In this document: positions 1-64,000 of the stretch, piece by piece
Layout of the letters: every line of letters begins with the position of its first letter
Numbering within the stretch: position 1 is the first letter of the stretch
From: Candidatus Dormiibacterota bacterium
GTDB lineage: Bacteria; Chloroflexota; Dormibacteria; Dormibacterales; Dormibacteraceae
Length of the DNA: 64,000 nt
Assembly (NCBI GenBank): GCA_024280995.1
Contig: JAMXLM010000037.1
Span: 1 to 64,000 of the forward strand
Direction: 5' to 3'
Notes under the pieces: model-generated
The model's input: only the letters and a program-made list of their open reading frames with translations
Told to the model about the DNA's origin: nothing
The model's database searches: none
Made by a program: the position numbers and the translations under genes

Positions 1-2
1 GC

Positions 3-785
3 CGGCCGGGCAAGCTGAGCGCCTCGGACATGCAGGCGCTGCAGACGGACACACGCGACTTCCTGGCCGGTGAGATCGTGCCGGTGCTGCTCCACACGCT
101 CTCGACAGCGAAGCTCAGCGCGAAGGAGAGCGCCGCGGTGAATCTCCTGACGGGTTGGGACTACCGCATGAACGTCGACTCCGCGGCCGCGACCGTCTGG
201 AGCACGTTCTGGGACACGTACGTCGACGAGACGTTCGCACCGTGGTGGAAGTCGCGCGCCGTGAAGGTGGACATGAGCGAGGTCACCGACGCTCTGGGCC
301 AGGACCTGGAGGCATGGACGCTCAACGACCCGAACAACCGCGCGTTCAGCGCGCCGGGCGTCGGATCAAGGACCGCCGCGGACGCGCAGCTCACCGCCTT
401 TCGCCGCGCGATCGCCGCGCTGTCGAGGCGGCTCGGCGGCAATCCCTCGAGCTGGTCATGGGGGCGCGTCCACACCCGAGAGCTCGAAAACCTCGCGGAC
501 GTCAAAGGCCTCAACTACGGACCGCTGCCCGACCGCGGCGACGCGAGGACCCCGCTCGCCGCCGGTGACTCACCGTCGACCCACGGTCCGAGCTGGCGCA
601 TGGTCGTCGATTGGGGCACGCACACGTTCGAGGGGGTCTACCCCGGCGGACAGAGTGAGAACCCGGCGTCCAGCTGGTACACGAACCTCGTCGATACGTG
701 GTGGGCCGGCGGCCTCGATCCGATGCTGAGCGCAGACGTCGCATCTTCCGGATCGGACAGCAAGACCTGGAGCATGAACCCGTGA
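3..785 (+). CDS. Penicillin acylase (S45 family) C-terminal part, 5' truncated by window edge
   Basis: Open frame from window start; WDYRMNVDSAAATVWSTFWDTY and SWRMVVDWG..FEGVYPGGQSENPASSWYTNLVDTWWAGG resemble the S45 C-terminal region. Confidence 0.8.
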   Translation, partial: RPGKLSASDMQALQTDTRDFLAGEIVPVLLHTLSTAKLSAKESAAVNLLTGWDYRMNVDSAAATVWSTFWDTYVDETFAPWWKSRAVKVDMSEVTDALGQDLEAWTLNDPNNRAFSAPGVGSRTAADAQLTAFRRAIAALSRRLGGNPSSWSWGRVHTRELENLADVKGLNYGPLPDRGDARTPLAAGDSPSTHGPSWRMVVDWGTHTFEGVYPGGQSENPASSWYTNLVDTWWAGGLDPMLSADVASSGSDSKTWSMNP

Positions 786-1135
786 GGGTGTACGCCACAG
801 TCCTGGTCGCGGCCATCGTCGCTGTGGCCGGCGTGCTGTTCGGCGTTTGGTGGGCGCCGTTCGTGGCCTGCATCGGCGTCGGTGCGATCGTTCCGCGCGC
901 CCGAACCGCCGTCCCGGCCGCGGCCGCGATCGGGCTCGTCTCCTGGCTCGTCCCGCTGGCGGGCTTGCAGCTGCGCTATGGGCTGGGGCCGACCGCGACC
1001 AGCCTTGCCGCGATCATGGGCTTCGGCCGCGCCGCGGTGGTGCCGATCGTTCTCACCCTGCTCGTCGGCACGCTTCTCGGCGTCGTGGGCGGCTGGTTGG
1101 GTAGCGCCGGCCGTACGGTCGTTGTTCGCGCATGA
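782..1135 (+). CDS. Small integral membrane protein
   Basis: GTG start overlapping the previous stop (GTGA); several hydrophobic helices. Confidence 0.65.
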   Translation: MRVYATVLVAAIVAVAGVLFGVWWAPFVACIGVGAIVPRARTAVPAAAAIGLVSWLVPLAGLQLRYGLGPTATSLAAIMGFGRAAVVPIVLTLLVGTLLGVVGGWLGSAGRTVVVRA

Positions 1136-1782
1136 GCATCGTCAAATGCGACCAATCGATCTCAATCGACGGGTTCAGCGCCGGGCCGGACCAGTCCGAA
1201 GAGAACCCGATCGGCGTGGGCGGCATGCGCCTGCACGAGTGGATGTTCGCGACGGCCGCATGGGCCCGCATGCAGAGCCTTCCGCCGGTGCCCGAGACTC
1301 CGGACTCCGCCGTCGTCGACGAGCTCGCCAACGATCCCGACGTCGGCGCCTACGTGATGGGCCGCAACATGTTCGACAAAGGCCGCGGCGAGTGGGACGA
1401 GTCCTGGAAGGGCTGGTGGGGTCCCGACCCGCCCTATCACGCGCCGGTGTTCGTGCTCACGCACTACCCGCGGGAGCCGGTGCCCATGGAGGGCGGAACG
1501 ACCTTCCATTTCGTCACCGACGGCATCGAGTCGGCGGTGCGCCAGGCGCGCGAGGCCGCGGGTGCAAAGGACGTCCAGGTGGCGGGTGGCGCGCACACCA
1601 TCGCGCAGGCCATCAACGCGGGGCTGCTCGACCAGCTCTACCTTCACATCGCCCCGGTCCTCCTCGGCTCGGGCGAGCGACCTCTCGAGAAGGCAGGCAA
1701 CCCGAAGCTCACGCCGGTGTCCGTGATCGCATCTCCCACCGTCACCCACGTCAAGTACCGGCTCGAGTACCCGAAGACATAG
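1132..1782 (+). CDS. Dihydrofolate reductase family (RibD C-terminal-like) protein
   Basis: MSIVKCDQSISIDGFSAGPDQS; VAGGAHTIAQAINAGLLDQLYLHIAPVLLGSGERPLE. Confidence 0.85.
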   Translation: MSIVKCDQSISIDGFSAGPDQSEENPIGVGGMRLHEWMFATAAWARMQSLPPVPETPDSAVVDELANDPDVGAYVMGRNMFDKGRGEWDESWKGWWGPDPPYHAPVFVLTHYPREPVPMEGGTTFHFVTDGIESAVRQAREAAGAKDVQVAGGAHTIAQAINAGLLDQLYLHIAPVLLGSGERPLEKAGNPKLTPVSVIASPTVTHVKYRLEYPKT

Positions 1783-1794
1783 ACTGCGCCCGGG

Positions 1795-3384
1795 GTGTTC
1801 ACCGGGGCCGAGTACGCGCGGAGCGGCGATGTCAACATCGCCTACCAGGTCGTGGGCGACGGCCCCGTAGACCTCGTCCTGACCTTCGGCTGGGTGTCGC
1901 ACCTGGCGATCGTCTGGGAGCAGCCCGCCATCGAGCATTTCCTGGACGGCCTCGCCTCGTTCAGCCGTCTGATCCTCTACGACAAGCGGGGCACCGGGAT
2001 GTCCGACCGCGTCTACCCGTTGCCCACGCTCGAGCAGCGAATGGACGACATACGCGCGGTGATGGACGCGGCCGGTTCGGAGCGCGCAGCCGTCATGGGC
2101 ATCTCCGAAGGCGGCGTCGTCTCGACGCTGTTCGCCGCCACCTACCCGGAGCGAACACTTGGGCTCATCATCAACGGCAGCTACCCCTCTCGCCTGCTCC
2201 GTCCGTACTACCCATGGGGAATACCCGCCGACGAATTCGAGAAGAGGCTTGCCAACGTCGAGCGCAACTGGGGTAAGGGGGGCGGCATGGAGGCATACGC
2301 GCCGAGCCAGCTCCGGAATCCCGAGGTCTCAGCCTGGTGGGGCAGGTTCACGCAGATGAGCGCAAGTCCGCGCGACGCACACGACCTCATCCTGATGAAC
2401 AGCCTCATCGACATCGGGGACGTCCTGCCGTCGATCCAGGTTCCCACCCTGGTCATCCACGCCAACCACGACAAGGTCGCTCCCATCGAAGCCGGCCGCT
2501 ACTTCGCCGAGCACATCCCCGGCGCCCGTTTGCTCGAGCTCGATTCGGATGACCACTGGTTCTACTTCCTCGACAACGACCGCGTGCTCGGCGAGATACA
2601 GGAGTTCCTGACCGGCGCACGGGGCGCTCCGGCGCCGGACACGATGGTTGCCACCGTCCTCGCCACCGAGGTGGCCCAGGCCGGCGCGCACGCCGTCTGG
2701 CTCGGCGACAAGCGCTGGCACCAGCTCATCGACCAGCACCACGCGGTCGTGCGCAAGGCGCTCGTCAGGTACTCAGGACGAGAGATCGAGGCGGGAGATC
2801 GTGGAATCACCGCCATCTTCGACGGCACCGCCCGCGCGGTTCGCTGCGCGCTCGACATCCGGGACGAGCTCCTGCACCTTGGCCTGCGCATCCGAGCCGG
2901 TGTGCACGCGGGCGAATGCGAGATCGCGGACGGCCGGCCCCGAGGAGTCCCGCTGCACGTCGCGTCGAGCGTGATGCAGGCGGCGCAGCCGGGCGAGGTC
3001 CTGGTCTCGGGCACGGTCAAGGACCTTGTCGTGGGCTCAGGGCTGGAGTTCTCGGATCGCGGCGCGCGTGTCTTCCCAGGGATACCGGGGTCGTGGAGTC
3101 TTTTCGCCGCGGGTCCGGCGCAGCCTGCCGAGGCGACCGAACCTGTTCGCTCCAATTGGGGAGTTGAGCTGAGCAAACGCGAGCGCGAGGTCGCGGAGCT
3201 GCTCGCCAAGGGGCTCAGCAACCGCGAGATCGCTCAGCGCCTGTTCCTGTCCGAGCGCACCGTCGACAACCACGTCCACCACATCCTCGACAAGCTCGGC
3301 TTCGACTCGCGTGTCCAGGTCGCGACCTGGCTCGTCACGCCGGGCACGCGCAGGGCGCCCTTCTCGAAAGATTTGAGCACCTGA
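1795..3384 (+). CDS. Alpha/beta hydrolase - cyclase-like domain - LuxR HTH fusion regulator
   Basis: N-terminal hydrolase (GISEGG nucleophile elbow), middle nucleotidyl-cyclase-like region, C-terminal LSKREREVAELLAKGLSNREIAQRLFLSERTVDNHVHHILDKLG. Confidence 0.85.
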   Translation: MFTGAEYARSGDVNIAYQVVGDGPVDLVLTFGWVSHLAIVWEQPAIEHFLDGLASFSRLILYDKRGTGMSDRVYPLPTLEQRMDDIRAVMDAAGSERAAVMGISEGGVVSTLFAATYPERTLGLIINGSYPSRLLRPYYPWGIPADEFEKRLANVERNWGKGGGMEAYAPSQLRNPEVSAWWGRFTQMSASPRDAHDLILMNSLIDIGDVLPSIQVPTLVIHANHDKVAPIEAGRYFAEHIPGARLLELDSDDHWFYFLDNDRVLGEIQEFLTGARGAPAPDTMVATVLATEVAQAGAHAVWLGDKRWHQLIDQHHAVVRKALVRYSGREIEAGDRGITAIFDGTARAVRCALDIRDELLHLGLRIRAGVHAGECEIADGRPRGVPLHVASSVMQAAQPGEVLVSGTVKDLVVGSGLEFSDRGARVFPGIPGSWSLFAAGPAQPAEATEPVRSNWGVELSKREREVAELLAKGLSNREIAQRLFLSERTVDNHVHHILDKLGFDSRVQVATWLVTPGTRRAPFSKDLST

Positions 3385-3468
3385 CCTGAGCACCGTCTGA
3401 GCCTTCTCCCCGATGTGAGTGCGATCGAAGCCACATAGCTTCGATGCATCACAAATCAGGAGGCTCGT

Positions 3469-3750
3469 ATGGCGAGATTCATGGTCGAGCGTTCGTTTCC
3501 GGATGGCCTCGAGATTCCCCCGACGTCGGCAGGAGCGCAGGCGTGCCTGTCGGTGGTCGGGACCAACGCCGAGCTCGGGGTCACGTGGGTCCACTCGTAT
3601 GTCACCGAGGACCACAAGAAGACCTTCTGCATCTACGACGCGCCGAGCCCGGACGCGATCCGCAAGGCGGCCAAGCTCAACCAGCTGCCCGCCGACAGGA
3701 TCACCCCGGTCAGCGTGCTCGACCCGTACTTCTACCGAGGAGGGGTGTAG
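3469..3750 (+). CDS. DUF4242-like protein
   Basis: MARFMVERSFPDGL...VTWVHSYVTEDHKKTFCIYDAPSPDAIRKAA. Confidence 0.75.
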   Translation: MARFMVERSFPDGLEIPPTSAGAQACLSVVGTNAELGVTWVHSYVTEDHKKTFCIYDAPSPDAIRKAAKLNQLPADRITPVSVLDPYFYRGGV

Positions 3751-3752
3751 CG

Positions 3753-4250
3753 ATGTTCAAGTGGCTTACGAGGATCGGCGTTACCGGCCTGCTGCTGGGC
3801 GCCCTCCTTGCTCCCACGGCACAGGCCTCAAACGGCGATGACGAGTCCGCGGTCGCCGGCGTTCGCCAGGCGACGGACATGTTCCACGACGTCAGCCTGG
3901 CGCCCCTCGGGAACTACTATCCGCTGCTCAGCTGCTTCGACCTTCCGGGAGTCGGCGGCATGGGGCAGCACTACGTCGACACGACACGGCTGGACGCGAC
4001 GATCGAGGCGAACCGCCCGGAGGCGTTGGTCTACGAGGTCGATGCGAACCGCCTTCAGCTCGTGGCCGTCGAGTGGATCGTGCCCTGGTCAGCCTGGGTG
4101 CCCACCACCCCGCCGCAGCTGTTCGGCAAGTCGTTCACCAGCGTGACGTCGCTTCACCTGTGGGCGCTCCACGCCTGGATCTGGAAGCCCAACCCGCTCG
4201 GGATGTTCGCCAACTACAACCCCAACGTGAAGCTCTGCCCGGGGCACTGA
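3753..4250 (+). CDS. Secreted hypothetical protein
   Basis: ATG just after previous stop; signal peptide MFKWLTRIGVTGLLLGALLAPTAQAS. Confidence 0.7.
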   Translation: MFKWLTRIGVTGLLLGALLAPTAQASNGDDESAVAGVRQATDMFHDVSLAPLGNYYPLLSCFDLPGVGGMGQHYVDTTRLDATIEANRPEALVYEVDANRLQLVAVEWIVPWSAWVPTTPPQLFGKSFTSVTSLHLWALHAWIWKPNPLGMFANYNPNVKLCPGH

Positions 4251-4271
4251 GCTCTCGCTGAGAGCAGGGGG

Positions 4272-4305
4272 ACGGCGCTGCTGACGCGGCGCCGTTTCTC
4301 TTTTA
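4272..4305 (+). terminator. Rho-independent-like terminator
   Basis: ACGGCGC(N10)GCGCCGT followed by TTCTCTTTTA, downstream of 3753-4250. Confidence 0.7.
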
Positions 4306-4319
4306 TCGGCGGTCGATCG

Positions 4320-4568
4320 CTAGCAGCCGACCCAGCCGAAGAGCTGCTGGACCTTGATCCGGTCCAGACCGCGAACGATGGTGTGATTGCCCATCCGCAG
4401 CATTGGCACCCGCTCGCCGTCGAGCTGCTCCCATTCCCTCATCGCCGCGGAGTCGCGGTTGACCTCTCGGTAGCGGAACTGGATGCCGAGCTCGCGCAGC
4501 AGCTCGGCCATCGCGTTCGACTCAGCCGAGTCGTCGGAGCCGTAGAGGATTGCTTCTCCGTCACCCAT
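4320..4568 (-). CDS. Glutaredoxin-like protein lacking the CxxC motif
   Basis: AILYGSDDSAESNAMAELLRELGIQFRYREVNRD...ERVPMLRMGNHTIVRGLD; start trimmed to MGDGEAILYG. Confidence 0.65.
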   Translation of the reverse strand: MGDGEAILYGSDDSAESNAMAELLRELGIQFRYREVNRDSAAMREWEQLDGERVPMLRMGNHTIVRGLDRIKVQQLFGWVGC

Positions 4569-4613
4569 CGTCAATGTAGTAACGACAAAGTAGGGCAATC
4601 CGACTGATAGAAG

Positions 4614-4632
4614 AGATCAATTGTTTTGATCT
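4614..4632. promoter_or_regulatory. Inverted repeat in divergent intergenic region
   Basis: AGATCAA-TTGTT-TTGATCT, perfect 7-bp arms. Confidence 0.5.
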
Positions 4633-4682
4633 GATCCATAGACGGAACCAATCGAACAACACTTTGCTGAGCGTCCACCACA

Positions 4683-5882
4683 ATGACGTGGCGGATGAAG
4701 CTCGCTGTCCTCGCCGTTTTGACCTCGGTCATCGTGGGCGCGTCTGGATGCGGGCAGACCACGACCGCCGGCGGTGGCAGCCGGCCCAGGCCGCCGAACC
4801 AAGCATTGAGGCCGCTCGACAAGCTCGGGGCCGGCGAGGGCGTGCTGAACCTGATCGCGTGGCCGGGCTACGCCGACCCCTCGTGGGTCAAGCCGTTCCA
4901 GCTGCAGACGGGCTGCATCGTGAGCGTGAAGTACGCCGCCTCTTCGGGCGAGATGCTCGGGTTGATGAAGGACGGCGGCGGCGCCCACTGGGACATGGTC
5001 TCGGCGTCAGGCGACTCGGCGGTGGCGCTCATGTACAGCGGTGACGTCCGGCCGATGAACGCGATGCTCATCCCCGACTTCTCGAGCTTCGACCCCTACT
5101 TCCAGAGCCCGCCGTACAACACCGTCAACGGGGTCCATTACGGCATCTCGGTGCAGTGGGGGCCCAACGTCCTGCTGTACAACACCAAGAAATTCCCCAA
5201 CCCGCCCACCAGCTGGTCCGCGGTGTACGACATCTCGAACAAGGGCCTGGTCACAGCGTACGACAACCCGATCACGATCGCGGACGGGGCCCTCTATCTC
5301 AGCAAGTCCCGGCCGAGCCTCGGCATCAAGGACCCGTACGAGCTGACCCGGAAACAGTTCGACGCCACGGTCGCGCTGCTGACTCAGCAGCGCCAGCTGA
5401 TCGAGAGGTACTGGTCGATCGCCTCCGACGAGATCCCGATGTTCAGGGACAGCGACGTGTTCCTCGGCGCCGCCCGCACCTATCAGGCCGGACAGCTGAA
5501 GGCCGCCGGCGCTCCGGTCGAAGAGACGATCCCGGAAGAAGGTGCGACCGGTTGGGGAGACAGCTGGATGCTGGCCACCAACGTCCCGCATCCCAACTGC
5601 GCCTACCTCTGGACCCGGTACGTGACAACGGCCAGGGTGCAGGCCGAGCAGGCGCTGCTCTTCGGCGCGTCTCCGGTCAACCCAAAGGCGTGCGCGGAGA
5701 TGGAGGCGATGCAGTCCGGATCGTGCGGTCAGTACCACGGCAACGCGTCAGCGCAGTACCTCGGGCAGATCAGGTTCTGGAAAACGCCCGTCACCACCTG
5801 CGACGACGGGAGCAAGAGCTGCGTTCCCTACGACCAGTGGGCCTCCGCCTGGACGGCGATCAAACAGGCCCCGACGAGCTAG
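4683..5882 (+). CDS. Spermidine/putrescine-type ABC transporter substrate-binding lipoprotein
   Basis: Lipobox LTSVIVGASGC; LNLIAWPGYADPSWVKPFQLQTGCIVSVKYAASSGEML; GISVQWGPNVLLYNTKKF. Confidence 0.85.
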   Translation: MTWRMKLAVLAVLTSVIVGASGCGQTTTAGGGSRPRPPNQALRPLDKLGAGEGVLNLIAWPGYADPSWVKPFQLQTGCIVSVKYAASSGEMLGLMKDGGGAHWDMVSASGDSAVALMYSGDVRPMNAMLIPDFSSFDPYFQSPPYNTVNGVHYGISVQWGPNVLLYNTKKFPNPPTSWSAVYDISNKGLVTAYDNPITIADGALYLSKSRPSLGIKDPYELTRKQFDATVALLTQQRQLIERYWSIASDEIPMFRDSDVFLGAARTYQAGQLKAAGAPVEETIPEEGATGWGDSWMLATNVPHPNCAYLWTRYVTTARVQAEQALLFGASPVNPKACAEMEAMQSGSCGQYHGNASAQYLGQIRFWKTPVTTCDDGSKSCVPYDQWASAWTAIKQAPTS

Positions 5883-6175
5883 GAGATGTGCAGGAGGGCT
5901 GGAAGCAGGACTGACAGCACCCAAAGGGCCAGGCCCACTGCGATGGTGTTGATCTTCCGGTAGCGCCAACCGATCGCCGCCGCGACGAAGGCGACCACCG
6001 CGAGCAGCAGTACCACCGTGCTGACGGTGATGCTGCTCAGCCTGGGGATGAGTACGCCAAGCGACCAGAGCGCCAGCCCGACGGCGATCAGGTCGATCTT
6101 GCGCCAGGTAAAGCCGATCGCTGCCAGGACGAAGGCGGCCAGAGCCAGGATCTCGAGAAGCGTGCTGAAGCTCAT
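5879..6175 (-). CDS. Small membrane protein
   Basis: Two similar hydrophobic repeats (IAVGLALWVLSVL / IAVGLALWSLGVLIP). Confidence 0.55.
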   Translation of the reverse strand: MSFSTLLEILALAAFVLAAIGFTWRKIDLIAVGLALWSLGVLIPRLSSITVSTVVLLLAVVAFVAAAIGWRYRKINTIAVGLALWVLSVLLPALLHIS

Positions 6176-6191
6176 GGCCGGCTATTCTGCC

Positions 6192-6530
6192 CTACCCAAC
6201 GTCGATTTGAGCCGCCGGTCGGTCACCCAGCGCTCCAGCCGGCATGAGCCAGGTGAATACGTCATACGTCAGCCGGCCGGCCTGGACAGACGGGTCGCCC
6301 TCCATCAGCTTCCGTGTCTCGTCGATCGACGTCCTGAAGACGGTCAGGCCACGCCACGACTCATCGGGCTGATCCTGGAACGGACCGTTGGTCAGGGAAT
6401 GGCCGGCTTCGCGCATTCGTGCGTTGAACGCGAGGTGTCCGGCCTGCAGCTCGTTCAGTTGCTGCTCGGTAAATTGCGGCGCGCCGGGCGGCCGGCGCAG
6501 GAGCACGACCGTGTAGGCATCCAACCTCAT
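6192..6530 (-). CDS. YciI-like protein
   Basis: YTVVLLRRPPGAPQFTEQQLNELQAGHLAFNARMREAGHSLTNGPF. Confidence 0.65.
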   Translation of the reverse strand: MRLDAYTVVLLRRPPGAPQFTEQQLNELQAGHLAFNARMREAGHSLTNGPFQDQPDESWRGLTVFRTSIDETRKLMEGDPSVQAGRLTYDVFTWLMPAGALGDRPAAQIDVG

Positions 6531-6574
6531 CGCCGAAGAATAGTCATGCCCGCGCGCAAAAACGCTTGACCGGC

Positions 6575-7297
6575 TTATGTGCGGACCAGGTCTCCCAGCA
6601 GGTGCACGCCCCAGCCCTTCGGGAGCAGCCGCTCGGACGCCACCGAGGCGTTGAACATCAAGCCGTTCAGCGCCAGGTAAGTCGGGTCCGGCACGACGAC
6701 CAGCCGCTCCACCCGGAGTCCCGACCCTTGCGCGTAGGTCTTGATGTCGCGCTCCGTGTTCGCGCGGTACTGCACCGGGAAGGTGTCCGCCTCGTCGCGT
6801 CCGTAAACGCGCGGCACGAGCCTCCGCTGCAGCGCCGGCAGCGCTTTGCCGATCCGGTTCATGGCCGTCAGCGGGTTGCGCAGGTTAGGCGTGAGGAAGA
6901 TGAAGTGTCCGCCCGGGCGCAGGACCCTCCTCACCTCGATGAAGGTGGTCAGCGGATCGGCAAGATGCTCGAGCACCCAGACTGACACGACCACGTCGAA
7001 CGAGTCGGCGGCGAAGGGCAGGTTCTCGGCGACGCCCCGCACGACGGGCATCCCGGCGGCGCGGTGCGAGGTGAGCGACGGGAGGTCGGGATCGATTCCG
7101 GCCGCGAGCCTGACATCGCGCCAGATGACCTCGGCGACTCCGCCGCGGCCGCAGCCGAGGTCGAGCACGTTGCTGTCCTGAGTGACGTATCCGCGGACGA
7201 TGGACTCGAGCTGGTCCCCGCTCGGCGACCACCCCGGCCGGATGCGGCGGTAGCGGTCGCGATACCGGTTCTGCGCGTCCAGCGGCAGCATGGGCAC
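6575..7297 (-). CDS. Class I SAM-dependent methyltransferase
   Basis: VLDLGCGRGGVAEV...VVSVWVLEHLADPLTTFIEVRRVLRPGG. Confidence 0.9.
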   Translation of the reverse strand: MPMLPLDAQNRYRDRYRRIRPGWSPSGDQLESIVRGYVTQDSNVLDLGCGRGGVAEVIWRDVRLAAGIDPDLPSLTSHRAAGMPVVRGVAENLPFAADSFDVVVSVWVLEHLADPLTTFIEVRRVLRPGGHFIFLTPNLRNPLTAMNRIGKALPALQRRLVPRVYGRDEADTFPVQYRANTERDIKTYAQGSGLRVERLVVVPDPTYLALNGLMFNASVASERLLPKGWGVHLLGDLVRT

Positions 7298-7315
7298 GGC
7301 TGCCGCATTGTGACC

Positions 7316-7924
7316 TCATCCGCCCCGAGCGGCAACCCTCAGGTCGGAGATGAACGCGGCGAGGGCGGCTTCGCGCGACTCGTCGTCCGTCGCGCGCAGG
7401 ATCGACGACGGATGAACGGTCGCCTCGACCGGAACCCCGAAGGACGAGCTCATGAAGCGGCCCCGGTCCTTGCTGACCCTGAAGGCGGGGCCCATCACCG
7501 ACTGAGCGGCGGTCGCCCCGAGCAGCACGATCACGCCGGGCTTCACGACCTCGATCTCCGCCTCGAGCCATGGCCGGCACGCCCGCACCTGCCCGGCGTT
7601 GGGCTTCTCGTGCAAGCGGCGCTTCCCACGCCGCGTCCAGCGGAAGTGCTTGACCGCGTTGGTCACGTAGACCTGGCCGCGATCGATCCCGGCCTGGTCG
7701 AGGGCCTTCTCGAGCAGCCGGCCTGCCGGGCCGACGAACGGCCGGCCCTGGAGGTCCTCCTGGTCGCCGGGCTGCTCGCCGACGAGCATGAGCCTGGAGC
7801 GTTCGCGGCCCTCGCCGAAGACGGTCTGGGTGGCGTGCTCCCACAGGTCGCACCCATGGCACGAGCCGGCCGCCTCGCGCAGCTGCTCGACGCTTCTCGG
7901 GTGCTCGGGCGGCTCCGCCGTCAC
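7316..7924 (-). CDS. UdgX-type uracil-DNA glycosylase/binding protein
   Basis: GEQPGDQEDLQGRPFVGPAG, FRWTRRGKRRLHEKP (KRRIH-like loop), HPSSILR. Confidence 0.85.
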   Translation of the reverse strand: MTAEPPEHPRSVEQLREAAGSCHGCDLWEHATQTVFGEGRERSRLMLVGEQPGDQEDLQGRPFVGPAGRLLEKALDQAGIDRGQVYVTNAVKHFRWTRRGKRRLHEKPNAGQVRACRPWLEAEIEVVKPGVIVLLGATAAQSVMGPAFRVSKDRGRFMSSSFGVPVEATVHPSSILRATDDESREAALAAFISDLRVAARGG

Positions 7925-7970
7925 GCAGATAGAACGCGTGAGTTCGCCTCGAACCGGGAATAACAGAGGT

Positions 7971-8192
7971 GTGGCAAAAGGTGATTTCGTCGAAGTGCTC
8001 GTCGACGCCGGCGGCGGGTCGGCGCGGGACTACACGATCGAGGCGACACGCGCAGGACGGAGCGTCGAGGTCCGCAGCTCACGCACGACGGTCGAGGTCA
8101 GGGAGCTGACGCGCACCGGCGGGGTGGTTCGCACCGCGCGATTCGTGGCGCCGCGGGTACTCGCTGTCGTGGAGCACCCCAAAGCGGCCTGA
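7971..8192 (+). CDS. Small hypothetical protein
   Basis: GTG start, 73 aa, VAKGDFVEVLVDAGGGSARDYTIEATRAGRSVEV. Confidence 0.55.
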   Translation: MAKGDFVEVLVDAGGGSARDYTIEATRAGRSVEVRSSRTTVEVRELTRTGGVVRTARFVAPRVLAVVEHPKAA

Positions 8193-8198
8193 TTAGAG

Positions 8199-9248
8199 TT
8201 GGAGGCCTTGGAAGACCTCCTCTCGAGCTGGGACGGTGAGGCGATCGCGGTGCATCGAGACCGCGCGACCGGGACGTTGATGTTCATCTGCGTCCACTCC
8301 ACGCGGCTCGGCCCGGCCGCGGGCGGCACGCGAATGAAGCACTACGCGACGCCGGCCGACGCTCTTCGTGACGGCATGCGGCTGGCCGAGGCGATGAGCC
8401 TGAAGTTCGCGAGCGTCCAGTTTCCGCACGGCGGCGGCAAGGCCGTCATCGCTCTGCCGGCGCCAGAGATTCCCCACGGCGATGCCCGTCGCCGCCTCCT
8501 GCGGGAGTACGGCGCGTTCGTCCAGTCGCTCGGCGGGCTTTACAGCGCCGCGCCTGACATGAACACCTCGGCCGCGGACATGGACGTGATCGCCGAAACG
8601 ACGCGCTACGTCTTCTGCAAGACCGAGCGCGCGGGCGGTGCGGGAGACACCGCGCCGGACACCGCGGTCGGCGTCCTGCACGGGATCCGCGCGGTCTGCC
8701 GCTACGTCTTCGGGTCCGACGACCTGAGCTTGCGCACCGTCCTGGTCCAGGGCGCGGGCGGCGTCGGCGGCCACCTCATCGAGCTGCTCATGGACGCGGA
8801 CGCGACCGTGATCGGTGCGGACGTGGACCCGAAACGCCTCGAATCTCTGCGTGAGCTGGGAGTCCGGACCGTGGCGGCGGACGATGCGCTGGCGACAGAG
8901 TGCGACGTGCTGTCGCCGTGCGCTGTGGGCGGCGTTCTGAACGCGAACACGATTCCCGCGCTGCGGTGTCGAGCCATTGCGGGTGCCGCGAACAACCAGC
9001 TCGATACCCCCGCCGACGCCGATCGGTTGCGCTCTCGGGGCATCGCGTACGCGCCCGACTTCGTCATCAACGCCGGCGGCATCATGCACGGCGGTGGCCT
9101 GGAGGAGCTGCATTGGACGCGAGAGGAGCTCGACGTCCATCTCGCCGGCATCGGCGAAGCCGTCTACTCCATCCTCGAGCGCGCCGAGCGGGAAGGAATC
9201 TCGACCGACGCCGCGGCCCGCGGCATCGCGCTCGCTCGGCTGGGCTAG
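8199..9248 (+). CDS. Glu/Leu/Phe/Val dehydrogenase family protein
   Basis: STRLGPAAGGTRMKHYATPADALRDGMRLAEAMSLKFA; PHGGGKAVI; VLVQGAGGVGGHLIE. Confidence 0.9.
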   Translation: MEALEDLLSSWDGEAIAVHRDRATGTLMFICVHSTRLGPAAGGTRMKHYATPADALRDGMRLAEAMSLKFASVQFPHGGGKAVIALPAPEIPHGDARRRLLREYGAFVQSLGGLYSAAPDMNTSAADMDVIAETTRYVFCKTERAGGAGDTAPDTAVGVLHGIRAVCRYVFGSDDLSLRTVLVQGAGGVGGHLIELLMDADATVIGADVDPKRLESLRELGVRTVAADDALATECDVLSPCAVGGVLNANTIPALRCRAIAGAANNQLDTPADADRLRSRGIAYAPDFVINAGGIMHGGGLEELHWTREELDVHLAGIGEAVYSILERAEREGISTDAAARGIALARLG

Positions 9249-9997
9249 CCCCTTCGCGCCCGGATGTAGGCGCTCCCCACCTTGCCCGTTCCGGGCAGCT
9301 GCTGCGTCGAATGCACCTCGAAGTCCACGTCCACGAAACCGGCGGCTTCGAGCTTCGCGCGATAGTCGTCGATCGGGATCGTCCCCGCGATGCAGCCCGC
9401 CCACGAATCGAGGCGCTTCTTCACGTCGGCGCTCAAGGCCTCGAGCTCGACCATGTCGGCGACGGCGAACCGGCCCCCCGGCCGGAGCACCCGGTGAGCC
9501 TCACGGATGACCGCGCTCTTGTCCTCGGCGAGGTTGATCACGCAGTTGGAGATGACGACGTCGACCGACGCTTCTGGGAGCGGGATCTCCTCGATCGAAC
9601 CTTTGAGAAAGGTCGCGTTCTCCACTCCCGCGCGCTCACGATTGCGGTTGGCCAGCTCGAGCATCTCGTCGGTCATGTCCAGGCCGTACGCGTGGCCGCC
9701 CGGGCTCACCCGCCGCGCCGAAAGCAGCACGTCCAGTCCGGCGCCGGAGCCGAGGTCGAGCACCACCTCGCCGGGCTTCAGCTCCGCCAGCGCGGTCGGG
9801 TTTCCGCAGCCCAGGCTGACCGATTCGCCGAGCCCGATCTGGCCAAGCTCTTCGGCCGAGTAATTGCTGTCACAGCAGGAGTCGTCGCCGCAGGAGCCAC
9901 CACAACATCCTTGTGACTCGTTCAGCACCGCCAGCTCCTTCGCCAGGCGCGAGTAGCGCTCCGTCACCGCCCACTTGACCTTGCTATCCATCGACAT
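9245..9997 (-). CDS. arsM: Arsenite methyltransferase
   Basis: CCGGSCGDDSCC..., GEVVLDLGSGAGLDVLLSARRVSPGGHAYGLDMTDEML, SNCVINLAEDK. Confidence 0.85.
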   Translation of the reverse strand: MSMDSKVKWAVTERYSRLAKELAVLNESQGCCGGSCGDDSCCDSNYSAEELGQIGLGESVSLGCGNPTALAELKPGEVVLDLGSGAGLDVLLSARRVSPGGHAYGLDMTDEMLELANRNRERAGVENATFLKGSIEEIPLPEASVDVVISNCVINLAEDKSAVIREAHRVLRPGGRFAVADMVELEALSADVKKRLDSWAGCIAGTIPIDDYRAKLEAAGFVDVDFEVHSTQQLPGTGKVGSAYIRARRG

Positions 9998-10009
9998 CTA
10001 TCGATGGAT
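9986..10009. promoter_or_regulatory. Candidate ArsR operator
   Basis: ATCCATCGA-CATCTA-TCGATGGAT (perfect 9-bp arms) between arsM and arsR. Confidence 0.6.
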
Positions 10010-10026
10010 TATGTACCATCAAGGTC

Positions 10027-10371
10027 GTGGCCGTCAAGGAGCTGCCGATGATTCGCGAGCGTGGGGTCTGCTGCGGTCTTCCGGCGGTCAACGGGAAGTG
10101 GGCGGCGGAGCGCGCCGAGCTGATGAAGGCGCTGAGCGATCCGACGCGACTCACCATGGTCGCGTCGCTCTGGAAGGCGCGAACGCCGATCTGCATCTGC
10201 GACTTCACGGCCGGCCTGGGACTGACCCAGCCGACGATCTCCCACCACATGGCGAGGCTGAAGGACGCGGGTCTCGTCGACGCCGACAAGCGAGGGATCT
10301 GGATCTACTACCGGCTCCGGGACGAGCTGCCGGCGGAGACGCGAAAGTTGCTGAGCCAGCTCCTGGACTAG
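10027..10371 (+). CDS. arsR: ArsR/SmtB family transcriptional regulator
   Basis: MKALSDPTRLTMVASLWKARTPICICDFTAGLGLTQPTISHHMARLKDAGLVDADKRG. Confidence 0.9.
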   Translation: MAVKELPMIRERGVCCGLPAVNGKWAAERAELMKALSDPTRLTMVASLWKARTPICICDFTAGLGLTQPTISHHMARLKDAGLVDADKRGIWIYYRLRDELPAETRKLLSQLLD

Positions 10372-10406
10372 CGCCACTTTTCGGCGCGCACCGCTACTCT
10401 TTCGCC

Positions 10407-11555
10407 GTGCGCGGGCGCGCCGGGGTTCTTGTTGCAGTCGTGGCGCTCGTCGCCTGCGGCGGTCCGACACCGGTCGGACACACGTCGGCCACCTCGTCGC
10501 CCTCTTCAGCGTCCACGCCTTCGGGGGCCGCGAGTCCGAGCGCCGCAGCGAGCCCGACCGCCTCGGCGGCGACGATGGTGCACTGCGCCTCGGCCGTCCC
10601 GGCAGGCGACAACCTCGTCATCGGCACGGTGGTCGGCGACCCGACGGTCGTGGTCCGCGACATCCAGGACCCTGCCCATGCCCGCAACGTGTGCACGTTC
10701 GACAGCTCGGCGACGTCGCCGATCTTCGTGAGCGGCACGACGGTGGCCTACGAGACGACGGCTGACGAGATCGTCACCGCCGACCTCGGCAGCGCGAGCG
10801 CCACCGTGCGCGCCACGTACGCCGCGGGATTCGGCGCCGGTCAGTACGCGTTCAGCCCCGACGGCAAGTCGATGACCTACATCAGCGGCAACGCCTGGCA
10901 CCTCGTCGGAGCCTCGGGCGACAGGGTCCTGACCACGCTGCCGGCGGTCCCCGGGCGAGGCGTCAACCCACAGCAGGACGACAGTTTGCTTGCCTTCTCG
11001 CCCGACGGCCAGTACCTCGCCTTCTTCCAGACCTTCCACGTCGGCGGCAGCGGCGCAACCTCGCCCGACCAGGTCCGGCGGGTGAGCGATGGCGGATTGG
11101 TCTACTCGACCTCCGGCGCGACCATGGCGGTGTGGGCGTCGGTGCCGAGCCGTCTGTTCTTCCGCGACGGCGCCGGGAACGTCAAGCGGTGGGACCCCAT
11201 CGCCGGGGTCTCTTCAATGACCACGCTCTCCTGGATCCGGCCGCAGTCATCGCCTGACGGCCGCTGGATCGCGTACACCTTCCCGACGCCGAGCGGAGTC
11301 GACGGGGTCGGCTTCTACAGCGTGCAGTCGAACAGCGTCTCGAACACGAGCCCGCCCGGCAGGTCCGGAGTTCGATTCCTGACCAATGACCTGGTCTTCT
11401 ACATCGGTGAGAAGGCGTGCTCGACCTGCTTCGGCGGCCAGGCAACCCCGAGCGGGGTCACGTACATCTACAGCATCGCCGGCGCATCGGAGATCACGTC
11501 CCGCCTCTCCACCGTCGACGACGCCTGGCCGCACGTGACCGCCCCGGCGCTCTAA
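10407..11555 (+). CDS. Beta-propeller (TolB/WD40-like) lipoprotein
   Basis: GTG start; lipobox VALVACGG; FSPDGKSMTYISG, FSPDGQYLAFFQ, SSPDGRWIAYTFP repeats. Confidence 0.75.
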   Translation: MRGRAGVLVAVVALVACGGPTPVGHTSATSSPSSASTPSGAASPSAAASPTASAATMVHCASAVPAGDNLVIGTVVGDPTVVVRDIQDPAHARNVCTFDSSATSPIFVSGTTVAYETTADEIVTADLGSASATVRATYAAGFGAGQYAFSPDGKSMTYISGNAWHLVGASGDRVLTTLPAVPGRGVNPQQDDSLLAFSPDGQYLAFFQTFHVGGSGATSPDQVRRVSDGGLVYSTSGATMAVWASVPSRLFFRDGAGNVKRWDPIAGVSSMTTLSWIRPQSSPDGRWIAYTFPTPSGVDGVGFYSVQSNSVSNTSPPGRSGVRFLTNDLVFYIGEKACSTCFGGQATPSGVTYIYSIAGASEITSRLSTVDDAWPHVTAPAL

Positions 11556-11558
11556 GAG

Positions 11559-11984
11559 CTAGGCCATCTCCCGGCGGCCTTGATCGCCGTTTGCCTTGTC
11601 CGGCGTCCCCACCATCCGCTCGACGACGGCGCGGTAGTGCAGCAGGGCCTGGCGCATGCCTTCGGTCTTGTCGCCGCGCGACTGCATCCCAAGGCGGTGC
11701 GCCCGCTGGGCGTCCGCCGGCAGCTCACGCTCGGTCAGTGGGTGCCCACGCTCACGCAGGACTGACATCACCAGGGCCTCCGCCTCACGCACCGCTTGCT
11801 CGGGGGCGTCGACGAACTTCGTCTCGATCTCGTTCCAGTCCTTGAGGTAGCGGTCGCGCGCTTCCGGTGCGAGTGGCCGCAGCTGCGGTCGCGAGCGCCC
11901 GACGCCGGCGGCACGAATAAGGAAGAGGAGAACGACGACGACGAGGGCCACCATAAGAATCACAACCAGCGTTGAACCGTCCAT
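11559..11984 (-). CDS. Membrane-anchored hypothetical protein
   Basis: N-terminal TM helix plus conserved-looking soluble domain. Confidence 0.65.
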   Translation of the reverse strand: MDGSTLVVILMVALVVVVLLFLIRAAGVGRSRPQLRPLAPEARDRYLKDWNEIETKFVDAPEQAVREAEALVMSVLRERGHPLTERELPADAQRAHRLGMQSRGDKTEGMRQALLHYRAVVERMVGTPDKANGDQGRREMA

Positions 11985-12075
11985 CAGCTCGGCACCTCCA
12001 AACTAGGAACGCCGGCCGCCGGCCTTCGAACCGGAAGTCGCTGAGTGCGCCGAGACGCCGGGGCGTTGAACCCTT

Positions 12076-12414
12076 GTGGAGATCAGGCAGGCTCTACTCT
12101 GGAGCGGCCTGCTGATGGGGAGCCAGGCGACCGATACGCTCACCACGGCGGTGGATCGCGCCCGCGGGGCGGTTGAAGCGATGCCGATCACCAGCCGTCT
12201 GCTCGAGGTCGGAGGCGTGGCGCTGCTCTGGACGTTCAAGCTGATGATCGTGGCTTCCGCCGCGGCCGCCCTGCTGGCAGCCGCGCAGATGGTGCGCCAG
12301 GATCAGCGGCGTTCGCAGATCACCTTCCGTGTCTGCCTGATTGCGGTCCAGGCGGTGACCATCGGCCTGGCGGCCGTGTCGGTCAGCAACCTCGCCCTGA
12401 TGACGTCGATCTAG
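12076..12414 (+). CDS. Hypothetical membrane protein
   Basis: Hydrophobic segments; 112 aa. Confidence 0.5.
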   Translation: MEIRQALLWSGLLMGSQATDTLTTAVDRARGAVEAMPITSRLLEVGGVALLWTFKLMIVASAAAALLAAAQMVRQDQRRSQITFRVCLIAVQAVTIGLAAVSVSNLALMTSI

Positions 12415-12420
12415 AGAGCG

Positions 12421-12615
12421 TCAGTACAGGCCGAGGCGCAGCCGCCGTCTACCTTCGCGTTGAGCTGTGGCCTTGACCGGCCGATGACGGTCCCAGGCCT
12501 GCACGCAGCTCTCGCACGTGCAGCCGGGGCCCGCCCTGAGCGACTTCGCGTGGGGCGAAGCGCCCACCAACTTCAACAACTTTTCGAAGATGTTTCTGCG
12601 ACGTAGTGCTGGCAT
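12421..12615 (-). CDS. Small hypothetical protein
   Basis: 64-aa ORF, coding status uncertain. Confidence 0.35.
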   Translation of the reverse strand: MPALRRRNIFEKLLKLVGASPHAKSLRAGPGCTCESCVQAWDRHRPVKATAQREGRRRLRLGLY

Positions 12616-12770
12616 GGGGTCCTCCTGGTTACTGCGACTGTCTGGTTTAACGACGAAACGTCAAATTCCCTGCACCTGGCGGGTTTTGGTTAGCCGGACC
12701 CGGTTCGCCGTTATGGCTTCTCACCAAGAGGTCGGGGATGTCACGGCAGCTTCGATTCAGGAGGGAGTTC

Positions 12771-13172
12771 ATGTTCAGATTGCGAATGGCGATTCTCGGT
12801 GCGACCGCCGCCCTCGCCCTCGGAGGGGCCAGCGCGATGGCCATGGGCGAGGGCATCGGTGGCGGAGACGACCACGGAGACGCCGTTGCTTCGGCCGCCA
12901 GGAGCTGCCCGCACGACGCGAGCGGCGACCGCGACTCTCACGGCGACTGCGTCAGCGCGATCGCCTCGGCCAACGGCCAGGCACACCGCGATGGCGGCGG
13001 ATCCGGCCAGAACGGTAAGAGCACGGCTCCGGGCCAGGTCTGCAAGGCCGCCGATTCGACGGAGGCCGCCGAGCCGGCCGACAAGGCCGCGGACCGCACC
13101 GAGGATCGGGCTGAGCAGCAGGCCTTCGTGGCGTGTGTGAAGGCCCACGCCGCGGCCAACACGGGCAGCTGA
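12771..13172 (+). CDS. Secreted Asp/Ala-rich hypothetical protein
   Basis: GAGGGAG ribosome-binding site; MFRLRMAILGATAALALGGASAMA signal. Confidence 0.6.
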   Translation: MFRLRMAILGATAALALGGASAMAMGEGIGGGDDHGDAVASAARSCPHDASGDRDSHGDCVSAIASANGQAHRDGGGSGQNGKSTAPGQVCKAADSTEAAEPADKAADRTEDRAEQQAFVACVKAHAAANTGS

Positions 13173-13330
13173 TTCCAATGACCTGGTAAGCGGGGCTTCC
13201 CGGGTAAGGGGTGTGTGAAGGGGCGGGGCCGAAAGGCTTCGCTCCTTCCATTTATGGTGCGACCCATGCAGCCTGAGCGCCGCATGGGTCGACTTCTGAA
13301 CGGCGGTGTTGTGCGGGTCTCGTGCCGCGG

Positions 13331-13459
13331 CTAGGTTCGCATCGAGCCCACACCCGTGAGCACGCCGGGTCGCGGACGGGTGGACCGGAGCGCGAACAAG
13401 CTGGCGGCGAGCGCCGAAAGAATGATCAGGACCGGGATCACCCGCGTCTTCTTCCCCAC
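13331..13459 (-). CDS. Putative 42-aa single-pass membrane protein (below ORF-track cutoff)
   Basis: AGGAGG at 13468-13473 on the minus strand, 8 nt before GTG; VGKKTRVIPVLIILSALAASLFALRSTRPRPGVLTGVGSMRT. Confidence 0.45.
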   Translation of the reverse strand: MGKKTRVIPVLIILSALAASLFALRSTRPRPGVLTGVGSMRT

Positions 13460-13573
13460 CTTCCACACCTCCTTTCTCCGAGTTCGGAATCGCTTCCGTC
13501 GACGTCTTGTGCTCTATCAGCTAGAACGCTCGACCGGGGAAGGTGTTACGTGTTGGTCCTACGATGAGGCGAC

Positions 13574-13951
13574 ATGCTCGGTGATCATCCGATCGAGGTC
13601 GTGCTGCTGGCCACCGACCTCGAGGCGTCGCGCGATTTCTACCGCAACCAGGTCGGTCTGGAGATCATCAACGAGACTCCGTCCGGCGTGACGTTTCGCT
13701 GCGGCGGGAGCACCCGGCTCGCTCTGAGCAAGAGCTCGGTCGGGACCGCCGACAGCCAGACCCAGGCGGCCTGGCGCGTGGGTGACCTCGACGCTGAGCT
13801 TGCCGAGCTGCGCGCACGCGGCGTGATCATCGAGGAATACGACCTGCCGGGTCTCAAGACGGTCGACGGGATCGCCGACGTCGGGTTTGCGCGTATCGCC
13901 TGGTTTATCGACCCCGGGAAGAACTGCATCGGAGTGATGCAGCTGAAGTAG
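13574..13951 (+). CDS. VOC (glyoxalase/bleomycin-resistance-like) protein
   Basis: VVLLATDLEASRDFYRNQVGLEI...AWFIDPGKNCIGVMQL. Confidence 0.85.
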   Translation: MLGDHPIEVVLLATDLEASRDFYRNQVGLEIINETPSGVTFRCGGSTRLALSKSSVGTADSQTQAAWRVGDLDAELAELRARGVIIEEYDLPGLKTVDGIADVGFARIAWFIDPGKNCIGVMQLK

Positions 13952-13962
13952 CCGGAAACGGT

Positions 13963-13989
13963 GCGGGCCGGACTCATCGCCCGGCCCGC
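13963..13989. terminator. Terminator-like hairpin
   Basis: GCGGGCCGG(N9)CCGGCCCGC between convergent genes. Confidence 0.6.
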
Positions 13990-14010
13990 GCTCATCTCAG
14001 ATCCGAGTGC

Positions 14011-14892
14011 TTACTGATTGTTCTCCGCGGTCACTGTGCGGAAGGTGTCCTCGACGGCGCCGGCGATCGTCTGCTGGCCCGACTGGCTCGGGTGCACGTC
14101 GCAGTTCGGAAACGCCGGCGCAGGACTGGAGGTGCCGATGTTGAGGAGCCCGGCCTCACACGTGTGCCCGCCGGCGACCGCCGCCGAGCTCTGCATCGCG
14201 GTGAACACGTCTGCGATGACCGCGCCGTGCTTCGCGGCGCTCGCGGTCACGAAGTGGTTGAGGAGCTCTGCGCCCTGGACCGACGCCGGGTCGGCGTAGT
14301 CGAGTGCGTAGTAGTTCACCACCTCGAGCACCCCGTGATAGCCGGTGGCCCGAATGCCGCCGAGGATGGTGTCGATGTTTGCGCTCATCGCCGCAAGTCC
14401 GGCCACCAGGCAGCCCTGGTCGGCCCCGCAGACTCGCTGGAGGATGAAAGCGTCGTTGGCCCCAATGCCGAGGCTGACCAGCCGCGTGTCGGGTTGGGTC
14501 GCCAGGAACCGCGTCGCGAAAGCCATCTGCGTCGCCGCGCCCTCGTAGGAGACGTGGAGCGGGAAACGGGCCTTGAACGGCACACATCCGTTGTCGTTGT
14601 GTCCCGCGACCCCGACGGCGAACATGAACCCGCCCGACGCCTCGCCGGGGCAGGACGCGTTGACCGCCTCGAGCTTGAGGTCACGTCCGACGTAATCGGG
14701 GTAGCCGACGAAGTTCTTCGCGTTTACGTAGGCAAAGCCATCGCCGGCGATGTAGCCGAAGACCACGCTGTCCCCGAGCGCAAGGTACGACGGGTGGTCG
14801 TCCTCGCTGGCCGCGGCGCCAGGACCCGCGAACAGCACCAATCCAAGAGCCAGGGCGATCACGGCAGTGCCGAACCACTGTCTTCGCGGCAT
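14011..14892 (-). CDS. SGNH/GDSL-type secreted hydrolase
   Basis: SYLALGDSVVFGY, SLGIGANDA, DVHPSQSGQQ. Confidence 0.85.
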   Translation of the reverse strand: MPRRQWFGTAVIALALGLVLFAGPGAAASEDDHPSYLALGDSVVFGYIAGDGFAYVNAKNFVGYPDYVGRDLKLEAVNASCPGEASGGFMFAVGVAGHNDNGCVPFKARFPLHVSYEGAATQMAFATRFLATQPDTRLVSLGIGANDAFILQRVCGADQGCLVAGLAAMSANIDTILGGIRATGYHGVLEVVNYYALDYADPASVQGAELLNHFVTASAAKHGAVIADVFTAMQSSAAVAGGHTCEAGLLNIGTSSPAPAFPNCDVHPSQSGQQTIAGAVEDTFRTVTAENNQ

Positions 14893-14992
14893 CTCGAGCT
14901 CCTCCCCTAATTCCCAACGAAATGCGACGTGAGGAACCGCACATTAGTCGGTTTCGGAGCGAAGCGAAACTTGCGATCGAGGCAGCCGGATC

Positions 14993-15496
14993 TCAGGTCC
15001 GATCGAACAGCCAGCGGGTCGCGCCGTCCGGCTCGGACGAGGCGACTCCGGTCGCGCTGACCGGGGTTACCTCGTACAGATCCCATGGCGGAGGACCCGC
15101 GCTGGGGGCGCTGAAAGGCGCGACGAACGCGCCGTCCCGGACCTCCGCGGGCCACCCGCCGGCGACGTAGATCTTCGCCAAACGTTCGAGCGTCTCGGCG
15201 TCGGTCACCCTGGCCGCGGTCCCCTCGACGGTGAGGTCGATGTCGTCCAGCGAGACCGAGAGGACGCAGCGCGGGTTGGCCATCACATTTCGGCTCTTGC
15301 GCGTCGACGGGCCGCTGACGAAGTAGGGCTTGCCGTCCGACCACACGGCGCCCACGCCCGCCACGTGCGGGGTGCCGTCGGCGTTGGTCGTCGCCAGCCA
15401 GTACGTCTTGTGCGCGGCGGCGTCGCCTATCTGCCTCTCGACGCGGCTCCAGGGGATGGGGTCGTGACCGTAGATGTCGAGGTTCTTCGTTTCCAT
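14993..15496 (-). CDS. Pyridoxamine 5'-phosphate oxidase family protein
   Basis: YWLATTNADGTPHVAGVGAVWSDGKPYFVSGPSTRKSRNVMANPRCVLSV. Confidence 0.8.
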   Translation of the reverse strand: METKNLDIYGHDPIPWSRVERQIGDAAAHKTYWLATTNADGTPHVAGVGAVWSDGKPYFVSGPSTRKSRNVMANPRCVLSVSLDDIDLTVEGTAARVTDAETLERLAKIYVAGGWPAEVRDGAFVAPFSAPSAGPPPWDLYEVTPVSATGVASSEPDGATRWLFDRT

Positions 15497-15511
15497 CTGC
15501 GCGCCTCCATT

Positions 15512-15994
15512 TCAGCTCGCTCTCAGCCTGGGGAACAGCCAGGTCGGTCCCAGGGTGAGGAACCCTCCCAGCAACACGATTCCGGCGATGACGCCAGACC
15601 AGAAATCAGGCCCGGAGATCAGGCCTCCAGCGTATCCGTACCTCGTGACCAGGTAGGCGAGGATCCAGTACAGAACGCTGCTGACCAGCCCCGGCGAGTA
15701 ATCGCGCTGCCCCACGGTCCAGAAGATGTGAACCGTCACGCCGTGTGCCGCGAAGCCGAAGATCCAGAACAGCGGCAGCACGACGAGATGGCCACCGAAG
15801 AGATCGAAGAGCGCGTTGCTCGCGGCGATGCCGAGGACCGCACCGGCGTTGAACCAGAAGAACATGCGGGCGTTGTACCCGGGCCAGAAATGGCCGCTCA
15901 CCCATTGGACGAAGCCGCCGTTCATCATCGTCTCGTCGAGCAGGTGAACGACGTAAGCGGCCAGAAGCCCCCAGGCGAAGAGGTCGAGGGTCAT
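15512..15994 (-). CDS. HXXEE-like membrane protein
   Basis: VVHLLDETMMNGGFVQWV and multiple TM helices. Confidence 0.55.
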   Translation of the reverse strand: MTLDLFAWGLLAAYVVHLLDETMMNGGFVQWVSGHFWPGYNARMFFWFNAGAVLGIAASNALFDLFGGHLVVLPLFWIFGFAAHGVTVHIFWTVGQRDYSPGLVSSVLYWILAYLVTRYGYAGGLISGPDFWSGVIAGIVLLGGFLTLGPTWLFPRLRAS

Positions 15995-16038
15995 CTCGTC
16001 TGATTATCCGGGCATCGGCCGGTCGCACCGGCAGGCGA

Positions 16039-16551
16039 CTACTCGAAGCGCAGACCGAACCTCTCGCAGAGCGATGGAACAGACGAAGGATCCAGCTCGA
16101 GGCCGTACCGAGACGCGATCGGACCGATGACCGCGGGGTCGCGCTTGCCGTCCTTGAGGACCTCGATCAGTTCCTCGAAGTACTTCTCGAAACCCGCAGG
16201 GGAGATGATCTCGAGCAGGCTTGCGTCGGTGTCGCCGGCGTTCCAGAACGTGTGCCACTGACCGCGCGGCTTCCAGATCACGTCCCCCTGGTCGCCGTAG
16301 ACCACGTCGTCGCCGAGGAGCGCGCCTACGCGACCGCTGCGGACCACGCTGTACTCGTCTTCTCGACTGTGCCGGTGGAGCGGCGCCGCCAGAGCACGCG
16401 GAGCCAGCGGATGCTCCACCAGCGAGAAACCGCCGTCGGAGTCGGAGCCCGGGATCATGAAGCGAACTCCCAGGCCGCCGAGACGGCCAAACGCTCCGGC
16501 ACCCGCCTTCAGGACTCGCGTCTCTATCACTGCCACTCCCAAACCCTCCAA
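16039..16551 (-). CDS. Cupin domain protein
   Basis: PLHRHSREDEYSVVRSGRVGALLGDDVVYGDQGDVIWKPRGQWHTFWNAGD. Confidence 0.85.
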   Translation of the reverse strand: MEGLGVAVIETRVLKAGAGAFGRLGGLGVRFMIPGSDSDGGFSLVEHPLAPRALAAPLHRHSREDEYSVVRSGRVGALLGDDVVYGDQGDVIWKPRGQWHTFWNAGDTDASLLEIISPAGFEKYFEELIEVLKDGKRDPAVIGPIASRYGLELDPSSVPSLCERFGLRFE

Positions 16552-16606
16552 TGCCTGAACGCCATGTTTATTGAATAGACGGGGACTGTATCATTCGCTG
16601 AACATA

Positions 16607-17227
16607 GTGTCAACCCATCGTGCGTACACGCTCAGAGTTCGAGCCGATCGCCAGCGGGAAACGCGGGCTCGGATCGTGGCCGCCACCGAAGCGCTCCATC
16701 GCGAAGTCGGGCCGGCCAGGACGACGATCGCGGACATTGCGCGCCGCGCCGGCGTCGAGCGGCTGACCGTCTACAACCACTTTCCGCGCCTGGATGACCT
16801 CCTCCGCGCGTGTCAGGCTCACTTTCTCGCAGGCCATCCGCCGCCCGACATCTCGCCGGGCGACGTGGCGAAGAGTCGGGCGCTCGACCGACTGGAGGAT
16901 TCGCTCACGCGGCTCTACCGCTGGTTTCGAGCCAACGAGGAGATGGAGCAGAACATCCACCGCGATCGAGACCTGCTGCCCGAGCTCGACGAGCTGCTGC
17001 GTCGGAGCGGGGACCCGATTTTCGACCGGGCGGCTTCCGCCTATGCCTCATTGATAGCGCGCGCCGCTCTCGCCGCTACAGAAGTCGAGACTTTCATCCG
17101 GCTCGCGTTCGATTTCCGGACGTGGAAGCTCGTCACGCGCGGTGGACTCTCAGACGACAAGGCTGCCCGCCTTTTCGTTCGCGCCGTTGCGAGCCTAGAA
17201 TCCCGGGCGAGGAGGGGGCAGGGATGA
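16607..17227 (+). CDS. TetR/AcrR family regulator (start uncertain)
   Basis: ARIVAATEALHREVGPARTTIADIARRAGVERLTVYNHFPRLDDLL. Confidence 0.85.
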   Translation: MSTHRAYTLRVRADRQRETRARIVAATEALHREVGPARTTIADIARRAGVERLTVYNHFPRLDDLLRACQAHFLAGHPPPDISPGDVAKSRALDRLEDSLTRLYRWFRANEEMEQNIHRDRDLLPELDELLRRSGDPIFDRAASAYASLIARAALAATEVETFIRLAFDFRTWKLVTRGGLSDDKAARLFVRAVASLESRARRGQG

Positions 17228-17604
17228 GCATTTGGGAGAGCGCTACGGCCGAGGCGACGCTTCCGGCCAAAGACCTGGATCGCGCACGGACGTTTTACTC
17301 CGAGCGGCTGGGTCTCGAACCGACGACGGAGGACCAGCAGGGAATCCATTTCGTGGTGGGCGGCACAAGGTTTCGCCTTTTCCGCAGCGGCGGATCAGCG
17401 TCCGGTTCGCACACGCAGCTTGCGCTGATGGTTTCCGACATCGACTCGCAAGTGAGGTCTCTTCGGGATCGCGGCCTGAGCTTCGAGGAGTACGACTACC
17501 CGAACCTTAAGACGGTCAACTCGATCGCCGACCTCGGATATGCGCGCGCAGCCTGGTTCAAGGACTCCGAGGGCAACCTGCTGGGGATCGCGGAGCTCAC
17601 TTAG
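17224..17604 (+). CDS. VOC family protein
   Basis: ATGA overlap with upstream TetR; AEATLPAKDLDRARTFYSERLGLEP...AWFKDSEGNLLGIAEL. Confidence 0.85.
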   Translation: MSIWESATAEATLPAKDLDRARTFYSERLGLEPTTEDQQGIHFVVGGTRFRLFRSGGSASGSHTQLALMVSDIDSQVRSLRDRGLSFEEYDYPNLKTVNSIADLGYARAAWFKDSEGNLLGIAELT

Positions 17605-17613
17605 AGAAGCACC

Positions 17614-18129
17614 TCAGCAGTCGAACACCGACCAGCAGATGTGGTTTCGCAACCGCTCGTCGTCGACCACCAGTTCGCGGATCGCCTTCGGGAGCTGGTC
17701 CAGCTGCCAGCGGCACTCTATCCGCCCCGCGCTTTCGTCCTGTCCCGCCGGTGCGGCGGCACGCACGGCCTTGATCGCATACGCGGCCGCGCCCAGCTCG
17801 TGCGCGGCGACGTGCGCAACGGCCGCGGCCTGAGCGGCTGCGTACGCGGCGAAGCGCGGGGCTCCGGTCAGGTCTCTCGCCGCACCGTTGGCGTGACCGG
17901 CCGCCGTCCGCGACTCGGTCATGGAGACCTCTCCTCGCGCCCATGCCCGGGCGAGCGCGATCGCCTGACGCTGCCGCAAGTCGTCTGGCCGAGCCATGCG
18001 GAACAGATGAAGGACGTGCTCGGCACACGTTGCCGCCCACAGAGCGAGAAGGTGGTGGTTTGAATCGGTGAGTGTGCCCCCGCGGCGGATGGTGATGAAA
18101 CGACGGTCGCGGCGTTTCGGAAGGATCAA
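17614..18129 (-). CDS. Putative immunity-like (Imm5-like) protein
   Basis: RQRQAIALARAWARGEVSMTESRTAAGHANGAARD...AHELGAAAYAIKAVRAA resembles the orphan 'putative immunity protein' family. Confidence 0.5.
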   Translation of the reverse strand: MILPKRRDRRFITIRRGGTLTDSNHHLLALWAATCAEHVLHLFRMARPDDLRQRQAIALARAWARGEVSMTESRTAAGHANGAARDLTGAPRFAAYAAAQAAAVAHVAAHELGAAAYAIKAVRAAAPAGQDESAGRIECRWQLDQLPKAIRELVVDDERLRNHICWSVFDC

Positions 18130-18164
18130 CTGCCGGACCGCGTGATAGTTCGTTCACCCACCCG

Positions 18165-18926
18165 CTAGAGGTCTTTCCGGCGGAATGCCGCCCCGGCGAG
18201 GACGATGAGGATGGCGGTAAGCACGAGCGCCGTGAGGACCGGCCAGAACGCCGGCGCATCCTTGCCGGCGGCCAGCGACGCGGGTTGTGTGATCAGTCCC
18301 GCAGGCGTGTGATCGCTGAGTGGCTTCCAGATCGACGCCACCGAGAGGGCGACGTACGCACCCAGTCCCGCACCGGCGGCTCCGGCGGTCGAGCTGATCA
18401 CGACCGAGAGCAGGGTCATCAGCCCCAGGAACAGGACTGCCAGCACGGCAAATTCTCCGGACGAGCGCCATAGAGCCCCGCCCGGCGCCGATCCGAATAT
18501 CAGGTAAGTGAGCAACCACGTGATGGCGGCTCCGACGACGGCCAGGATCACGACGAATCCAGAGTGCACCGCCGCTTTGGACACGATGAACGAAACCCGC
18601 GAGAGCGGTTTGGTCAGCACCAGAACGGCGGTGCCGCTGCGCGTTTCGCCTGAGACGAGGCCTCCGTACACGATGACCAGCGCGATCAGGCCGATCTGCG
18701 AAACGTTCTTGATCCACTGCGAATACGAATCGAGGTACGTGGGTGGCGGCAGCTGGATCCCGGACAGCTGGTTTCCGACCAGTGACCCGACGATCTCCGG
18801 CGTGAATCTGGCCAGCGGAGGCCCGGTCAGCGCAAAGAGAAGGAAGATGCCCGGCAAGACCCAGATCCGCCAGGTGCGCAGGATCTCCTCGATCTCTTTA
18901 CGCGCGAAGACCGCGGCGCCGGTCAT
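18165..18926 (-). CDS. ABC-2 type transporter permease
   Basis: MTGAAVFARKEIEEILRTWRIWVLPGIFLLFALTGPP...YGGLVSGETRSGTAVLVLTKPLSR. Confidence 0.85.
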   Translation of the reverse strand: MTGAAVFARKEIEEILRTWRIWVLPGIFLLFALTGPPLARFTPEIVGSLVGNQLSGIQLPPPTYLDSYSQWIKNVSQIGLIALVIVYGGLVSGETRSGTAVLVLTKPLSRVSFIVSKAAVHSGFVVILAVVGAAITWLLTYLIFGSAPGGALWRSSGEFAVLAVLFLGLMTLLSVVISSTAGAAGAGLGAYVALSVASIWKPLSDHTPAGLITQPASLAAGKDAPAFWPVLTALVLTAILIVLAGAAFRRKDL

Positions 18927-19858
18927 CGTTGCTCCGCTCCGACGAGATGGACGAAGACGTCCTCGAGCTGCACTTCGCCGGTCTCGAGCCTTGCGAGGCC
19001 GAGGCCGCGGGCGGCTATGAAGCCGGGGATCGCACGCTGCGCGGCGGGCATATCGGCGACGGTGACCTCGATCGTCCCATCGCTGCCTCGCGCCACGGCT
19101 GTAGACCATGGTTGGGCCTTTATCTCGTCCACCAGCGCGTCGGCGCCGCCCGCGTCGCCGGCGACTTCGATGATCACCTTCGAGGCCGCGTACCGCCGTT
19201 TCAGCTCGTGAATCGGCGCGAGCGTGACGAGGCGGCCGCGGTCGAGGATCGCCACCGTGTCGCAGATCCGGTCGACGTCGGCGAGGATGTGCGTGGAAAA
19301 GAAGACGGTGGTCCGCCCGCGCATCGCGGCCAGCATCTCGAGCACGTCCTTCCGCCCGACCGGATCAAGAGCGCTGGTCGGCTCGTCGAGAATGAGCACC
19401 TTCGGAGCGCTGATCAGCGCCTGGGCGATGCCGAGGCGCTGCTTCATGCCCCTGGAGTAACCGCCGATCTTCGAATCGACCCCTCTGAGCCCGGCCAGGT
19501 CGAGCAGCTGGTCGACTCGGCTCCCCAGCGCCGCACTCGCGATGCCGAACAGCCGGCCGGCGAAGTAGAGGAACTCGGCGCCGGTCATCCAGTCGTAGAA
19601 GCCCGGAACGTCGGGCAGGTATCCCAGCTGACTGCCGATCGGATCTCCCGCCCGAACCGGCGTCCCGAGCACCCGAACCGATCCGGCGGTGGCGTGCGCG
19701 AGTCCGGTGACGATCCGGACCATGGTGGTTTTGCCGGCTCCGTTCGGGCCGAGGAAGCCGAAGATCGAGCCCGTTTCGACGGTGAGGTCTACGCCGTCGA
19801 GCGCGCGCTTGGTGCCATAGACCTTCGTGACACCGGCTGTCTCGATCGCAGCCGTCAC
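18923..19858 (-). CDS. ABC transporter ATP-binding protein
   Basis: GPNGAGKTTM, YSRGMKQRLGIAQALI, ILDEPTSALDP. Confidence 0.95.
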   Translation of the reverse strand: MTAAIETAGVTKVYGTKRALDGVDLTVETGSIFGFLGPNGAGKTTMVRIVTGLAHATAGSVRVLGTPVRAGDPIGSQLGYLPDVPGFYDWMTGAEFLYFAGRLFGIASAALGSRVDQLLDLAGLRGVDSKIGGYSRGMKQRLGIAQALISAPKVLILDEPTSALDPVGRKDVLEMLAAMRGRTTVFFSTHILADVDRICDTVAILDRGRLVTLAPIHELKRRYAASKVIIEVAGDAGGADALVDEIKAQPWSTAVARGSDGTIEVTVADMPAAQRAIPGFIAARGLGLARLETGEVQLEDVFVHLVGAEQR

Positions 19859-20190
19859 TGCTTGGTGGGATCGTCGGGCGGCCCGTAGAGGGAATCAACG
19901 ATCTTTTCGACGCGCGCGGACTGGCCTGGCGCGCGCTCCGGTTCCGCTGCGGGGGGCGGTCGGCGGCCGATGGCAAAGTACAGGATCGCGCCCAGCAGGT
20001 TCACGAGGACGATGACGGCCACCCAGATCCACTTGTTGCCGGTGGCCACTTGCGAGGTGGGCCGGCGATAGAGATCGACGAGCGCGACCACGTCTAGAAC
20101 GATCTGAAGCACGGCGAGCACCGCCAGGGCAGCGAGCAAAGCCGGAGGCATCGCGGCGAGTGAGGCCAGCTCGATCACGTCGGCCTCCAT
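19855..20190 (-). CDS. PLDc_N-domain small membrane protein
   Basis: VVALVDLYRRPTSQVATGNKWIWVAVIVLVNLLGAILYFAIGRR. Confidence 0.8.
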   Translation of the reverse strand: MEADVIELASLAAMPPALLAALAVLAVLQIVLDVVALVDLYRRPTSQVATGNKWIWVAVIVLVNLLGAILYFAIGRRPPPAAEPERAPGQSARVEKIVDSLYGPPDDPTKQ

Positions 20191-20281
20191 ATTGTGGGTC
20201 GCGGCGCGGCCATGCGCCGCCGATCTCCGTGATGACGAGCCTGAGTCGGGGTGGATCCAGCCTCAGAGCATAATTCGCGCC

Positions 20282-20701
20282 GTGGACGGCTCCGAGGGCC
20301 GGGGAGGCTTCCGCGTGTTGCGGATGAAGACTGTCGCGACCGGTGATGAGACCAACGGGGCCTTCGAGCTAATCGAGGATTCCAGGAACGTGGGCGAGGG
20401 ACCGGCGCCCCACAGCCATCGCAAGAGCGACGAAGCCTTCTATGTGCTCGAGGGCAGCTTTGCCTTCGTCCGAGGATCTGACGAGATCCTGGTTGAGCGG
20501 GGCGGACTCGTTTTCATCCCGCGAGGGACGCGTCACTTCTATCGTGCCGCGGCCGATGGGTCGCGAGTCCTGATCTTTTACGTGCCCGCGGGCGGCTTTG
20601 ACGACTTCATGAGGGAGCTCGATTCGCTGCTCGCTCGTGGCATGACGAGCGCTCAGGCGATAGCGGCGATCGGCGGCAAGTACGACTCCGACCCGGCCTG
20701 A
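20282..20701 (+). CDS. Cupin domain protein
   Basis: APHSHRKSDEAFYVLEGSFAFVRGSDEILVERGGLVFIPRGTRHFYRAA. Confidence 0.8.
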   Translation: MDGSEGRGGFRVLRMKTVATGDETNGAFELIEDSRNVGEGPAPHSHRKSDEAFYVLEGSFAFVRGSDEILVERGGLVFIPRGTRHFYRAAADGSRVLIFYVPAGGFDDFMRELDSLLARGMTSAQAIAAIGGKYDSDPA

Positions 20702-20898
20702 GGACCGGACGCCGGAGAGGCACTCGCGCCCAAACGTCCCAGGGCCAGGTTTGGGCAAGTCATGGGGCAAACGACCTAAGAGCTTCCTGACTTTGACCTT
20801 GTTGGCCACTGCCACTCGGCGCGACCCTCTTGAGGCGGCTGAGGGAAGCCAGCCGCTCGGGCGGCCTCATCTGCCCGGCACGAAGGAAGGAGTGCACC

Positions 20899-21723
20899 GT
20901 GACTTTTCGTATGTCCAGGCTCGGCCTGTTGAAGGCGAGCATCGGCATGGCCGTGTCCATATCGGTCGTGGCAGTGATGCAGACCGGCGCGATGGCGGCC
21001 GAAGGAAACCCAGACTACCTCGGCATTCTGTCTTCGACGCCGGCAACGGGGTTTATCCCGTCGCCGAGTTTCTACTCGCTGAATCAGAACCAGAACACGC
21101 TGACTTTCGACCTGAACGTGACGAACCTCACCAATGTCCAGCAGTCGATGACCCTGGAAATGGGACTCGAGCACATCACCACCTACCTGGTGAATGGTCA
21201 GACGATCGACATCTCCAACGGGCAGCCCGGCGTGGTGAATGGCGTGATCGTCGACGGTCAGTTCAACAACAATCTTTCAACTGAGGTCCGCGACCCCAAC
21301 CCCACCTTCACGCAGTTGAACATCGGCCCCAACCAGACTCAGACGCTTCACTTCAGCCGCACGTTCGCGGCGGGCGGCTGCGGCTACTACGAGGTCGACC
21401 TTGCGAAGCAGGGTCTCATAGCCCAGAAGGGCCTCTCCGGCTTCGAGATTCGGGTCCTCGGCTGTGGCGCCAGCCCTTCGCCGTCGCCTTCGCCGTCGCC
21501 TTCTCCGTCGCCGTCGCCCAGCCCCAGCCCCATCGCGTCACCGAGCCCGTCGCCCCACCCGAGCCCTTCGTCCCACCCGACCCCCAGTCCGACGCCCTTT
21601 GGAGGGGTGCTCGCCAACACCGGCTCTGACAACCCGAATGAGCTGCTTGGCCTGATCCTCCTGGTCGTGGGCGCGTCTGCCCTCGTGGGTGGAACCGTCG
21701 CCTGGAGGCGTCGCAGGCTCTAG
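20899..21723 (+). CDS. Secreted surface protein with Pro-Ser linker and LANTG sorting signal
   Basis: Signal peptide; (SP)n linker; C-terminal LANTGSDN + TM + RRRRL. Confidence 0.8.
   Translation: MTFRMSRLGLLKASIGMAVSISVVAVMQTGAMAAEGNPDYLGILSSTPATGFIPSPSFYSLNQNQNTLTFDLNVTNLTNVQQSMTLEMGLEHITTYLVNGQTIDISNGQPGVVNGVIVDGQFNNNLSTEVRDPNPTFTQLNIGPNQTQTLHFSRTFAAGGCGYYEVDLAKQGLIAQKGLSGFEIRVLGCGASPSPSPSPSPSPSPSPSPSPIASPSPSPHPSPSSHPTPSPTPFGGVLANTGSDNPNELLGLILLVVGASALVGGTVAWRRRRL
21470..21600 (+). repeat. Low-complexity Ser-Pro coding repeat
   Basis: Tandem ccgtcgcc(t/g)tcgccg units. Confidence 0.8.
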
Positions 21724-22422
21724 TTGGATCGCGATTTGCGTGCCGCCACGCGGGCCCCAGCCCGCGCGGCGGCCGTCCACGGCCGGCGGCGTGTCCTAGC
21801 CCCATTTCTCGTTGCGATGGGAGCGACGTCATTGGTCGCCGGCGTGGTACTCCTCGTGACGAGCCTGGCGCCGATGTTCGTCCAACGATCGGACTCGGCG
21901 CTGGTCGTGGCTCCCCTCGCTGCGCCGGCGAGCATCGACCCCGAGCCATCAACCGCGGGCGTTCCGACTCCCTCGATCCCGGCTCGGCAGCCCGCCGTGG
22001 TTGCACCGCGCCCGGAGGGGCCGATTGACGGCGTCAGCTTCGTGCTTCGCATCCCGGTCATCGGCTACAGCGCGATGGTCCGCCAGGGCGTCGGAGCCAA
22101 CGTCCTGGCCAACGGGCCAGGGCACTATCCGACGACACCCTGGCCGGGAAGTCCGGGCAACGTCGGAATCGCCGCTCATAACGTCTACTGGCTCAGCTTC
22201 AATCGCCTCAAAGTCGGCGACCAGGTGCAGCTCGTAACCCAGCACGGGGTGTTCCTCTTCCAGATCACTCGTTCGTGGGTCACGGATCCCAGCGACCGCA
22301 CCGTGCTCGTCCCTACAAGCGATGACAGACTCACTCTGACCACCTGCTATCCCCTGTGGGCGGGAGCCTATGCCACCAAGCGCCTGATCTTCAGCGCTCG
22401 TGAGATAGGAGGCGTCGCTTAG
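21724..22422 (+). CDS. Sortase (class D/E-like)
   Basis: TTG start abutting previous stop; NGPGHYPTTPWPGSPGNVGIAAHN ... LTLTTCYPLWAGAYATKRLIFSA. Confidence 0.85.
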   Translation: MDRDLRAATRAPARAAAVHGRRRVLAPFLVAMGATSLVAGVVLLVTSLAPMFVQRSDSALVVAPLAAPASIDPEPSTAGVPTPSIPARQPAVVAPRPEGPIDGVSFVLRIPVIGYSAMVRQGVGANVLANGPGHYPTTPWPGSPGNVGIAAHNVYWLSFNRLKVGDQVQLVTQHGVFLFQITRSWVTDPSDRTVLVPTSDDRLTLTTCYPLWAGAYATKRLIFSAREIGGVA

Positions 22423-22431
22423 GCGCCGGCG

Positions 22432-23070
22432 TCAGTCGAACTCGACGGCGATGTACCCGTAGCCGTTTGCGCCGATAACCCAGGCGGTCGCGACGTAGCG
22501 ATAAGGACCAAGAATGTTCGCCTTGTGGTCCGGGCTGGCCATGAACAGATTGTTGATGGCGCCATCACTGATCCCGGCCGACCAGAAACCGACGTTTTCG
22601 CCGGACCGGCCGCCAATGCCGCAGGCCAGATCGCTGTAGACGCCGTTGGTGTGCGAGATGTATTCCTGAGCCGCCATACGGCGCGCGTTGCTCAAGGCCA
22701 CGTTATAGAGGCACGAGCTCCAGGTCAGCGGCGGAAGTCCGTACGCGGCGCGGTCCCGGTTGATCAGCGTTTGCTGGGCCGTCCGGACAACGATCTGCGG
22801 TGGGGCGGGCTGGCGGACGGGCGCGGAGACTACCGGCCCAGACGCCGGTGGCGTGTGTACGACGACAGGGCTCGGAGTCGGCGAGGGAGTTGGACTGGCG
22901 GCCGGCGCGTTGGATGGCAGCAAGACATCCGCGACTGACACGGGAAGCGCCTGGCGCGAGCTGGTCGGGATCTGAGCGCTGCCTGCTGCGTTCCGATCCA
23001 GCGCGTGGACTCCCGCCAGGAGCGCCAGCGACGTTGCCAATGCCGCGGCAGTCCAGGCGATGGCTCGCAT
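22432..23070 (-). CDS. CAP/SCP domain secreted protein
   Basis: LINRDRAAYGLPPLTWSSCLYNVALSNARRMAAQEYISHTNG...GENVGFWSAG...SPDHKANILGPYRYVATAWV. Confidence 0.85.
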   Translation of the reverse strand: MRAIAWTAAALATSLALLAGVHALDRNAAGSAQIPTSSRQALPVSVADVLLPSNAPAASPTPSPTPSPVVVHTPPASGPVVSAPVRQPAPPQIVVRTAQQTLINRDRAAYGLPPLTWSSCLYNVALSNARRMAAQEYISHTNGVYSDLACGIGGRSGENVGFWSAGISDGAINNLFMASPDHKANILGPYRYVATAWVIGANGYGYIAVEFD

Positions 23071-23180
23071 GACCTGTGGTCTGACGCCGCAGGTCGCCGG
23101 TTCTGGCGGTAAACGTTTGTTAAGGCCCAGCCCGGTGCTGCGTGAGCACCTGGCTGCGACGCTAGCCTTCTAGCCAACCC

Positions 23181-24002
23181 ATGACCCCCGACTCCGCGCA
23201 GCAAGAGCGCTACCTCCACGGCTACGAGGAATGGACTCGGCGCTGGATGGAGACCCGGACCGCAGAACGGGAGTTGGCGTTCCTGACTCCATACCTGGCG
23301 CCCGGGCAGGCCGTGATCGATTGCGGGTGCGGGCCGGGGTCGATCACCCTCGGGCTCGCGGACGCAGTAAGGCCTGGCGAAGTACTCGGCATCGACATCG
23401 AACCTCGGCAGCTGGAAGTTGCGCGATCCGCCGCAGACCGGCGAGGAACAACCAACGTTCGTTTCGAGCAAGCCTCCATCTACGAGCTTCCGGCACCTGA
23501 TGCCGGCTTCGACGTGGCGGTCGCGCATTTTGTGATCGAGCACGTGAGCGATCCGCCGCGCGCGTTGCGTGAAATACGCCGGGTGCTTCGACCTGGCGGC
23601 GTGGCCGCCATCAAGGATCCCTACTATCCGGGCTTCGTCTTTCGGCCGCTGACGCCAGAGATCGTCCTGTTCCAAGAGCTCATGGCGCGATGGCAGAAGC
23701 ACAACAACGCAAGCACCACCTATTCGGCCGACCTTCGCGCCCACCTGCTCGCGGCTGGGTTCAGCAGAACTCTGGCCACCGCGGGAATGGAAGCCGTGGC
23801 CGGAGCGGGACAGGACGCGATGGTCTTTCGAATGATTCTCGAGAACCAGGTCAAGGAGCCGAGCTTTCGCGAGACCGTGCTCCAGCAACGCTGGGCCACC
23901 GAGTCTCAGCTCAACGCGATCAGCGACTCGGCCTCAACATTCGCCGAGAGGCCTGACGTCTTCGGCTTCATCGTGTTCGTTCAGGCGCTCGGGTTCGTCT
24001 GA
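23181..24002 (+). CDS. Class I SAM-dependent methyltransferase
   Basis: AVIDCGCGPGSITLGLADAVRPGEVLGIDIEPRQLEVAR. Confidence 0.9.
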   Translation: MTPDSAQQERYLHGYEEWTRRWMETRTAERELAFLTPYLAPGQAVIDCGCGPGSITLGLADAVRPGEVLGIDIEPRQLEVARSAADRRGTTNVRFEQASIYELPAPDAGFDVAVAHFVIEHVSDPPRALREIRRVLRPGGVAAIKDPYYPGFVFRPLTPEIVLFQELMARWQKHNNASTTYSADLRAHLLAAGFSRTLATAGMEAVAGAGQDAMVFRMILENQVKEPSFRETVLQQRWATESQLNAISDSASTFAERPDVFGFIVFVQALGFV

Positions 24003-24092
24003 GGTAGTACGGCCCGAGGCATCGGAGACGGTGAGCGGCGCTCGAACCAACTGACTTCTGTTCGCCGGTTGACTCGAACGATGGCAAATCGG

Positions 24093-24683
24093 CTAACGCC
24101 GCAGCAGTCGCGCACTGATCGTCTCCTCCAGGTGAGCCCGGTATCTCTTCAAGCTCCACCCTCGCTCGACGACCAGGTACTCGTACTGGTGCGGCGAGGC
24201 GATCGCCCACGCCACGTCGGCGGCAACCTCCTCGGCGATCCCCGGTCGCAAGCGCCCCTCGCCAGCCAGCTTCCTGAAGATCGCGCCCATCCCGGCGCGC
24301 CTCGAGTCAAGACGCCAGCTCCACATCTCTGCTGCGACCGGGTCATCCAGCCGGGCCGCGTACACCAGCCGTGATTGGGCGTACACCTTCGGATCGACGG
24401 CGGCAGCCGTATCGAGCATCGCGCGCAACATCGCAAGACCGTCCGTCTGAGCGGATACGTTGCGAAGGCGTTCCGGCAGGCCCGCCAACTCTTCGCTGCG
24501 CGAGATCATCGCGCGCAGCAGGCCGGCCTTGGAACCGAACCGGTCGTACACCGTCTGCCGGCTGACTCCGGCGGCGGCGGCGACCGCCTCCAACCCGACG
24601 CTGTGATAGCCGCTCTCGAGCAGCAGCTTGTTGGCGGCGTCGATGATCCGCACCTTCGTTCTTTCGGCTCTAGAACTTGACAT
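24093..24683 (-). CDS. TetR/AcrR family regulator
   Basis: IIDAANKLLLESGYHSVGLEAVAAAAGVSRQTVYDRFGSKAGLLRAM. Confidence 0.9.
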   Translation of the reverse strand: MSSSRAERTKVRIIDAANKLLLESGYHSVGLEAVAAAAGVSRQTVYDRFGSKAGLLRAMISRSEELAGLPERLRNVSAQTDGLAMLRAMLDTAAAVDPKVYAQSRLVYAARLDDPVAAEMWSWRLDSRRAGMGAIFRKLAGEGRLRPGIAEEVAADVAWAIASPHQYEYLVVERGWSLKRYRAHLEETISARLLRR

Positions 24684-24723
24684 CCTGTCTACTTTTCAAG
24701 TATCTTGACACCCTGTCCAGTTT
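24676..24723. promoter_or_regulatory. Tandem TetR-operator-like repeats with overlapping promoters
   Basis: CTTGACATCCTGTCTACTTT (24676-24695) and CTTGACACCCTGTCCAGTTT (24704-24723); each contains GACA-N3-TGTC; TTGACA-N18-TATCTT on + strand. Confidence 0.65.
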
Positions 24724-24748
24724 ATCAACCACAGGAAGGAGCGAGGCA

Positions 24749-25234
24749 GTGAAGGTCCGAATCGAAGCGTCGATAGTTATCGACCGTCGAGTGGAAGAGG
24801 TGTTCGACTTTGCAGCGATTCGACACCGCGAGAACCACTCGCGGTGGGACGTTGCCGTCAGCCGGCTCGAGCCCGAGACCACCGGCCCGATGGGCCTGGG
24901 ATCCAGGTTCACGATCGTGCGCCGAAACCTGGGCCGGGAGGAGGCTCGGACTTTCACGATCACCGGGTGGGAACCGCCGCGGCTGATGGAAATGCGCACC
25001 GAGTCATCGGACTTCGCACTGGTTTTGCGAGGGGAGTACGAGGCGATAGGTGCAGGCGCCACTCGCCACAGGTTGATCGGTGAGGCCACCGTGGCCGGCG
25101 CGCGAAGCCTGCTCGCACCTGTGATGAAGGTCAAGTTCTCCCGCGACATCCAGGAGAACTTGCGGCGCATCAAGGCCCTGGTCGAGGCCGAGGCATCGAC
25201 TCGCCAGGTGAGTGCAGCGATCGGAAGTGCGTGA
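24749..25234 (+). CDS. SRPBCC/polyketide cyclase-like protein
   Basis: AGGAAGGAG ribosome-binding site, GTG start; VKVRIEASIVIDRRVEEVFDFAAIRHRENHSRW. Confidence 0.8.
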   Translation: MKVRIEASIVIDRRVEEVFDFAAIRHRENHSRWDVAVSRLEPETTGPMGLGSRFTIVRRNLGREEARTFTITGWEPPRLMEMRTESSDFALVLRGEYEAIGAGATRHRLIGEATVAGARSLLAPVMKVKFSRDIQENLRRIKALVEAEASTRQVSAAIGSA

Positions 25235-25329
25235 CCACGTCGTCACGCGCGATACCTCCTGCTAACGGGAGGAGGGTACTGCGGCTGAGTAGAAGCAGCC
25301 CCTACGATCCAGCTCGCGGGGCCGAATCG

Positions 25330-26103
25330 CTAATGCTTCCGGCGAAATTTGTCCGGCGGCAGCGCATTGGTACCGCGCGGGCTGATCTCATCCTCTAGGG
25401 CTCGGATCGTGGCGGCATAGCCGACCTGCTCGGTGGATTGTGAGACCTCTTGCGGTGAGACCGTGTCGACCATGAAGCGCTGAAGCCGCCGCCCGCTGAA
25501 CCAGGACGCTCCCCGGAGGATGCCAAGATACGCAAGAACTACGACGACGGCTATGCTGCTCGCGCCGCCGTAGTGCAAAGCGGTGGCATAGATCGCTCCG
25601 GATAGGATCCAAACCGCAAATAGCACAACAGTCAGCAGGCGTGACTTGCGTAGGACCAAATCGCTCCGCAGGATTGTTCCCTCACCGGCTGAGACTATTG
25701 CGCCGTCGGCGATCCAGCTGGAAGGACGGCGCGAAAAGTCTCCGATCAGGCTGACTTGAAAGTGTTCTCCCTCAACCCAGCCAACTGCCCGTCCCCCAAT
25801 TGGCAGGAAGACGGCATAGGCCGGCTCAGGTCTGACCTGTTCCTTCAACAGCTTGACGACCTGGTTCGTTGGGAGGGGCACCCGCAACTCGAACCGGCCG
25901 AGCTTCCACAACCACCACGGAAAGCTTGCCGGCGCGAAGGTTGAGTGGGCTGGTTCGTCGGTTTTCACTGGTTCCCCTGGGGAGGCAAGCTCGCTCCACG
26001 CGAGCGGCAAGTCTCCAGTTAGAGGCGGTCGCAGCCGCGACGAGAACTCGAGGAACAGCGACCCGAGCAACGCCACGAAGAACAGCACCGAAAGGATGGG
26101 CAC
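25330..26103 (-). CDS. Hypothetical membrane protein
   Basis: 257 aa, N-terminal TM and central TM pair. Confidence 0.65.
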   Translation of the reverse strand: MPILSVLFFVALLGSLFLEFSSRLRPPLTGDLPLAWSELASPGEPVKTDEPAHSTFAPASFPWWLWKLGRFELRVPLPTNQVVKLLKEQVRPEPAYAVFLPIGGRAVGWVEGEHFQVSLIGDFSRRPSSWIADGAIVSAGEGTILRSDLVLRKSRLLTVVLFAVWILSGAIYATALHYGGASSIAVVVVLAYLGILRGASWFSGRRLQRFMVDTVSPQEVSQSTEQVGYAATIRALEDEISPRGTNALPPDKFRRKH

Positions 26104-26132
26104 GAGCTTGGAAGCTTACGGCAGGCGAATTC

Positions 26133-26180
26133 GGTTCGCGTTGTGGACCTCGAGCGTAAGCCCGGGTGTAATCAAGCTTT
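26133..26180 (+). repeat. Array site S1 (degraded): IR arm + tail signature
   Basis: GGTTCGCGTTGTGGA then CGAGCGTAAGCCCGGGTGTAATCAAGCTT (compare S7 tail). Confidence 0.6.
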
Positions 26181-26246
26181 AGGCGCCGAGCCAGAGAACG
26201 TCGTGTCGGCCGTACGGCAATGCCCAGTTATGTGCACCAGCCAGGC

Positions 26247-26951
26247 TCATGCCCAGTATTCAGCTGAGAGTCCGCGAACGTCGATCTCCAGGTTGAGCTC
26301 ATCCATCGGTGGTCGAGAAAAGAACCACCGCAGACCAGGGCGACTGAGTTCGGCAAACCTCGGCAACCCAGTCTCGGCCAACAGCTCATGGTCTGCCCGA
26401 GTGCCATAGAGCTGAGCATCTGTCGCCTCGCCCCAGCTCACCCCCAGCGCGTTCAGGCGCTCGTCAAGTGTCATCACGATCGCTTTCCAGTACGCCGCGA
26501 GACCGCCCTCGGTCCCGGGCGGCTCAGGCGCGCCTGAGACCACGAAGGTGCTTCGCGGCGCTTTCCCCTCGACCGTATGGCAAAACGCATGAAGGCATGG
26601 ATGCGGCGGGGGCTCGACCTCTGGTGCCACGTTTGTCCGCGCGGGCGCGAGCTTGCCGTCGACCCTCAGGCCCCACCGCTCGTGCTGAGCGACATATGGG
26701 CGGTTGAATTCGTCGAAACCCCGTCGGGACAGTGGTTTCGGAATGCGCAGCTCCATTGCGCACAACGCAGCGATCGGCCGCCCGGCGGCGTGCAGCGTTC
26801 GCTCCACCAGACGGAAGCCTTCATCGAGAGGCGTGTGGTGCGGCGCGTGCACACGGACGATGTGATAGCCGGGCTCGGCCACTACCCCTGCTGAGAATGG
26901 GCCGTTGTCGGTGGGGAGGAATCGGTATCCGCCCGCTGAGTTGATTTCCAC
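26247..26951 (-). CDS. RidA-like hypothetical protein
   Basis: GTG start VEINSAGGYRFLPTDNGPFSAGVVAEPGYHIVRVHA; the longer ORF start (TTG 27017) lies inside repeat S2. Confidence 0.5.
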   Translation of the reverse strand: MEINSAGGYRFLPTDNGPFSAGVVAEPGYHIVRVHAPHHTPLDEGFRLVERTLHAAGRPIAALCAMELRIPKPLSRRGFDEFNRPYVAQHERWGLRVDGKLAPARTNVAPEVEPPPHPCLHAFCHTVEGKAPRSTFVVSGAPEPPGTEGGLAAYWKAIVMTLDERLNALGVSWGEATDAQLYGTRADHELLAETGLPRFAELSRPGLRWFFSRPPMDELNLEIDVRGLSAEYWA

Positions 26952-26987
26952 GGTGCAAACGTAACCCCGCGCCCATGTCTCGGGATT

Positions 26988-27050
26988 GTGGGCCGCAGTT
27001 TCCGTAACGCGAACCAACCGACGATGACCGCTCGGCCGATCAGCCTCTGT
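26988..27050 (+). repeat. Array site S2: core + IR' (attL-like)
   Basis: GTGGGCCGCAG (26988-26998) + TTTCCGTAACGCGAACC (26999-27015) + ...GGCCGATCAGCCTCTGTG. Confidence 0.75.
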
Positions 27051-27121
27051 GCACCGGGACCCAAGTCGATCCGGCTCTGACTGAGTGGCACCGTAGCCGG
27101 TTAGTGTTCTTCCGAGACTAG

Positions 27122-27574
27122 GTGAAGCCAGAGCGAGAGAGGCTAGGACCGGAATTCGTCAAGTTGCGCCTCCAGGCGCCAGACGGAACGGTCGAAACGC
27201 CTTGGGCAATCGACCTTGGGGGAGGGACGTACAGGCTGGACAACATTCCGTTCTTCGCCTATGGCGTTTCAGCTGATGACATCGTTCAAGCAGCGCCTGA
27301 GGCGGATGGCGTGCTCAAGTTCATGAAGGTTGTGAAGCCATCGGGCAACCGCACCCTGAGGATTGCCTTTAAGGACAAAGTCACGAAGACGGAGCCGCTG
27401 CTCATCCGCCTGACAGAAATGGGTGTCGGCTGGGAGGGGGCCTTCGCAAAGCTGATCGCTTTGAGTGTTCCTCCTGAAACCAATGTTCAGAAGGTCGTCG
27501 ATCTCCTGAATCAGTCAGGAGAAGACTGGGAATTTGCGAATCCGACCTGGGAAGGGCTCCACTCCGGCGAATGA
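27122..27574 (+). CDS. DUF4265-like protein
   Basis: FVKLRLQAPDGTVETPWAIDLGGGTYRLDNIPFFAYGVSADDIVQAAPEADG. Confidence 0.75.
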   Translation: MKPERERLGPEFVKLRLQAPDGTVETPWAIDLGGGTYRLDNIPFFAYGVSADDIVQAAPEADGVLKFMKVVKPSGNRTLRIAFKDKVTKTEPLLIRLTEMGVGWEGAFAKLIALSVPPETNVQKVVDLLNQSGEDWEFANPTWEGLHSGE

Positions 27575-27613
27575 CACAGCTTGCAACAAACTGGACCACC
27601 GCGCTCGCGCCGT

Positions 27614-27680
27614 GGTAGGGGCCGTAGTTTCCATAACGCGAACCAGTTGACGGTGATTGGTCGGCCCTTGACCCTTCGCT
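27614..27680 (+). repeat. Array site S3: degenerate core + IR'
   Basis: GGTAGGGGCCGTAG + TTTCCATAACGCGAACC (27628-27644). Confidence 0.7.
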
Positions 27681-27799
27681 GGCGACCGAATGCGAAGGCG
27701 GTTAGAAAGAGTCCGACGGCCAACGTCACGCCGCCGGCGATGAACGCAGTGGTCAGAGATGGTAATCGCCGGGGCGCGAGCTAGGGCACACTTCGTGCC

Positions 27800-28585
27800 G
27801 TGGGTCGCAGGAACTTCGACTCGTTCGAAGAGGTGTTGAGATCGGTCGCCGAGCACAAGGCTGCCGCGGCCAAGGCGCACCTCGCCGGCGCCGACCCTAC
27901 CGCCGAGAAGCCTCGTGATGTGTACGTCGGCGCCTGCGCGGCGATCGCGCAGGCCTTGGTGCCTGACGGATTTCGCTACCTCAAGAGCAAGCACGCGCTC
28001 GACCGAATGGTCGGAGCATTTGTTCACCGCGTGTCCTTCCAGTCCAGTGCCGAGAACATCGCCGGTCAAAGCGTCGTTTTGTGGATGCATGCCAATGTGC
28101 GGTGCAAGGACCTGGCAATTTGGCGCTCTCATCAGTCAAACCCACTCCGGACGGATGATTGGGTCGCTGGCGGTATGGTCCACAACCTCACCCGCGAGCA
28201 CGCCATGATCGAATGGCAGCTCGCCGACCCGAAGTCGCGTTCCGCCGTGATCGGGGATGCGCAGGAGTTCGCACGGACCGTCGTCCTCGGATATTTCGCA
28301 CTCTTCGAGGATCCCCAGCGGACGGTGGCCGAACTACTCACGGCTCAGATCAACGCCTTCAGCATCGGCGATCAGATCGAGTTTGTGCTCTGCTTCGCGG
28401 GGCCACAGGAGGCCAATCAAGTCCTGCAGCGCTTCGTCGAGCATCGAAGCGACCTGCACAGCCAGATGCGTCGCGCAATAGAACGCGTCGATCGAGAAGG
28501 CTTTCCCGAGTACTCGCCCAGCGGCTATGCCGACGTGGTGGCGTGGGTTCGTAAGGCCTATCGGCTCGAACCAGCCATCGGGTAG
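27800..28585 (+). CDS. Hypothetical protein
   Basis: 261-aa ORF filling the interval between S3 and S4. Confidence 0.6.
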   Translation: MGRRNFDSFEEVLRSVAEHKAAAAKAHLAGADPTAEKPRDVYVGACAAIAQALVPDGFRYLKSKHALDRMVGAFVHRVSFQSSAENIAGQSVVLWMHANVRCKDLAIWRSHQSNPLRTDDWVAGGMVHNLTREHAMIEWQLADPKSRSAVIGDAQEFARTVVLGYFALFEDPQRTVAELLTAQINAFSIGDQIEFVLCFAGPQEANQVLQRFVEHRSDLHSQMRRAIERVDREGFPEYSPSGYADVVAWVRKAYRLEPAIG

Positions 28586-28653
28586 GCGCCAGTCAGCGAG
28601 CTGCCAGCGTTGGGGTGCGCCTAACCCAGTTCGCAAGATGATTAGGCGGCCTC

Positions 28654-28722
28654 GGTTCGCGTTATGGAAAAGCGCCCGAATTGGTGGTGGGCCGCGGTGG
28701 ACTCGAACCACCTGCCTCCGCG
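28654..28722 (+). repeat. Array site S4: IR + core + tRNA-Ile 3' fragment (attR-like)
   Basis: GGTTCGCGTTATGGAAA (28654-28670), then 38 nt (28685-28722) identical to tRNA-Ile 37096-37133. Confidence 0.85.
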
Positions 28723-28835
28723 GGAATCGGCGTAAGCCAGCGCGTCGCGCAAGTTTTCTGGCGCGCCGCGTCATGCGATGCAACTGATCCGACGTCGAGG
28801 CCCGTGACTTCACCCCTGCGGTCCTCGCACGTCGA

Positions 28836-31820
28836 ATGCAAGGGGGTAGACACTTGCACGCGAGCAGTTTCGTTCGAGAACCGCGACAGGTCGCACCGAT
28901 CGTCAAGACCCCAGAACCAAAAATTCGGATTCGACGCTCGCTCAAGCGCGCGTTGGTGATCGCATCGGTTTGCCTGGTCCTGGCAAGCGGGCTTTTCAAC
29001 GGGTCGTTGTCGATTCACGCGATCGCCGCTGTCAGGCAGGGCGGCATCAACGTCGAACCGTCGGCACGACCGTGGCGTTACGTCGGCGCAAACCCGGATT
29101 CCTGGTGGTGTGTGCAGCCGAACTGCATCACCGATCCAACCGCGCTGATCCAGACCGAGCTCAGCTACGCGCATCAACTCGGCGTCGCCGACCTCCGCCT
29201 GGAGTTTCCGTGGTTTCTGCTCGAACCCGGCAACGGCGTATACGACTGGTCACGCGCCGACCAGATCATGGTCGCCGCGCAAGCCGCGGGCGTCACGATC
29301 CAACCCATCATCGTGTTCACGCCGGCGTGGGCCGGAGCGAACACCACGGTGGCCCCGAGCGCATCAGATTTTTCCGCGTTCGTGACCACGTTGGTGCGTC
29401 GGTACGACCACCAGATCCCGGTCATCGAGATGTGGAACGAGGCCGATCACGGCCATTACTGGAACTCGGGCGAGACCGCGTATGTCCAATCGATCCTCAA
29501 CCCGGGTTACGCGGCTGTGAAAGCCGTCGACGCCTCGATCAAGGTCGAGGTCAGCGGGACGGCGAACGACCCCACGACCAACGGTTGGCTGACGACGCTC
29601 TATTCGCTTGGCGCGCAGTACGACGTCATGTCGTTTCACAACTACTCCGGCAGCGCGCTGTCCGAGGCGCAGTCGATCCAGTCGGTGATGGCCGCGCACA
29701 ACGACAGCAGGCCGATATGGCTCGGCGAGTACAGCGTCGATTCAACGCTCGGCGATCAGTCGTCCCTCATCACGAGCGTGCTGACGAGCGCATCACCGAT
29801 CGCGATGGCGCAGTGGTACAACCTCCGCGACGACGGCGCGTACAACTGCTGCCCTCCAGCGCTCGCCGTGTCGGCGAACTGGGGAGTCATGACGTCGAGC
29901 TATATGGCAAAACCGGCGTTCGCGACGATGCAGTCCCTGCTCACCGGGGCGTCGCCCGCACCTTCACCGTCGCCATCTCCATTGCCATCAACGATGCCGG
30001 CCCCGTCACCGTCTCCAGCCCCTTTACCGTCGCCATCGTCATCGCCGTCGCCGTCGCCTTCGCCCTCACCATCGCCGGCGCCGTCATCGTCAAGCATTGG
30101 CGGGCTGCACGTCGTCGGTAACCACCTCGTCGACGGCAACGGCAACGCCGTGGTCCTTCACGGAGCCGACATGGCGGGCACCGAGTTCGTCTGCGCGCAG
30201 GGCTGGAGCTCCGATCCGTTCGGCGGCCAGGCTGAGGACGACCCTCTGACGTTCGCGGCGATGAAGTCGTGGAACGTCAACGTCGTCAGAGTCCCCCTCA
30301 ATGAGGACTGCTGGCTCGGGATCAACGGCGTCAAGATCTCCGCGGCCACCTACCAGGCCACAATCGTCAAGCTCGTTGCCGACCTGCGTGCCGCAGGCTT
30401 TTACGTCATCGTCGATCTGCACTGGTCGGCGCCCGGCTCGCAACTGGCGTTGAGCCAGAATCCCGCGCCCGACGAGGACCACTCACCCGCCTTCTGGAAG
30501 TCGGTCGCGGCGACCTTCGCGTCCGACACCGGCGTGATCTACGACCTGTACAACGAGCCGTTCTTCTACTGGATCGCGCCGGGCGGTCCGGACGAAAACA
30601 CATGCCTCTGGAACGGATGCACGCTGACGCAGTACGAGACAGGCGGCACGCCGTTCACCATCACCGCGAACTGGCAGTCGGCCGGTTTCAACGAGCTCAT
30701 CGGCGACGTCCGCGCCGCCGGGGCGACGAACGTGATCATGGCGGGCGGCACCAACTGGGCGCGCGACCTTTCCGGATGGCTCGCCCACCGTCCGGCCGAC
30801 GGGAACACGATCGCGTCCTGGCACAGCTACCCCTCCGCCAACCCGAGCCTGCTCAGCGAGTGTGCGGCGCAGTGGTGCTGGGACCAGGTGATCGCACCGC
30901 TGGCGGAGCAGGTGCCGGTCGTCGTCGGCGAGACGGGCGACTCGACGGCGGGTCCGGAAACTTACCTGCCGACCTTCCTACCGTGGGCAAGCGCGCATGG
31001 ACTCAACGTCGCCGCATGGACCTGGAACGCCTGGAACAACTCCGACGACGTCCTCGTCACGAACATGCAGACAGGCGCGCCCACGGCTGGTGAGGGCGCC
31101 ACGTACAGGGGATGGCTCGGCGGGCTCCCTCCGGCGCCGTCGCCTCTGCCGTCACCGTCGCCGTCGGCATCGCCGTCCCCCTCGCCATCACCGTCGCCTC
31201 TGCCGTCGCCTCTGCCGTCACCGTCGCCCAGCCCATCCCCGTCGCCATCGCCGTCGCCCGCAGGCTCCGGCACCGTGATCTTCAGCGACAACTTCACGGC
31301 GGACAAGCACGGCACCACCCCATCGGGATGGAGCGTCGTCGGACTCAACTGCACATGGACCGTGAGCGACACCGCCCACTACCTCGCGCATGGCGGTTCG
31401 GTGGGAAGCCTGACCACAGGCAGCTCCGCCTGGTCGAATTACGCGATGAGCGTCTCGGTCAAGCCGACCGCTTGGACCAGTGAGGGCGACGGCGCGCTGT
31501 TCGCGGTCAACGGATCGAACCACTACAGCGTGCTGATCGTCGGCGGCACCCAACTCCGCCTCAACAAGTCGGTCTCCGGTGTGGAGACCAGCCTCGCGGC
31601 CGTTCCCTATGCCTTCACTTCGAGCAGCTGGTACACGATCAGCGCCTACATGAGTGGTGGCCTCCTCTCTGTCTACGTCAACTCGGTGCTGGTGATCCAG
31701 GTCCATGACTCGACGCTCACGTCGGGGGCCATCGGGCTCGAGGCCAACGATTCGGCGTCGTTCGACAACGTCACCGTCACTCAGCTTGGCGCTACGCCGG
31801 TCGCGGCCGGGCCGATCTGA
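28836..31820 (+). CDS. Secreted multi-domain glycoside hydrolase: N-terminal GH-A-like domain, GH5-like cellulase, C-terminal concanavalin-like domain, Ser-Pro linkers
   Basis: IEMWNEADHG; VIVDLHWSAPG...VIYDLYNEPFFYW...WHSYPS; (SP)n linkers; FSDNFTADKHGTTPSGW...; start uncertain. Confidence 0.8.
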   Translation: MQGGRHLHASSFVREPRQVAPIVKTPEPKIRIRRSLKRALVIASVCLVLASGLFNGSLSIHAIAAVRQGGINVEPSARPWRYVGANPDSWWCVQPNCITDPTALIQTELSYAHQLGVADLRLEFPWFLLEPGNGVYDWSRADQIMVAAQAAGVTIQPIIVFTPAWAGANTTVAPSASDFSAFVTTLVRRYDHQIPVIEMWNEADHGHYWNSGETAYVQSILNPGYAAVKAVDASIKVEVSGTANDPTTNGWLTTLYSLGAQYDVMSFHNYSGSALSEAQSIQSVMAAHNDSRPIWLGEYSVDSTLGDQSSLITSVLTSASPIAMAQWYNLRDDGAYNCCPPALAVSANWGVMTSSYMAKPAFATMQSLLTGASPAPSPSPSPLPSTMPAPSPSPAPLPSPSSSPSPSPSPSPSPAPSSSSIGGLHVVGNHLVDGNGNAVVLHGADMAGTEFVCAQGWSSDPFGGQAEDDPLTFAAMKSWNVNVVRVPLNEDCWLGINGVKISAATYQATIVKLVADLRAAGFYVIVDLHWSAPGSQLALSQNPAPDEDHSPAFWKSVAATFASDTGVIYDLYNEPFFYWIAPGGPDENTCLWNGCTLTQYETGGTPFTITANWQSAGFNELIGDVRAAGATNVIMAGGTNWARDLSGWLAHRPADGNTIASWHSYPSANPSLLSECAAQWCWDQVIAPLAEQVPVVVGETGDSTAGPETYLPTFLPWASAHGLNVAAWTWNAWNNSDDVLVTNMQTGAPTAGEGATYRGWLGGLPPAPSPLPSPSPSASPSPSPSPSPLPSPLPSPSPSPSPSPSPSPAGSGTVIFSDNFTADKHGTTPSGWSVVGLNCTWTVSDTAHYLAHGGSVGSLTTGSSAWSNYAMSVSVKPTAWTSEGDGALFAVNGSNHYSVLIVGGTQLRLNKSVSGVETSLAAVPYAFTSSSWYTISAYMSGGLLSVYVNSVLVIQVHDSTLTSGAIGLEANDSASFDNVTVTQLGATPVAAGPI
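29950..30095 (+). repeat. Ser-Pro linker low-complexity repeat 1
   Basis: ccgtcgcc/tcaccg units. Confidence 0.8.
31130..31265 (+). repeat. Ser-Pro linker low-complexity repeat 2
   Basis: ccgtcgcctctgccgtc units. Confidence 0.8.
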
Positions 31821-31834
31821 TCCGAAAGAAACAA

Positions 31835-31863
31835 GGGCTTGCCTCGTCGCATGAGGCAAGCCC
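31835..31863 (+). terminator. Terminator hairpin downstream of glycosidase
   Basis: GGGCTTGCCTC-GTCGCAT-GAGGCAAGCCC, perfect 11-bp stem. Confidence 0.7.
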
Positions 31864-31917
31864 TCGGGTAGCGGGCGTTTTCCGCACGAATTCGACGAGG
31901 GAAAGCCCGTGAACAGA

Positions 31918-31975
31918 GTGGTGGGCGCGGTTTCCGTGACGCGAACCAACCGGACTGGCTTGGTCGGCCGATTAG
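31918..31975 (+). repeat. Array site S5: core + IR'
   Basis: GTGGGCGCGG (31921-31930) + TTTCCGTGACGCGAACC (31931-31947) + ..TTGGTCGGCCGATTAG. Confidence 0.75.
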
Positions 31976-32031
31976 TCTGAGAAGAGGGATCGCGTATCGA
32001 GCGCCGTGCTTGTGCGGTGATCTCCATAGGT

Positions 32032-32535
32032 TCATGACTCCGCGCCCTCGCCTGTAGTCCTCCCGTACTGATCGGGTATCTGGCCCCAGCCGAAAAACGC
32101 CGTGGGCTTTGACGGAACCATGCCGAGTCGTTCCAGCGGGTCTATCAAGTCGTTTGACACCGTGCATCGGTGTGTCCAGTCGTCGCCCAAGTCGAAAATG
32201 TAGACAAACTGATCCCCGAGCGAGAGTCGACTGAGCTTTGACCGGCGGTCGTCAACGAGATCCTCTTCGGCGTCCTCGTCCACGGGTCCAACGCGAGTGC
32301 CGTCGCCCAGCTGAAACTCGTGGAGGTGACCGCGGTCCCACCGGGCAAAACCGTCATCGATCGCGTTTGCGAGGTCAGCGAAGGAATGATCGGGTGCTGC
32401 CGCGAACAGCCGACCTGGAGCAGGCGAGAATTCTTGCCCGCGGCCGTCGGTCAACTCCACCTTTATAGCCAGCCATCCGGCATTGCGCCGTTTGAAGGAG
32501 CGTCCAGGACCGGGCCGCCGACCCGTGCGCCGCAT
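32032..32535 (-). CDS. Plasmid pRiA4b ORF-3-like family protein
   Basis: IDDGFARWDRGHLHEFQLGDGTRV...LGDQFVYIFDLGDDWTHRCTV. Confidence 0.75.
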   Translation of the reverse strand: MRRTGRRPGPGRSFKRRNAGWLAIKVELTDGRGQEFSPAPGRLFAAAPDHSFADLANAIDDGFARWDRGHLHEFQLGDGTRVGPVDEDAEEDLVDDRRSKLSRLSLGDQFVYIFDLGDDWTHRCTVSNDLIDPLERLGMVPSKPTAFFGWGQIPDQYGRTTGEGAES

Positions 32536-32557
32536 TCACATGGACTATGATCTCAAG

Positions 32558-32614
32558 TAGGTTGCGTTGACTAATTAGTTAGGGCAGGATGCAGCAACCT
32601 ATTAGGTTGAGTTG
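32558..32614. promoter_or_regulatory. Repeated AGGTTG boxes upstream of fic-like gene
   Basis: TAGGTTGCGTTG (32558-32569), CAACCT-ATT-AGGTTG (32595-32609) followed by AGTTG. Confidence 0.5.
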
Positions 32615-32634
32615 TAGAATTTGGCTGCCATAAC

Positions 32635-33702
32635 ATGAGCAACCTACCCGAAAGCACGGCCAGAACGGCACGGGGACGACCCCCGCGCGAAGCGGTCCAC
32701 GCACGACTCAACTTCATGGTCGACGAGCTGAGGACCCGACTCGGCGGGTTGCCGCCCCCTGACGCGGCGGAGGGCATCTGGACCGACATGTGGTACCAGG
32801 AGGCTCACAGCTCAACAGCCCTCGAGGGCAACACTCTCGTGCTGCGAGAGGTTGAAGCACTTCTCCGCGAAGGCAAGGCCGTAGGCAGCAAGGAGCTCAA
32901 AGACTATCTCGAGGTCAGCGGCTACGCGGCCGGCGCCAAATGGGTGTACAGCCAAGCGTTGAGCGCTGGCCCGTGGACGAGCGGCAAGTTGCTCACCATA
33001 ACCGAGGTTCGACAAGTCCACCGACTGGTGATGACGCCCGTCTGGGACGTCGCGCCGCACCCAGACGCCTCCGAAGATGAAGCTCCGGGCAACTGGCGCC
33101 GCCATGACATCCGCGGCTTTAAACACGCAATGAAGCCGCCGGGCCATCCAGAGGTTCCGGCGCTGACGCGCGACTGGATTGATGGCATCGCGAACTTGCC
33201 TCGCGAATCGTCGCCAGTTGCTGAGGCGCTTGCTGCAAGACATGCCGCGTTCGAACGCATCCATCCGTTTATCGACGGCAATGGCCGCGTCGGTCGCTTG
33301 CTAATGAACCTCCTGCTGGTTCGGCTTGGGTATCCACCGGCCATCATCCAGAAGCGTCTTCGCGATCGGTACCTGGATGCTCTAAACCGCGCCGATCTTG
33401 GCGATCCCGGACCGCTGGGCGAAATCATCGCTCGGGCAGTACTCGACAACCTCAGCCGCTTCGTACTGCCCGCCGTCGCAGGCCCTGCCAGGCTTGTTCC
33501 ACTCGAATCGCTGGCCAGTAACGATCTGTCGGTGGTGGCTCTCCGGAACGCGGCACAACGCACGCGCCTGAAGGCGATTCGCGCGGAAGATGGTTCCTGG
33601 CGAAGCAGCCGACAGTGGGTCGACGAATACCGACGCGATCGCTATGCGACCCTGCGCCTGCCACGCAAACGAGGTGCGTCCACGGTGAAGGAATCGAAGT
33701 GA
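32635..33702 (+). CDS. Fic family protein
   Basis: HPFIDGNGRVGRLLMNLLL Fic motif; N-terminal inhibitory-type motif STALEGN. Confidence 0.9.
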   Translation: MSNLPESTARTARGRPPREAVHARLNFMVDELRTRLGGLPPPDAAEGIWTDMWYQEAHSSTALEGNTLVLREVEALLREGKAVGSKELKDYLEVSGYAAGAKWVYSQALSAGPWTSGKLLTITEVRQVHRLVMTPVWDVAPHPDASEDEAPGNWRRHDIRGFKHAMKPPGHPEVPALTRDWIDGIANLPRESSPVAEALAARHAAFERIHPFIDGNGRVGRLLMNLLLVRLGYPPAIIQKRLRDRYLDALNRADLGDPGPLGEIIARAVLDNLSRFVLPAVAGPARLVPLESLASNDLSVVALRNAAQRTRLKAIRAEDGSWRSSRQWVDEYRRDRYATLRLPRKRGASTVKESK

Positions 33703-33719
33703 GGGCTCGCGGCGCTGTG

Positions 33720-33779
33720 GGTTCGGGTTATGGAAAGCCGGTCGAATTGGCGTGGGCGGTAGCTTCCGTAACGCGAACC
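33720..33779 (+). repeat. Array site S6: IR + spacer + core + IR' (attP-like/tandem junction)
   Basis: GGTTCGGGTTATGGAAA-GCCGGTCGAATTGGC-GTGGGCGGTAG-CTTCCGTAACGCGAACC. Confidence 0.8.
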
Positions 33780-33859
33780 AATTGAGCGTTGCGGGGCGAC
33801 GGATCAGCCTCTGTGGATCACGCCATCGGCTGCGTACCGGTTCCTCAGCACGCCTGGCA

Positions 33860-34486
33860 TCAAGCTCGCTGACGGACGGCCACGAGCAGCCAAACGCCCA
33901 TGACGATTCCCCAGAGTAGGAGTGGGAAGAAGGTGAAGAAGGCCAGCGACGTGATCCCGAGGATCCCGATGACCAGCGTGGGCCAGCGGAGCCAAGCCGG
34001 CAGCGGCGGCAGATTGGCGATGGCAACCAATATCAGTGCGAAGCCGAGAAGCGTGGCGGCTGACTCGAATAGAACCTCGGTGCCGCTGATCCCGATCGCA
34101 TAGGTGATGTTCGGCGGGATATTGAGGTTGGTGCCTGCCTCATTGTTGCCGACGGGCTGGGATACGAAGATGCCCCAGCTCACCGCAAAGCAAATGGCGG
34201 CACCGAGTATGAGGCCCCAGATCACTCGAGGCCAGATCGAGCCGGAGTCCTCCGACTCGGCTTGTCGACCGAGGTAGGCGCCCAGGCAAACGAGACCTGC
34301 GGCGCCGAGCAGGCCGCCGAGGGCCGTCACGAGGGCGAGCACGATGTGCCCTGACGAAATGTAGGCGGCGGAGTCGGCGGCGGCGTAGTTCCCGCCCATG
34401 GGGCCACCAACGAAAAGGGCTATGAACGTGAGTACGCCAAAGGCGATTGAGCCGATGCCGGCGGCGATAGTGGCCGATCGCTTCAT
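33860..34486 (-). CDS. Hypothetical membrane protein
   Basis: Multiple TM helices, 208 aa. Confidence 0.7.
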   Translation of the reverse strand: MKRSATIAAGIGSIAFGVLTFIALFVGGPMGGNYAAADSAAYISSGHIVLALVTALGGLLGAAGLVCLGAYLGRQAESEDSGSIWPRVIWGLILGAAICFAVSWGIFVSQPVGNNEAGTNLNIPPNITYAIGISGTEVLFESAATLLGFALILVAIANLPPLPAWLRWPTLVIGILGITSLAFFTFFPLLLWGIVMGVWLLVAVRQRA

Positions 34487-34586
34487 GCGCCAAGTCTATT
34501 TATCCGGCGGGGCCGCGCCACATTGACTCGAGCTAGTGGACCTCAGTTCCTGTAAAGGCCACCGGCCCCGCCGGCCGCCAGTCGAT

Positions 34587-34730
34587 GGTTGGCGTTACGC
34601 AAAGCCGGTCAAATTGAAGTGGGCGGCGGTGGACTCGAACCACCTGCCTCCGCGGTAACTAGCCCTGAGCGCTGTGCGTCAAGAGTGGGAACCCCGAGCG
34701 TAAGGCGGGGTGTTATCAGGCTTGGAACGG
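34587..34730 (+). repeat. Array site S7: IR + core + tRNA-Ile T-arm copy + tail
   Basis: GGTTGGCGTTACGCAAA (34587-34603); GTGGGCGGCGGTGGACTCGAACCACCTGCCTCCGCG (34619-34654, 1 mismatch to tRNA-Ile); tail CGAGCGTAAGGCGGGGTGTTATCAGGCTT. Confidence 0.8.
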
Positions 34731-34735
34731 GACCA

Positions 34736-35281
34736 TCAGTCCGAGTCGGAAAACGCGAGGTGACGACCGCACCTAACACAGCGGAAGAGGTAGGCAGTCG
34801 GAGAGTGGTCCCGGCTGAGGCTGTAGAGATACGACCGCGTCTGCTCATATGACCAGCCGGACTGGTCGTTTTCGTGGAACAACATTTCCCACGCATCCGG
34901 ATGCGCGCCGGCGGCTGATCCGTCGACCGGCCCGAGAAAGGCCGCAGCGTCGGCGCAGTGATATAACCAGTGGTCTTGCTGCCACGAGCTGAATCCGGGC
35001 GTTCGTTGTGACACTTCCAGGCGGACAGCTTTCGGGACGTCAGCTGGTACGCCCCACCCAATATCAGTGAACTCGGCGTCAAACTTCTCCGCGGCGGTCC
35101 CATCGGCGATGCACCAAGGGCAAATCGCATGGTGTAGCTCTTCGGTCGAGTAAACGGGCCCTGTGTAGATGAACCCTCTTACTTGGCCGCAAGCCCGGCA
35201 CTGAGCATCAGAGGGCTTTATCGAACCCGTAGCGACGGGATCTGGGTGGTACTTAAAGATTGGAAGGCTAAAGGCAGACAT
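34736..35281 (-). CDS. CbrC-like family protein
   Basis: LPIFKYHPDPVATGSIKPSDAQCRACGQVRGFIYTGPVYSTEELHHAICPWCIADGTAAEKF; start trimmed to ATG 35281 outside repeat S8. Confidence 0.8.
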   Translation of the reverse strand: MSAFSLPIFKYHPDPVATGSIKPSDAQCRACGQVRGFIYTGPVYSTEELHHAICPWCIADGTAAEKFDAEFTDIGWGVPADVPKAVRLEVSQRTPGFSSWQQDHWLYHCADAAAFLGPVDGSAAGAHPDAWEMLFHENDQSGWSYEQTRSYLYSLSRDHSPTAYLFRCVRCGRHLAFSDSD

Positions 35282-35315
35282 CGCCGCAACGATATCTGTC
35301 CTCGCAGGTTGTGTG

Positions 35316-35343
35316 GTGGGCTGTACCTTCCGTAACGCGAACC
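35316..35343 (+). repeat. Array site S8: core + IR'
   Basis: GTGGGCTGTAC + CTTCCGTAACGCGAACC. Confidence 0.75.
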
Positions 35344-35398
35344 GGATGACGGTCGCCGGCAAAGTCATTGCTATTCCGACCTGCGGCAGGGGCGTGAA

Positions 35399-35911
35399 TT
35401 AGCGGCGGCCCGTACCGTTGTGGCCGTCGCCGTAGGCCTGGCGCCATGCCTTCAAAGCAGCTATCAACTGTGCGGTTGGCACTACTGTGTTGTTGGGAAG
35501 GTTTCGGTCGGCTGCCGACACAGCGCGGGCAAGGCCAGTCAACGCCTGGCTAAGCAGCCCGCTGGGCGCATGGCCGGAGACAAAATCGAAATTCACCCAG
35601 CCGGTCAGTGCGTAGAACGGACCGGGCCTAAATCGGTCGACATCGTCCCAGCGATACGTCACGCCTCCCACGGGCCCAGACCATGTAAAGCCGTCCGGCG
35701 TCAAGAGCCAAGGGCGCGACGATCGGAGGTTTACAGCCGCCAACGCGGTGAACACACCACAACAGGCCGCGAAGATGCCAGTGGCGGCGTCATGGGCGGC
35801 TAGAGCCGCGTAACCGCTGCCAACGAAACCTGCCCCGAACAGGATGATCCCGGTGATCCACAAGATCCTTCGACGCATGACCGGAATCTCAAGCCTGTCC
35901 GAGATGGCCAA
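35399..35911 (-). CDS. Hypothetical membrane protein
   Basis: Two TM helices then SSRPWLLTPDGFTWSGPVGGVTYRWDDVDRF. Confidence 0.6.
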   Translation of the reverse strand: MAISDRLEIPVMRRRILWITGIILFGAGFVGSGYAALAAHDAATGIFAACCGVFTALAAVNLRSSRPWLLTPDGFTWSGPVGGVTYRWDDVDRFRPGPFYALTGWVNFDFVSGHAPSGLLSQALTGLARAVSAADRNLPNNTVVPTAQLIAALKAWRQAYGDGHNGTGRR

Positions 35912-36027
35912 GTCGAAAGCTGGGCTCGAGGCGATGGCACGCCAGTGTAGAGAAAGGCTTTCAGCGCGGCAGCCGACGGCTGCTGCAGCGCTGATCGGTG
36001 AAACGGCAAGTGCGGTTTGGCGCCTTC

Positions 36028-36163
36028 GGTTCGCGTTATGGAAAGCCTGCCGAATTGGAGTGGGCCGTGGTGGACTCGAACCACCTGCCTCCGCGTTGTC
36101 GCGGCGTGAACGGCGTGGCGTCGAATTCTTGATCGCGAGCGACGTGGCGGGGCGTTATCAGCA
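36028..36163 (+). repeat. Array site S9: IR + core + tRNA-Ile T-arm copy + tail
   Basis: GGTTCGCGTTATGGAAA (36028-36044); GTGGGCCGTGGTGGACTCGAACCACCTGCCTCCGCG (36060-36095); GCGTTATCAGCA (36152-36163) identical to tRNA-Ile 37131-37142. Confidence 0.8.
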
Positions 36164-36250
36164 GTGACTTTCGACTGAGCCGCGCAGGCGCTACTGTCGC
36201 CACGATGAGTCCCGACCTCGAGGTGAGAGTCACCTAGCATCTAGAGATCG

Positions 36251-37048
36251 ATGGCGACCGTCGGTGGTGACTCAAGAAGGAAAGACGACGCGGCCGCCGC
36301 CACGAACGTAAGCGTGCTGATGGCGGACCAGATCGCCTACTACCGAGCCCGGGCCCCAGAGTACGACCAGTGGTGGGCGCGGGAGGGTCCATCTGATTTC
36401 GGTCCTGAGTTCAACGCGGCCTGGGCTAGCGAGATCGATGCCGTGGGGGCGGTTCTCAGCGCCTTCAATCCAACCGGTGAGGTCTTGGAGCTGGCGGCAG
36501 GCACCGGAGGACTGACCGTTGAGCTAGCACGATGGGCAAAAGCGATCACGGCAGTGGACGCATCTCCCGAGGCGTTGGAGATCAACAGGGCCAAGCTGTC
36601 TCAGGCCGGGATTCCGGTCGAATACGTGACCGCAGATCTCTTCGCGTGGGAGCCGTCGCGGCGCTACGACGTCGTCTTTTTCTCGTTCTGGCTCTCACAT
36701 GTCCCAGTCGAGCGATTCGACGCCTTCTGGGCATTCGTGGCTCGGTCTCTCCGGCCCGACGGACGCTTCTTCTTTGTCGACAGTGCCGGCCCCGAATGGA
36801 GTCGCTTCTCTGGAGCGAGCGAGGCCGACTCGGAGTCGACTGTCCGGCGCGTACGAACACCCACGGATGTTGCGGCGGATGTTGCGCTCCGAGAGGTCGC
36901 GGACGGGCGTCAGTTCCACATCGTGAAGCGTTTCTGGACGCCCGATGCACTCCGAGGAGAGTTGGAAGCGCGGGGTTGGGAGGCGACCGTAGCCGAAACC
37001 GCATGGGCCTTCATCTACGGTCATGGTCGGCGTTCGGACCACCTATAG
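36251..37048 (+). CDS. Class I SAM-dependent methyltransferase
   Basis: EVLELAAGTGGLTVELARWAKAITAVDASPEALEINRAKL. Confidence 0.9.
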   Translation: MATVGGDSRRKDDAAAATNVSVLMADQIAYYRARAPEYDQWWAREGPSDFGPEFNAAWASEIDAVGAVLSAFNPTGEVLELAAGTGGLTVELARWAKAITAVDASPEALEINRAKLSQAGIPVEYVTADLFAWEPSRRYDVVFFSFWLSHVPVERFDAFWAFVARSLRPDGRFFFVDSAGPEWSRFSGASEADSESTVRRVRTPTDVAADVALREVADGRQFHIVKRFWTPDALRGELEARGWEATVAETAWAFIYGHGRRSDHL

Positions 37049-37095
37049 GTTCCGGCAATGTCGCCCCGAAGCCGGATCGGCTCCGCGGCGATTCA

Positions 37096-37171
37096 TGGTG
37101 GGCCGCGGTGGACTCGAACCACCTGCCTCCGCGTTATCAGCACGGCGCTCTGCCAGTTGAGCTAGCGGCCC
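37096..37171 (-). tRNA. tRNA-Ile (GAT), CCA encoded
   Basis: GGGCCGCTAGCTCAACTGGCAGAGCGCCGTGCTGATAACGCGGAGGCAGGTGGTTCGAGTCCACCGCGGCCCACCA folds as a cloverleaf. Confidence 0.95.
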
Positions 37172-37242
37172 AGAGCCAGAAGAACCAGCGCCCAGACCAG
37201 AGGGAGTCTAGCTGGGACGCCTGATTCTACGAATCCAGTTGT

Positions 37243-37608
37243 CTACGTGACATTCGGCCGGTAGACCACGCGGGCCGTGTCCGCCGGCCCCGCGACGGCG
37301 TAGGCCGCCATGCCAATGACGCCCAGGCCGATCAGCTGGAGAATCGCCACGATCGCGACCCAGTCCCAGGACCGGAGCTGAACCAGCTTGATCAACGCCG
37401 CGATCCACATCACGAACATGACCAGGGCCGCCAACCCCATTGCGACATAGCCAGCCTTCGCGGTCGCCGGGATTGAGTTCAATGTCGCACCGGAACCACG
37501 CAGCGCCACCACCACGCGCACGAACGCGACCAGCCATACGACCCACGCGCCGATGTACCACCCGGTCGTCGTCCGCTTGCTCAACACGCCCGCTCGAGTC
37601 TCCCTCAA
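37243..37608 (-). CDS. Hypothetical membrane protein
   Basis: 121 aa, TM helices. Confidence 0.65.
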   Translation of the reverse strand: MRETRAGVLSKRTTTGWYIGAWVVWLVAFVRVVVALRGSGATLNSIPATAKAGYVAMGLAALVMFVMWIAALIKLVQLRSWDWVAIVAILQLIGLGVIGMAAYAVAGPADTARVVYRPNVT

Positions 37609-37671
37609 TGAAAACGGGGCGAGCGGAGTGCCTACTCGGGACGGCGGGAGTGCGATGACCGCCGGGGAAAG

Positions 37672-37749
37672 TGGCAGGGGCGGAAGGATTCGAACCCTCG
37701 GCCCTCGGTTTTGGAGACCGATGCTCTGACCAGACTGAGCTACGCCCCT
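37672..37749 (-). tRNA. tRNA-Trp (CCA), 3' CCA encoded
   Basis: AGGGGCGTAGCTCAGTCTGGTCAGAGCATCGGTCTCCAAAACCGAGGGCCGAGGGTTCGAATCCTTCCGCCCCTGCCA. Confidence 0.95.
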
Positions 37750-37805
37750 ATAGCGCCTACGGCATTCTACCCAACACCCTACAAGCCCCCGGCTAGCATC
37801 GACGC

Positions 37806-38429
37806 GTGGCCGTCTTCCTCGCGAACGTGGGGGTCAACGCATCGCATCCCGTCCATTCGCCGCTCTCCGAAGACCTCACGTTCGAGCTGTTTCCGATCCC
37901 GGAAGCCATTCCGTGGCGTCCCCCGATGGTGCGAGGCTGGAACGGCAACGCCGTCCACCTCGATCCGGACTTCGTCTCCATTCCAGCGACGTATGGCGAC
38001 AACTGCCGGCGTGCCGGCCGCGCCTTCAGCCTGCGTCACGCGCAGCCCGGAGACCTGATCGTCTTTCTCGCTCGCCTGCAGCCTGCCGCGGGGACGCCGG
38101 GCTTCTATCTCGTCGGCAAGCTCGAGATCGACGACGTGCTCGTCGACGTGACGAGCGATCCCGGTCCGGGCTGGTGGGACGCCAACGCGCACGTCCGCCG
38201 CGCCCGAGCGACTCAGCGCTGGGACAGCTTTTGGGTCTTCAGAGGCGCGCCTTGGTCGAGCCTGCTGACCACGGCCGTGCCGTTCACCAGGACCGAGACC
38301 GAAATGGTCTTCAGCGACACGCGATGGCCACGCCATCGCACCGAGCTTCAGACGATCGGCTCGTACACGCGCGCGGTGCGGCGAGTCGAAGGCCGCGGAG
38401 AGGAATGGCTGCGGAACTCCCTGCGCTGA
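37806..38429 (+). CDS. Hypothetical protein, possibly Nmad3-like
   Basis: MAVFLANVGVNASHPVHSPLSEDLTFELFPIPE...TYGDNCRRAGRAF...GDLIVFLARL. Confidence 0.45.
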   Translation: MAVFLANVGVNASHPVHSPLSEDLTFELFPIPEAIPWRPPMVRGWNGNAVHLDPDFVSIPATYGDNCRRAGRAFSLRHAQPGDLIVFLARLQPAAGTPGFYLVGKLEIDDVLVDVTSDPGPGWWDANAHVRRARATQRWDSFWVFRGAPWSSLLTTAVPFTRTETEMVFSDTRWPRHRTELQTIGSYTRAVRRVEGRGEEWLRNSLR

Positions 38430-39118
38430 TCGTCGGCGACGTCCACGGCGACATCGAGCGGCTCTTCGCCGCGCTCAAGCCGTACCCGGCCCAGGACTGG
38501 AGGACGATTTTTCTAGGCGACCTGGTCGACTTCGGGGCATTCGGCGTCGGCTGCCTTCGTGTCGCGCGAGATCGCAAGAATTCGGAGGTCCTTCTCGGCA
38601 ATCACGAGGTCGCCATGCTCGGCGCTCTGGCTGACCCCTCACGCGTCGGCTTCTGGGTCGGCATCGGCGGCCAGCTGCACGACCTCGATGAGCTCCGAAA
38701 GGATGAGTCGTTGCAGGCGTGGATGAGGGAGCGGCCGATGCTGCTGAAGCTCGACGACGGGACACTGGTCCAGCACTGCGGCAATGACGACTACCGAATG
38801 CTCATCGGCGACGACAGGTCGGACCCCGTGAGCGAGATCAACGACAACGGCCGCCTGGTCCTCGAAGCCGGCGACACCCACCTCCTGTGGAATGTCATGA
38901 GCGGCAAGGGGATCTTCGCCGCCCAGCCCGAGCGCCTCGATCGCTGGCTCGAGCTCACCGGCTCACGGCGAGTCGTCTTCGGGCACACTCCACACCATGA
39001 GTCGAAGCCTGCGCACTATCACGGCGGCAAGGCGATCAATTTCGACGGCGGTCTTTCCCGCGCCCATTACCGTCGCGCTCAGCCACTGAGTGCGAGCGTC
39101 GGCCCGCTTCCTCCCTAG
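38405..39118 (+). CDS. Metallophosphoesterase (Ser/Thr phosphatase-like)
   Basis: LIVGDVHGDIERL, IFLGDLVDFG, LLGNHEVAML, VFGHTPHHESKP. Confidence 0.85.
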   Translation: MAAELPALIVGDVHGDIERLFAALKPYPAQDWRTIFLGDLVDFGAFGVGCLRVARDRKNSEVLLGNHEVAMLGALADPSRVGFWVGIGGQLHDLDELRKDESLQAWMRERPMLLKLDDGTLVQHCGNDDYRMLIGDDRSDPVSEINDNGRLVLEAGDTHLLWNVMSGKGIFAAQPERLDRWLELTGSRRVVFGHTPHHESKPAHYHGGKAINFDGGLSRAHYRRAQPLSASVGPLPP

Positions 39119-39882
39119 GCCACCGCCGGCCTGCAGTCCTTGCACGGCCGGTAACCCTTCGCGCGCGCTTCCGCCTCATCGTGAAAGAAGACGAAGTTCT
39201 CCTCACGCGCGTGCCGGCCGTGATAGCAGGTGGGAAAGCAGAAGATCTTCGTGCTCTTGATGCCCTCGTAGCGAAATCCCGATTGCGCGAGCTTCTGCAG
39301 GCGCGCCAGCTGCACGCCCTCCAGGTTGAGGATCTGCTTCTTCGCCTCCGGCCCACCCCCGCCGTAGTTGCCGATCACGCCGTCGGATCGAACCACTCGG
39401 TGGCAAGGGATGAAATAGGGGATGGGGTTGTTCGCCAGTGCGGTGCCGACCGCCCGCACCGCCGCGGGATGCCCGATCTCGCGCGCGATCCACCCGTATG
39501 GTCTGACCTCGCCCCGGCGGATCTCCAGGGTCTTGCGCAAGACCGCCTGCGAAAACGGCGTCAGCCCGCGCAGGTCGAACTGCAGCCGGCGCTTGCCGGC
39601 GAGCTGGTCCTCGATCTTCGCCGCCAGGTCGGCGGGCGGATCGACCCGCACCAGCTGCCGCCCGACATCGCGACCGAACCACTCCTCGAATTGCAGCGCG
39701 GACGGAGCGCGCATCGCCGCCGAGACACCGAGCCGGTTCCACGCCACGTAGACGGGGCCGAGCACCGTGTCGAAAAGCGCGTACGAATCGGTGACGCCCG
39801 CCGACGCCAGCACGCGCTCGGCAAAGCCCACCGGCGCCTTCACCGCGCCGAGCTGCCGCAAATCAATCATCGCCGTGGCCAT
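39115..39882 (-). CDS. Methylated-DNA-[protein]-cysteine methyltransferase with C-terminal Ada-type Zn-binding domain
   Basis: IPYFIPCHRVVRSDGVIGNYGGG followed by STKIFCFPTCYHGRHAREENFVFFHDEAEARAKGYRPCKDCRP. Confidence 0.9.
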   Translation of the reverse strand: MATAMIDLRQLGAVKAPVGFAERVLASAGVTDSYALFDTVLGPVYVAWNRLGVSAAMRAPSALQFEEWFGRDVGRQLVRVDPPADLAAKIEDQLAGKRRLQFDLRGLTPFSQAVLRKTLEIRRGEVRPYGWIAREIGHPAAVRAVGTALANNPIPYFIPCHRVVRSDGVIGNYGGGGPEAKKQILNLEGVQLARLQKLAQSGFRYEGIKSTKIFCFPTCYHGRHAREENFVFFHDEAEARAKGYRPCKDCRPAVA

Positions 39883-40378
39883 CGCTCTCACCTCTCAGCA
39901 ATTTCAGTCCGCGATGGACGTTCGCCTTGACCGTGCCCACGGGTTGCCCGAGGACCTCGGCGACCTCCGCGTACGAGAGCTCCTGCACGTGGCGCAGAAC
40001 GACCGGCTCCCGATATCGCGCGGGCAGTCCCGCCACGCGGGCAGCCAGCGCGTCGACCTCCGCACGGCGCAGCGCGTCGTCCTCCGGGCCCGATGTCGTC
40101 GACGGCTCGCTGCCGTTCAGCTCGACGAGCCGCGGTCGCACCCCGCGCACCCGGTTGCGCACGACGTTGACCGCGATCCGGTGCAGCCACGCCCGCTGCT
40201 TGAGCTCGCGCACGCGCTCAGGCGTGTAGCCGGCGAGCGCCCGGTAGGCGCGAAGGAACGTGTCCTGAGCCACGTCTTCGGCGTCATGCCGGTTGCCGGT
40301 CAGCGCCAGGCCCAGGGCATAGATCCGGTCCTGGTGGTCGCGGACCAGGCGCTCGAAGACACGCTCCGTACCTTCCAT
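39863..40378 (-). CDS. ECF-type RNA polymerase sigma factor
   Basis: DHQDRIYALGLALTGNRHDAEDVAQDTFLRAYRAL ... ELSYAEVAEVLGQPVGTVKANVHRGLKLLR. Confidence 0.9.
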   Translation of the reverse strand: MEGTERVFERLVRDHQDRIYALGLALTGNRHDAEDVAQDTFLRAYRALAGYTPERVRELKQRAWLHRIAVNVVRNRVRGVRPRLVELNGSEPSTTSGPEDDALRRAEVDALAARVAGLPARYREPVVLRHVQELSYAEVAEVLGQPVGTVKANVHRGLKLLRGESDGHGDD

Positions 40379-40467
40379 CGCCCTCCTAAACCCATGTGAC
40401 GCCCGCCCGGTTGCAGATGAACCGAGGGGAACCATGATGCCGCCCCAGGTGTAGATGATGCGTTCCG

Positions 40468-41031
40468 ATGGAGGGCCGGCCAGCGGACGAACAAGACCTG
40501 ATCGCACGCGCCCAGCGCGGCGACGCAGGTGCCTACGAGGAGATCGTGAACCGCTACCAGGAGATCGCCTTTCGAACGGCGTACGTGATAACGGGCTCGG
40601 CGGCCGACGCCGAGGACGCGGCCCAGGAGGCGTTCCTCAAGGCCCACCGCGCGATCAAGCGGTTTCGGACCGGCGCCCAGATCCGTCCCTGGCTCCTGCG
40701 CATCGTCTCGAACGAGGCACGCAACCGGCGCCGGTCCGCCGGCCGCCGCCAGCGGCTCGAGCTTCGTCTCAGCGAGGACCTTCGCCCGGGAGATGCGGCC
40801 CCATCTCCCGAGGCGGCGGCCGTCGCGGCGGATGAGCGCCGGCGGCTGCTGGCGCTCATCAACGAAATGGCCGACGACGACCGGCTTGTGATCGCGAGCC
40901 GGTTCTTTCTGGAGCTCAGCGGCGAGGAGACCGCGGCCGCCCTGGGGATCCGCGAGGGCACCGTCAAATCGCGCCTTTCGCGGGCGCTCGCGCGCCTGAA
41001 GGCGAAGTTCGAGGTGGCGGCCAATGCCTGA
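40468..41031 (+). CDS. ECF-type RNA polymerase sigma factor
   Basis: RYQEIAFRTAYVITGSAADAEDAAQEAFLKAHRAI ... GEETAAALGIREGTVKSRLSRALARLK. Confidence 0.9.
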   Translation: MEGRPADEQDLIARAQRGDAGAYEEIVNRYQEIAFRTAYVITGSAADAEDAAQEAFLKAHRAIKRFRTGAQIRPWLLRIVSNEARNRRRSAGRRQRLELRLSEDLRPGDAAPSPEAAAVAADERRRLLALINEMADDDRLVIASRFFLELSGEETAAALGIREGTVKSRLSRALARLKAKFEVAANA

Positions 41032-41782
41032 GCTCGAAGAGCGGCTGACGGCCCTCGCCCGGGACATCTCATGGCCAGAAACTCCGCCGCTCCTCCCCAT
41101 TCATCGGGAGGTGGCAGCGCCAAGCCGCCGGAAGGGCTGGGCGCTCGCCGCCGCGGCGGTCGTGCTGATCGTCGCGACGCTGCTCGCCTACACCCCTACG
41201 CGCGAAGCCATCGCCGGCTGGCTGAACCTGCACACGATCATCCATCGGGTCGAGAACCTGCCGCCGACCTCGCCGCGACCATCGGGCCCGGTCGGAGCAA
41301 GACTCGACCTCGGCACGCAGACCACGTTCGACGGCGCCGGGCAGCAGGTCGGCTGGACCGTCGTCGTCCCGTCGTCGCTAGGCTCGCCTGACGAGGTTTA
41401 CGTGAAGCTCCCGCCGAGCGGCCCCTCTGGCGGTGAAGTCAGCCTCGTCTACACCAGGCGCAGCGACATCAGTCCGGCCGGGACCACCGGCGTCTCGGTG
41501 CTCGTCAGCGAGGCGCGGGGGGCCGTGTCGGAACCGTTCTTCTTCAAGGTGCTCGGCCCAGACGCGACGATCGAGCAGATCACCGTCGACGGCCATCCCG
41601 CCTACTGGATCTCGGGCCGGCCGCATGACTTCGCGTTCACCGACGACCAGGGCAACCCCTACTTCGAAACCATGCGGCTCGCCACCAACACTCTCGTCTT
41701 CGACGACGGCGGCACGCTCGTCCGGATCGAGGGCGACATGACACAGGCGCAAGCGATTGAGATAGCGAGGTCGATGAGATGA
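41024..41782 (+). CDS. Membrane protein, likely anti-sigma-like partner
   Basis: Overlaps the sigma gene; single TM AAAAVVLIVATLLAYTP; extracytoplasmic domain. Confidence 0.6.
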   Translation: MPELEERLTALARDISWPETPPLLPIHREVAAPSRRKGWALAAAAVVLIVATLLAYTPTREAIAGWLNLHTIIHRVENLPPTSPRPSGPVGARLDLGTQTTFDGAGQQVGWTVVVPSSLGSPDEVYVKLPPSGPSGGEVSLVYTRRSDISPAGTTGVSVLVSEARGAVSEPFFFKVLGPDATIEQITVDGHPAYWISGRPHDFAFTDDQGNPYFETMRLATNTLVFDDGGTLVRIEGDMTQAQAIEIARSMR

Positions 41783-42972
41783 AGGCATCACAGGCGTTGA
41801 TCTGTCTGGCCGTAGTAGTGGTCGGTTGCGGGGCGAATCCGCAAGCGCCGCATCAAGCAGCCGCGGACAAGCTCTATGAGGCCGTGCCAGGCCCCAGACA
41901 GCCGATGCTCGCGGTCATCGACTCGGAGTCGCACGCTCGGGACCGCGAGCTGACGCTTGGCACGCCTTCGGCCGACTGGAAGCATGTCTATACGATCGTC
42001 GCGACCTCACTCCTCGACACCAACTCCGTGACGGGTGACCTCGTCAACACGCTTCAGCTCCACGGCATCTATCACCTGCCCGCCGCGAGCGCGAACGGCA
42101 TACCGGGCGGCAGTTCGCCGGATGGACGATGGCTCGTCGTCGAGAACTTCGACGGCCCCACGACCCACATGCTGGTGATCGACACCGGCACCCTGACGAT
42201 CCGGCAACAGGTCGCTCTCGACGGACAGTTCGAGTTCGACGCCGTCGACAACCAGGCGGCAGACCTCTACCTGATTCAGAGGTTGAACGGCCACGACTAC
42301 TACGTCCGGCTATATGACCTGACGGCAGGCTCGCTGACGCCGAACATCGTCGCCGACAAGAGCGACGGCGGCCAGGCGATGACCGGGCTTCGTCTTGCCG
42401 GCATGCCTTCGGCCGACGGCCAATGGCTGTTCAGCATCTACGTCCGCGCGCACCAGTCGCCGTTCATCCACGCGCTCAGCCTTGGCGGGCCGTTCGCGTT
42501 GTGCCTGGATCTCCCGGGCGATGGTTACCTCGACGACCCTGCCGAGATGCAGTGGTCGCTTGCGATGAGCCGCGACCGCAGCCGGATGTACGCCGTGAAC
42601 ACCGCGACCGGCGTCGTTGCCCTCATGACAAGCGACGCAAATGGGCCCTCGATCGTCCGCACCGCCCGCTTCACCGGGACAGGCACCACGCAACCGCGCA
42701 TGAGAGGAGCCGTCGTCACCGGCAGCACGCTCGTCGCAGGCGGCCCATCCGGCCTCACCTGGATCGACACGTCGAGCCTGCAGGTCGTTGCCCGGTCAAT
42801 CCCGGAGTGGAGCATCGCCGGCGTGGGCCTGAGCCCAGACGGGCGGCACCTCTACGCCGTCAGCGAAGAGGGTCGGGTCGCCGTGATTGGTATCGACTCG
42901 CGCGGGGTCGAGGCGATGTTCGACCCGCTGGCAGGGAGCCCGATGGCTCTCATGCGGGTGGCTGCCGCTTAG
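41779..42972 (+). CDS. Beta-propeller-like lipoprotein
   Basis: Lipobox LAVVVVGC; SPDGRWLVVENF, SPDGRHLYAVSEEGRVAVIG. Confidence 0.65.
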   Translation: MKASQALICLAVVVVGCGANPQAPHQAAADKLYEAVPGPRQPMLAVIDSESHARDRELTLGTPSADWKHVYTIVATSLLDTNSVTGDLVNTLQLHGIYHLPAASANGIPGGSSPDGRWLVVENFDGPTTHMLVIDTGTLTIRQQVALDGQFEFDAVDNQAADLYLIQRLNGHDYYVRLYDLTAGSLTPNIVADKSDGGQAMTGLRLAGMPSADGQWLFSIYVRAHQSPFIHALSLGGPFALCLDLPGDGYLDDPAEMQWSLAMSRDRSRMYAVNTATGVVALMTSDANGPSIVRTARFTGTGTTQPRMRGAVVTGSTLVAGGPSGLTWIDTSSLQVVARSIPEWSIAGVGLSPDGRHLYAVSEEGRVAVIGIDSRGVEAMFDPLAGSPMALMRVAAA

Positions 42973-43239
42973 ACGATTCCTCTTCGAAGCCGCGACAGCG
43001 GATGACGGGGAGCCTCGGATAGCGCGGGAACGACGGGTCCGTCCGAGACAGCTCGCACATCCAGAACGACGTCCGCGCACCCTTCACGGTGCGGGAGTGC
43101 TTGCACGTCGCGCAGAGCCCGACTTCCACTAATCCAAATCATGTAACCCCGAGTCCGCCTCCGTCGAAGCTTCACCCATGTGATCGTCATTACCAGCAGT
43201 ACGTTGCCCGGGCGCTGTCAGATCACCGACAGCGCGGGG

Positions 43240-44109
43240 TCAGCTCTTTGTAAGCGGCGGGAGGCTGTTGAGCGCCGTGACCAGGCGGTCGAGGTTGTTG
43301 CCGATGCCGTACCGCCTCGCCATCTCGGCGACGACCTCGGGCTCCGCCGGGTAGCGGGCGCGACGGCCTCTGGGGACCTTGATCTTCAGGTCGCGCACGG
43401 GCGGCACGACTTTCAGCGCCCTGCGCAGATAGTCCGCCTGCTCCGGGTTGCGGAACACGCCGGCCTCCAGCATCTTGTCGATGGAGCCGTAGCGCTTCAC
43501 CATCTGCGCCGCCGTCTTGTCGCCGATGCCGGGGATGCCAGGCAGACCGTCCGACGGGTCGCCGCGCAGGATCGCATAGTCCGAGTAGGCGGTGCCCGGG
43601 ATTGCGTAGCGGCGGGTGACCTCCGCCTCGTCGACCTCGGCGGGGCCGCCTTTCTGCGGGTAAAGCACGATGACATCTCGTCCCCGCACCTGGCTGAACA
43701 GGTCGCGGTCGCCGCTCGCGATCTCGATCGGCGTCTTCACCTTCGCCGCGATCGACGCGACGATGTCCTCCGCCTCGTAGCCTTCCAACCCCACCACGTC
43801 AACGCCGATCGCGGTGAGCGCGGCCAGGATGATCGGGACCTGCGGGATGAGGGCTGGAGGTATCGGCTCGGCGGTCCGGTGCTCCTTGTACTCGGGGATG
43901 AGCTCGACCCGCCAGTCAGGCCGCCAATCCTCGTCGGTCGTGAACGCCAGGTGGCGCGGCTTGCGGTCATTGACGTAGCGGGCGAGCGTGTCGAGCGTGC
44001 CTCGCACCGCGTTGACCAGCACGCCGCCCGGCCCGCGCATCGTCTGCGGGATCGCGTAAAAGGCGCGGAAGAACATGCTCGAGCCGTCCACCAGCAGCCA
44101 CTCCGGCAA
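43240..44109 (-). CDS. 5'-3' exonuclease (PolI N-terminal-like)
   Basis: LLVDGSSMFFRAFYAIPQTM, GYEAEDIVASIAAK, SGDRDLFSQV, GDPSDGLPGIPGIGDKTAAQMVKRYGS; TTG start. Confidence 0.9.
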   Translation of the reverse strand: MPEWLLVDGSSMFFRAFYAIPQTMRGPGGVLVNAVRGTLDTLARYVNDRKPRHLAFTTDEDWRPDWRVELIPEYKEHRTAEPIPPALIPQVPIILAALTAIGVDVVGLEGYEAEDIVASIAAKVKTPIEIASGDRDLFSQVRGRDVIVLYPQKGGPAEVDEAEVTRRYAIPGTAYSDYAILRGDPSDGLPGIPGIGDKTAAQMVKRYGSIDKMLEAGVFRNPEQADYLRRALKVVPPVRDLKIKVPRGRRARYPAEPEVVAEMARRYGIGNNLDRLVTALNSLPPLTKS

Positions 44110-44148
44110 AGCCGAAACATCGTAACGAGGGCCTAAGATCGCGGCGTT

Positions 44149-45225
44149 TTGCGCATTGCCGGCGCGACCCTGGTCCTTGTCGCGTCGCTCGCTGCCTGCA
44201 CGATCGTCCCATCGCCCGCGCCAAGTCCCTCGCCGTCCTCGCCGACCCAGGCCGGCGACCTTCGCACCCAGCTCGACCTGCTCCTGACCGAGCACGTGAT
44301 GATCGTCGCCAAGGAGTCTGCCGCGGCGGTCAACGGCTCCGGCGAATATCCCGCGTACGCGGCGCTGCTCGCGACCAACGAGGAGGCGCTGACGCGGTTG
44401 GTGCGTGCCGCCGCCGGCAGCACGTCCGCCGCGAACTTCGCGCAGGCGTGGCGAGCTTTGAACTCGGACCTGGTCGAGTACGCGATCCGGATCGCCACCC
44501 ACGATGGAGCCGGCGCCGACGCGGCTACGGCGCGTCTCACCGCGACCACGATGCCCAAGCTTGCCGACCAACTGGCAGAGATCACCCTCAGCCAAACACA
44601 ACCGTTGCTGACGCTTGTGACCAGCGAGGTGACCGCGCTGCGCGACACGATCGATGGCGCGGCCAACCACCAGTACGCGGCGATGTACGTCAGCCTGGCG
44701 AGCTCGGTCTCTGGAGCGATGGCGCTCGGCGACGTCGTCGCGAGCAAGGTCGTGGCCAGGTTCCCGGACAAGTTCCCAGGCGACGACACCGCGCCGGCGG
44801 TCGCGCGTCGTGCCCGCCTCAACGTCCTGACCCAGCAGCGGGCTTACCTGGTGACGATGGCCACCGACGCGCTGATCAACGGGCGGGGCGACGAGGAGAC
44901 GCAGGCGCTGAGCGCGCTGTCGGCGAACCTCAACGTCATGGTCGCGGAGCTCGCCAGCGGGCGCTCAAAGCAGGCGTGGTCCGACGAGCTGTCGACGATC
45001 CGGCGCTACGCGAGCTCCGGCGATGTCACAGCGAAGAACACATTGACGGAGAACTTCGTGTCTCAGCTCGCTTCGGCGACGAGCGTCTCGCCGGGCATCG
45101 TCTCCAACCAGGTCAACGCGACTATCAAGGTCATCGACGACCAGCGGGCGAAGAGTCTCGACGACGTCGCGGGCGACGACCGCGCGGCGGCGACTGCGAT
45201 GGCGCCGCTCGCGGACTCGCTCTAG
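44149..45225 (+). CDS. Helical lipoprotein, hypothetical
   Basis: TTG start; lipobox LVASLAAC; long helical body. Confidence 0.65.
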   Translation: MRIAGATLVLVASLAACTIVPSPAPSPSPSSPTQAGDLRTQLDLLLTEHVMIVAKESAAAVNGSGEYPAYAALLATNEEALTRLVRAAAGSTSAANFAQAWRALNSDLVEYAIRIATHDGAGADAATARLTATTMPKLADQLAEITLSQTQPLLTLVTSEVTALRDTIDGAANHQYAAMYVSLASSVSGAMALGDVVASKVVARFPDKFPGDDTAPAVARRARLNVLTQQRAYLVTMATDALINGRGDEETQALSALSANLNVMVAELASGRSKQAWSDELSTIRRYASSGDVTAKNTLTENFVSQLASATSVSPGIVSNQVNATIKVIDDQRAKSLDDVAGDDRAAATAMAPLADSL

Positions 45226-46494
45226 TCAGGCGTCGAGCGCGTCGGCGATGATCTCCAGGCCGGTCGCGGCCTCCTCGGGGTCGAGGACCAGCGGCGGGCT
45301 GATCCGCACGGCGCGCGAGCCGGCGGTGAGTAGCAGCAGTCCGCGTTCGAACGCGGACTGAACGAGCTTCGCAGCGAGCTCGGGCGTCTTCAGCTCGAGG
45401 GCGAGCATGAGGCCGATCCCACGCACATCGGTCACGTCCTTGTGGCTCGCGGCGATCTCGCGCAGGCCGTCCTGCATCTGCGCGCCGACCTTCGCGGCGT
45501 TCTCCATGAGCCCGTCCTCGAGGAGGTCGAGCGTCGCAAGACCGGCTGCGCACGCGACCGGGTTGCCGCCGAACGTGCTGCCGTGCGATCCCGGCGGCCA
45601 GCTCATCTGCTCGGCGCGCGCGATGAAAGCGCCGAGCGGGAGGCCGGAGGCGATCCCCTTCGCCAGGCAGACGATATCCGGCTCTACGCCCCAGTGCTCG
45701 ACGGCGAGGAGGTGACCCGTGCGCCCCATGCCCGACTGCACCTCGTCGGCGACGAGCAGGATGCCGTGCTTCTTCGTCAGCTCGCGGAGTCTGGGCAGGA
45801 AATCGTCGGGCGGCACGAGGTATCCGCCCTCGCCCTGGATCGGCTCGACGAAAACCGCGGCAACGCTTTCCGGCGGCGCAACCGTATTGAAGAGCTCCTC
45901 GATCCGGTCGAGCGACTGGTCGGTGGTGATGTTGCGCGACGCGGTCGGGTAGGGCGCGTGGAACACCTGGGACAGGAGTGGGGCGAAGCGGCGGCGCTGG
46001 CTCGCCTTGGACGCGGTCAGCGAAAGCGCGCCGAAAGTGCGTCCGTGGAACGCGCCGATGAAGGCGATGTAACTCGGCCGGTTGGTCGTGTATCGCGCGA
46101 GCTTCATCGCGCCCTCGATGGCTTCGGCCCCCGAGTTGGTGAAGAAGACGCGCGCGGGAGTGCCGGGCAGGATCTTGCTCTCGAGCCGCTCGGCAAGCTC
46201 GATCTCGGGGCGGTAGTAGAAGTCGGTGCCGGACATGTGGATGAAGCGCTCGGCCTGGTCCTTGATGGCCTCGACGACTTTCGGGTGCGAGTGCCCCGTC
46301 GTGACGACGGCGATGCCGGCGGTGAAGTCGAGGAAGCGGTTGCCGTCGACGTCGGTCACCCAGCAGCCGCGCCCGTGATCCATGACGAACGGATAGGAGC
46401 GGGTGAAGCTCGGGGACATCGACTTGGCGTCGCGGGCGATGAGCTCCGCGGCCTTCGGCCCGGGGAGCGGGGTCTTGATCTCGGGCTTGGTCAC
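45226..46494 (-). CDS. Class III aminotransferase (GABA/acetylornithine type)
   Basis: FTNSGAEAIEGAMKLARYTT, LVADEVQSGMGRTG, CLAKGIASGLPLGA. Confidence 0.9.
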   Translation of the reverse strand: MTKPEIKTPLPGPKAAELIARDAKSMSPSFTRSYPFVMDHGRGCWVTDVDGNRFLDFTAGIAVVTTGHSHPKVVEAIKDQAERFIHMSGTDFYYRPEIELAERLESKILPGTPARVFFTNSGAEAIEGAMKLARYTTNRPSYIAFIGAFHGRTFGALSLTASKASQRRRFAPLLSQVFHAPYPTASRNITTDQSLDRIEELFNTVAPPESVAAVFVEPIQGEGGYLVPPDDFLPRLRELTKKHGILLVADEVQSGMGRTGHLLAVEHWGVEPDIVCLAKGIASGLPLGAFIARAEQMSWPPGSHGSTFGGNPVACAAGLATLDLLEDGLMENAAKVGAQMQDGLREIAASHKDVTDVRGIGLMLALELKTPELAAKLVQSAFERGLLLLTAGSRAVRISPPLVLDPEEAATGLEIIADALDA

Positions 46495-46508
46495 GGGCGG
46501 GAAGCATA

Positions 46509-47030
46509 ATGGTCGCGATGGCACGGACCAAAGCAAAACCACGCAACCCGGTGCGCTCGGCGACTCCGGAAGACCTGCGGCCGATCATGGGCATCTACAA
46601 CTGGGCGGTCAACCAGACCTTCGCCACCATCGACTCCGAACCGCTTGACGCCGAGGAGGCGCAGGAGTGGTGGGAGATGCACGGCCGGCGCTCCAAGCTG
46701 CTCGTGGCCACGGACGACACAGGAGTGATCGGGTGGGCGCGCCTCCTGCCGTGGAAGCAGCGGGGGTTCGACGTCGCCGAGTGCCTGGTCTACGTCGACC
46801 CGGTGCACCACGGCCAGGGCATCGGGGCGGCGCTGCTCACCGAGCTGACTCGCGAGGCGCGGGGCCTGGGCTACCTGACCGTGGTGGCCAGCGTGGCCAA
46901 GGACAACCGGGCCGGGCTGGCGCTGTTCACCAGGCAGGGTTTCGAGGTCGTGGGGACCATCCGCAACGCTGCACACAAGTTCGACCGGTGGATGGACATC
47001 ACGCTGGTACAGAAAGAGCTGGAGTCGTAA
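46509..47030 (+). CDS. GNAT family N-acetyltransferase (phosphinothricin-acetyltransferase-like)
   Basis: IMGIYNWAVNQTFATIDSEPL, VYVDPVHHGQGIGAALLTELTREARGLGY. Confidence 0.85.
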   Translation: MVAMARTKAKPRNPVRSATPEDLRPIMGIYNWAVNQTFATIDSEPLDAEEAQEWWEMHGRRSKLLVATDDTGVIGWARLLPWKQRGFDVAECLVYVDPVHHGQGIGAALLTELTREARGLGYLTVVASVAKDNRAGLALFTRQGFEVVGTIRNAAHKFDRWMDITLVQKELES

Positions 47031-47856
47031 GGGCCCCTCGCACCTGAGCGGCGACGACCCCGGGCCTCTGGTACACGTCTGCCGACGTGAACCGCAGCAA
47101 CCGGAAACCGGCACTCATGAGCAAGTTCTGCCGGCGGTCGTCGCTCACCAATCGCTCCCGATGGTTTCCGCCGTCGAATTCGATTACGAGCCTGGCCGCC
47201 CGATATAGGAGGTCGACCCGTGCGATGAAACGCCCACTGGAATCGTGGAGGTCTGCCTGAACCTCGGGCGCCGGAAGGCGCCCCGCGATCAACAGCCACC
47301 GCAAGCGTGTTTCCATCGGCGACTCCGCAGGGGCCGCCAAATGTGCGAGGCGCCGGAGCCTCGCCGCTCCCGGGCGCCTGTTGAAGTTCAGGTTCAGGTT
47401 CCCGCGCTTTCTCACAGCCATGTCCACCGCGATGAGGGCTTCGATTGCCGGTCGGCGCGCGCAGAGGTCGAGCAGAGTCCGTGCAAGCGTGGTGACATGC
47501 ATCCCGCGCACGGCGCAGATCTCGGAACTGTCGATGTCACATCGCCAGACCGCAACCCCTTGTCGCGATCTCAGTTCGCTCCGGGCTGGTACGGCGACCT
47601 CGACGGGATTCACCGCTTCGAGGTCCAGCCCATGAAGCCATGCGGCGGTCCGTCCCGCAAAAACCGCATCGGCCGGGAGGCTGCGCTTCCACGCCGACAC
47701 CAGCGACATCGGGTCGGGGGTGAAGCTCGCCAGGCAGTACATGCTTGCTCCAAGGCGTCGAAAACGCCGGCTCTTCAGCGAGCTCTGGGCCAGGCCTGCA
47801 GCGCGCGCTTCGGTCAGAGAGAACGGTTTTCGAGTCAGCTCGACCGGGATACGCAC
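46999..47856 (-). CDS. DUF559/AbiEi-like protein
   Basis: VLSAWKRSLPADAVFAGRTAAWLHGLDL; ARLVIEFDGGNHRERLVSDDRRQNLLMSAGFRLLRFTSADV. Confidence 0.75.
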   Translation of the reverse strand: MRIPVELTRKPFSLTEARAAGLAQSSLKSRRFRRLGASMYCLASFTPDPMSLVSAWKRSLPADAVFAGRTAAWLHGLDLEAVNPVEVAVPARSELRSRQGVAVWRCDIDSSEICAVRGMHVTTLARTLLDLCARRPAIEALIAVDMAVRKRGNLNLNFNRRPGAARLRRLAHLAAPAESPMETRLRWLLIAGRLPAPEVQADLHDSSGRFIARVDLLYRAARLVIEFDGGNHRERLVSDDRRQNLLMSAGFRLLRFTSADVYQRPGVVAAQVRGALTTPALSVPA

Positions 47857-47945
47857 GCGGAGACGATGCGCCGTCTTGCGCCGGGCGACAACCCTGCCTG
47901 TTAAGGGCAGCGGTACAGCTCCAGCTACAGCTACAGCTACAGTCC

Positions 47946-47963
47946 CCGATTCGTCCCAATCGG
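47946..47963. promoter_or_regulatory. Operator-like palindrome copy 1
   Basis: CCGATT-CGTCCC-AATCGG. Confidence 0.5.
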
Positions 47964-47987
47964 CGCAATAAGAGCGTCTCCCTTCGC

Positions 47988-48005
47988 CCGATTGGTACCA
48001 ATCGG
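47988..48005. promoter_or_regulatory. Operator-like palindrome copy 2
   Basis: CCGATTGGTACCAATCGG, perfect 18-bp palindrome. Confidence 0.5.
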
Positions 48006-48011
48006 CTGCTT

Positions 48012-49190
48012 CTAAGTCACGTAGGAAGGTGGGTAGACGGTTTTCATTACGCCCACCGCGGTCCACTGGCTCACCACCGCTGCCGCTCGCGTGTTCTGAC
48101 CTTCGTCCAGAGCGCCCGCTCCCGCGAACTTCACGCCCCCGCCGTTGATGCTGTCCCCGACCGGCACGTCGACGTTCAACGCCGCCGCGCGGATCGATTC
48201 CGACGACGGCGTGACGCCTGCGTTCGGCAGCACATCGTGGAACAGCGTCCAGCCACCGACAAAGCCGGCCACCGCGGGGATCTCCATCGAGCTGCTGCCG
48301 TAGGCGGCCTTCGCCTTCGCCAGCAAATCGCGGCCCGACGCCGACAGCGCGCCCGAGGTCACGTCGCCGTCCGGCTTGTCGGCCGCGTACACCCCGACCG
48401 ACCCGGACCCGAGCAGCTGGCTGAACGCCGGCATGCAGAACGCCGAGCTAGTGCCGATCGCGCCTTTGAACGTCACGTGCGCGGCCAGCAGCGCCCGCCA
48501 GATCGCCACCCCGTCATCGAGGTAGCTCACGTCCCACAGGAAGTCGGGCCGGTCCGCGGCGACGCGAGCGGCGATCGCGGTCGGGTCGTAAGCGGCGGGG
48601 TTGTACTCGACGACGTCGACCACGTCGATGCCGTCCTGCCTGGCCAGGGCCTCCTCGCCTCCGCCGACCGACCGGCCGTACACGTCGTTCACGCGAACCA
48701 CGACCGCGGTGGGGGCGATCACGTGGTCCTGCGGAACAAGCATGTCCCGCGTGAACGTCACGGCCATGCGGCCAAGCGAGCTGCCGGTCGCCACCGTGCG
48801 AAAGACGTATTTGCGCTGCGCGGTGATGGGGTCGGCGACCGCGCCCGTCTCCCAGTAGACCGTCTTCAGCTGTTCGGCGCGGGCAGATGCGGCGGCGGAA
48901 AGCGTCGAGCCGTACGTGCCGAGGATCGCCGGCACGTGGTACCTCGTGATGAGAGTGTCGACGGCGGCCACCGCCTGCTCCGGCGTCTGGGCATCGATGA
49001 CCTGCAGCCGGACGTTCGCGTGCGAGACCTTGAGCGACGCCTGCACGCCGGCAAGCTCTTCCCTACCACCGGGTGCCTGCGGCCCGCTCAGCGGATAGAT
49101 CGCGCCGAGCACCAGCTCGTGGCTGCTGGCCTGCGAAGCCTGACCGCACGCCGCAACCAGAAAAAGGACGAGCACCAGTCGCCGGATCAC
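48012..49190 (-). CDS. Branched-chain amino-acid-type ABC substrate-binding lipoprotein
   Basis: LVAACGQ lipobox; LVLGAIYPLSGPQAPGGREELAGVQASL. Confidence 0.8.
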   Translation of the reverse strand: MIRRLVLVLFLVAACGQASQASSHELVLGAIYPLSGPQAPGGREELAGVQASLKVSHANVRLQVIDAQTPEQAVAAVDTLITRYHVPAILGTYGSTLSAAASARAEQLKTVYWETGAVADPITAQRKYVFRTVATGSSLGRMAVTFTRDMLVPQDHVIAPTAVVVRVNDVYGRSVGGGEEALARQDGIDVVDVVEYNPAAYDPTAIAARVAADRPDFLWDVSYLDDGVAIWRALLAAHVTFKGAIGTSSAFCMPAFSQLLGSGSVGVYAADKPDGDVTSGALSASGRDLLAKAKAAYGSSSMEIPAVAGFVGGWTLFHDVLPNAGVTPSSESIRAAALNVDVPVGDSINGGGVKFAGAGALDEGQNTRAAAVVSQWTAVGVMKTVYPPSYVT

Positions 49191-49199
49191 CGGTTCAGG

Positions 49200-49610
49200 T
49201 TAAGCGGTGGCAGCACTCCCAAGCGCCGAACCCCGGGCCTCGGCCAGCTGGCGCTCAAGCTTCGGAGCGGGCGCGTACCCGTAGTTGATGTGCATGGCGT
49301 GGCCGTCGGCCGCCATCACGACCGTCGTCGGCAGCGTGTAGACCCGGAAGCGATCCGCGAGCGTGCGCTCCGAGACCGCATCCACCCTGTCGATCCGCAC
49401 GCCGCCGAGCTTTGCCAGCGCCGGCTCCTGGTGGGTCTTGCAGACGGTGCAGCTGTCACCGGTGAAATAGAGGATGTACGGGTCGGCGGCAGGCGCCCCC
49501 GCCGCGCCCGCCACCAAACGCCGCGCCCGCCAAGCCCGGAAGGTCTCCAGGCCGGCGGCGGCGAGCACCACTGCGCCCACCACCGCCAGAGCCCAGAGTT
49601 GCGCACTCAT
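49200..49610 (-). CDS. Thioredoxin-family protein
   Basis: YILYFTGDSCTVCKTHQEPALAKL...YTLPTTVVMAADG. Confidence 0.8.
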   Translation of the reverse strand: MSAQLWALAVVGAVVLAAAGLETFRAWRARRLVAGAAGAPAADPYILYFTGDSCTVCKTHQEPALAKLGGVRIDRVDAVSERTLADRFRVYTLPTTVVMAADGHAMHINYGYAPAPKLERQLAEARGSALGSAATA

Positions 49611-50086
49611 CAGAATGTCCCGCTCGTCTCCGACGATCGGGTGGCTCGTACGAGACCTCGCTTTTCCAGCTGAAAGAAAATCTGGCAGCCGAGGCAGTAA
49701 CCGAAGGCCAGGTTGACGAAAGCCAGGACGGCCACCAGCAACGCCAGCGCCAGCCCGACGACCGGCAGTGGGATCAGGAACACCGACGCCACCGCCAGGA
49801 ATACCCCGCCCAGTCCCTGGGCGAAGTTGTGGGGTTCAGGACGGTCTTCAACCGGCTGCGGTTTGACGATTCCGCGCGGCTTCAGGACCTGCAGGTAGAC
49901 CTGCTTGAACAGCGCCAGACCCGGTGCGAACGTGCCCAGCAAGAGCACGATCGCGAGCAGCGGGATCAGGACGAGAATCGGCCGCCACACCGCGCTGCCG
50001 ACGAACGCCACCAGCACGGTCGCGACGATCCCGGTCTGGTTGACCTTGAGCGCCGAGTGGTCGACGTATCGAACGACGGAGCTCAT
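49610..50086 (-). CDS. DUF4395-like membrane protein
   Basis: VDHSALKVNQTGIVATVLVAFV...FGYCLGCQIFFQL. Confidence 0.75.
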   Translation of the reverse strand: MSSVVRYVDHSALKVNQTGIVATVLVAFVGSAVWRPILVLIPLLAIVLLLGTFAPGLALFKQVYLQVLKPRGIVKPQPVEDRPEPHNFAQGLGGVFLAVASVFLIPLPVVGLALALLVAVLAFVNLAFGYCLGCQIFFQLEKRGLVRATRSSETSGTF

Positions 50087-50949
50087 TTCTCGATTGGCAC
50101 CCGAATCGAGCTTCCCCACTCGGTCCACGAGCCGTCGTAGTTCTTCACGTCCGGGTAACCGAGCAGTTCGTGCAGCACGAACCAGGTGTGCGCCGAGCGC
50201 TCGCCGATGCGGCAGTACGCGATCACCTCTTTGTTGGCGACCACGCCTTTGCCGCCGTAGATCTCGTGCAGCTCGTCGGCGGTCTTGAACGTGCCGTCCT
50301 CAGCGTTGACCGCGGTCGCCCAGGGGATGCTCGCCGCGGTGGGGATGTGCCCGCCGCGCTGGGCGCCCTCCTGCGGCAGATTCTCCGGCGCGAGGAGCTC
50401 GCCCGAGAACTCCTTCGGCGAACGAACGTCCACGAGAGCCGCCTTGCCGATCTTGTCGAGCACGTGCTCACGGAACGCACGGATCTTCTCGTTCTGCGAG
50501 CCGGCGAAGTGGTACGTGGTCGCGGCGTAGTCCGGCACGTCAGTCGCGTAAGCGCGTCCTTCCTTCTCCCACTTCACGCGGCCGCCGTCGACCAGCTGGA
50601 CCTTGTCGTGGCCGTAGTACTTCAGGGCCCAGTACGCGTAGGCCGCGAACCAGTTGTTGTTGTCGCCATACAGCACGATGGTCGTGTCGGGCGTGATGCC
50701 GCTCTTGCCGAGAAGCGCGGCCAGGGCCTCGCGTGAAGCGATGTCGCGAGCGACCTGGTCCTGCAAGTCGCGCTTCCAGTTCCAGCCGACGGCGCCCTCG
50801 ATGTGGCCCTTCTCGTAGTTGGTCGGGTCGACGTCGACCTCGACCAGTCGAAGGCCCGAGTCTTTCGCATGCTCGTTGATCCAATCGGTGGTTACGAGCG
50901 GCTTGGTCTGTGTTTGAGAGCTCAAATCCAATACCTCCAGGAAATGCAA
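50083..50949 (-). CDS. Thiosulfate sulfurtransferase (rhodanese)
   Basis: GAVGWNWKRDLQDQ, VLYGDNNNWFAAYAYW, EVIAYCRIGERSAHTWFVLHELLG. Confidence 0.9.
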   Translation of the reverse strand: MHFLEVLDLSSQTQTKPLVTTDWINEHAKDSGLRLVEVDVDPTNYEKGHIEGAVGWNWKRDLQDQVARDIASREALAALLGKSGITPDTTIVLYGDNNNWFAAYAYWALKYYGHDKVQLVDGGRVKWEKEGRAYATDVPDYAATTYHFAGSQNEKIRAFREHVLDKIGKAALVDVRSPKEFSGELLAPENLPQEGAQRGGHIPTAASIPWATAVNAEDGTFKTADELHEIYGGKGVVANKEVIAYCRIGERSAHTWFVLHELLGYPDVKNYDGSWTEWGSSIRVPIEK

Positions 50950-51125
50950 ATGACGTGTCGAACGGTTGCGGGAGAAACCGAGCGGTCGAGTGGGCGCGGC
51001 TGTGACGCCGCGAGCAAACGACCGGTGCTAGCTACAGAAGCAGGCCGGGATGTGGGTCAAACGCTGGGCAGGCCAGGCGAGGTCCTGCATAGGCGATCAA
51101 TTCTAGGAAACACCCGGCCGTAGCG

Positions 51126-51983
51126 GTGAATTCCCTGACAATTGCGAACGTGTCGCAAGTAGAGTTGTTCAAGTACCAGGCGCTGGGCAACGACTACCTG
51201 GTGATGGACCTGCCGGGGCCGCTTGACGAGATCGTGCCGCTGCTGCCGCGCATCTGCGACCGCCATTTCGGCGTCGGTTCCGACGGGCTGCTCGCCTTCG
51301 ACCCGCAGGCGATGACGGTGCGGATCTTCAACCCTGACCGCTCGGAGGCGCAGAAGAGCGGCAACGGCTTGCGAATCACCGCCGCCCATGCGGTCCTGGT
51401 GCACGGAGCCGGCGAAGCCTTCGAGCTGCGCACCGCGGACCGGCCCAACGCCGTGCGTGTGCTGAGCGTCGACGGCGCGGAGGTCGTCAGCGAGATCGAC
51501 ATCGGCCGCCCATCCTTCCGCGCCGCAGACCTGCCCGCGAACTTCGACGGCGAGCCCGAGCACGTCGACCTCGACACACCGGCCGGCCGCGCCGAAGCCG
51601 TGCTGGTTTCGGTCGGCAATCCGCACTGCGTGGTCTTCGGCGAGACGGTGACGAAGGAACGGTGCCTGGAGCTGGGGCCGCACCTGGAACGGCACCCCGC
51701 GTTTCCCGAGCGGACCAACGTGCAGCTCTGCGAGGTGGTCGATCGCACGCGCGTGCGCGCGGAGATCTGGGAGCGCGGTGCGGGCTACACGCTTGCGTCG
51801 GGCACAAGCGCGAGCGCGGTCGCGGCTGCGTGCATGCGAAGGGGACTGGTAGACGACAGCGTCATGGTCGAGATGCCTGGCGGAAATCTGTCCGTGCGGC
51901 GCGAGAGAAATGGCGACCTGGTTCAATCGGGTCCGGCGCGCCGAGTGTTCCGGGGGAGGATCGACCTGCTCGACTTCGCCTGA
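51126..51983 (+). CDS. DapF-family (diaminopimelate epimerase-like) protein without catalytic cysteines
   Basis: VELFKYQALGNDYLVMD, KSGNGLRITAAHAV, SVGNPHCVVF, ERGAGYTLASGTSASAVAAA. Confidence 0.85.
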   Translation: MNSLTIANVSQVELFKYQALGNDYLVMDLPGPLDEIVPLLPRICDRHFGVGSDGLLAFDPQAMTVRIFNPDRSEAQKSGNGLRITAAHAVLVHGAGEAFELRTADRPNAVRVLSVDGAEVVSEIDIGRPSFRAADLPANFDGEPEHVDLDTPAGRAEAVLVSVGNPHCVVFGETVTKERCLELGPHLERHPAFPERTNVQLCEVVDRTRVRAEIWERGAGYTLASGTSASAVAAACMRRGLVDDSVMVEMPGGNLSVRRERNGDLVQSGPARRVFRGRIDLLDFA

Positions 51984-51987
51984 CGAT

Positions 51988-54369
51988 CTAGCTCAGGGCG
52001 ACGTCGTCGACGAGCGTGTAGCTTGGGGTTGCCGGGTCACCGTCGTCATGGTTCACGAAAGTGATGGTCACGTAGCTCCCGGCGTGCGCCGACAGGTTGA
52101 CCGTGACCTTCGTCCACACAACGTTCTTCACACACACCGGCGTCTGCACGGTGGACACATCGCCCGTGACGCCGTCGAGCAATGTGGCCGTAAACCAATC
52201 GTTCTTGACCTTGTCCGCGCATACCGATCGGTACCAGAAGGTCAGCTTGCCGCCGGAGGCCGGAACGTCGAACGTCTGCCCCAGGGTGCTGGTCGAAGAG
52301 GCTGAGGCAGATCCGATCTGAGCGGCGAACGTGCCGGTGTGCGGCGCCGCGATGAAGTCCACGTCACCAGACCCCGTCCATCCAATCAAGCCGCTCTCGA
52401 ACCCGCCGTTCACGATGCCTTTCGGAACGACCGTCAGCGACAGGCTGGCCGAGTGCGTGTGGAAGCCGTTGGTACCTGTGACCGTGACCGTGTACACGCC
52501 GGGCGCAACACTGAATCCGGCGTTCAGCGTCATGATCGCGAGGCCGCCAGCCGAGATGGTGCTGTCGACGCTGGCGGTCGGGCCGCCCGGCGACACCGCC
52601 ACCGAGAGGGTGATCGGGCTTGGGCCCACGAGCGCCGTGGTCAGCACGTCGACTCGCGTCAGGTCGCCGTGCGCGAGCGTGGCCGATGACGGGTCGTACG
52701 CAATGGTGAAGTCTGGAATCGGCAGTACCTGCACGGTCACGTCGACATAGTGCGTGGCGACGCCCTCGGTCCCGACGACGCGGACTCCATACGTGCCAGG
52801 CGCCAGTGACGGCGCCGCGGTGATCGTCATCGTCGCCGCGCCACCGGCCATAACCGACGACGGGCTGAAGGACGCCGTGATGCCTGGGTCGTTGGTCAGG
52901 CTCGAGAGCGCGATCGTGCCCGTGCCGCCGACCGCGGTGGTGCTTACCGTGACTGCAGGCAGCGGGTTGCCCAGATACGCACCGACCGAGGTGCGGTCGA
53001 CCGAGATGGCGAAATCGCTGCCGATCCCCACGCCGTGAAGCGGGATGACAAGCGAGCCGCCTGGAACGTTGCCGGTGAACGTCAGCTGCCCGAAACGGTC
53101 GCCCGGGGCAGTTGGCCCGAACGTCACCAGGAACAAGCAGCTGCTGCCTGCCGCCAAGGGGTCGGGACCGGCGGGGCAGTCGCTGCTCGACACGGAGAAG
53201 TCGCCACTGACCGAGAGAGTCATGACGAGTGGACCCGTCCCGGAGCTGAGCACCGAGTAAATGGCCGGCTGGCTCGTCGCGCCCACGTCCACCGAACCGA
53301 ACTCACCGGCGGTCGTGTTCAGGGTCAGCTGCGGATTGCCCGCGGCGGTGACGATGCCAGGACCCAGCTCCCACGTGTCGGCATCGAATGTGTTCGGGTT
53401 CACGCCGGCGTTGAAACCACCGAAGAGCACCATGCGGCCGAGCGCGGAGTCGTAGACCATCGACTGGCCCGCTCGGACGCTTGGCGCCGCCGCCGTCCAA
53501 TCGCGCGCCCATTGAGAGCCGTCCCACTCCCACGTGTCGTTCTCCTCGCCAAGGCTGTACGGCTGGATGTGGTCTCCGCCGAAGAGGATCGTGCGGTCGC
53601 TCACCGGGTCGTACGCCATGGAATGCCAGAACCTCGCGTACGGCGAAACGCTGGGCGTCATCTGCGTCCAGCTCGCTCCGTCCCACTCCCACGTGTCGGC
53701 CATGCGCTGCCCGGCGTTTACATCGCGCCCGCCGAACAGCACGGTCTTGTTTCGAGTCGAGTCGAATGCCATCGCCGCGCCCTGACGAGGCGTCGGCGAG
53801 TTGGCCGGGCTGGCCTGCGTCCAGTTAGTCCCGTCGTACTCCCACGTCTCTGGCATGGCGATTCCAAACGGATTGAACTCGCCGAACACGACCATTCGAC
53901 CACGCGTTGAGTCGTAGGCCATCGCCGCCCAGACCATCGGTGGCGGGGACGTGGCGAGGACGCGTTTGGTCCATGTCGTTCCATCCCACTCCCACGTGTC
54001 CGAGCTCGTCGCAGTTGGTGTCGACCCACCGAAGAGCACCGAGACGTGTCGGGTGCTGTCGTAGGCCATCGCGGCTCCCGCAAGCACTGGCGGCGAGACG
54101 GGCGGCGATGGATTGGTCCACGTCGATCCGTCCCATTCCCAGGTGTCACCAAGGTTCGCGGCCCCGTTGGAGGAGCCTCCGAACACCACCATTCGATTGC
54201 GTAGCGAGTCGTAAGCACTCGCCGCAAACACACGAGCCGGCGGCGATGCGCTCGGCGCTTCCTGCTCCCAGTTGAGTGCCACAGCCGCGGCGGTCGCTGG
54301 TACCGGCCCCAGGACGGCCGCGCCGGCAATCGTGCCGACGATCGCCGCCCGCAGCCATGACATGCGCAT
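51988..54369 (-). CDS. Secreted Kelch-type beta-propeller with Ig-like repeats
   Basis: Repeated AYDS.R..MVVFGG...DTWEWDG..W motifs; C-terminal Ig-like and GFESGLIGWTGSG domains. Confidence 0.85.
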   Translation of the reverse strand: MRMSWLRAAIVGTIAGAAVLGPVPATAAAVALNWEQEAPSASPPARVFAASAYDSLRNRMVVFGGSSNGAANLGDTWEWDGSTWTNPSPPVSPPVLAGAAMAYDSTRHVSVLFGGSTPTATSSDTWEWDGTTWTKRVLATSPPPMVWAAMAYDSTRGRMVVFGEFNPFGIAMPETWEYDGTNWTQASPANSPTPRQGAAMAFDSTRNKTVLFGGRDVNAGQRMADTWEWDGASWTQMTPSVSPYARFWHSMAYDPVSDRTILFGGDHIQPYSLGEENDTWEWDGSQWARDWTAAAPSVRAGQSMVYDSALGRMVLFGGFNAGVNPNTFDADTWELGPGIVTAAGNPQLTLNTTAGEFGSVDVGATSQPAIYSVLSSGTGPLVMTLSVSGDFSVSSSDCPAGPDPLAAGSSCLFLVTFGPTAPGDRFGQLTFTGNVPGGSLVIPLHGVGIGSDFAISVDRTSVGAYLGNPLPAVTVSTTAVGGTGTIALSSLTNDPGITASFSPSSVMAGGAATMTITAAPSLAPGTYGVRVVGTEGVATHYVDVTVQVLPIPDFTIAYDPSSATLAHGDLTRVDVLTTALVGPSPITLSVAVSPGGPTASVDSTISAGGLAIMTLNAGFSVAPGVYTVTVTGTNGFHTHSASLSLTVVPKGIVNGGFESGLIGWTGSGDVDFIAAPHTGTFAAQIGSASASSTSTLGQTFDVPASGGKLTFWYRSVCADKVKNDWFTATLLDGVTGDVSTVQTPVCVKNVVWTKVTVNLSAHAGSYVTITFVNHDDGDPATPSYTLVDDVALS

Positions 54370-54391
54370 CGGGGCGCAGACCCTAACTCAG

Positions 54392-54913
54392 TTAAGTGGT
54401 CGTGTCAAGCGAATCATCGGAGTACCGAGAGAGGAGCGCTTCGACGCTCATCGCGACCTCGACCGGCCAGCGGGCCTTGGCGCGCTCGCGCAGGCCGCGC
54501 GGGTGATAGATCGCGTCGAGTCCGACCATGAAATACCGCTCGAGCCGGTTTCGGATCGACTTCTTCACCGACCGAACTTCAAAGCCAAGCACCGCCCCGG
54601 CCTCGCCCATCAGCGAAGTGCCCCGAATCGTCGTTACGCCGGCAAACTCGCCCGCCCGCACGCGCGCGGCAAGTGCGGACAGGTCCTCGCGAAGGACATG
54701 CACCGCCCGAAAGGTTGAGTAGCCGGGACTCTTGCGCATCGCCGCCAGCGCGTGACCGTCGAGGTGCAGCTCGAGGACGTCGCCGGCACGCCGGATCGCG
54801 AACAGCGACCCGCTGCGCACGGGCGTGGCCGGGTGCGTTCGTGAGTAGAACCGCTCCCACGCTGTCCACACCCACGGCACCGCGCGGAACGCGCGCCATC
54901 TCAGGTCGGCCAA
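54392..54913 (-). CDS. YkoP-like hypothetical protein
   Basis: LELHLDGHALAAMRKSPGYSTFRAVHVLREDLSALAARV. Confidence 0.5.
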   Translation of the reverse strand: MADLRWRAFRAVPWVWTAWERFYSRTHPATPVRSGSLFAIRRAGDVLELHLDGHALAAMRKSPGYSTFRAVHVLREDLSALAARVRAGEFAGVTTIRGTSLMGEAGAVLGFEVRSVKKSIRNRLERYFMVGLDAIYHPRGLRERAKARWPVEVAMSVEALLSRYSDDSLDTTT

Positions 54914-56191
54914 TCAGGCGAACCTCACCCGGCGTACGACCGCGGCGCCGAGGAGCAACGAGACCGCCGCGACCATGAACACGAGCCGGTAGGCAAGAGC
55001 CTCGACACCCAGCGCGCCGGCGGCGAGGATCACTACCCCGCCGATCGCGGGTGCGATCAGGGTCGGCAGGTTGATCGACACAGTGAAGATCCCGAGGTCG
55101 CGGGCCGAGCTTCCGGCGCCAGGCAAGGAATCGATGGCGAGCGCCCAATCGACGCTCAAGTAAGCGCCGTAGCCGAGGCCGAACAGGATTCCCAGCGGCG
55201 CCAGTGGCAGCTGCGCCGGCGCGAAAACGAAGATCCACGCCGCTGCGGCCATGGCGAGGTTGGCGGCGACGACGATCTTGACCCGCGGAATGCGGTCCGA
55301 TGCAATGCCCAGCACGAGCGAGCTCGCGAGCGCGCCGGCGAGCGCGAGGAGTGCGATCGCCACCGTCGCGCCGACGAACGTCGTGCTCCCGTTCGTCGAG
55401 GCGAGGTAGTACTCGATGTACGTCAGGAAAAGGGTCAGCCCGATCATGACGAGGGCACGGGCGCCGAAAACCAGGCGAAATCGTTGGTCCGCGAACAGCT
55501 GGGTCCACGGGTGTGGGCGCTGCGCAACCGGCGAGGGCTCGTCAACCCCGAGCATGGTGACGGCGGCGCAAACGACCAGAACGCCGGCGGCCGCCGCGTA
55601 GAACAGCAGCGCGCCGTGCGTCACCTGCGCGGCAAGCTGCGCGCCCGCCTTCACGCCGCCGAGCAGCAGTCCGGCGGCGGCAAGACTCCCTACGCTGCCG
55701 AGAAGCGTCATCAATCCGAGCCAGCCCGACGCCGCCCCGCGCTGCGATGCGTCGACGACGTCGGGCAGCATGCCCTGGTACGCCGCGGTCGCGACGTTCG
55801 TGCCCACCTGGACGATGGCGAAGCCGGCCAGGAACACCAGGAGTGGGGTCGTGACGGCGAGGCCGGCCTGTCCGATCAACGCCACCGCGATGCCTGCGAC
55901 GATCAGCTGGCGGCGGCGTCCGAATCGCGACTTCAGGCGGTCCGATGCGGCGCCTCCGAGCGGCGTCGCGATGAGCGCGATCATCGCGGCGAAGAACGAA
56001 AGCACACTGACCGCCAGCGCCTGGTCTGAGCTTGCGATCGCCCCTCGGTCGACCAGCAGCAGCATCTGCGCGGGGACGACGATCGGGAGCAGCGCCGAGG
56101 ACTGAAAGTTCAGACCCAGCCAGAGCGCGCTGAGCGTCGCCTGGTCCTGCACGCGCAGGCGCGCCTGCGCGACGGCCGCGACGCGCTCCAT
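54914..56191 (-). CDS. MFS transporter
   Basis: About 12 TM helices; GGAASDRLKSRFGRRRQLIVAG. Confidence 0.85.
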   Translation of the reverse strand: MERVAAVAQARLRVQDQATLSALWLGLNFQSSALLPIVVPAQMLLLVDRGAIASSDQALAVSVLSFFAAMIALIATPLGGAASDRLKSRFGRRRQLIVAGIAVALIGQAGLAVTTPLLVFLAGFAIVQVGTNVATAAYQGMLPDVVDASQRGAASGWLGLMTLLGSVGSLAAAGLLLGGVKAGAQLAAQVTHGALLFYAAAAGVLVVCAAVTMLGVDEPSPVAQRPHPWTQLFADQRFRLVFGARALVMIGLTLFLTYIEYYLASTNGSTTFVGATVAIALLALAGALASSLVLGIASDRIPRVKIVVAANLAMAAAAWIFVFAPAQLPLAPLGILFGLGYGAYLSVDWALAIDSLPGAGSSARDLGIFTVSINLPTLIAPAIGGVVILAAGALGVEALAYRLVFMVAAVSLLLGAAVVRRVRFA

Positions 56192-56195
56192 CTGC

Positions 56196-56858
56196 CTAGG
56201 AGCGCACCACAGTTTTCACCGCTCTCGGAAGTTCCGCGAGCCCGCCGATGACGGCGTCCGCAAGGGACGGATCGTCGCTCTCGCCCTGGCGGTTCACCCA
56301 GATCCGCGAGATCCCGAGCTCGTGCGTCGGGCGGATGTCGTGGAAGTAGCTCTGTGCGACATGTATCCAGACATCGGCGGCAGAGCCGAATATCGACCAG
56401 AACGCATTGAAGTGCGCGGGGTTTGGCTTGTATGCGGACACGTCTTCGGCCGTCACCACCGCATCGAAAGGCACAGGCAGCCGCCGCCGGGTCAACGCGA
56501 TGATGTCGCGGTCGCAGTTGGTCAGCAGCGCGAGCTTCCAGCCGTCCTCGCGCAGCTCGGCCAGCGCCGCGCCGACGTCGGCGAACGGCCGCCAGTACGG
56601 AATCGTCGCGACCAACGCGGTCGCGTCGTCGGGCTTGAGCTCTAGCGACAACCTTTGCGCTGCGCGACGGGTCGTCTCGGCGAGCACGTCAAGGTAGGGC
56701 TTGAACGGGCCCTCTTCGACCTCCGCCTCAAGCGTGCTGTAGGCGTCGAGGAACGCGTCACCGCGACCTGGGAAGAGAAGCTCACCGGTCGTGCCGATTC
56801 CGTGCCGCCAGTCGATCAACGTCCCGAAACAGTCGAACGTCAACCACCGGCCGGCCAC
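56196..56858 (-). CDS. HAD-superfamily (haloacid dehalogenase type II-like) hydrolase
   Basis: WLTFDCFGTLIDWRHG, LLTNCDRDI, TAEDVSAYKPNPAHF; GTG start. Confidence 0.85.
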   Translation of the reverse strand: MAGRWLTFDCFGTLIDWRHGIGTTGELLFPGRGDAFLDAYSTLEAEVEEGPFKPYLDVLAETTRRAAQRLSLELKPDDATALVATIPYWRPFADVGAALAELREDGWKLALLTNCDRDIIALTRRRLPVPFDAVVTAEDVSAYKPNPAHFNAFWSIFGSAADVWIHVAQSYFHDIRPTHELGISRIWVNRQGESDDPSLADAVIGGLAELPRAVKTVVRS

Positions 56859-56866
56859 GAGCGCGA

Positions 56867-57565
56867 CTATCCCCCCGGCTTCGGCAGGTACTCCTGGATC
56901 GCGTGCGCCAGGTGCTGGATCGCCATCGACTGCAGCCACACGCGGCCGGGACCTGTGAGCGCGGCGAGGAACAACCCCGACCCGCCGAAAAACATGTTCT
57001 GGATTCCCGGCACGGTGACGATGTTGAACTGCATTCCTTCCTGGAACATCCCCACCTGACCGGGGTGCACGCGCAGCGTGTTGCCGGGCTGCAGGTCGTA
57101 GATGACGACCTCCCCGTGTAGCTCGACCCACGCCTGGCCCTGGCCACGGAGCTTCTGCATCGTGAAGCCGGTCCCACCGAACACGCCGGCGCCGAGCCGC
57201 TGCTGGAAGCCGATCGAGAACTGGACGCCTGGGGTCGCGCACATGAACCCGTGCCTGTGGACCATGTAGCCGGTGTTCGGCGTGATCTCGAGAGGCAGGA
57301 TCTGGCCCGGCAGCTTGGAGGAGAACGCGATCAAGCCCGGGCCGCCGACCGCCGTGTACTCCGTCATGAACAGGGTGCCGCCGGCGAGCGCCCGGCCCAG
57401 CGCGCCCATGAAGCCGCCCTGCTGACCGCCCACCTGGAGCCCCGTCTTCATCTGCATGGCCATCGACAGCCACGACAGCTGACCGGCCTCGGCGAAAACC
57501 GTCTCGTTGGGTTGCATGTTGAGCTCGAGGACCGGAAGAGTCGTGCCGACGATCTTTGGCTCCAT
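56867..57565 (-). CDS. AIM24/TIGR00266-like protein
   Basis: ETVFAEAGQLSWLSMAMQMKTGLQ...GGTLFMTEYTAVGGPGLIAF. Confidence 0.85.
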   Translation of the reverse strand: MEPKIVGTTLPVLELNMQPNETVFAEAGQLSWLSMAMQMKTGLQVGGQQGGFMGALGRALAGGTLFMTEYTAVGGPGLIAFSSKLPGQILPLEITPNTGYMVHRHGFMCATPGVQFSIGFQQRLGAGVFGGTGFTMQKLRGQGQAWVELHGEVVIYDLQPGNTLRVHPGQVGMFQEGMQFNIVTVPGIQNMFFGGSGLFLAALTGPGRVWLQSMAIQHLAHAIQEYLPKPGG

Positions 57566-57575
57566 GGACCTCTCC

Positions 57576-58019
57576 TTAGTGCCGGTGGTGGGGGTCGATC
57601 ATGCGCCGCCGTGGTGTGTGCGGCGCCGGGTTGCGGGAGCAATCGTCGCAGACCCCGACCACGAGCACCTCGGTGCGGACGGGCTTGAAGCCATGCCCTT
57701 GCTCGAGGTGGTGCTCGAGCTCGCTCACGAGCTCTTCCTGGATGTGCATGACACCGCCGCACACCTGGCAGACGGCGTGGTGATGGTCTCCGCTCGCAAG
57801 CTCGTAGTACGTCGGACCTTCTCCAAGATGCGCCGCGTACACCGACGCCGAGGCGGTCAGCGCTTCGAGCGCACGGTAGACGGTGCTGCGAGGAAACCCC
57901 GGCCTCGACTTCTTGAGCTCCTCGGTGATCTCTTCGGCGGTGCAGTGGCCGCCCAGGTGCACGATCGTCTGGTAGACCATCTCGCGCTGAGCGGTGCGGC
58001 GCATCCCGGGGGCAAGCAT
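57576..58019 (-). CDS. Fur family transcriptional regulator
   Basis: MVYQTIVHLGGHCTAEEITEELKKSRPGFPRSTVYRALEALT; HHHAVCQVCGGVMHI. Confidence 0.9.
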   Translation of the reverse strand: MLAPGMRRTAQREMVYQTIVHLGGHCTAEEITEELKKSRPGFPRSTVYRALEALTASASVYAAHLGEGPTYYELASGDHHHAVCQVCGGVMHIQEELVSELEHHLEQGHGFKPVRTEVLVVGVCDDCSRNPAPHTPRRRMIDPHHRH

Positions 58020-58021
58020 CG

Positions 58022-59116
58022 CTACACCACCCGAAGCGAAGGATCGGAGCGCGTCAGCACGCGACAACCATCGTGCTCGACCGCCACGTCGTCTTCGATG
58101 CGCACTCCGCCAAACCCGGGGATGTAGATGCCCGGCTCGATCGTGAACACCATGCCCGCCTCGAGCACGGTCGCGGAGCCGGGATCGAGGCTCGGGTCCT
58201 CATGCTCCTCGAGACCGAGGCCATGGCCGATGCGGTGAAAGAAGCGGTCGCCGTAGCCGGCCGAATCGATGACCCGGCGCGCGGCCGCGTCGACGGCGCC
58301 GGTGGTGACGCCCGGCCGCACCGAGGCGATCGCCGCATCGTGTGCCTCGAGGACGATGCGGTGGATCTCGCGCTGCTTCGCGCTCGGCTCTCCGACGACG
58401 GCCATCCTGGTCACGTCGGCCTTGTAGCCACCGAAGTCTGCGCCGAAGTCGAGCAGAACGAAGTCGCCCTTCGCCAGCCTGCGGCTCGAGTGCTGGTGAT
58501 GCGGAAGCGCCGAGTTGGATCCGGACTGGACCAACGATGGGAACGAGAGCGCGCCGCCGAGCTCGCCGATGATCGTGCCGAGCACGAACGCGACGTCGAC
58601 CTCGCGCTGACCCTCGTGCAGCTCGGAGAAGATGCGTCCGGTCGCTTCGTCCGTGATGGCCGCCGCTCGCCCCAGCATCTCGATCTCGTCCGCGTTCTTG
58701 ATCAGGCGCATCCGCTTGATCTCAGCGCCGACGTCGACGAGCTCGCTGATGCCGGCCCTCGCGGTGATGACCTCGGCGAGATGCAACGTCAGGTGCTCTT
58801 TCTCGACCCCGATCTCGGCCCGCCCGTGCAGCGCCGCGACGACGAGCGCGTAAGGATCCTCGCCGTCGCGCCAGGCGACGACCTCGGCGCCGGACGCGTG
58901 CTCGATCGCCTTTTGCTGCTCCAGCGCCGGCACGATCAGCGTCGCGGCCTGCGGGCCGACGGCAAGGCCCATCAGTCGCTCGTGCGGGTTGGCGTGGAAG
59001 CCGGTCAGGTAGGCGATCGAGACCGGTTGCGAGATGTAGACCGCGTCCAGGTGACGGGCCGCCATCCAGCCCCGAAGGGTCTCGAGCGGGGTGGTGATCG
59101 CGGCCGACTTACTCAA
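58022..59116 (-). CDS. M24 family Xaa-Pro peptidase
   Basis: FVLLDFGADFGGYKADVTRM, HRIGHGLGLEEHEDPSL, VFTIEPGIYIPGFGGVRIEDD. Confidence 0.95.
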   Translation of the reverse strand: MSKSAAITTPLETLRGWMAARHLDAVYISQPVSIAYLTGFHANPHERLMGLAVGPQAATLIVPALEQQKAIEHASGAEVVAWRDGEDPYALVVAALHGRAEIGVEKEHLTLHLAEVITARAGISELVDVGAEIKRMRLIKNADEIEMLGRAAAITDEATGRIFSELHEGQREVDVAFVLGTIIGELGGALSFPSLVQSGSNSALPHHQHSSRRLAKGDFVLLDFGADFGGYKADVTRMAVVGEPSAKQREIHRIVLEAHDAAIASVRPGVTTGAVDAAARRVIDSAGYGDRFFHRIGHGLGLEEHEDPSLDPGSATVLEAGMVFTIEPGIYIPGFGGVRIEDDVAVEHDGCRVLTRSDPSLRVV

Positions 59117-59582
59117 CGCCGGTGACGCGAACGCTGTATCCGCCGCCGGGGCCTTTGACCTGCACCACGTCGCCGACCTTGTGGCCGATCAGGGCTTTGC
59201 CGAGGGCCGACTCGAAGCTGACGCGTCCGGCTTTCGGATCGGCTTCGGCGGGGCCGACGATGCGGTAGCTCTCCTCTTCGTCGGCGCCGTCCTCGTTGAA
59301 GCGCACGGTGCTGCCCATCGCGACGACACCCTTTTGCGTGGTGGCTTCGATGATCACGTGGTTCTTGATGATCGCCTCGAGCTCGCGTATGCGGGCCTCC
59401 ATCATTCCCTGCTCGTTCTTGGCGGCGTGGTACTCGAAGTTCTCGGACAGGTCTCCAAGCTCGCGGGCTGCCTTGATCTTGGCGACGATGTTCGGCCGGC
59501 GCTGGGTGGTGAGCTCGTCGTGCTCACGTTTCACGGCTTCCAGGCCCTCGCGCGTGATCGGAACCTCGTTCGGGATCGTCAT
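59109..59582 (-). CDS. greA: Transcription elongation factor GreA
   Basis: PITREGLEAVKREHDELTTQRRPNIVAKIKAARELGDLSENFEYHAAKNEQGMMEARIRELE. Confidence 0.95.
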   Translation of the reverse strand: MTIPNEVPITREGLEAVKREHDELTTQRRPNIVAKIKAARELGDLSENFEYHAAKNEQGMMEARIRELEAIIKNHVIIEATTQKGVVAMGSTVRFNEDGADEEESYRIVGPAEADPKAGRVSFESALGKALIGHKVGDVVQVKGPGGGYSVRVTGVE

Positions 59583-59639
59583 CTTGTTTCGAGTCTAATC
59601 CGTGACTCGAAACGGGCCATCCGTATACAGTCGGCTCCC

Positions 59640-60062
59640 ATGAGACCGGTCATCCTCCGGATCGGGCTGCTGCTGATGGGCATCGGACTGCTCGGCGGCT
59701 CGGTCGGCACCGAGCTCCTCGACTCGTTCAAGGCGATCGACGAGCAGGTGGGCACCAACGGCTCGGCCGCCTCCGCCGTGCTGGGAATCGGCCTCATCAT
59801 CGCCGCCATCAATCCGTCGGGGTCGGTCGCCTGGGTCCGGGCCGGCATCCTGTACGGGATCGTCGTCCTGGTGTTCGAGATCGTGTCCGCGGTGCACGGC
59901 AAAGGATTTCACCTCGGGCCCGTGATCTTCGGGCTCGCGTTCACCCTCCTCCTCATCGCCGCCTACCCCGAACGCAAGAAGCTCCTGCCCTCCACTTCTC
60001 CGCCTTCCGCCGCCGACACCGAACCCACAGCGGAGGAGCCTCACCCCGAACCCCAGACCTGA
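59640..60062 (+). CDS. Hypothetical membrane protein
   Basis: Several TM helices. Confidence 0.65.
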   Translation: MRPVILRIGLLLMGIGLLGGSVGTELLDSFKAIDEQVGTNGSAASAVLGIGLIIAAINPSGSVAWVRAGILYGIVVLVFEIVSAVHGKGFHLGPVIFGLAFTLLLIAAYPERKKLLPSTSPPSAADTEPTAEEPHPEPQT

Positions 60063-60067
60063 AAGCC

Positions 60068-61063
60068 GTGGGTGCCGACCTGGTCGTCGTTCGAGAGGAT
60101 CCATTCAACGCGGAGGTCAGGCTCTCGCGCCTGTCAGAAGGCGGCGTGACGCCGAACGAGCGCTTCTACGTCCGAAGCCACTTCACGACGCCGTCGATCG
60201 ACGCCACGGACTGGCGCCTGCGGGTCCACGGCATGGTGGGGAAGGAGCTCAGCCTCGGGCTCGACGACCTGCGTCAGATGCCGGTTCGGGAGGAGGCGGT
60301 CACGCTCGAGTGCGCCGGCAACGGCCGCTCGATGTTCCGACCAAAGGTGGAGGGCGAGCCGTGGGCGCTCGGCGCGGTGAGCACCGCGGCGTGGAAAGGA
60401 GCCCCGCTCAGCGGTGTGCTTGGGGCCGCCGGGCTCGATGCGCGCGCGAAGCATCTCGTGTTCCGCGCCGCCGAGGGCTTCGAGCGCAGCCTGTCGCTCG
60501 ACGAGGCGCGCCAGGCGATGGTCGTCTTCGAGATGAACGGCCGTCCGCTTCCCGTCGAGCACGGCCACCCCGTCCGCCTGGTCGTGCCGGGCTGGTATGC
60601 GGTCGCGTCGGTGAAATGGCTGACCGATGTCGAGGTGACGGACCGCCCGTTCGAGGGCCACTTCCAGACCGACCGCTACGTGTACGAATGGCCGGATCGC
60701 CGCGAGCCCGTGACGCAGCTCAAGGTTCGCTCGTTGGTCACCCACCCGGAGGATGGGTCGGCCGTCCGCGCCGGGCGGTTCGTGATCCGCGGCCTCGCAT
60801 GGTCCGGGATGGGCGCGGTGACTCGGGTCGAGGTCAGCCTTGGGAGCGGCCGCTGGGCCGAGGCGGCCCTTCGCGGAAGCGGCCGCTACGCGTGGAGGCA
60901 GTGGGAGCTGACCGCGCAGGTGGAGCGGCCCGGCCGGCTCGCCATCCGCTCACGCGCGACCGACGCCAGTGGGCAGACGCAGCCCGAGCACGCGGAGTGG
61001 AACCGCCTCGGCTACGGCAACAACTCGATCCAGACCGTGTCGGTCCGGGTGGTCCAGGCCTAG
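60068..61063 (+). CDS. Sulfite oxidase-like molybdopterin enzyme
   Basis: NERFYVRSHFTTPSID, TLECAGNGRSMF, PVRLVVPGWYAVASVKWLTDVEV. Confidence 0.9.
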   Translation: MGADLVVVREDPFNAEVRLSRLSEGGVTPNERFYVRSHFTTPSIDATDWRLRVHGMVGKELSLGLDDLRQMPVREEAVTLECAGNGRSMFRPKVEGEPWALGAVSTAAWKGAPLSGVLGAAGLDARAKHLVFRAAEGFERSLSLDEARQAMVVFEMNGRPLPVEHGHPVRLVVPGWYAVASVKWLTDVEVTDRPFEGHFQTDRYVYEWPDRREPVTQLKVRSLVTHPEDGSAVRAGRFVIRGLAWSGMGAVTRVEVSLGSGRWAEAALRGSGRYAWRQWELTAQVERPGRLAIRSRATDASGQTQPEHAEWNRLGYGNNSIQTVSVRVVQA

Positions 61064-61884
61064 GTTTTCGGGACGAGCGCCTGGACCTCTTCCATCATTC
61101 GGCGCTGGACGAGGTAGCTGACGCCGTACACGGCGGCGCCCAGCACGATGCCCGCGACCAGGGCGACGATCGCGTGCACGGGTGACGGATTGATCGGGAT
61201 GAAGGCGACCGCGTCGTCGCCGATGATCGCCGCGAGGGCGAGCGCGACGGGCGTCAGAACCGGCAGCAGCTGCAGCCGCCGCATGACCGGCGGCACCGGC
61301 GGCTCGACGCGACCGACCATCCGCTGACCCATCACGCCCACCGACTTCACGTGCTTGAGGTTGGGCGTGACGGTGAGGACGACGTTCACCTGGTTGCCCG
61401 GCACGGCCTTGAGGCGCGCGGGCGGCACCAGGTACTGCTCGACGCCGCCGCGAGTCTGGACCATCATCATGCCGAGCCCCATCGAGGTGCTGACCGAGCT
61501 CGCGCCCACGAGCTGGCCCTGGACGAGGCGAGGCTCAGCCCGGCGATCGCGCAGCGCGAGACGGAGGGCGGGCCCGACGAAGCTGGCCAGGAGAGCGATG
61601 GGCAGAACCCACGCGATGGCGGCGGCGATGGCGACGGGCCATCCGTACAGCGGAGGGACGAAGAGTACCAACGCAGCGATGACCAGGATGCATACGACGG
61701 CGATGGCGATCGAGACGTAACCGATCCTGACCACGTAGTCCGGCGCGTAGCCCTGCAGCATGCCGCCGGACTGGACGTAGCGTTCGCGCTGCCTCCGCGT
61801 CGCCCCGGGTGCGTTGGATGCGCCCTGCTTGGGCTGCACCTTACGGACCTGCTGCCGCATCTGCCGGACCTGTTTCTTGCCCAT
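61060..61884 (-). CDS. Hypothetical membrane protein
   Basis: Basic N-terminus and two TM pairs. Confidence 0.7.
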   Translation of the reverse strand: MGKKQVRQMRQQVRKVQPKQGASNAPGATRRQRERYVQSGGMLQGYAPDYVVRIGYVSIAIAVVCILVIAALVLFVPPLYGWPVAIAAAIAWVLPIALLASFVGPALRLALRDRRAEPRLVQGQLVGASSVSTSMGLGMMMVQTRGGVEQYLVPPARLKAVPGNQVNVVLTVTPNLKHVKSVGVMGQRMVGRVEPPVPPVMRRLQLLPVLTPVALALAAIIGDDAVAFIPINPSPVHAIVALVAGIVLGAAVYGVSYLVQRRMMEEVQALVPKT

Positions 61885-61898
61885 ACCGTCTTTCTCTC

Positions 61899-62425
61899 TT
61901 AGAGGGCGAGTGTATCGGGCGGATAGGTGATGCGTTCGCGTTCGACCGTCGCGAATGGCGTCAGCTTGTGCACGGTGGGTTCGCCCACCCCGGTGATATG
62001 CCTCACCTCGACGCCGCGCACGACCAGCGCGTCGGCGATCAGCGAGCGGTGGCAGCGCCACGGCACGGCCTCGGCGCACATGATCGCGACGCGCCCGTTG
62101 CGAGCGAGCTCACGCAACCGATCGAGCGCCGCCCAGAACTCATCTGTCTGCATGTAGTCGGCGTAGCCGCGAAAGCTGGGGTTGCGCCACCCGAGGTTGA
62201 TCGAATCGAGCTTCGGCTTGCGTAGCCCGCCGAGCTCGGGCAGGTGCAGGTAGTCGATGCCCAGCGCCGGCAGCGAGCGCTCGAGCGCCGCCTTCGCGAA
62301 GTGCGGCATGCGTCGCGACGCCGGCAGCGTGCGGACATCGACCAGCACCTCGATCTCGTTGCGCTCCAGGAGCTGGACGAAGTCCTCGAAAGATCGGGTC
62401 GAATGCCCGATGGTGAAGACGGGCG
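61899..62425 (-). CDS. DUF488 family protein (start uncertain)
   Basis: VFTIGHSTRSFEDFVQLLERNEIEVLVDVRTLPASRR; MCAEAVPWRCHRSLIADAL. Confidence 0.8.
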
Positions 62426-62428
62426 GCG

Positions 62429-63637
62429 CTATCGCTTGCGCTGGGACGGATCCACGGCCGGCTCCAGCACGCGCTTCAAGTAGGTCACACCGCCCACCAG
62501 AAGTGCGCCCGTGAAGAGATAAGCCGGCTCGAAGAAGCTGTGATCGCCCGCGGCCACGAGCACGTACACCAGGTCCACGGTCGTCAGCTTGATGGTCGGC
62601 ACGGGCGTCGCCGAGTTGACGGTCGATGGAGTCAGCGCGGGCCGGATCGCGTCCGCGGGCGACGCCAGGTTGTAGTACGCGCCGTCGAGGTTCATCGGCA
62701 GCATTCCGGTCACGACCACCGGCCGGTTGTTGCTGAGGTCCACCTCGAGGCCGTACCTCGAGCCGTTCGAATCGACGAGGTTGGCCGGACCGAAACCTGG
62801 AACGTCGAACTGCCGCTCGTAGACGACCTTCACCGGGTCGCCGGTCTGGTCGGTCCGCATCGAGTGCGTCCACTGCGGGAGCAGGCTGTGCTCGGCGAGA
62901 AAGATGTTCGCGATGTCCGCCTCGGTTGCCCCGGCGGCCTGGATCTCCGGCATCAAGACCGAGGCGAAGATGAAGTAGGCCGGGCTCGACGGCGGCGACT
63001 GAACCGTGCCTCGCACCTTCAACGTGTAGTCGCTCGACGTGTACGAACCCAGGAATCCCTGCGGACGGCCGCGGAGGACCGTGCCCAGCTGGGTGGCGAA
63101 CTGGTCCGCGGTGTTGGTCGAAGGCTCGTGGTAGCGAAAGACCGGCGCGCCGGTGACGGCGGGCGTCGACGTTCCCGCCCAGACCATCTGCGCGGGCCCC
63201 GAGTATTCGGCGCCCGTCGGGCTGACGGCGCTGGGCGGGCCGTTAGCCGTCGTCGCCGCGAACACCGGCGTGGGAAGCAGGCCGAAGCCGCCGAATCCGG
63301 TCTGATCGCCGCTGCGCGATCCGGCGCCGTTGCTCAACGCCGAATTCGCGCCGCCGCCGCCCAGGTGCAGCCCGGAGGCGCTGTACGCGAGGAAACCTGC
63401 ACCCACGACCACGACAAGCAGGGCCGCGACAGCAGCCGCGGGCACGCCCGGAACTGCGCGGACGCCCCGCCAGAACCCTGCAAGGGCGTCGCGCAGACGA
63501 TTCGTCGCGGGACGCGCCTCCTGCATTCGGGTCCACAGCTCGTCCTCGAAGCCGCGGCGCGGCCGCGTCGTCGCGAAGGCGTCGTCCAGCCGGCGCTGGA
63601 GCGCCAGGAGCTCGAGGTCCTCTTCCTGGTCGCTCAT
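62429..63637 (-). CDS. Single-TM, sigma-linked (anti-sigma-like) protein
   Basis: Overlaps the downstream end of an ECF sigma gene (ATGA); one TM PAAAVAALLVVVVGAGFLAY; large external domain. Confidence 0.65.
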   Translation of the reverse strand: MSDQEEDLELLALQRRLDDAFATTRPRRGFEDELWTRMQEARPATNRLRDALAGFWRGVRAVPGVPAAAVAALLVVVVGAGFLAYSASGLHLGGGGANSALSNGAGSRSGDQTGFGGFGLLPTPVFAATTANGPPSAVSPTGAEYSGPAQMVWAGTSTPAVTGAPVFRYHEPSTNTADQFATQLGTVLRGRPQGFLGSYTSSDYTLKVRGTVQSPPSSPAYFIFASVLMPEIQAAGATEADIANIFLAEHSLLPQWTHSMRTDQTGDPVKVVYERQFDVPGFGPANLVDSNGSRYGLEVDLSNNRPVVVTGMLPMNLDGAYYNLASPADAIRPALTPSTVNSATPVPTIKLTTVDLVYVLVAAGDHSFFEPAYLFTGALLVGGVTYLKRVLEPAVDPSQRKR

Positions 63638-64000
63638 GTCGGCTCCTTCTGCACGACTTCCCTCAAGGCCTTCACCCCTCGGTGATACAGCATCTTGGCC
63701 GCGTCCTCGCTGCAGTCCATCAGCTGGCCGACCTCTTCGAAGGTCAGACCCGAGTGGCGCAGTGAGATCGCGTCGCGCTGGCGCTCCGGCAGCCGGGCCA
63801 CCTGGGTGAGAAGCGCCTCGTACTGGATGCGCTCCTCAGCCTGGCCCGCAGGGTCCGCTTCGGCCACCGGCTGCTGCTGGATCGTCCGGCGCAGCCTGTC
63901 GCGACGACCCTGGGCCCGGAAGTGGTCGAGCGTGGCGTTGCGGGCGATCCGGAACAGCCAGGCGGCCGGAGTGGTGTGACGGGGCTCGAAGCGGTCGTAT
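63634..64000 (-). CDS. ECF-type sigma factor, truncated by window edge
   Basis: AAWLFRIARNATLDHFRAQGRR...LPERQRDAISLRHSGLTFEEVGQLMDCSEDAAKMLYHRGVKALRE. Confidence 0.9.
   Translation of the reverse strand, partial: YDRFEPRHTTPAAWLFRIARNATLDHFRAQGRRDRLRRTIQQQPVAEADPAGQAEERIQYEALLTQVARLPERQRDAISLRHSGLTFEEVGQLMDCSEDAAKMLYHRGVKALREVVQKEPT

Follow-up and report, generated by a model that had tools for sequence, protein, structure and literature searches.

Small gene cassettes at a tRNA-Ile gene of Candidatus Dormibacterota are bounded by probable attachment sites of a large serine recombinase

Introduction

In a genome of Candidatus Dormibacterota, a group of uncultured soil bacteria, small genes stand in series beside a tRNA-Ile gene and are separated by copies of a repeat. 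What kind of site is this repeat, and how did the genes come to be stacked at the tRNA? The window analysed is the whole stretch of 64 kb that holds the locus. A first-pass annotation had proposed that small non-autonomous cassettes were inserted site-specifically, one after another, at the tRNA, with a site family that it did not recognise. The repeat family is identified here, with a probability of about 0.85, as an attachment site for a large serine recombinase (LSR) that targets tRNA genes and would move the small cassettes in trans. Two site families are interleaved at the locus.

Layout of the tRNA-Ile locus

The arm of the repeat (at most 3 mismatches) matches at ten places in 26133-36044 (0.21 expected) and nowhere else in the window. 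Nine of these places, all previously assigned to one family, carry true arms: five P1 and four P2 (Table 1). One arm of each kind together make a single full two-arm site. The tenth place (S1) is removed from the family: after its arm, which has 3 mismatches, comes CTCGAGCGTAAGCCCGGGTGTAATCAAGCTT, the remnant of a different site family. The spacer, 11-bp core, inverted arm and T-arm copies are present as first described, but the T-arm copies are not part of the arm family. They are displaced 3′ halves of tRNA-Ile that a second family of elements (family B; the arm-bounded cassettes are family A) has left behind. The intact tRNA-Ile(gat) that was said to end the series is confirmed. A tRNA-Trp lies at 37672 (ARAGORN); the Rfam search of the window gave two tRNAs and no other match. 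The variable region is larger than first drawn: the conserved left-flank genes (about 6.5-12.4 kb) stop near 12.4 kb, and those of the right flank occupy 37.2-43 kb.

Table 1. Features of the tRNA-Ile locus in the window. ORFs marked "no Pfam" gave no Pfam match.
Feature	Coordinates	Strand	Content or basis
tRNA-Ile(gat), intact	37096..37171	-	ARAGORN and Rfam; half-site geometry
Putative attB half-site (T-arm + acceptor 3′ strand of tRNA-Ile(gat))	centre between 37100/37101		half-site geometry
Family-B segment	36063..37100	+	displaced tRNA-Ile 3′ half 36060-36095; methyltransferase gene 36251-37048
Family-A cassette E1	35319..36062		P2 arm 36028-36044 (half-site 35); P1 arm 35327-35343; small ORF 35399-35911 (no Pfam)
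Family-B segment	34622..35318		displaced tRNA-Ile 3′ half ~34619-34654 with B motif; UPF0167/CbrC-like gene 34736-35368
Family-A cassette E2	33755..34621		P2 34587-34603; P1 33763-33779; ORF 33860-34486 (no Pfam)
Full two-arm site, 60 bp	33720..33779		junction of cassettes E2/E3; arms at 33720 and 33763
Family-A cassette E3	31924..33754		P2 33720-33736; P1 31931-31947; PRiA4_ORF3-like 32032-32535 (-); Fic 32635-33702 (+)
Family-B segment	28690..31923		displaced tRNA-Ile 3′ half ~28687-28722; cellulase/GH gene 28836-31820
Family-A cassette E4	27620..28689		P2 28654-28670 (half-site 36); P1 27628-27644; ORF 27800-28585
Family-A cassette E5, without P2	26991..27619		P1 26999-27015; DUF4265 gene 27122-27574
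S1, family-B site remnant	26133..26179	+	no P1/P2 arm
Whole hypervariable interval	12415..37095		

Distribution, polarity and targets

The family comprises 149 arms across some 60 loci; about 100 P1 and 37 P2 half-sites are found in relatives. The arm is present in 32 of the 110 genomes of the class, nearly all of one family, and a reversed-pattern control is near zero. The sample consists of metagenome-assembled genomes (MAGs) or fragments throughout, which means that misassembly or misbinning may affect some of the arrays. The occurrence in a second family (G075, G059) was not relied on: locus L054 matches a contig of G003, a genome of another family, at 99.9% identity and is therefore likely to be misbinned.

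All 45 of the 45 sites located 3′ of a target tRNA read tRNA|P2-cargo-P1|. The targets are tRNA-Ile(gat), tRNA-Leu(gag) and tRNA-Val(tac); for each of the three, intact tRNAs with P2 directly after them are found, and the junction is GTTCGAGTC...CC|CAC. Also considered as family-A targets, tRNA-Lys, -Arg and -Asn were dropped: they lack CC|CAC, and what the P2 ends adjoin there is other sequence or a displaced half of tRNA-Ile. In the window's genome, the repeats occupy three places, namely arrays beside the target tRNAs Ile and Leu(gag) and one relic near tRNA-Asn; the random genome-wide dispersal of a MITE or other dispersed repeat is not seen.

The linked large serine recombinase

An autonomous element of 4.4 kb, present in two copies in one relative (G026), encodes an LSR of about 500 aa (P0001) with Resolvase, Recombinase and Zn ribbon domains. 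The P2 arm lies inside the 3′ end of its gene (last codons V-R-V-T-E), and a P1 4.4 kb away bounds the element. Apparently intact copies of the closest LSR are found in this genome only. LSR relatives (37-76%) adjoin tRNA-Lys, -Ile, -Arg, -Ala and -Leu genes. The best NCBIfam matches of the LSR are CcrB, CcrC, XisF and CcrA, all far below cut-offs (CcrB, 172 bits vs 900). Phage and plasmid collections gave distant LSRs only (<60% identity). IMG/VR holds an LSR relative with a P2 arm; a scan of viral contigs for P1 plus core gave no match.

No serine recombinase was found in the window's genome. C-terminal relics of the LSR occur at P2 in this genome (L044, on another contig) and in three others (G010, G019, G015). 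As their host retains such a relic only, the small cassettes are considered non-autonomous and probably moved in trans.

Mobility of the cassettes

Across relatives, the tRNA-Ile locus is hypervariable between conserved flanks and forms no fixed syntenic block. Half of the HSP ends (50/100) are at most 45 bp from a site; 5.5% of the array bases are that close. Cassette-precise sharing between different tRNAs and genera, the polarity toward the tRNA and the hypervariability of the locus support the first proposal that small non-autonomous cassettes were inserted there site-specifically, one after another.

The arrays could instead be fossils, i.e. LSR elements whose recombinase was deleted in place and whose genes, now immobile, were fixed by drift. 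The relics at some P2 ends and the lack of an LSR in most array-bearing genomes fit this explanation, which is nevertheless improbable given three observations. One 0.8-kb cassette is 95-97% identical after tRNA-Leu (G016), after tRNA-Ile in another genus (G031) and in G018, with the same start at both tRNAs; one P2-P1 module of G017 is found on two contigs, 90% identical, with both ends at sites; and the arms are uniform although the cargo is diverse.

Anatomy of the attachment site

Joining the ends of the autonomous element of G026 gives a 50-bp symmetric attP centred on CC (18/25 positions symmetric). The conservation of P1 collapses past the central CC (1.74 bits at +1, 0.84 at +2, about 0 by +7). 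Both attP arms carry a 9-bp zinc-domain (ZD) motif, GTTCGCGTT, at k16-24. Its counterpart in the tRNA is the T-arm GTTCGAGTC at k11-19 (best match 7/9, next best 4/9), 5 bp nearer the centre than in attP. A ZD motif closer to the centre in attB than in attP is what the model of LSR attB sites describes (PMC3783163). The features of an LSR attachment site are thus found together: a linked three-domain recombinase, an attP of about 50 bp, symmetric around a non-palindromic 2-bp centre, and a 5-bp ZD shift.

This geometry bears on a conventional alternative, in which the cassettes are tRNA-targeting islets of a tyrosine integrase and the arms are its arm-type sites. The 3′ ends of tRNA genes are the usual target of such integrases, and several relatives encode them. 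Yet the sole tyrosine recombinase of the window's own genome is Xer-like, no tyrosine integrase is found close to a P1/P2 site in the loci sampled, the P2 arm lies in the coding sequence of an LSR, and the attP/attB offset and 2-bp crossover are of the serine type; this explanation is very unlikely.

Most small cassettes have 60-bp sites, and most P2 half-sites are 35 long, not 25; the 35 geometry is absent from the intact LSR element. P1 sites stand without a second arm beside them in 84 of 101 cases, many P1-bounded cassettes having no recognisable P2. The only second motif conserved at the start of the P2-less cassettes is CGAA at +15 (9/84).

The arms are spaced by 15-27 bp, not by the 6-8 bp of Xer sites. 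Mobilisation by the host's single Xer recombinase, as for pdif modules or IMEX, would use the one recombinase found in the window's genome, and the 5′ part of the arm may be weakly similar to Xer-type half-sites; but the target is a tRNA and the LSR linkage would be left unexplained, which makes this explanation less likely still. Least likely of all are integron-like cassettes whose site would be a new single-stranded hairpin of the attC type: single-gene units, inverted arms that could fold into a 17-bp hairpin and an array at a fixed anchor recall them, but the window's genome has no integron integrase (its one tyrosine recombinase reaches 225 bits for XerC and, for an integron integrase, 81 bits where 265 are needed), the cargo is not co-oriented (strands 53:54), the LSR is linked to the sites, and the inter-arm length differs between site classes by about one helical turn, which suggests binding of duplex DNA.

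Proposed mechanism

From the site anatomy, polarity, LSR-att linkage, attP/attB geometry and cassette-precise sharing read in the sequences, we infer catalysis, circular intermediates and action in trans, as follows. A cassette circle would carry attP, with the P1 half (GGTTCGCGTTACGGAAA-CTACGGCC) joined to the P2 half (CAC...TTTCCRTAACGCGAACC), and would recombine with attB, the 3′ end of the tRNA gene. The LSR would read the T-arm as a ZD motif and cut at the central CC, the crossover falling at the CC at tRNA positions 71-72. Integration would restore the 3′ end of the tRNA and give the order tRNA|P2-cargo-P1|flank, and repeated insertion at the same tRNA would yield a stack with the newest cassette next to the tRNA. 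The recombinase-free cassettes of the window would be mobilised by an LSR from an autonomous element or prophage.

The second family

Displaced tRNA-Ile 3′ halves number 44, with the intact tRNA also present. As judged from these sequences, family B consists of mini-elements whose target is the anticodon loop of this tRNA-Ile, and it is interleaved with family A. It resembles the tRNA islands of tyrosine integrases in combining a displaced tRNA 3′ half with an intact tRNA; in the tyrosine-recombinase loci sampled, no tyrosine integrase was found beside tRNA-Ile. Family A likewise shares the restored tRNA 3′ end with these islands and differs by its serine recombinase and its crossover at tRNA 71-72.

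Comparison with known systems and significance

The closest known kind is the SCC/pseudo-SCC composite islands of staphylococci, in which Ccr large serine recombinases act at the 3′ end of rlmH/orfX (PMC6243372, PMC6222049). Both have sites of the LSR type and insert at the 3′ end of a conserved gene, and both stack in tandem at one anchor, with some members that lack a recombinase. Unlike SCC, the arrays have several tRNA isoacceptor genes as target, units mostly of 0.5-1.8 kb with one or two genes, and a single LSR, and the window's host lacks any serine recombinase; neither ccrA/B or ccrC genes nor insertion in rlmH are found here. Phage large serine integrases (A118/LI, TP901-1, SPbeta YokA) have the same domain architecture, include sequence relatives in the PDB, and share the 50-bp attP with a ZD motif and the attB shifted by 5 bp; they differ in that attB is here the T-arm/acceptor end of a tRNA. 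Serine integrases did not use tRNA genes in a mycobacterial survey (PMC10654092). Integrons share with these arrays the small cassettes lined up at a fixed anchor and, presumably, a recombinase acting in trans; here, no IntI was found in the window's genome, the sites are of serine type, gene orientation is mixed and the anchor is a tRNA.

We give even odds to the broader proposition of a serine-recombinase counterpart of the integron: an LSR clade would read the universal tRNA T-arm as its ZD motif, and a large pool of one-gene cassettes without a recombinase would exploit it in trans. These cassettes would build arrays that shuffle at several tRNA genes throughout a bacterial family, and would compete with another cassette family for the same tRNA. 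The data suggest a second origin of integron-like cassette arrays, based on an unrelated class of enzyme. They also suggest that the tRNA T-arm, a niche usually attributed to tyrosine integrases, can be the target of a serine integrase. If it is active, the LSR would hit several tRNA genes through features common to many tRNAs, and this would be of use for genome engineering in uncultured lineages. For accessory genes of Dormibacterota, the arrays also offer a dense reservoir that can be searched. Cargo types seen in them are Fic, PemK/MazF-like toxin, TIR and cyclase.

Sites and cassettes

Judged from their sequences, the arrays appear to work like the attachment-site system of a large serine recombinase (LSR) whose cassettes are recombinase-free. 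In the window, the arm GGTTCGCGTTAYGGAAA is present in 10 copies, all within 26133-36044, against 0.21 expected by chance (up to 3 mismatches). The first-pass annotation had placed its arm copies in one family: this holds for 9 of the 10. The exception is S1 (at 26133), where the sequence after the arm, CTCGAGCGTAAGCCCGGGTGTAATCAAGCTT, is that of a different site family.

Site anatomy was surveyed over 149 arms from about 60 loci (slash, junction). Two half-site types were found: P1, distal to the tRNA, GGTTCGCGTTACGGAAA-CTACGGCC/C (n=101), and P2, next to the tRNA, C/AC...TTTCCRTAACGCGAACC (n=37). The order tRNA, P2, cargo, P1 is found in 45/45 sites located 3′ of a target tRNA; polarity is consistent in 108/109 sites of loci holding several. 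Full two-arm sites (n=14) lie at cassette-cassette junctions. Of 67 family-A cassettes (median, 895 bp), 37 carry a single ORF; some cassettes lack P2. P2 half-sites come in two lengths, about 25 and about 35, which differ by one DNA helical turn (L153, L152, L162, L058, L059 and other loci); the known LSR is tied only to the class of about 25. The two lengths go with VRVTE and VRVME arms.

Coordinates of the tRNA, the family-A cassettes (delimited from P1/P2 sites) and the displaced tRNA-Ile 3′ halves
Feature	Sequence	Position	Strand
tRNA-Ile(gat)	window	37096-37171	minus
Family-A cassette	window	35319-36062	
Family-A cassette	window	33755-34621	
Family-A cassette	window	31924-33754	
Family-A cassette	window	27620-28689	
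Family-A cassette	window	26991-27619	
Displaced half	window	28687-28722	
Displaced half	window	34619-34654	
Displaced half	window	36060-36095	
Displaced half	locus L046	6373	
Displaced half	locus L046	6978	
Displaced half	locus L046	9936	
Displaced half	locus L046	11644	
Displaced half	locus L046	13699	
Displaced half	locus L046	18049	

Distribution

Beyond the window, its genome (a 3.02-Mb MAG, 46 contigs) carries the arm at only two places: directly 3′ of tRNA-Leu(gag) (C9) and as a single relic near tRNA-Asn (C15). The arm is present in 32/110 genomes of the class, including 16/17 of the same genus; the control, a reversed pattern, gave near-zero matches. It was also found in 2 genomes of another family. 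L054 (1-1502, from G075) and L140 (1-1502, from G003, a genome of the window's genus) are 99.9% identical over 1.5 kb, the MAGs being assigned to different families; this identity makes a misbinned contig likely for one of these 2 genomes.

Linked recombinase and crossover

No serine recombinase was found in the window's genome. Two elements of the relative G026, about 4.3-4.4 kb long with P2 at one end and P1 at the other, each encode an LSR of ~500 aa (Resolvase, Recombinase and zinc-ribbon domains). The P2 arm corresponds to its final codons, V-R-V-T-E; in the integrated state, the frame continues into the antisense of the tRNA. C-terminal relics of this LSR accompany P2 in G010, G019, G015 and the genome of the window (L044, ...FRLPATLVRVTE). 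Remoter LSR relatives (37-54% identical) adjoin tRNA-Lys, -Ile, -Arg and -Ala. On one IMG/VR contig (L208), a relative at 76% identity abuts an intact tRNA-Leu(gag) and has a P2 arm. In the viral contigs L209 and L210, the 3′ ends of LSR relatives read into tRNA-like antisense sequence.

The two joined ends of the autonomous element, the only ends from which this site was built, give GGTTCGCGTTACGGTAGGTACGGCC/CACCACTGCTTCCGTAACGCGAACC: 50 bp, symmetric, centre CC. Independently, P1 conservation is kept through +1 and drops from +2 (from 1.74 to 0.84 bits, then down to about 0 by +7), which fits the expectation for a 2-bp serine-type crossover. The zinc-domain motif is located at half-site positions 16-24 in attP (element site) and 11-19 in attB (target site) (Rutherford et al., PMC3783163). 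Here, GTTCGCGTT is at 16-24 in both attP arms; in the tRNA T-arm, GTTCGAGTC, at 11-19, is much the closest match, at 7/9 against 4/9 for the runner-up. P2 comes immediately after an intact tRNA at Ile(gat), Leu(gag) and Val(tac); each of these carries GTTCGAGTC and CC/CAC. tRNA genes were not used by serine integrases in a mycobacterial survey (PMC10654092), and tRNA is not mentioned in an LSR survey (PMC10083194).

Cassette sharing and locus variability

With its start (CACCATCAGGCTTTTGGCGC), one 0.8-kb cassette abuts the 3′ end of tRNA-Leu(gag) in G016 and that of tRNA-Ile in G031, genomes of different genera, the copies being 95-97% identical. G018 also has this cassette, there behind a displaced tRNA-Ile half, as does G075. 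Its end is P1 in G016, G018 and G075; in G031, the match breaks off just short of the arm position. Among all cross-genome matches (≥85% identity, ≥300 bp), 50/100 ends are within 45 bp of a site, against 5.5% of array bases that close (the latter a plain proportion rather than a formal test).

The flanks of the tRNA-Ile locus are conserved (window coordinates: left genes, about 6.5-12.4 kb; right genes, 37.2-43 kb). Differing content lies between them: 24.7 kb in the window, 10.5 kb in G013 and about 28 kb in G026. Between the left-flank genes and the array, about 13.7 kb (12415-26130) is non-syntenic and devoid of P1/P2 sites; it is part of the same hypervariable locus.

Second family

Arrays contain at least 44 displaced tRNA-Ile 3′ halves; a motif of ~70 nt, loosely conserved, comes after most of them (consensus ...ctgAGCGcTGtGC...GAGCG...GGtgTTATg.GG). 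These units stand in tandem, without linked recombinase. The displaced halves (family B) explain the previously reported T-arm copies at S4, S7 and S9, and also S1; two families of mini-elements are thus interleaved in the window. The predicted family-B target is the anticodon stem-loop of tRNA-Ile. No recombinase was found for family B.

Known systems and cargo

An integron identity was rejected: cassette ORF strands relative to the tRNA are 53:54, and the one tyrosine recombinase of the window's genome is Xer-like. SCC/pseudo-SCC composite islands (PMC6243372, PMC6222049) are the closest known kind. The best NCBIfam matches of the G026 LSR, the Ccr and XisF models, score far below cut-off; it is therefore not an SCC member. 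A search of a literature library found no description of such arrays, which does not prove absence.

Window cargo comprises DUF4265, PRiA4_ORF3, Fic, UPF0167/CbrC, cellulase and methyltransferase; other arrays carry PemK/MazF-like toxin, TIR, adenylate/guanylate cyclase, TetR, SnoaL and P450. Fic, TIR, PemK/MazF-like and cyclase genes are candidate defence/toxin genes (L064, 5304-6641; A1 members). The adenylate/guanylate cyclase matches the Pycsar model.

What the first reader, a model, noticed from the sequence alone, without database searches (positions are those of the whole stretch)
33720..33779. Site S6 looks like a complete attP or tandem-cassette junction
GGTTCGGGTTATGGAAA-GCCGGTCGAATTGGC-GTGGGCGGTAG-CTTCCGTAACGCGAACC combines the left half seen at S4/S7/S9 (IR + spacer + core) with the right half seen at S2/S3/S5/S8 (core + IR'). 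If S6 is attP, recombination in the core with a tRNA 3' end (attB) predicts exactly the two other classes: X-core-IR' and IR-spacer-core-tRNA. The two arms can also form a ~17-bp hairpin around a 26-nt loop, so a folded single-stranded substrate is possible.
Basis: partly seen in the sequence, partly recalled or inferred. Interest (0 to 1): 0.85.

Follow-up and report, generated by a model that had tools for sequence, protein, structure and literature searches.

The report
tRNA-anchored serine-integrase gene cassettes
The 60-base site is the joint between two small mobile gene cassettes that stacked up behind a tRNA gene; the same joints recur across a whole group of Chloroflexota bacteria, and their likely engine is a serine recombinase related to the one that moves SCCmec, aimed here at the ends of tRNA genes.

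Summary
S6 (33720-33779, minus strand) is a P-core-P' junction. Its 17-bp arm recurs 8 times in the window (0.04 expected) and in all 17 genomes of the genus (29 of 42 of the family). The array lies directly 3' of tRNA-Ile(GAT), and the half-site classes fit attL/attR/attP logic; complete tRNAs (Ile, Leu, Val) joined straight to P' are the predicted attL.
Related autonomous elements carry a large serine recombinase (CcrB/SCCmec-like) whose gene reads out through P' into the tRNA 3' end. Their attL sites obey the published serine-integrase rule: zinc-domain motif at attP position 16-24, 5 bp closer in attB, where the tRNA T-loop GGTTCGAGT supplies it.
S6 is best read as a tandem junction of two small cassettes (a 208-aa ORF; Fic plus PRiA4_ORF3) that lack a recombinase and are moved in trans. 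The folded single-strand idea is not supported: arm differences are not compensated. Unexplained: S6 and the other P' sites of the window place the P' arm one helical turn (10 bp) further out than recombinase-bearing elements do, and no such recombinase was found in the genus. A second, tyrosine-integrase-type site family is interleaved.

The parts
37096..37171 (-). tRNA-Ile(GAT), anchor of the array; its 3' end ...GGTTCGAGTCCACCGCGGC|CC|ACCA is the inferred attB
   Evidence: ARAGORN and Rfam; motif geometry
36113..37095 (+). tRNA-half-bounded (type-T) cassette carrying a methyltransferase (36251-37048 +)
   Evidence: Pfam Methyltransf_25 2e-17; tRNA-Ile 3' half repeated at 36094-36060
36028..36097 (-). 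S9: tRNA-Ile 3' half + core + 15-nt spacer + P' arm (B-P' junction, attL-like)
35319..36062 (-). S cassette 1 (about 0.74 kb), ORF 35399-35911 (170 aa, no family hit)
   Evidence: bounded by S9 P' and S8 P cores
35316..35343 (-). S8: P half-site + core (P-B' junction, attR-like)
34619..35315 (-). type-T cassette with UPF0167 protein (34736-35368), ending in a conserved arm + tRNA-Ile 3' half (about 34619-34716)
   Evidence: Pfam UPF0167 2e-55; T-site match 5e-17
34587..34656 (-). S7: tRNA-Ile 3' half + core + spacer + P' arm (with substitutions)
33755..34621 (-). S cassette 2 (about 0.87 kb), ORF 33860-34486 (208 aa, no family hit); predicted circle
33720..33779 (-). S6: complete P-core-P' junction between S cassettes 2 and 3; inferred exchange dinucleotide CC at 33755-33754
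   Evidence: breakpoint from conservation drop
31923..33754 (+). S cassette 3 (about 1.83 kb): Fic protein 32635-33702 (+) and PRiA4_ORF3 protein 32032-32535 (-); predicted circle
   Evidence: Pfam Fic 1e-17, PRiA4_ORF3 4e-11; homologous Fic cassette in another genus, 80% over 1122 nt
31920..31947 (-). S5: P half-site + core, 1 nt shorter between arm and core
28689..31919 (+). type-T cassette with a 994-aa glycosidase (28836-31820; GH5 + GH53 domains)
   Evidence: Pfam Cellulase 2.5e-33; tRNA half at 28721-28687
28654..28724 (-). S4: tRNA-Ile 3' half + core + 16-nt spacer + P' arm
27620..28689 (+). S cassette 4, ORF 27800-28585 (261 aa, no family hit)
27617..27644 (-). S3: P half-site + core
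26991..27619 (+). S cassette 5, DUF4265 protein 27122-27574
   Evidence: Pfam DUF4265 1e-29
26988..27015 (-). S2: P half-site + core
26133..26180 (-). S1: degenerate end of the array (truncated T-type arm fused to an IR remnant)
   Evidence: sequence comparison, inference

Best explanation
S6 is the junction between two small mobile gene cassettes inserted one behind the other at the 3' end of tRNA-Ile(GAT). Each cassette had a circular form whose attachment site (attP) is P-core-P'. A large serine recombinase of the CcrB type pairs attP with the tRNA 3' end (attB) and exchanges strands at the CC in GGC|CC|ACCA. This leaves tRNA-P' on one side (attL) and P-downstream sequence on the other (attR). 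A further insertion at attL leaves a complete P-P' between neighbours, which is S6. The cassettes encode no recombinase, so they are moved in trans by an enzyme from an autonomous relative such as the 4.4-kb element found twice in G028. Shown by sequence: site classes, breakpoint, tRNA targets, physical linkage of the recombinase gene to P', and the half-site geometry of the short-type attL. Inferred: catalysis, circles, trans mobilisation, and that the same enzyme handles the long P' seen at S6.
For: P half conserved to base 26 and random beyond base 31 over 105 copies. The attB tRNAs Ile(GAT), Leu(GAG) and Val(TAC) all end in GCCCACCA, and tRNAs are joined directly to P' in L032, L131, L133, L134 and L166. 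The recombinase gene abuts P' and reads through into the tRNA half in G028 (two loci) and into an intact tRNA-Leu(GAG) in viral-collection contig L218; it abuts P' as a damaged or truncated copy in G032 (two loci); a 53%-identical relative abuts intact tRNA-Ile in G024. The protein has Resolvase, Recombinase and Zn_ribbon_recom domains; its best NCBIfam model is SCC CcrB, 2e-50. The motif GGTTCGCGT sits at half-site position 16-24, while GGTTCGAGT of the tRNA T-loop sits 5 bp nearer (8/9 identity only at shift 5, three tRNAs). All seven recombinase-linked ends examined place the motif at 16-24. This is the rule published for LI integrase (PMC3783163). Two G028 copies share the element and stop matching at the P core and in the tRNA half; some other shared cassettes stop at site cores. 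The upstream flank of tRNA-Ile is syntenic with G007, while the two downstream arrays share no cassette.
Against: No gene of this recombinase was found in any of the 17 genomes of the genus (other serine recombinases in only two); MAG incompleteness may hide it. At S6, at every P' of the window and at most of the 40 P' sites the arm lies about 15 nt from the core rather than about 5 as in every recombinase-linked end, so the P' zinc-domain motif would be at 26-34 rather than 16-24 (inference). Shared-cassette boundary evidence is modest: 28 of 248 shared stretches had a matching site-bound end and only one had both. No reads, circles or biochemical data.
Confidence: 0.74

Rival explanations
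1. The same site is used by a tyrosine recombinase (a resident Xer or an anticodon-loop integrase such as the one next to tRNA-Ile in G028), the 17-bp arms being arm-type binding sites.
For: A tyrosine integrase does sit directly behind intact tRNA-Ile in G028:C1 and arrays mix both site families. A variable arm-core distance with 10-bp phasing would suit arm-type sites. Most genomes have a PF00589 gene.
Against: No PF00589 gene abuts a P or P' site; the one in the same contig as a site (G004:C361) is a fragment about 0.7 kb away. The tyrosine-type site family has a different end and a different crossover point, the anticodon loop. The serine recombinase is linked to P' in five loci and the half-site geometry is that of serine integrases.
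Confidence: 0.13
2. Integron-like cassettes: S6 is a folded single-stranded attC-like substrate.
For: Array of cassettes about 1 kb long (median site spacing 1084 bp), no recombinase inside the window cassettes, loop length varying from 15 to 27 nt.
Against: In 15 complete sites the many arm differences are uncompensated and only one shared deviation (position 17) is seen. No tyrosine integrase abuts a P or P' site. Most P copies stand without P'.
Confidence: 0.04
3. Fossil array: the insertions were real, but the sites are now inert and cassettes shuffle only by homologous recombination between repeats.
For: No such recombinase found in the genus, several decayed sites (S1, S3, S5, S7), few shared cassettes with both boundaries preserved.
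Against: Many P copies are perfect over the arm in several genera, arrays at syntenic loci share no cassettes, and some cassettes shared between genomes and genera have 94-95% DNA identity.
Confidence: 0.09

Closest known systems
Dehalococcoides ssrA-specific genomic islands (DsiB serine recombinase; PMC3146451)
   Same: Same phylum; CcrB-related recombinase of about 540 aa whose gene runs through attL into the 3' end of a structural RNA gene; tandem islands separated by RNA-gene 3'-end repeats, many without their own recombinase and thought to move by accretion.
   Different: Target there is ssrA (tmRNA), in the T-loop; islands carry a six-gene integration module and dehalogenase cargo. Here the targets are tRNA-Ile/Leu/Val 3' ends, cassettes are about 0.6-4 kb with one or two genes, and a 17-bp inverted arm is conserved across genera. 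DsiB itself was not compared here.
SCC / SCCmec cassette chromosomes of staphylococci
   Same: CcrB is the best NCBIfam match of the recombinase; tandem composite cassettes and cassettes without recombinase at the 3' end of a conserved gene (general knowledge, not tested).
   Different: Target is the protein gene rlmH, elements are tens of kb (general knowledge), and the match is far below the CcrB curated cut-off (171.9 vs 900 bits).
LI (A118) serine integrase attP/attB architecture (PMC3783163)
   Same: 9-bp zinc-domain motif at 16-24 in attP and shifted 5 bp inward in attB.
   Different: Here the attB motif is the tRNA T-loop; the long-type P' at S6 is 10 bp too long on one side.
Integron gene cassette arrays
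   Same: Tandem, mostly single-gene cassettes without their own recombinase.
   Different: No linked IntI, no folded attC, anchor is a tRNA gene.
Tycheposons and other tRNA-targeted islands with tyrosine recombinase
   Same: tRNA anchor; the interleaved T-type family with its tyrosine integrase resembles these.
   Different: The S family is tied to a serine recombinase and to the acceptor/CCA end of the tRNA.

Membership tests
Large serine recombinase attachment sites | Recombinase with Resolvase + Recombinase + zinc-ribbon domains encoded by elements with these ends | tested here: met
   (in relatives, not in the own genome)
Large serine recombinase attachment sites | Zinc-domain motif at half-site 16-24 in attP and 5 bp inward in attB | tested here: met
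   P half of S6 and all seven recombinase-linked ends
Large serine recombinase attachment sites | Both half-sites of attP symmetric about the exchange dinucleotide | tested here: not met
   At S6 P' is 10 bp further out than P; met only for the short type
Large serine recombinase attachment sites | Recombination of attP x attB by the enzyme | not testable with these tools
   needs an in vitro or in vivo assay
SCC cassette chromosome (CcrAB/CcrC) | Recombinase passes the curated CcrB model | tested here: not met
   171.9 bits against a cut-off of 900; related, not a member
SCC cassette chromosome (CcrAB/CcrC) | Insertion at the 3' end of rlmH | tested here: not met
   targets are tRNA 3' ends
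Integron cassette | IntI-type tyrosine integrase linked to the array | tested here: not met
   no PF00589 gene abuts a P or P' site
Integron cassette | Folded attC with compensated stem changes | tested here: not met
tRNA-integrating tyrosine-recombinase island (T-type sites in the same array) | Displaced tRNA 3' half from the anticodon loop onward, plus an integrase next to an intact tRNA | tested here: met
   (in relatives; this integrase was not found in the own genome)

The most novel reading that the evidence does not exclude
A serine-integrase counterpart of the integron: recombinase-free, one- or two-gene cassettes accumulate in long arrays at tRNA 3' ends through trans-acting CcrB-like enzymes that read the T-loop of tRNA genes as attB, with a dedicated satellite attP version whose P' arm is moved out by exactly one helical turn, interleaved with a second, tyrosine-integrase cassette system that uses the same tRNA.
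Probability: 0.45. Interest if true: 0.8.

Novelty: new variant of a known kind. Interest (0 to 1): 0.64.

Why it matters
Serine integrases are mostly known from protein-gene targets (general knowledge). Here a clade of them appears aimed at tRNA 3' ends through the T-loop motif, and recombinase-free small cassettes have adopted their ends. That gives a concrete, testable route by which uncultured Chloroflexota collect single accessory genes (Fic, methyltransferase, glycosidase and others), and supplies new enzyme/site pairs with predicted attB and attP.

Tried and rejected
Exact P half-site patterns in viral contigs gave nothing, although the recombinase search there succeeded. Rfam found only the two tRNAs. 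Serine recombinases of about 30% identity in G018 (C203), G027, G030, G032 (C29) and family f4 showed no tRNA T-arm directly behind the aligned end and were set aside. The idea that the tRNA fragments at S4/S7/S9 are simple attB remnants of the S system was dropped: in many copies they are part of a separate ~100-bp repeat with an upstream arm. A target duplication (transposition) was considered and rejected because cassettes keep their own core GGCCCAC even beside tRNA-Leu, whose end reads TCGCCCAC. A PADLOC scan of the cargo gave a Fic match to the candidate PDC-S04 models and a methyltransferase match to part of mad2, no complete system. Literature: no held paper found that describes tRNA-targeting serine-recombinase cassette arrays.

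Full report
Observation. S6 is present exactly as described. Its arm occurs 8 times in the window where 0.04 are expected. S6 has both. The arms of S6 differ at 3 of 17 positions.

Setting. Read on the minus strand, the sites form an array that starts at the 3' end of tRNA-Ile(GAT) (37096-37171) and runs to about 26.1 kb. The genome is very probably a Chloroflexota MAG: family member G034 has a contig of the same length and Fic gene as record DMCH01000028.1 (Chloroflexi bacterium UBA10874). The genes between the sites are unrelated single functions: methyltransferase, UPF0167, Fic with PRiA4_ORF3, a GH5/GH53 glycosidase, DUF4265, a CnbZ-like protein just under its cut-off, and several unknowns. 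None is a recombinase.

Distribution. The arm is in all 17 genomes of the genus, 29 of 42 of the family, and the 26-bp P half-site in 28 of 110 genomes of the class, restricted to the own family and two genomes of a second family. The reversed-pattern control was zero or near zero throughout.

Anatomy from 105 P and 40 P' copies. P is conserved as GGTTCGCGTTACGGAAACTACGGCCC and then drops sharply; bases 27-30 are mostly ACCA (tRNA-like) and the rest is random. P' is joined to the 3' end of tRNA-Ile(GAT), tRNA-Leu(GAG) or tRNA-Val(TAC), all ending in GCCCACCA; tRNAs joined directly to P' are seen in L032, L131, L133, L134 and L166. The distance from P' arm to core has two modes, about 5 nt (arm mostly with ACGG) and about 15 nt (arm mostly with ATGG), i.e. 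10 bp apart. All P' sites of the window, S6 included, are of the long type.

Recombinase. No tyrosine recombinase gene abuts a P or P' site. Serine recombinases do. G028 holds two copies of a 4.4-kb element: P' - recombinase (523/541 aa) - divergent HTH gene - 422-aa protein - P. The recombinase gene reads through P' into the tRNA half, as DsiB does into ssrA in Dehalococcoides. Further instances are G032 (two, damaged or truncated), an intact tRNA-Leu(GAG) in IMG/VR contig L218, and a 53%-identical relative at intact tRNA-Ile in G024, which has an internal stop. More distant relatives sit at other tRNA 3' ends: tRNA-Ala(TGC) in G018 (36% identity), and tRNA-like T-arms in two viral-collection contigs, L220 and L221. 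NCBIfam ranks SCC CcrB first, well below its cut-off.

Geometry. For LI integrase the zinc-domain motif is at half-site position 16-24 in attP and is shifted 5 bp inward in attB (PMC3783163). With CC as dinucleotide, GGTTCGCGT of P is at 16-24. The tRNA T-loop GGTTCGAGT matches it 8/9 at a shift of 5 and at most 4/9 at any other shift tested, for Ile, Leu and Val. Seven recombinase-linked ends, including divergent relatives at other tRNAs, all place the element motif at 16-24. This is the strongest single argument for a serine integrase. It also suggests why tRNA 3' ends are the targets, since the T-loop motif is shared by tRNAs (inference).

How S6 arose. Insertion of a circle at tRNA gives tRNA-P' ... 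P-downstream; a second insertion at tRNA-P' gives tRNA-P' [new] P-P' [old] P. S7-S6-S5 reads exactly so: cassette 2 (about 0.87 kb) and cassette 3 (about 1.83 kb, Fic). A homologous Fic cassette stands in a different array in another genus (80% over 1122 nt). The upstream flank of tRNA-Ile is syntenic with G007, while the two arrays share no cassette at the level searched.

Folding. Within the 15 complete sites, differences between the two arms are not compensated; only one shared deviation (position 17) was seen. Double-stranded recognition is favoured.

Second system. Many tRNA fragments belong to another repeat of about 100 bp: an arm with repeated GCAGCGCTC-like motifs and the tRNA-Ile 3' half from the anticodon loop. 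Arrays of these sites with about 1-kb spacing exist. In G028 a 312-aa tyrosine integrase lies directly behind intact tRNA-Ile and the next such site is 7.6 kb away. So two integration systems appear to share one tRNA, and serine-type cassettes insert into the tRNA halves left by the other (inference).

Limits. The enzyme was not found in the genus of the window, the long P' does not fit the standard half-site, few shared cassettes keep both boundaries, and no circles or reads could be examined. That the conserved PF00589 protein of these genomes is Xer was assumed, not tested.

Noticed in passing
window 34619-34716, 36060-36113, 28685-28722; L045, L050, L134, L159, L246: A second ~100-bp dispersed site: conserved arm + tRNA-Ile 3' half, forming cassette arrays with about 1-kb spacing; G001:C99 is a ~25-kb array starting at tRNA-Ile.
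   Followed up: partly
L250:11098-12208 (G028:C1): Tyrosine integrase directly behind intact tRNA-Ile(GAT), in the same contig as the serine-recombinase element; probably the engine of the second site family.
   Followed up: partly
P' sites in window, L048, L053, L062, L128, L131 and others: Long-type P' (about 15 nt, ATGG arm, GAATTG motif) against short-type P' (about 5 nt, ACGG arm), one helical turn apart; only the short type is linked to recombinase genes.
   Followed up: partly
L210, L220, L221: Divergent serine recombinases at 3' ends of other tRNAs or tRNA-like T-arms with the same half-site geometry, suggesting a broad tRNA-targeting clade.
   Followed up: partly
L218:2100-2300: The IMG/VR contig with the recombinase at tRNA-Leu(GAG) also seems to begin a tyrosine integrase behind tRNA-Arg(TCG), perhaps a prophage (read by eye).
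   Followed up: no
window 28836-31820: 994-aa protein with two glycosidase domains (GH53-like and GH5) joined by low-complexity repeats, carried as cassette cargo.
   Followed up: no
window 53500-54250: Repeats of about 150 bp (families D6, D7) outside the array.
   Followed up: no
L198:8911-9780, L138:5410-6078, L129:8237-9004: Conserved HTH_17/MerR-like protein divergent from the recombinase; candidate directionality factor.
   Followed up: no
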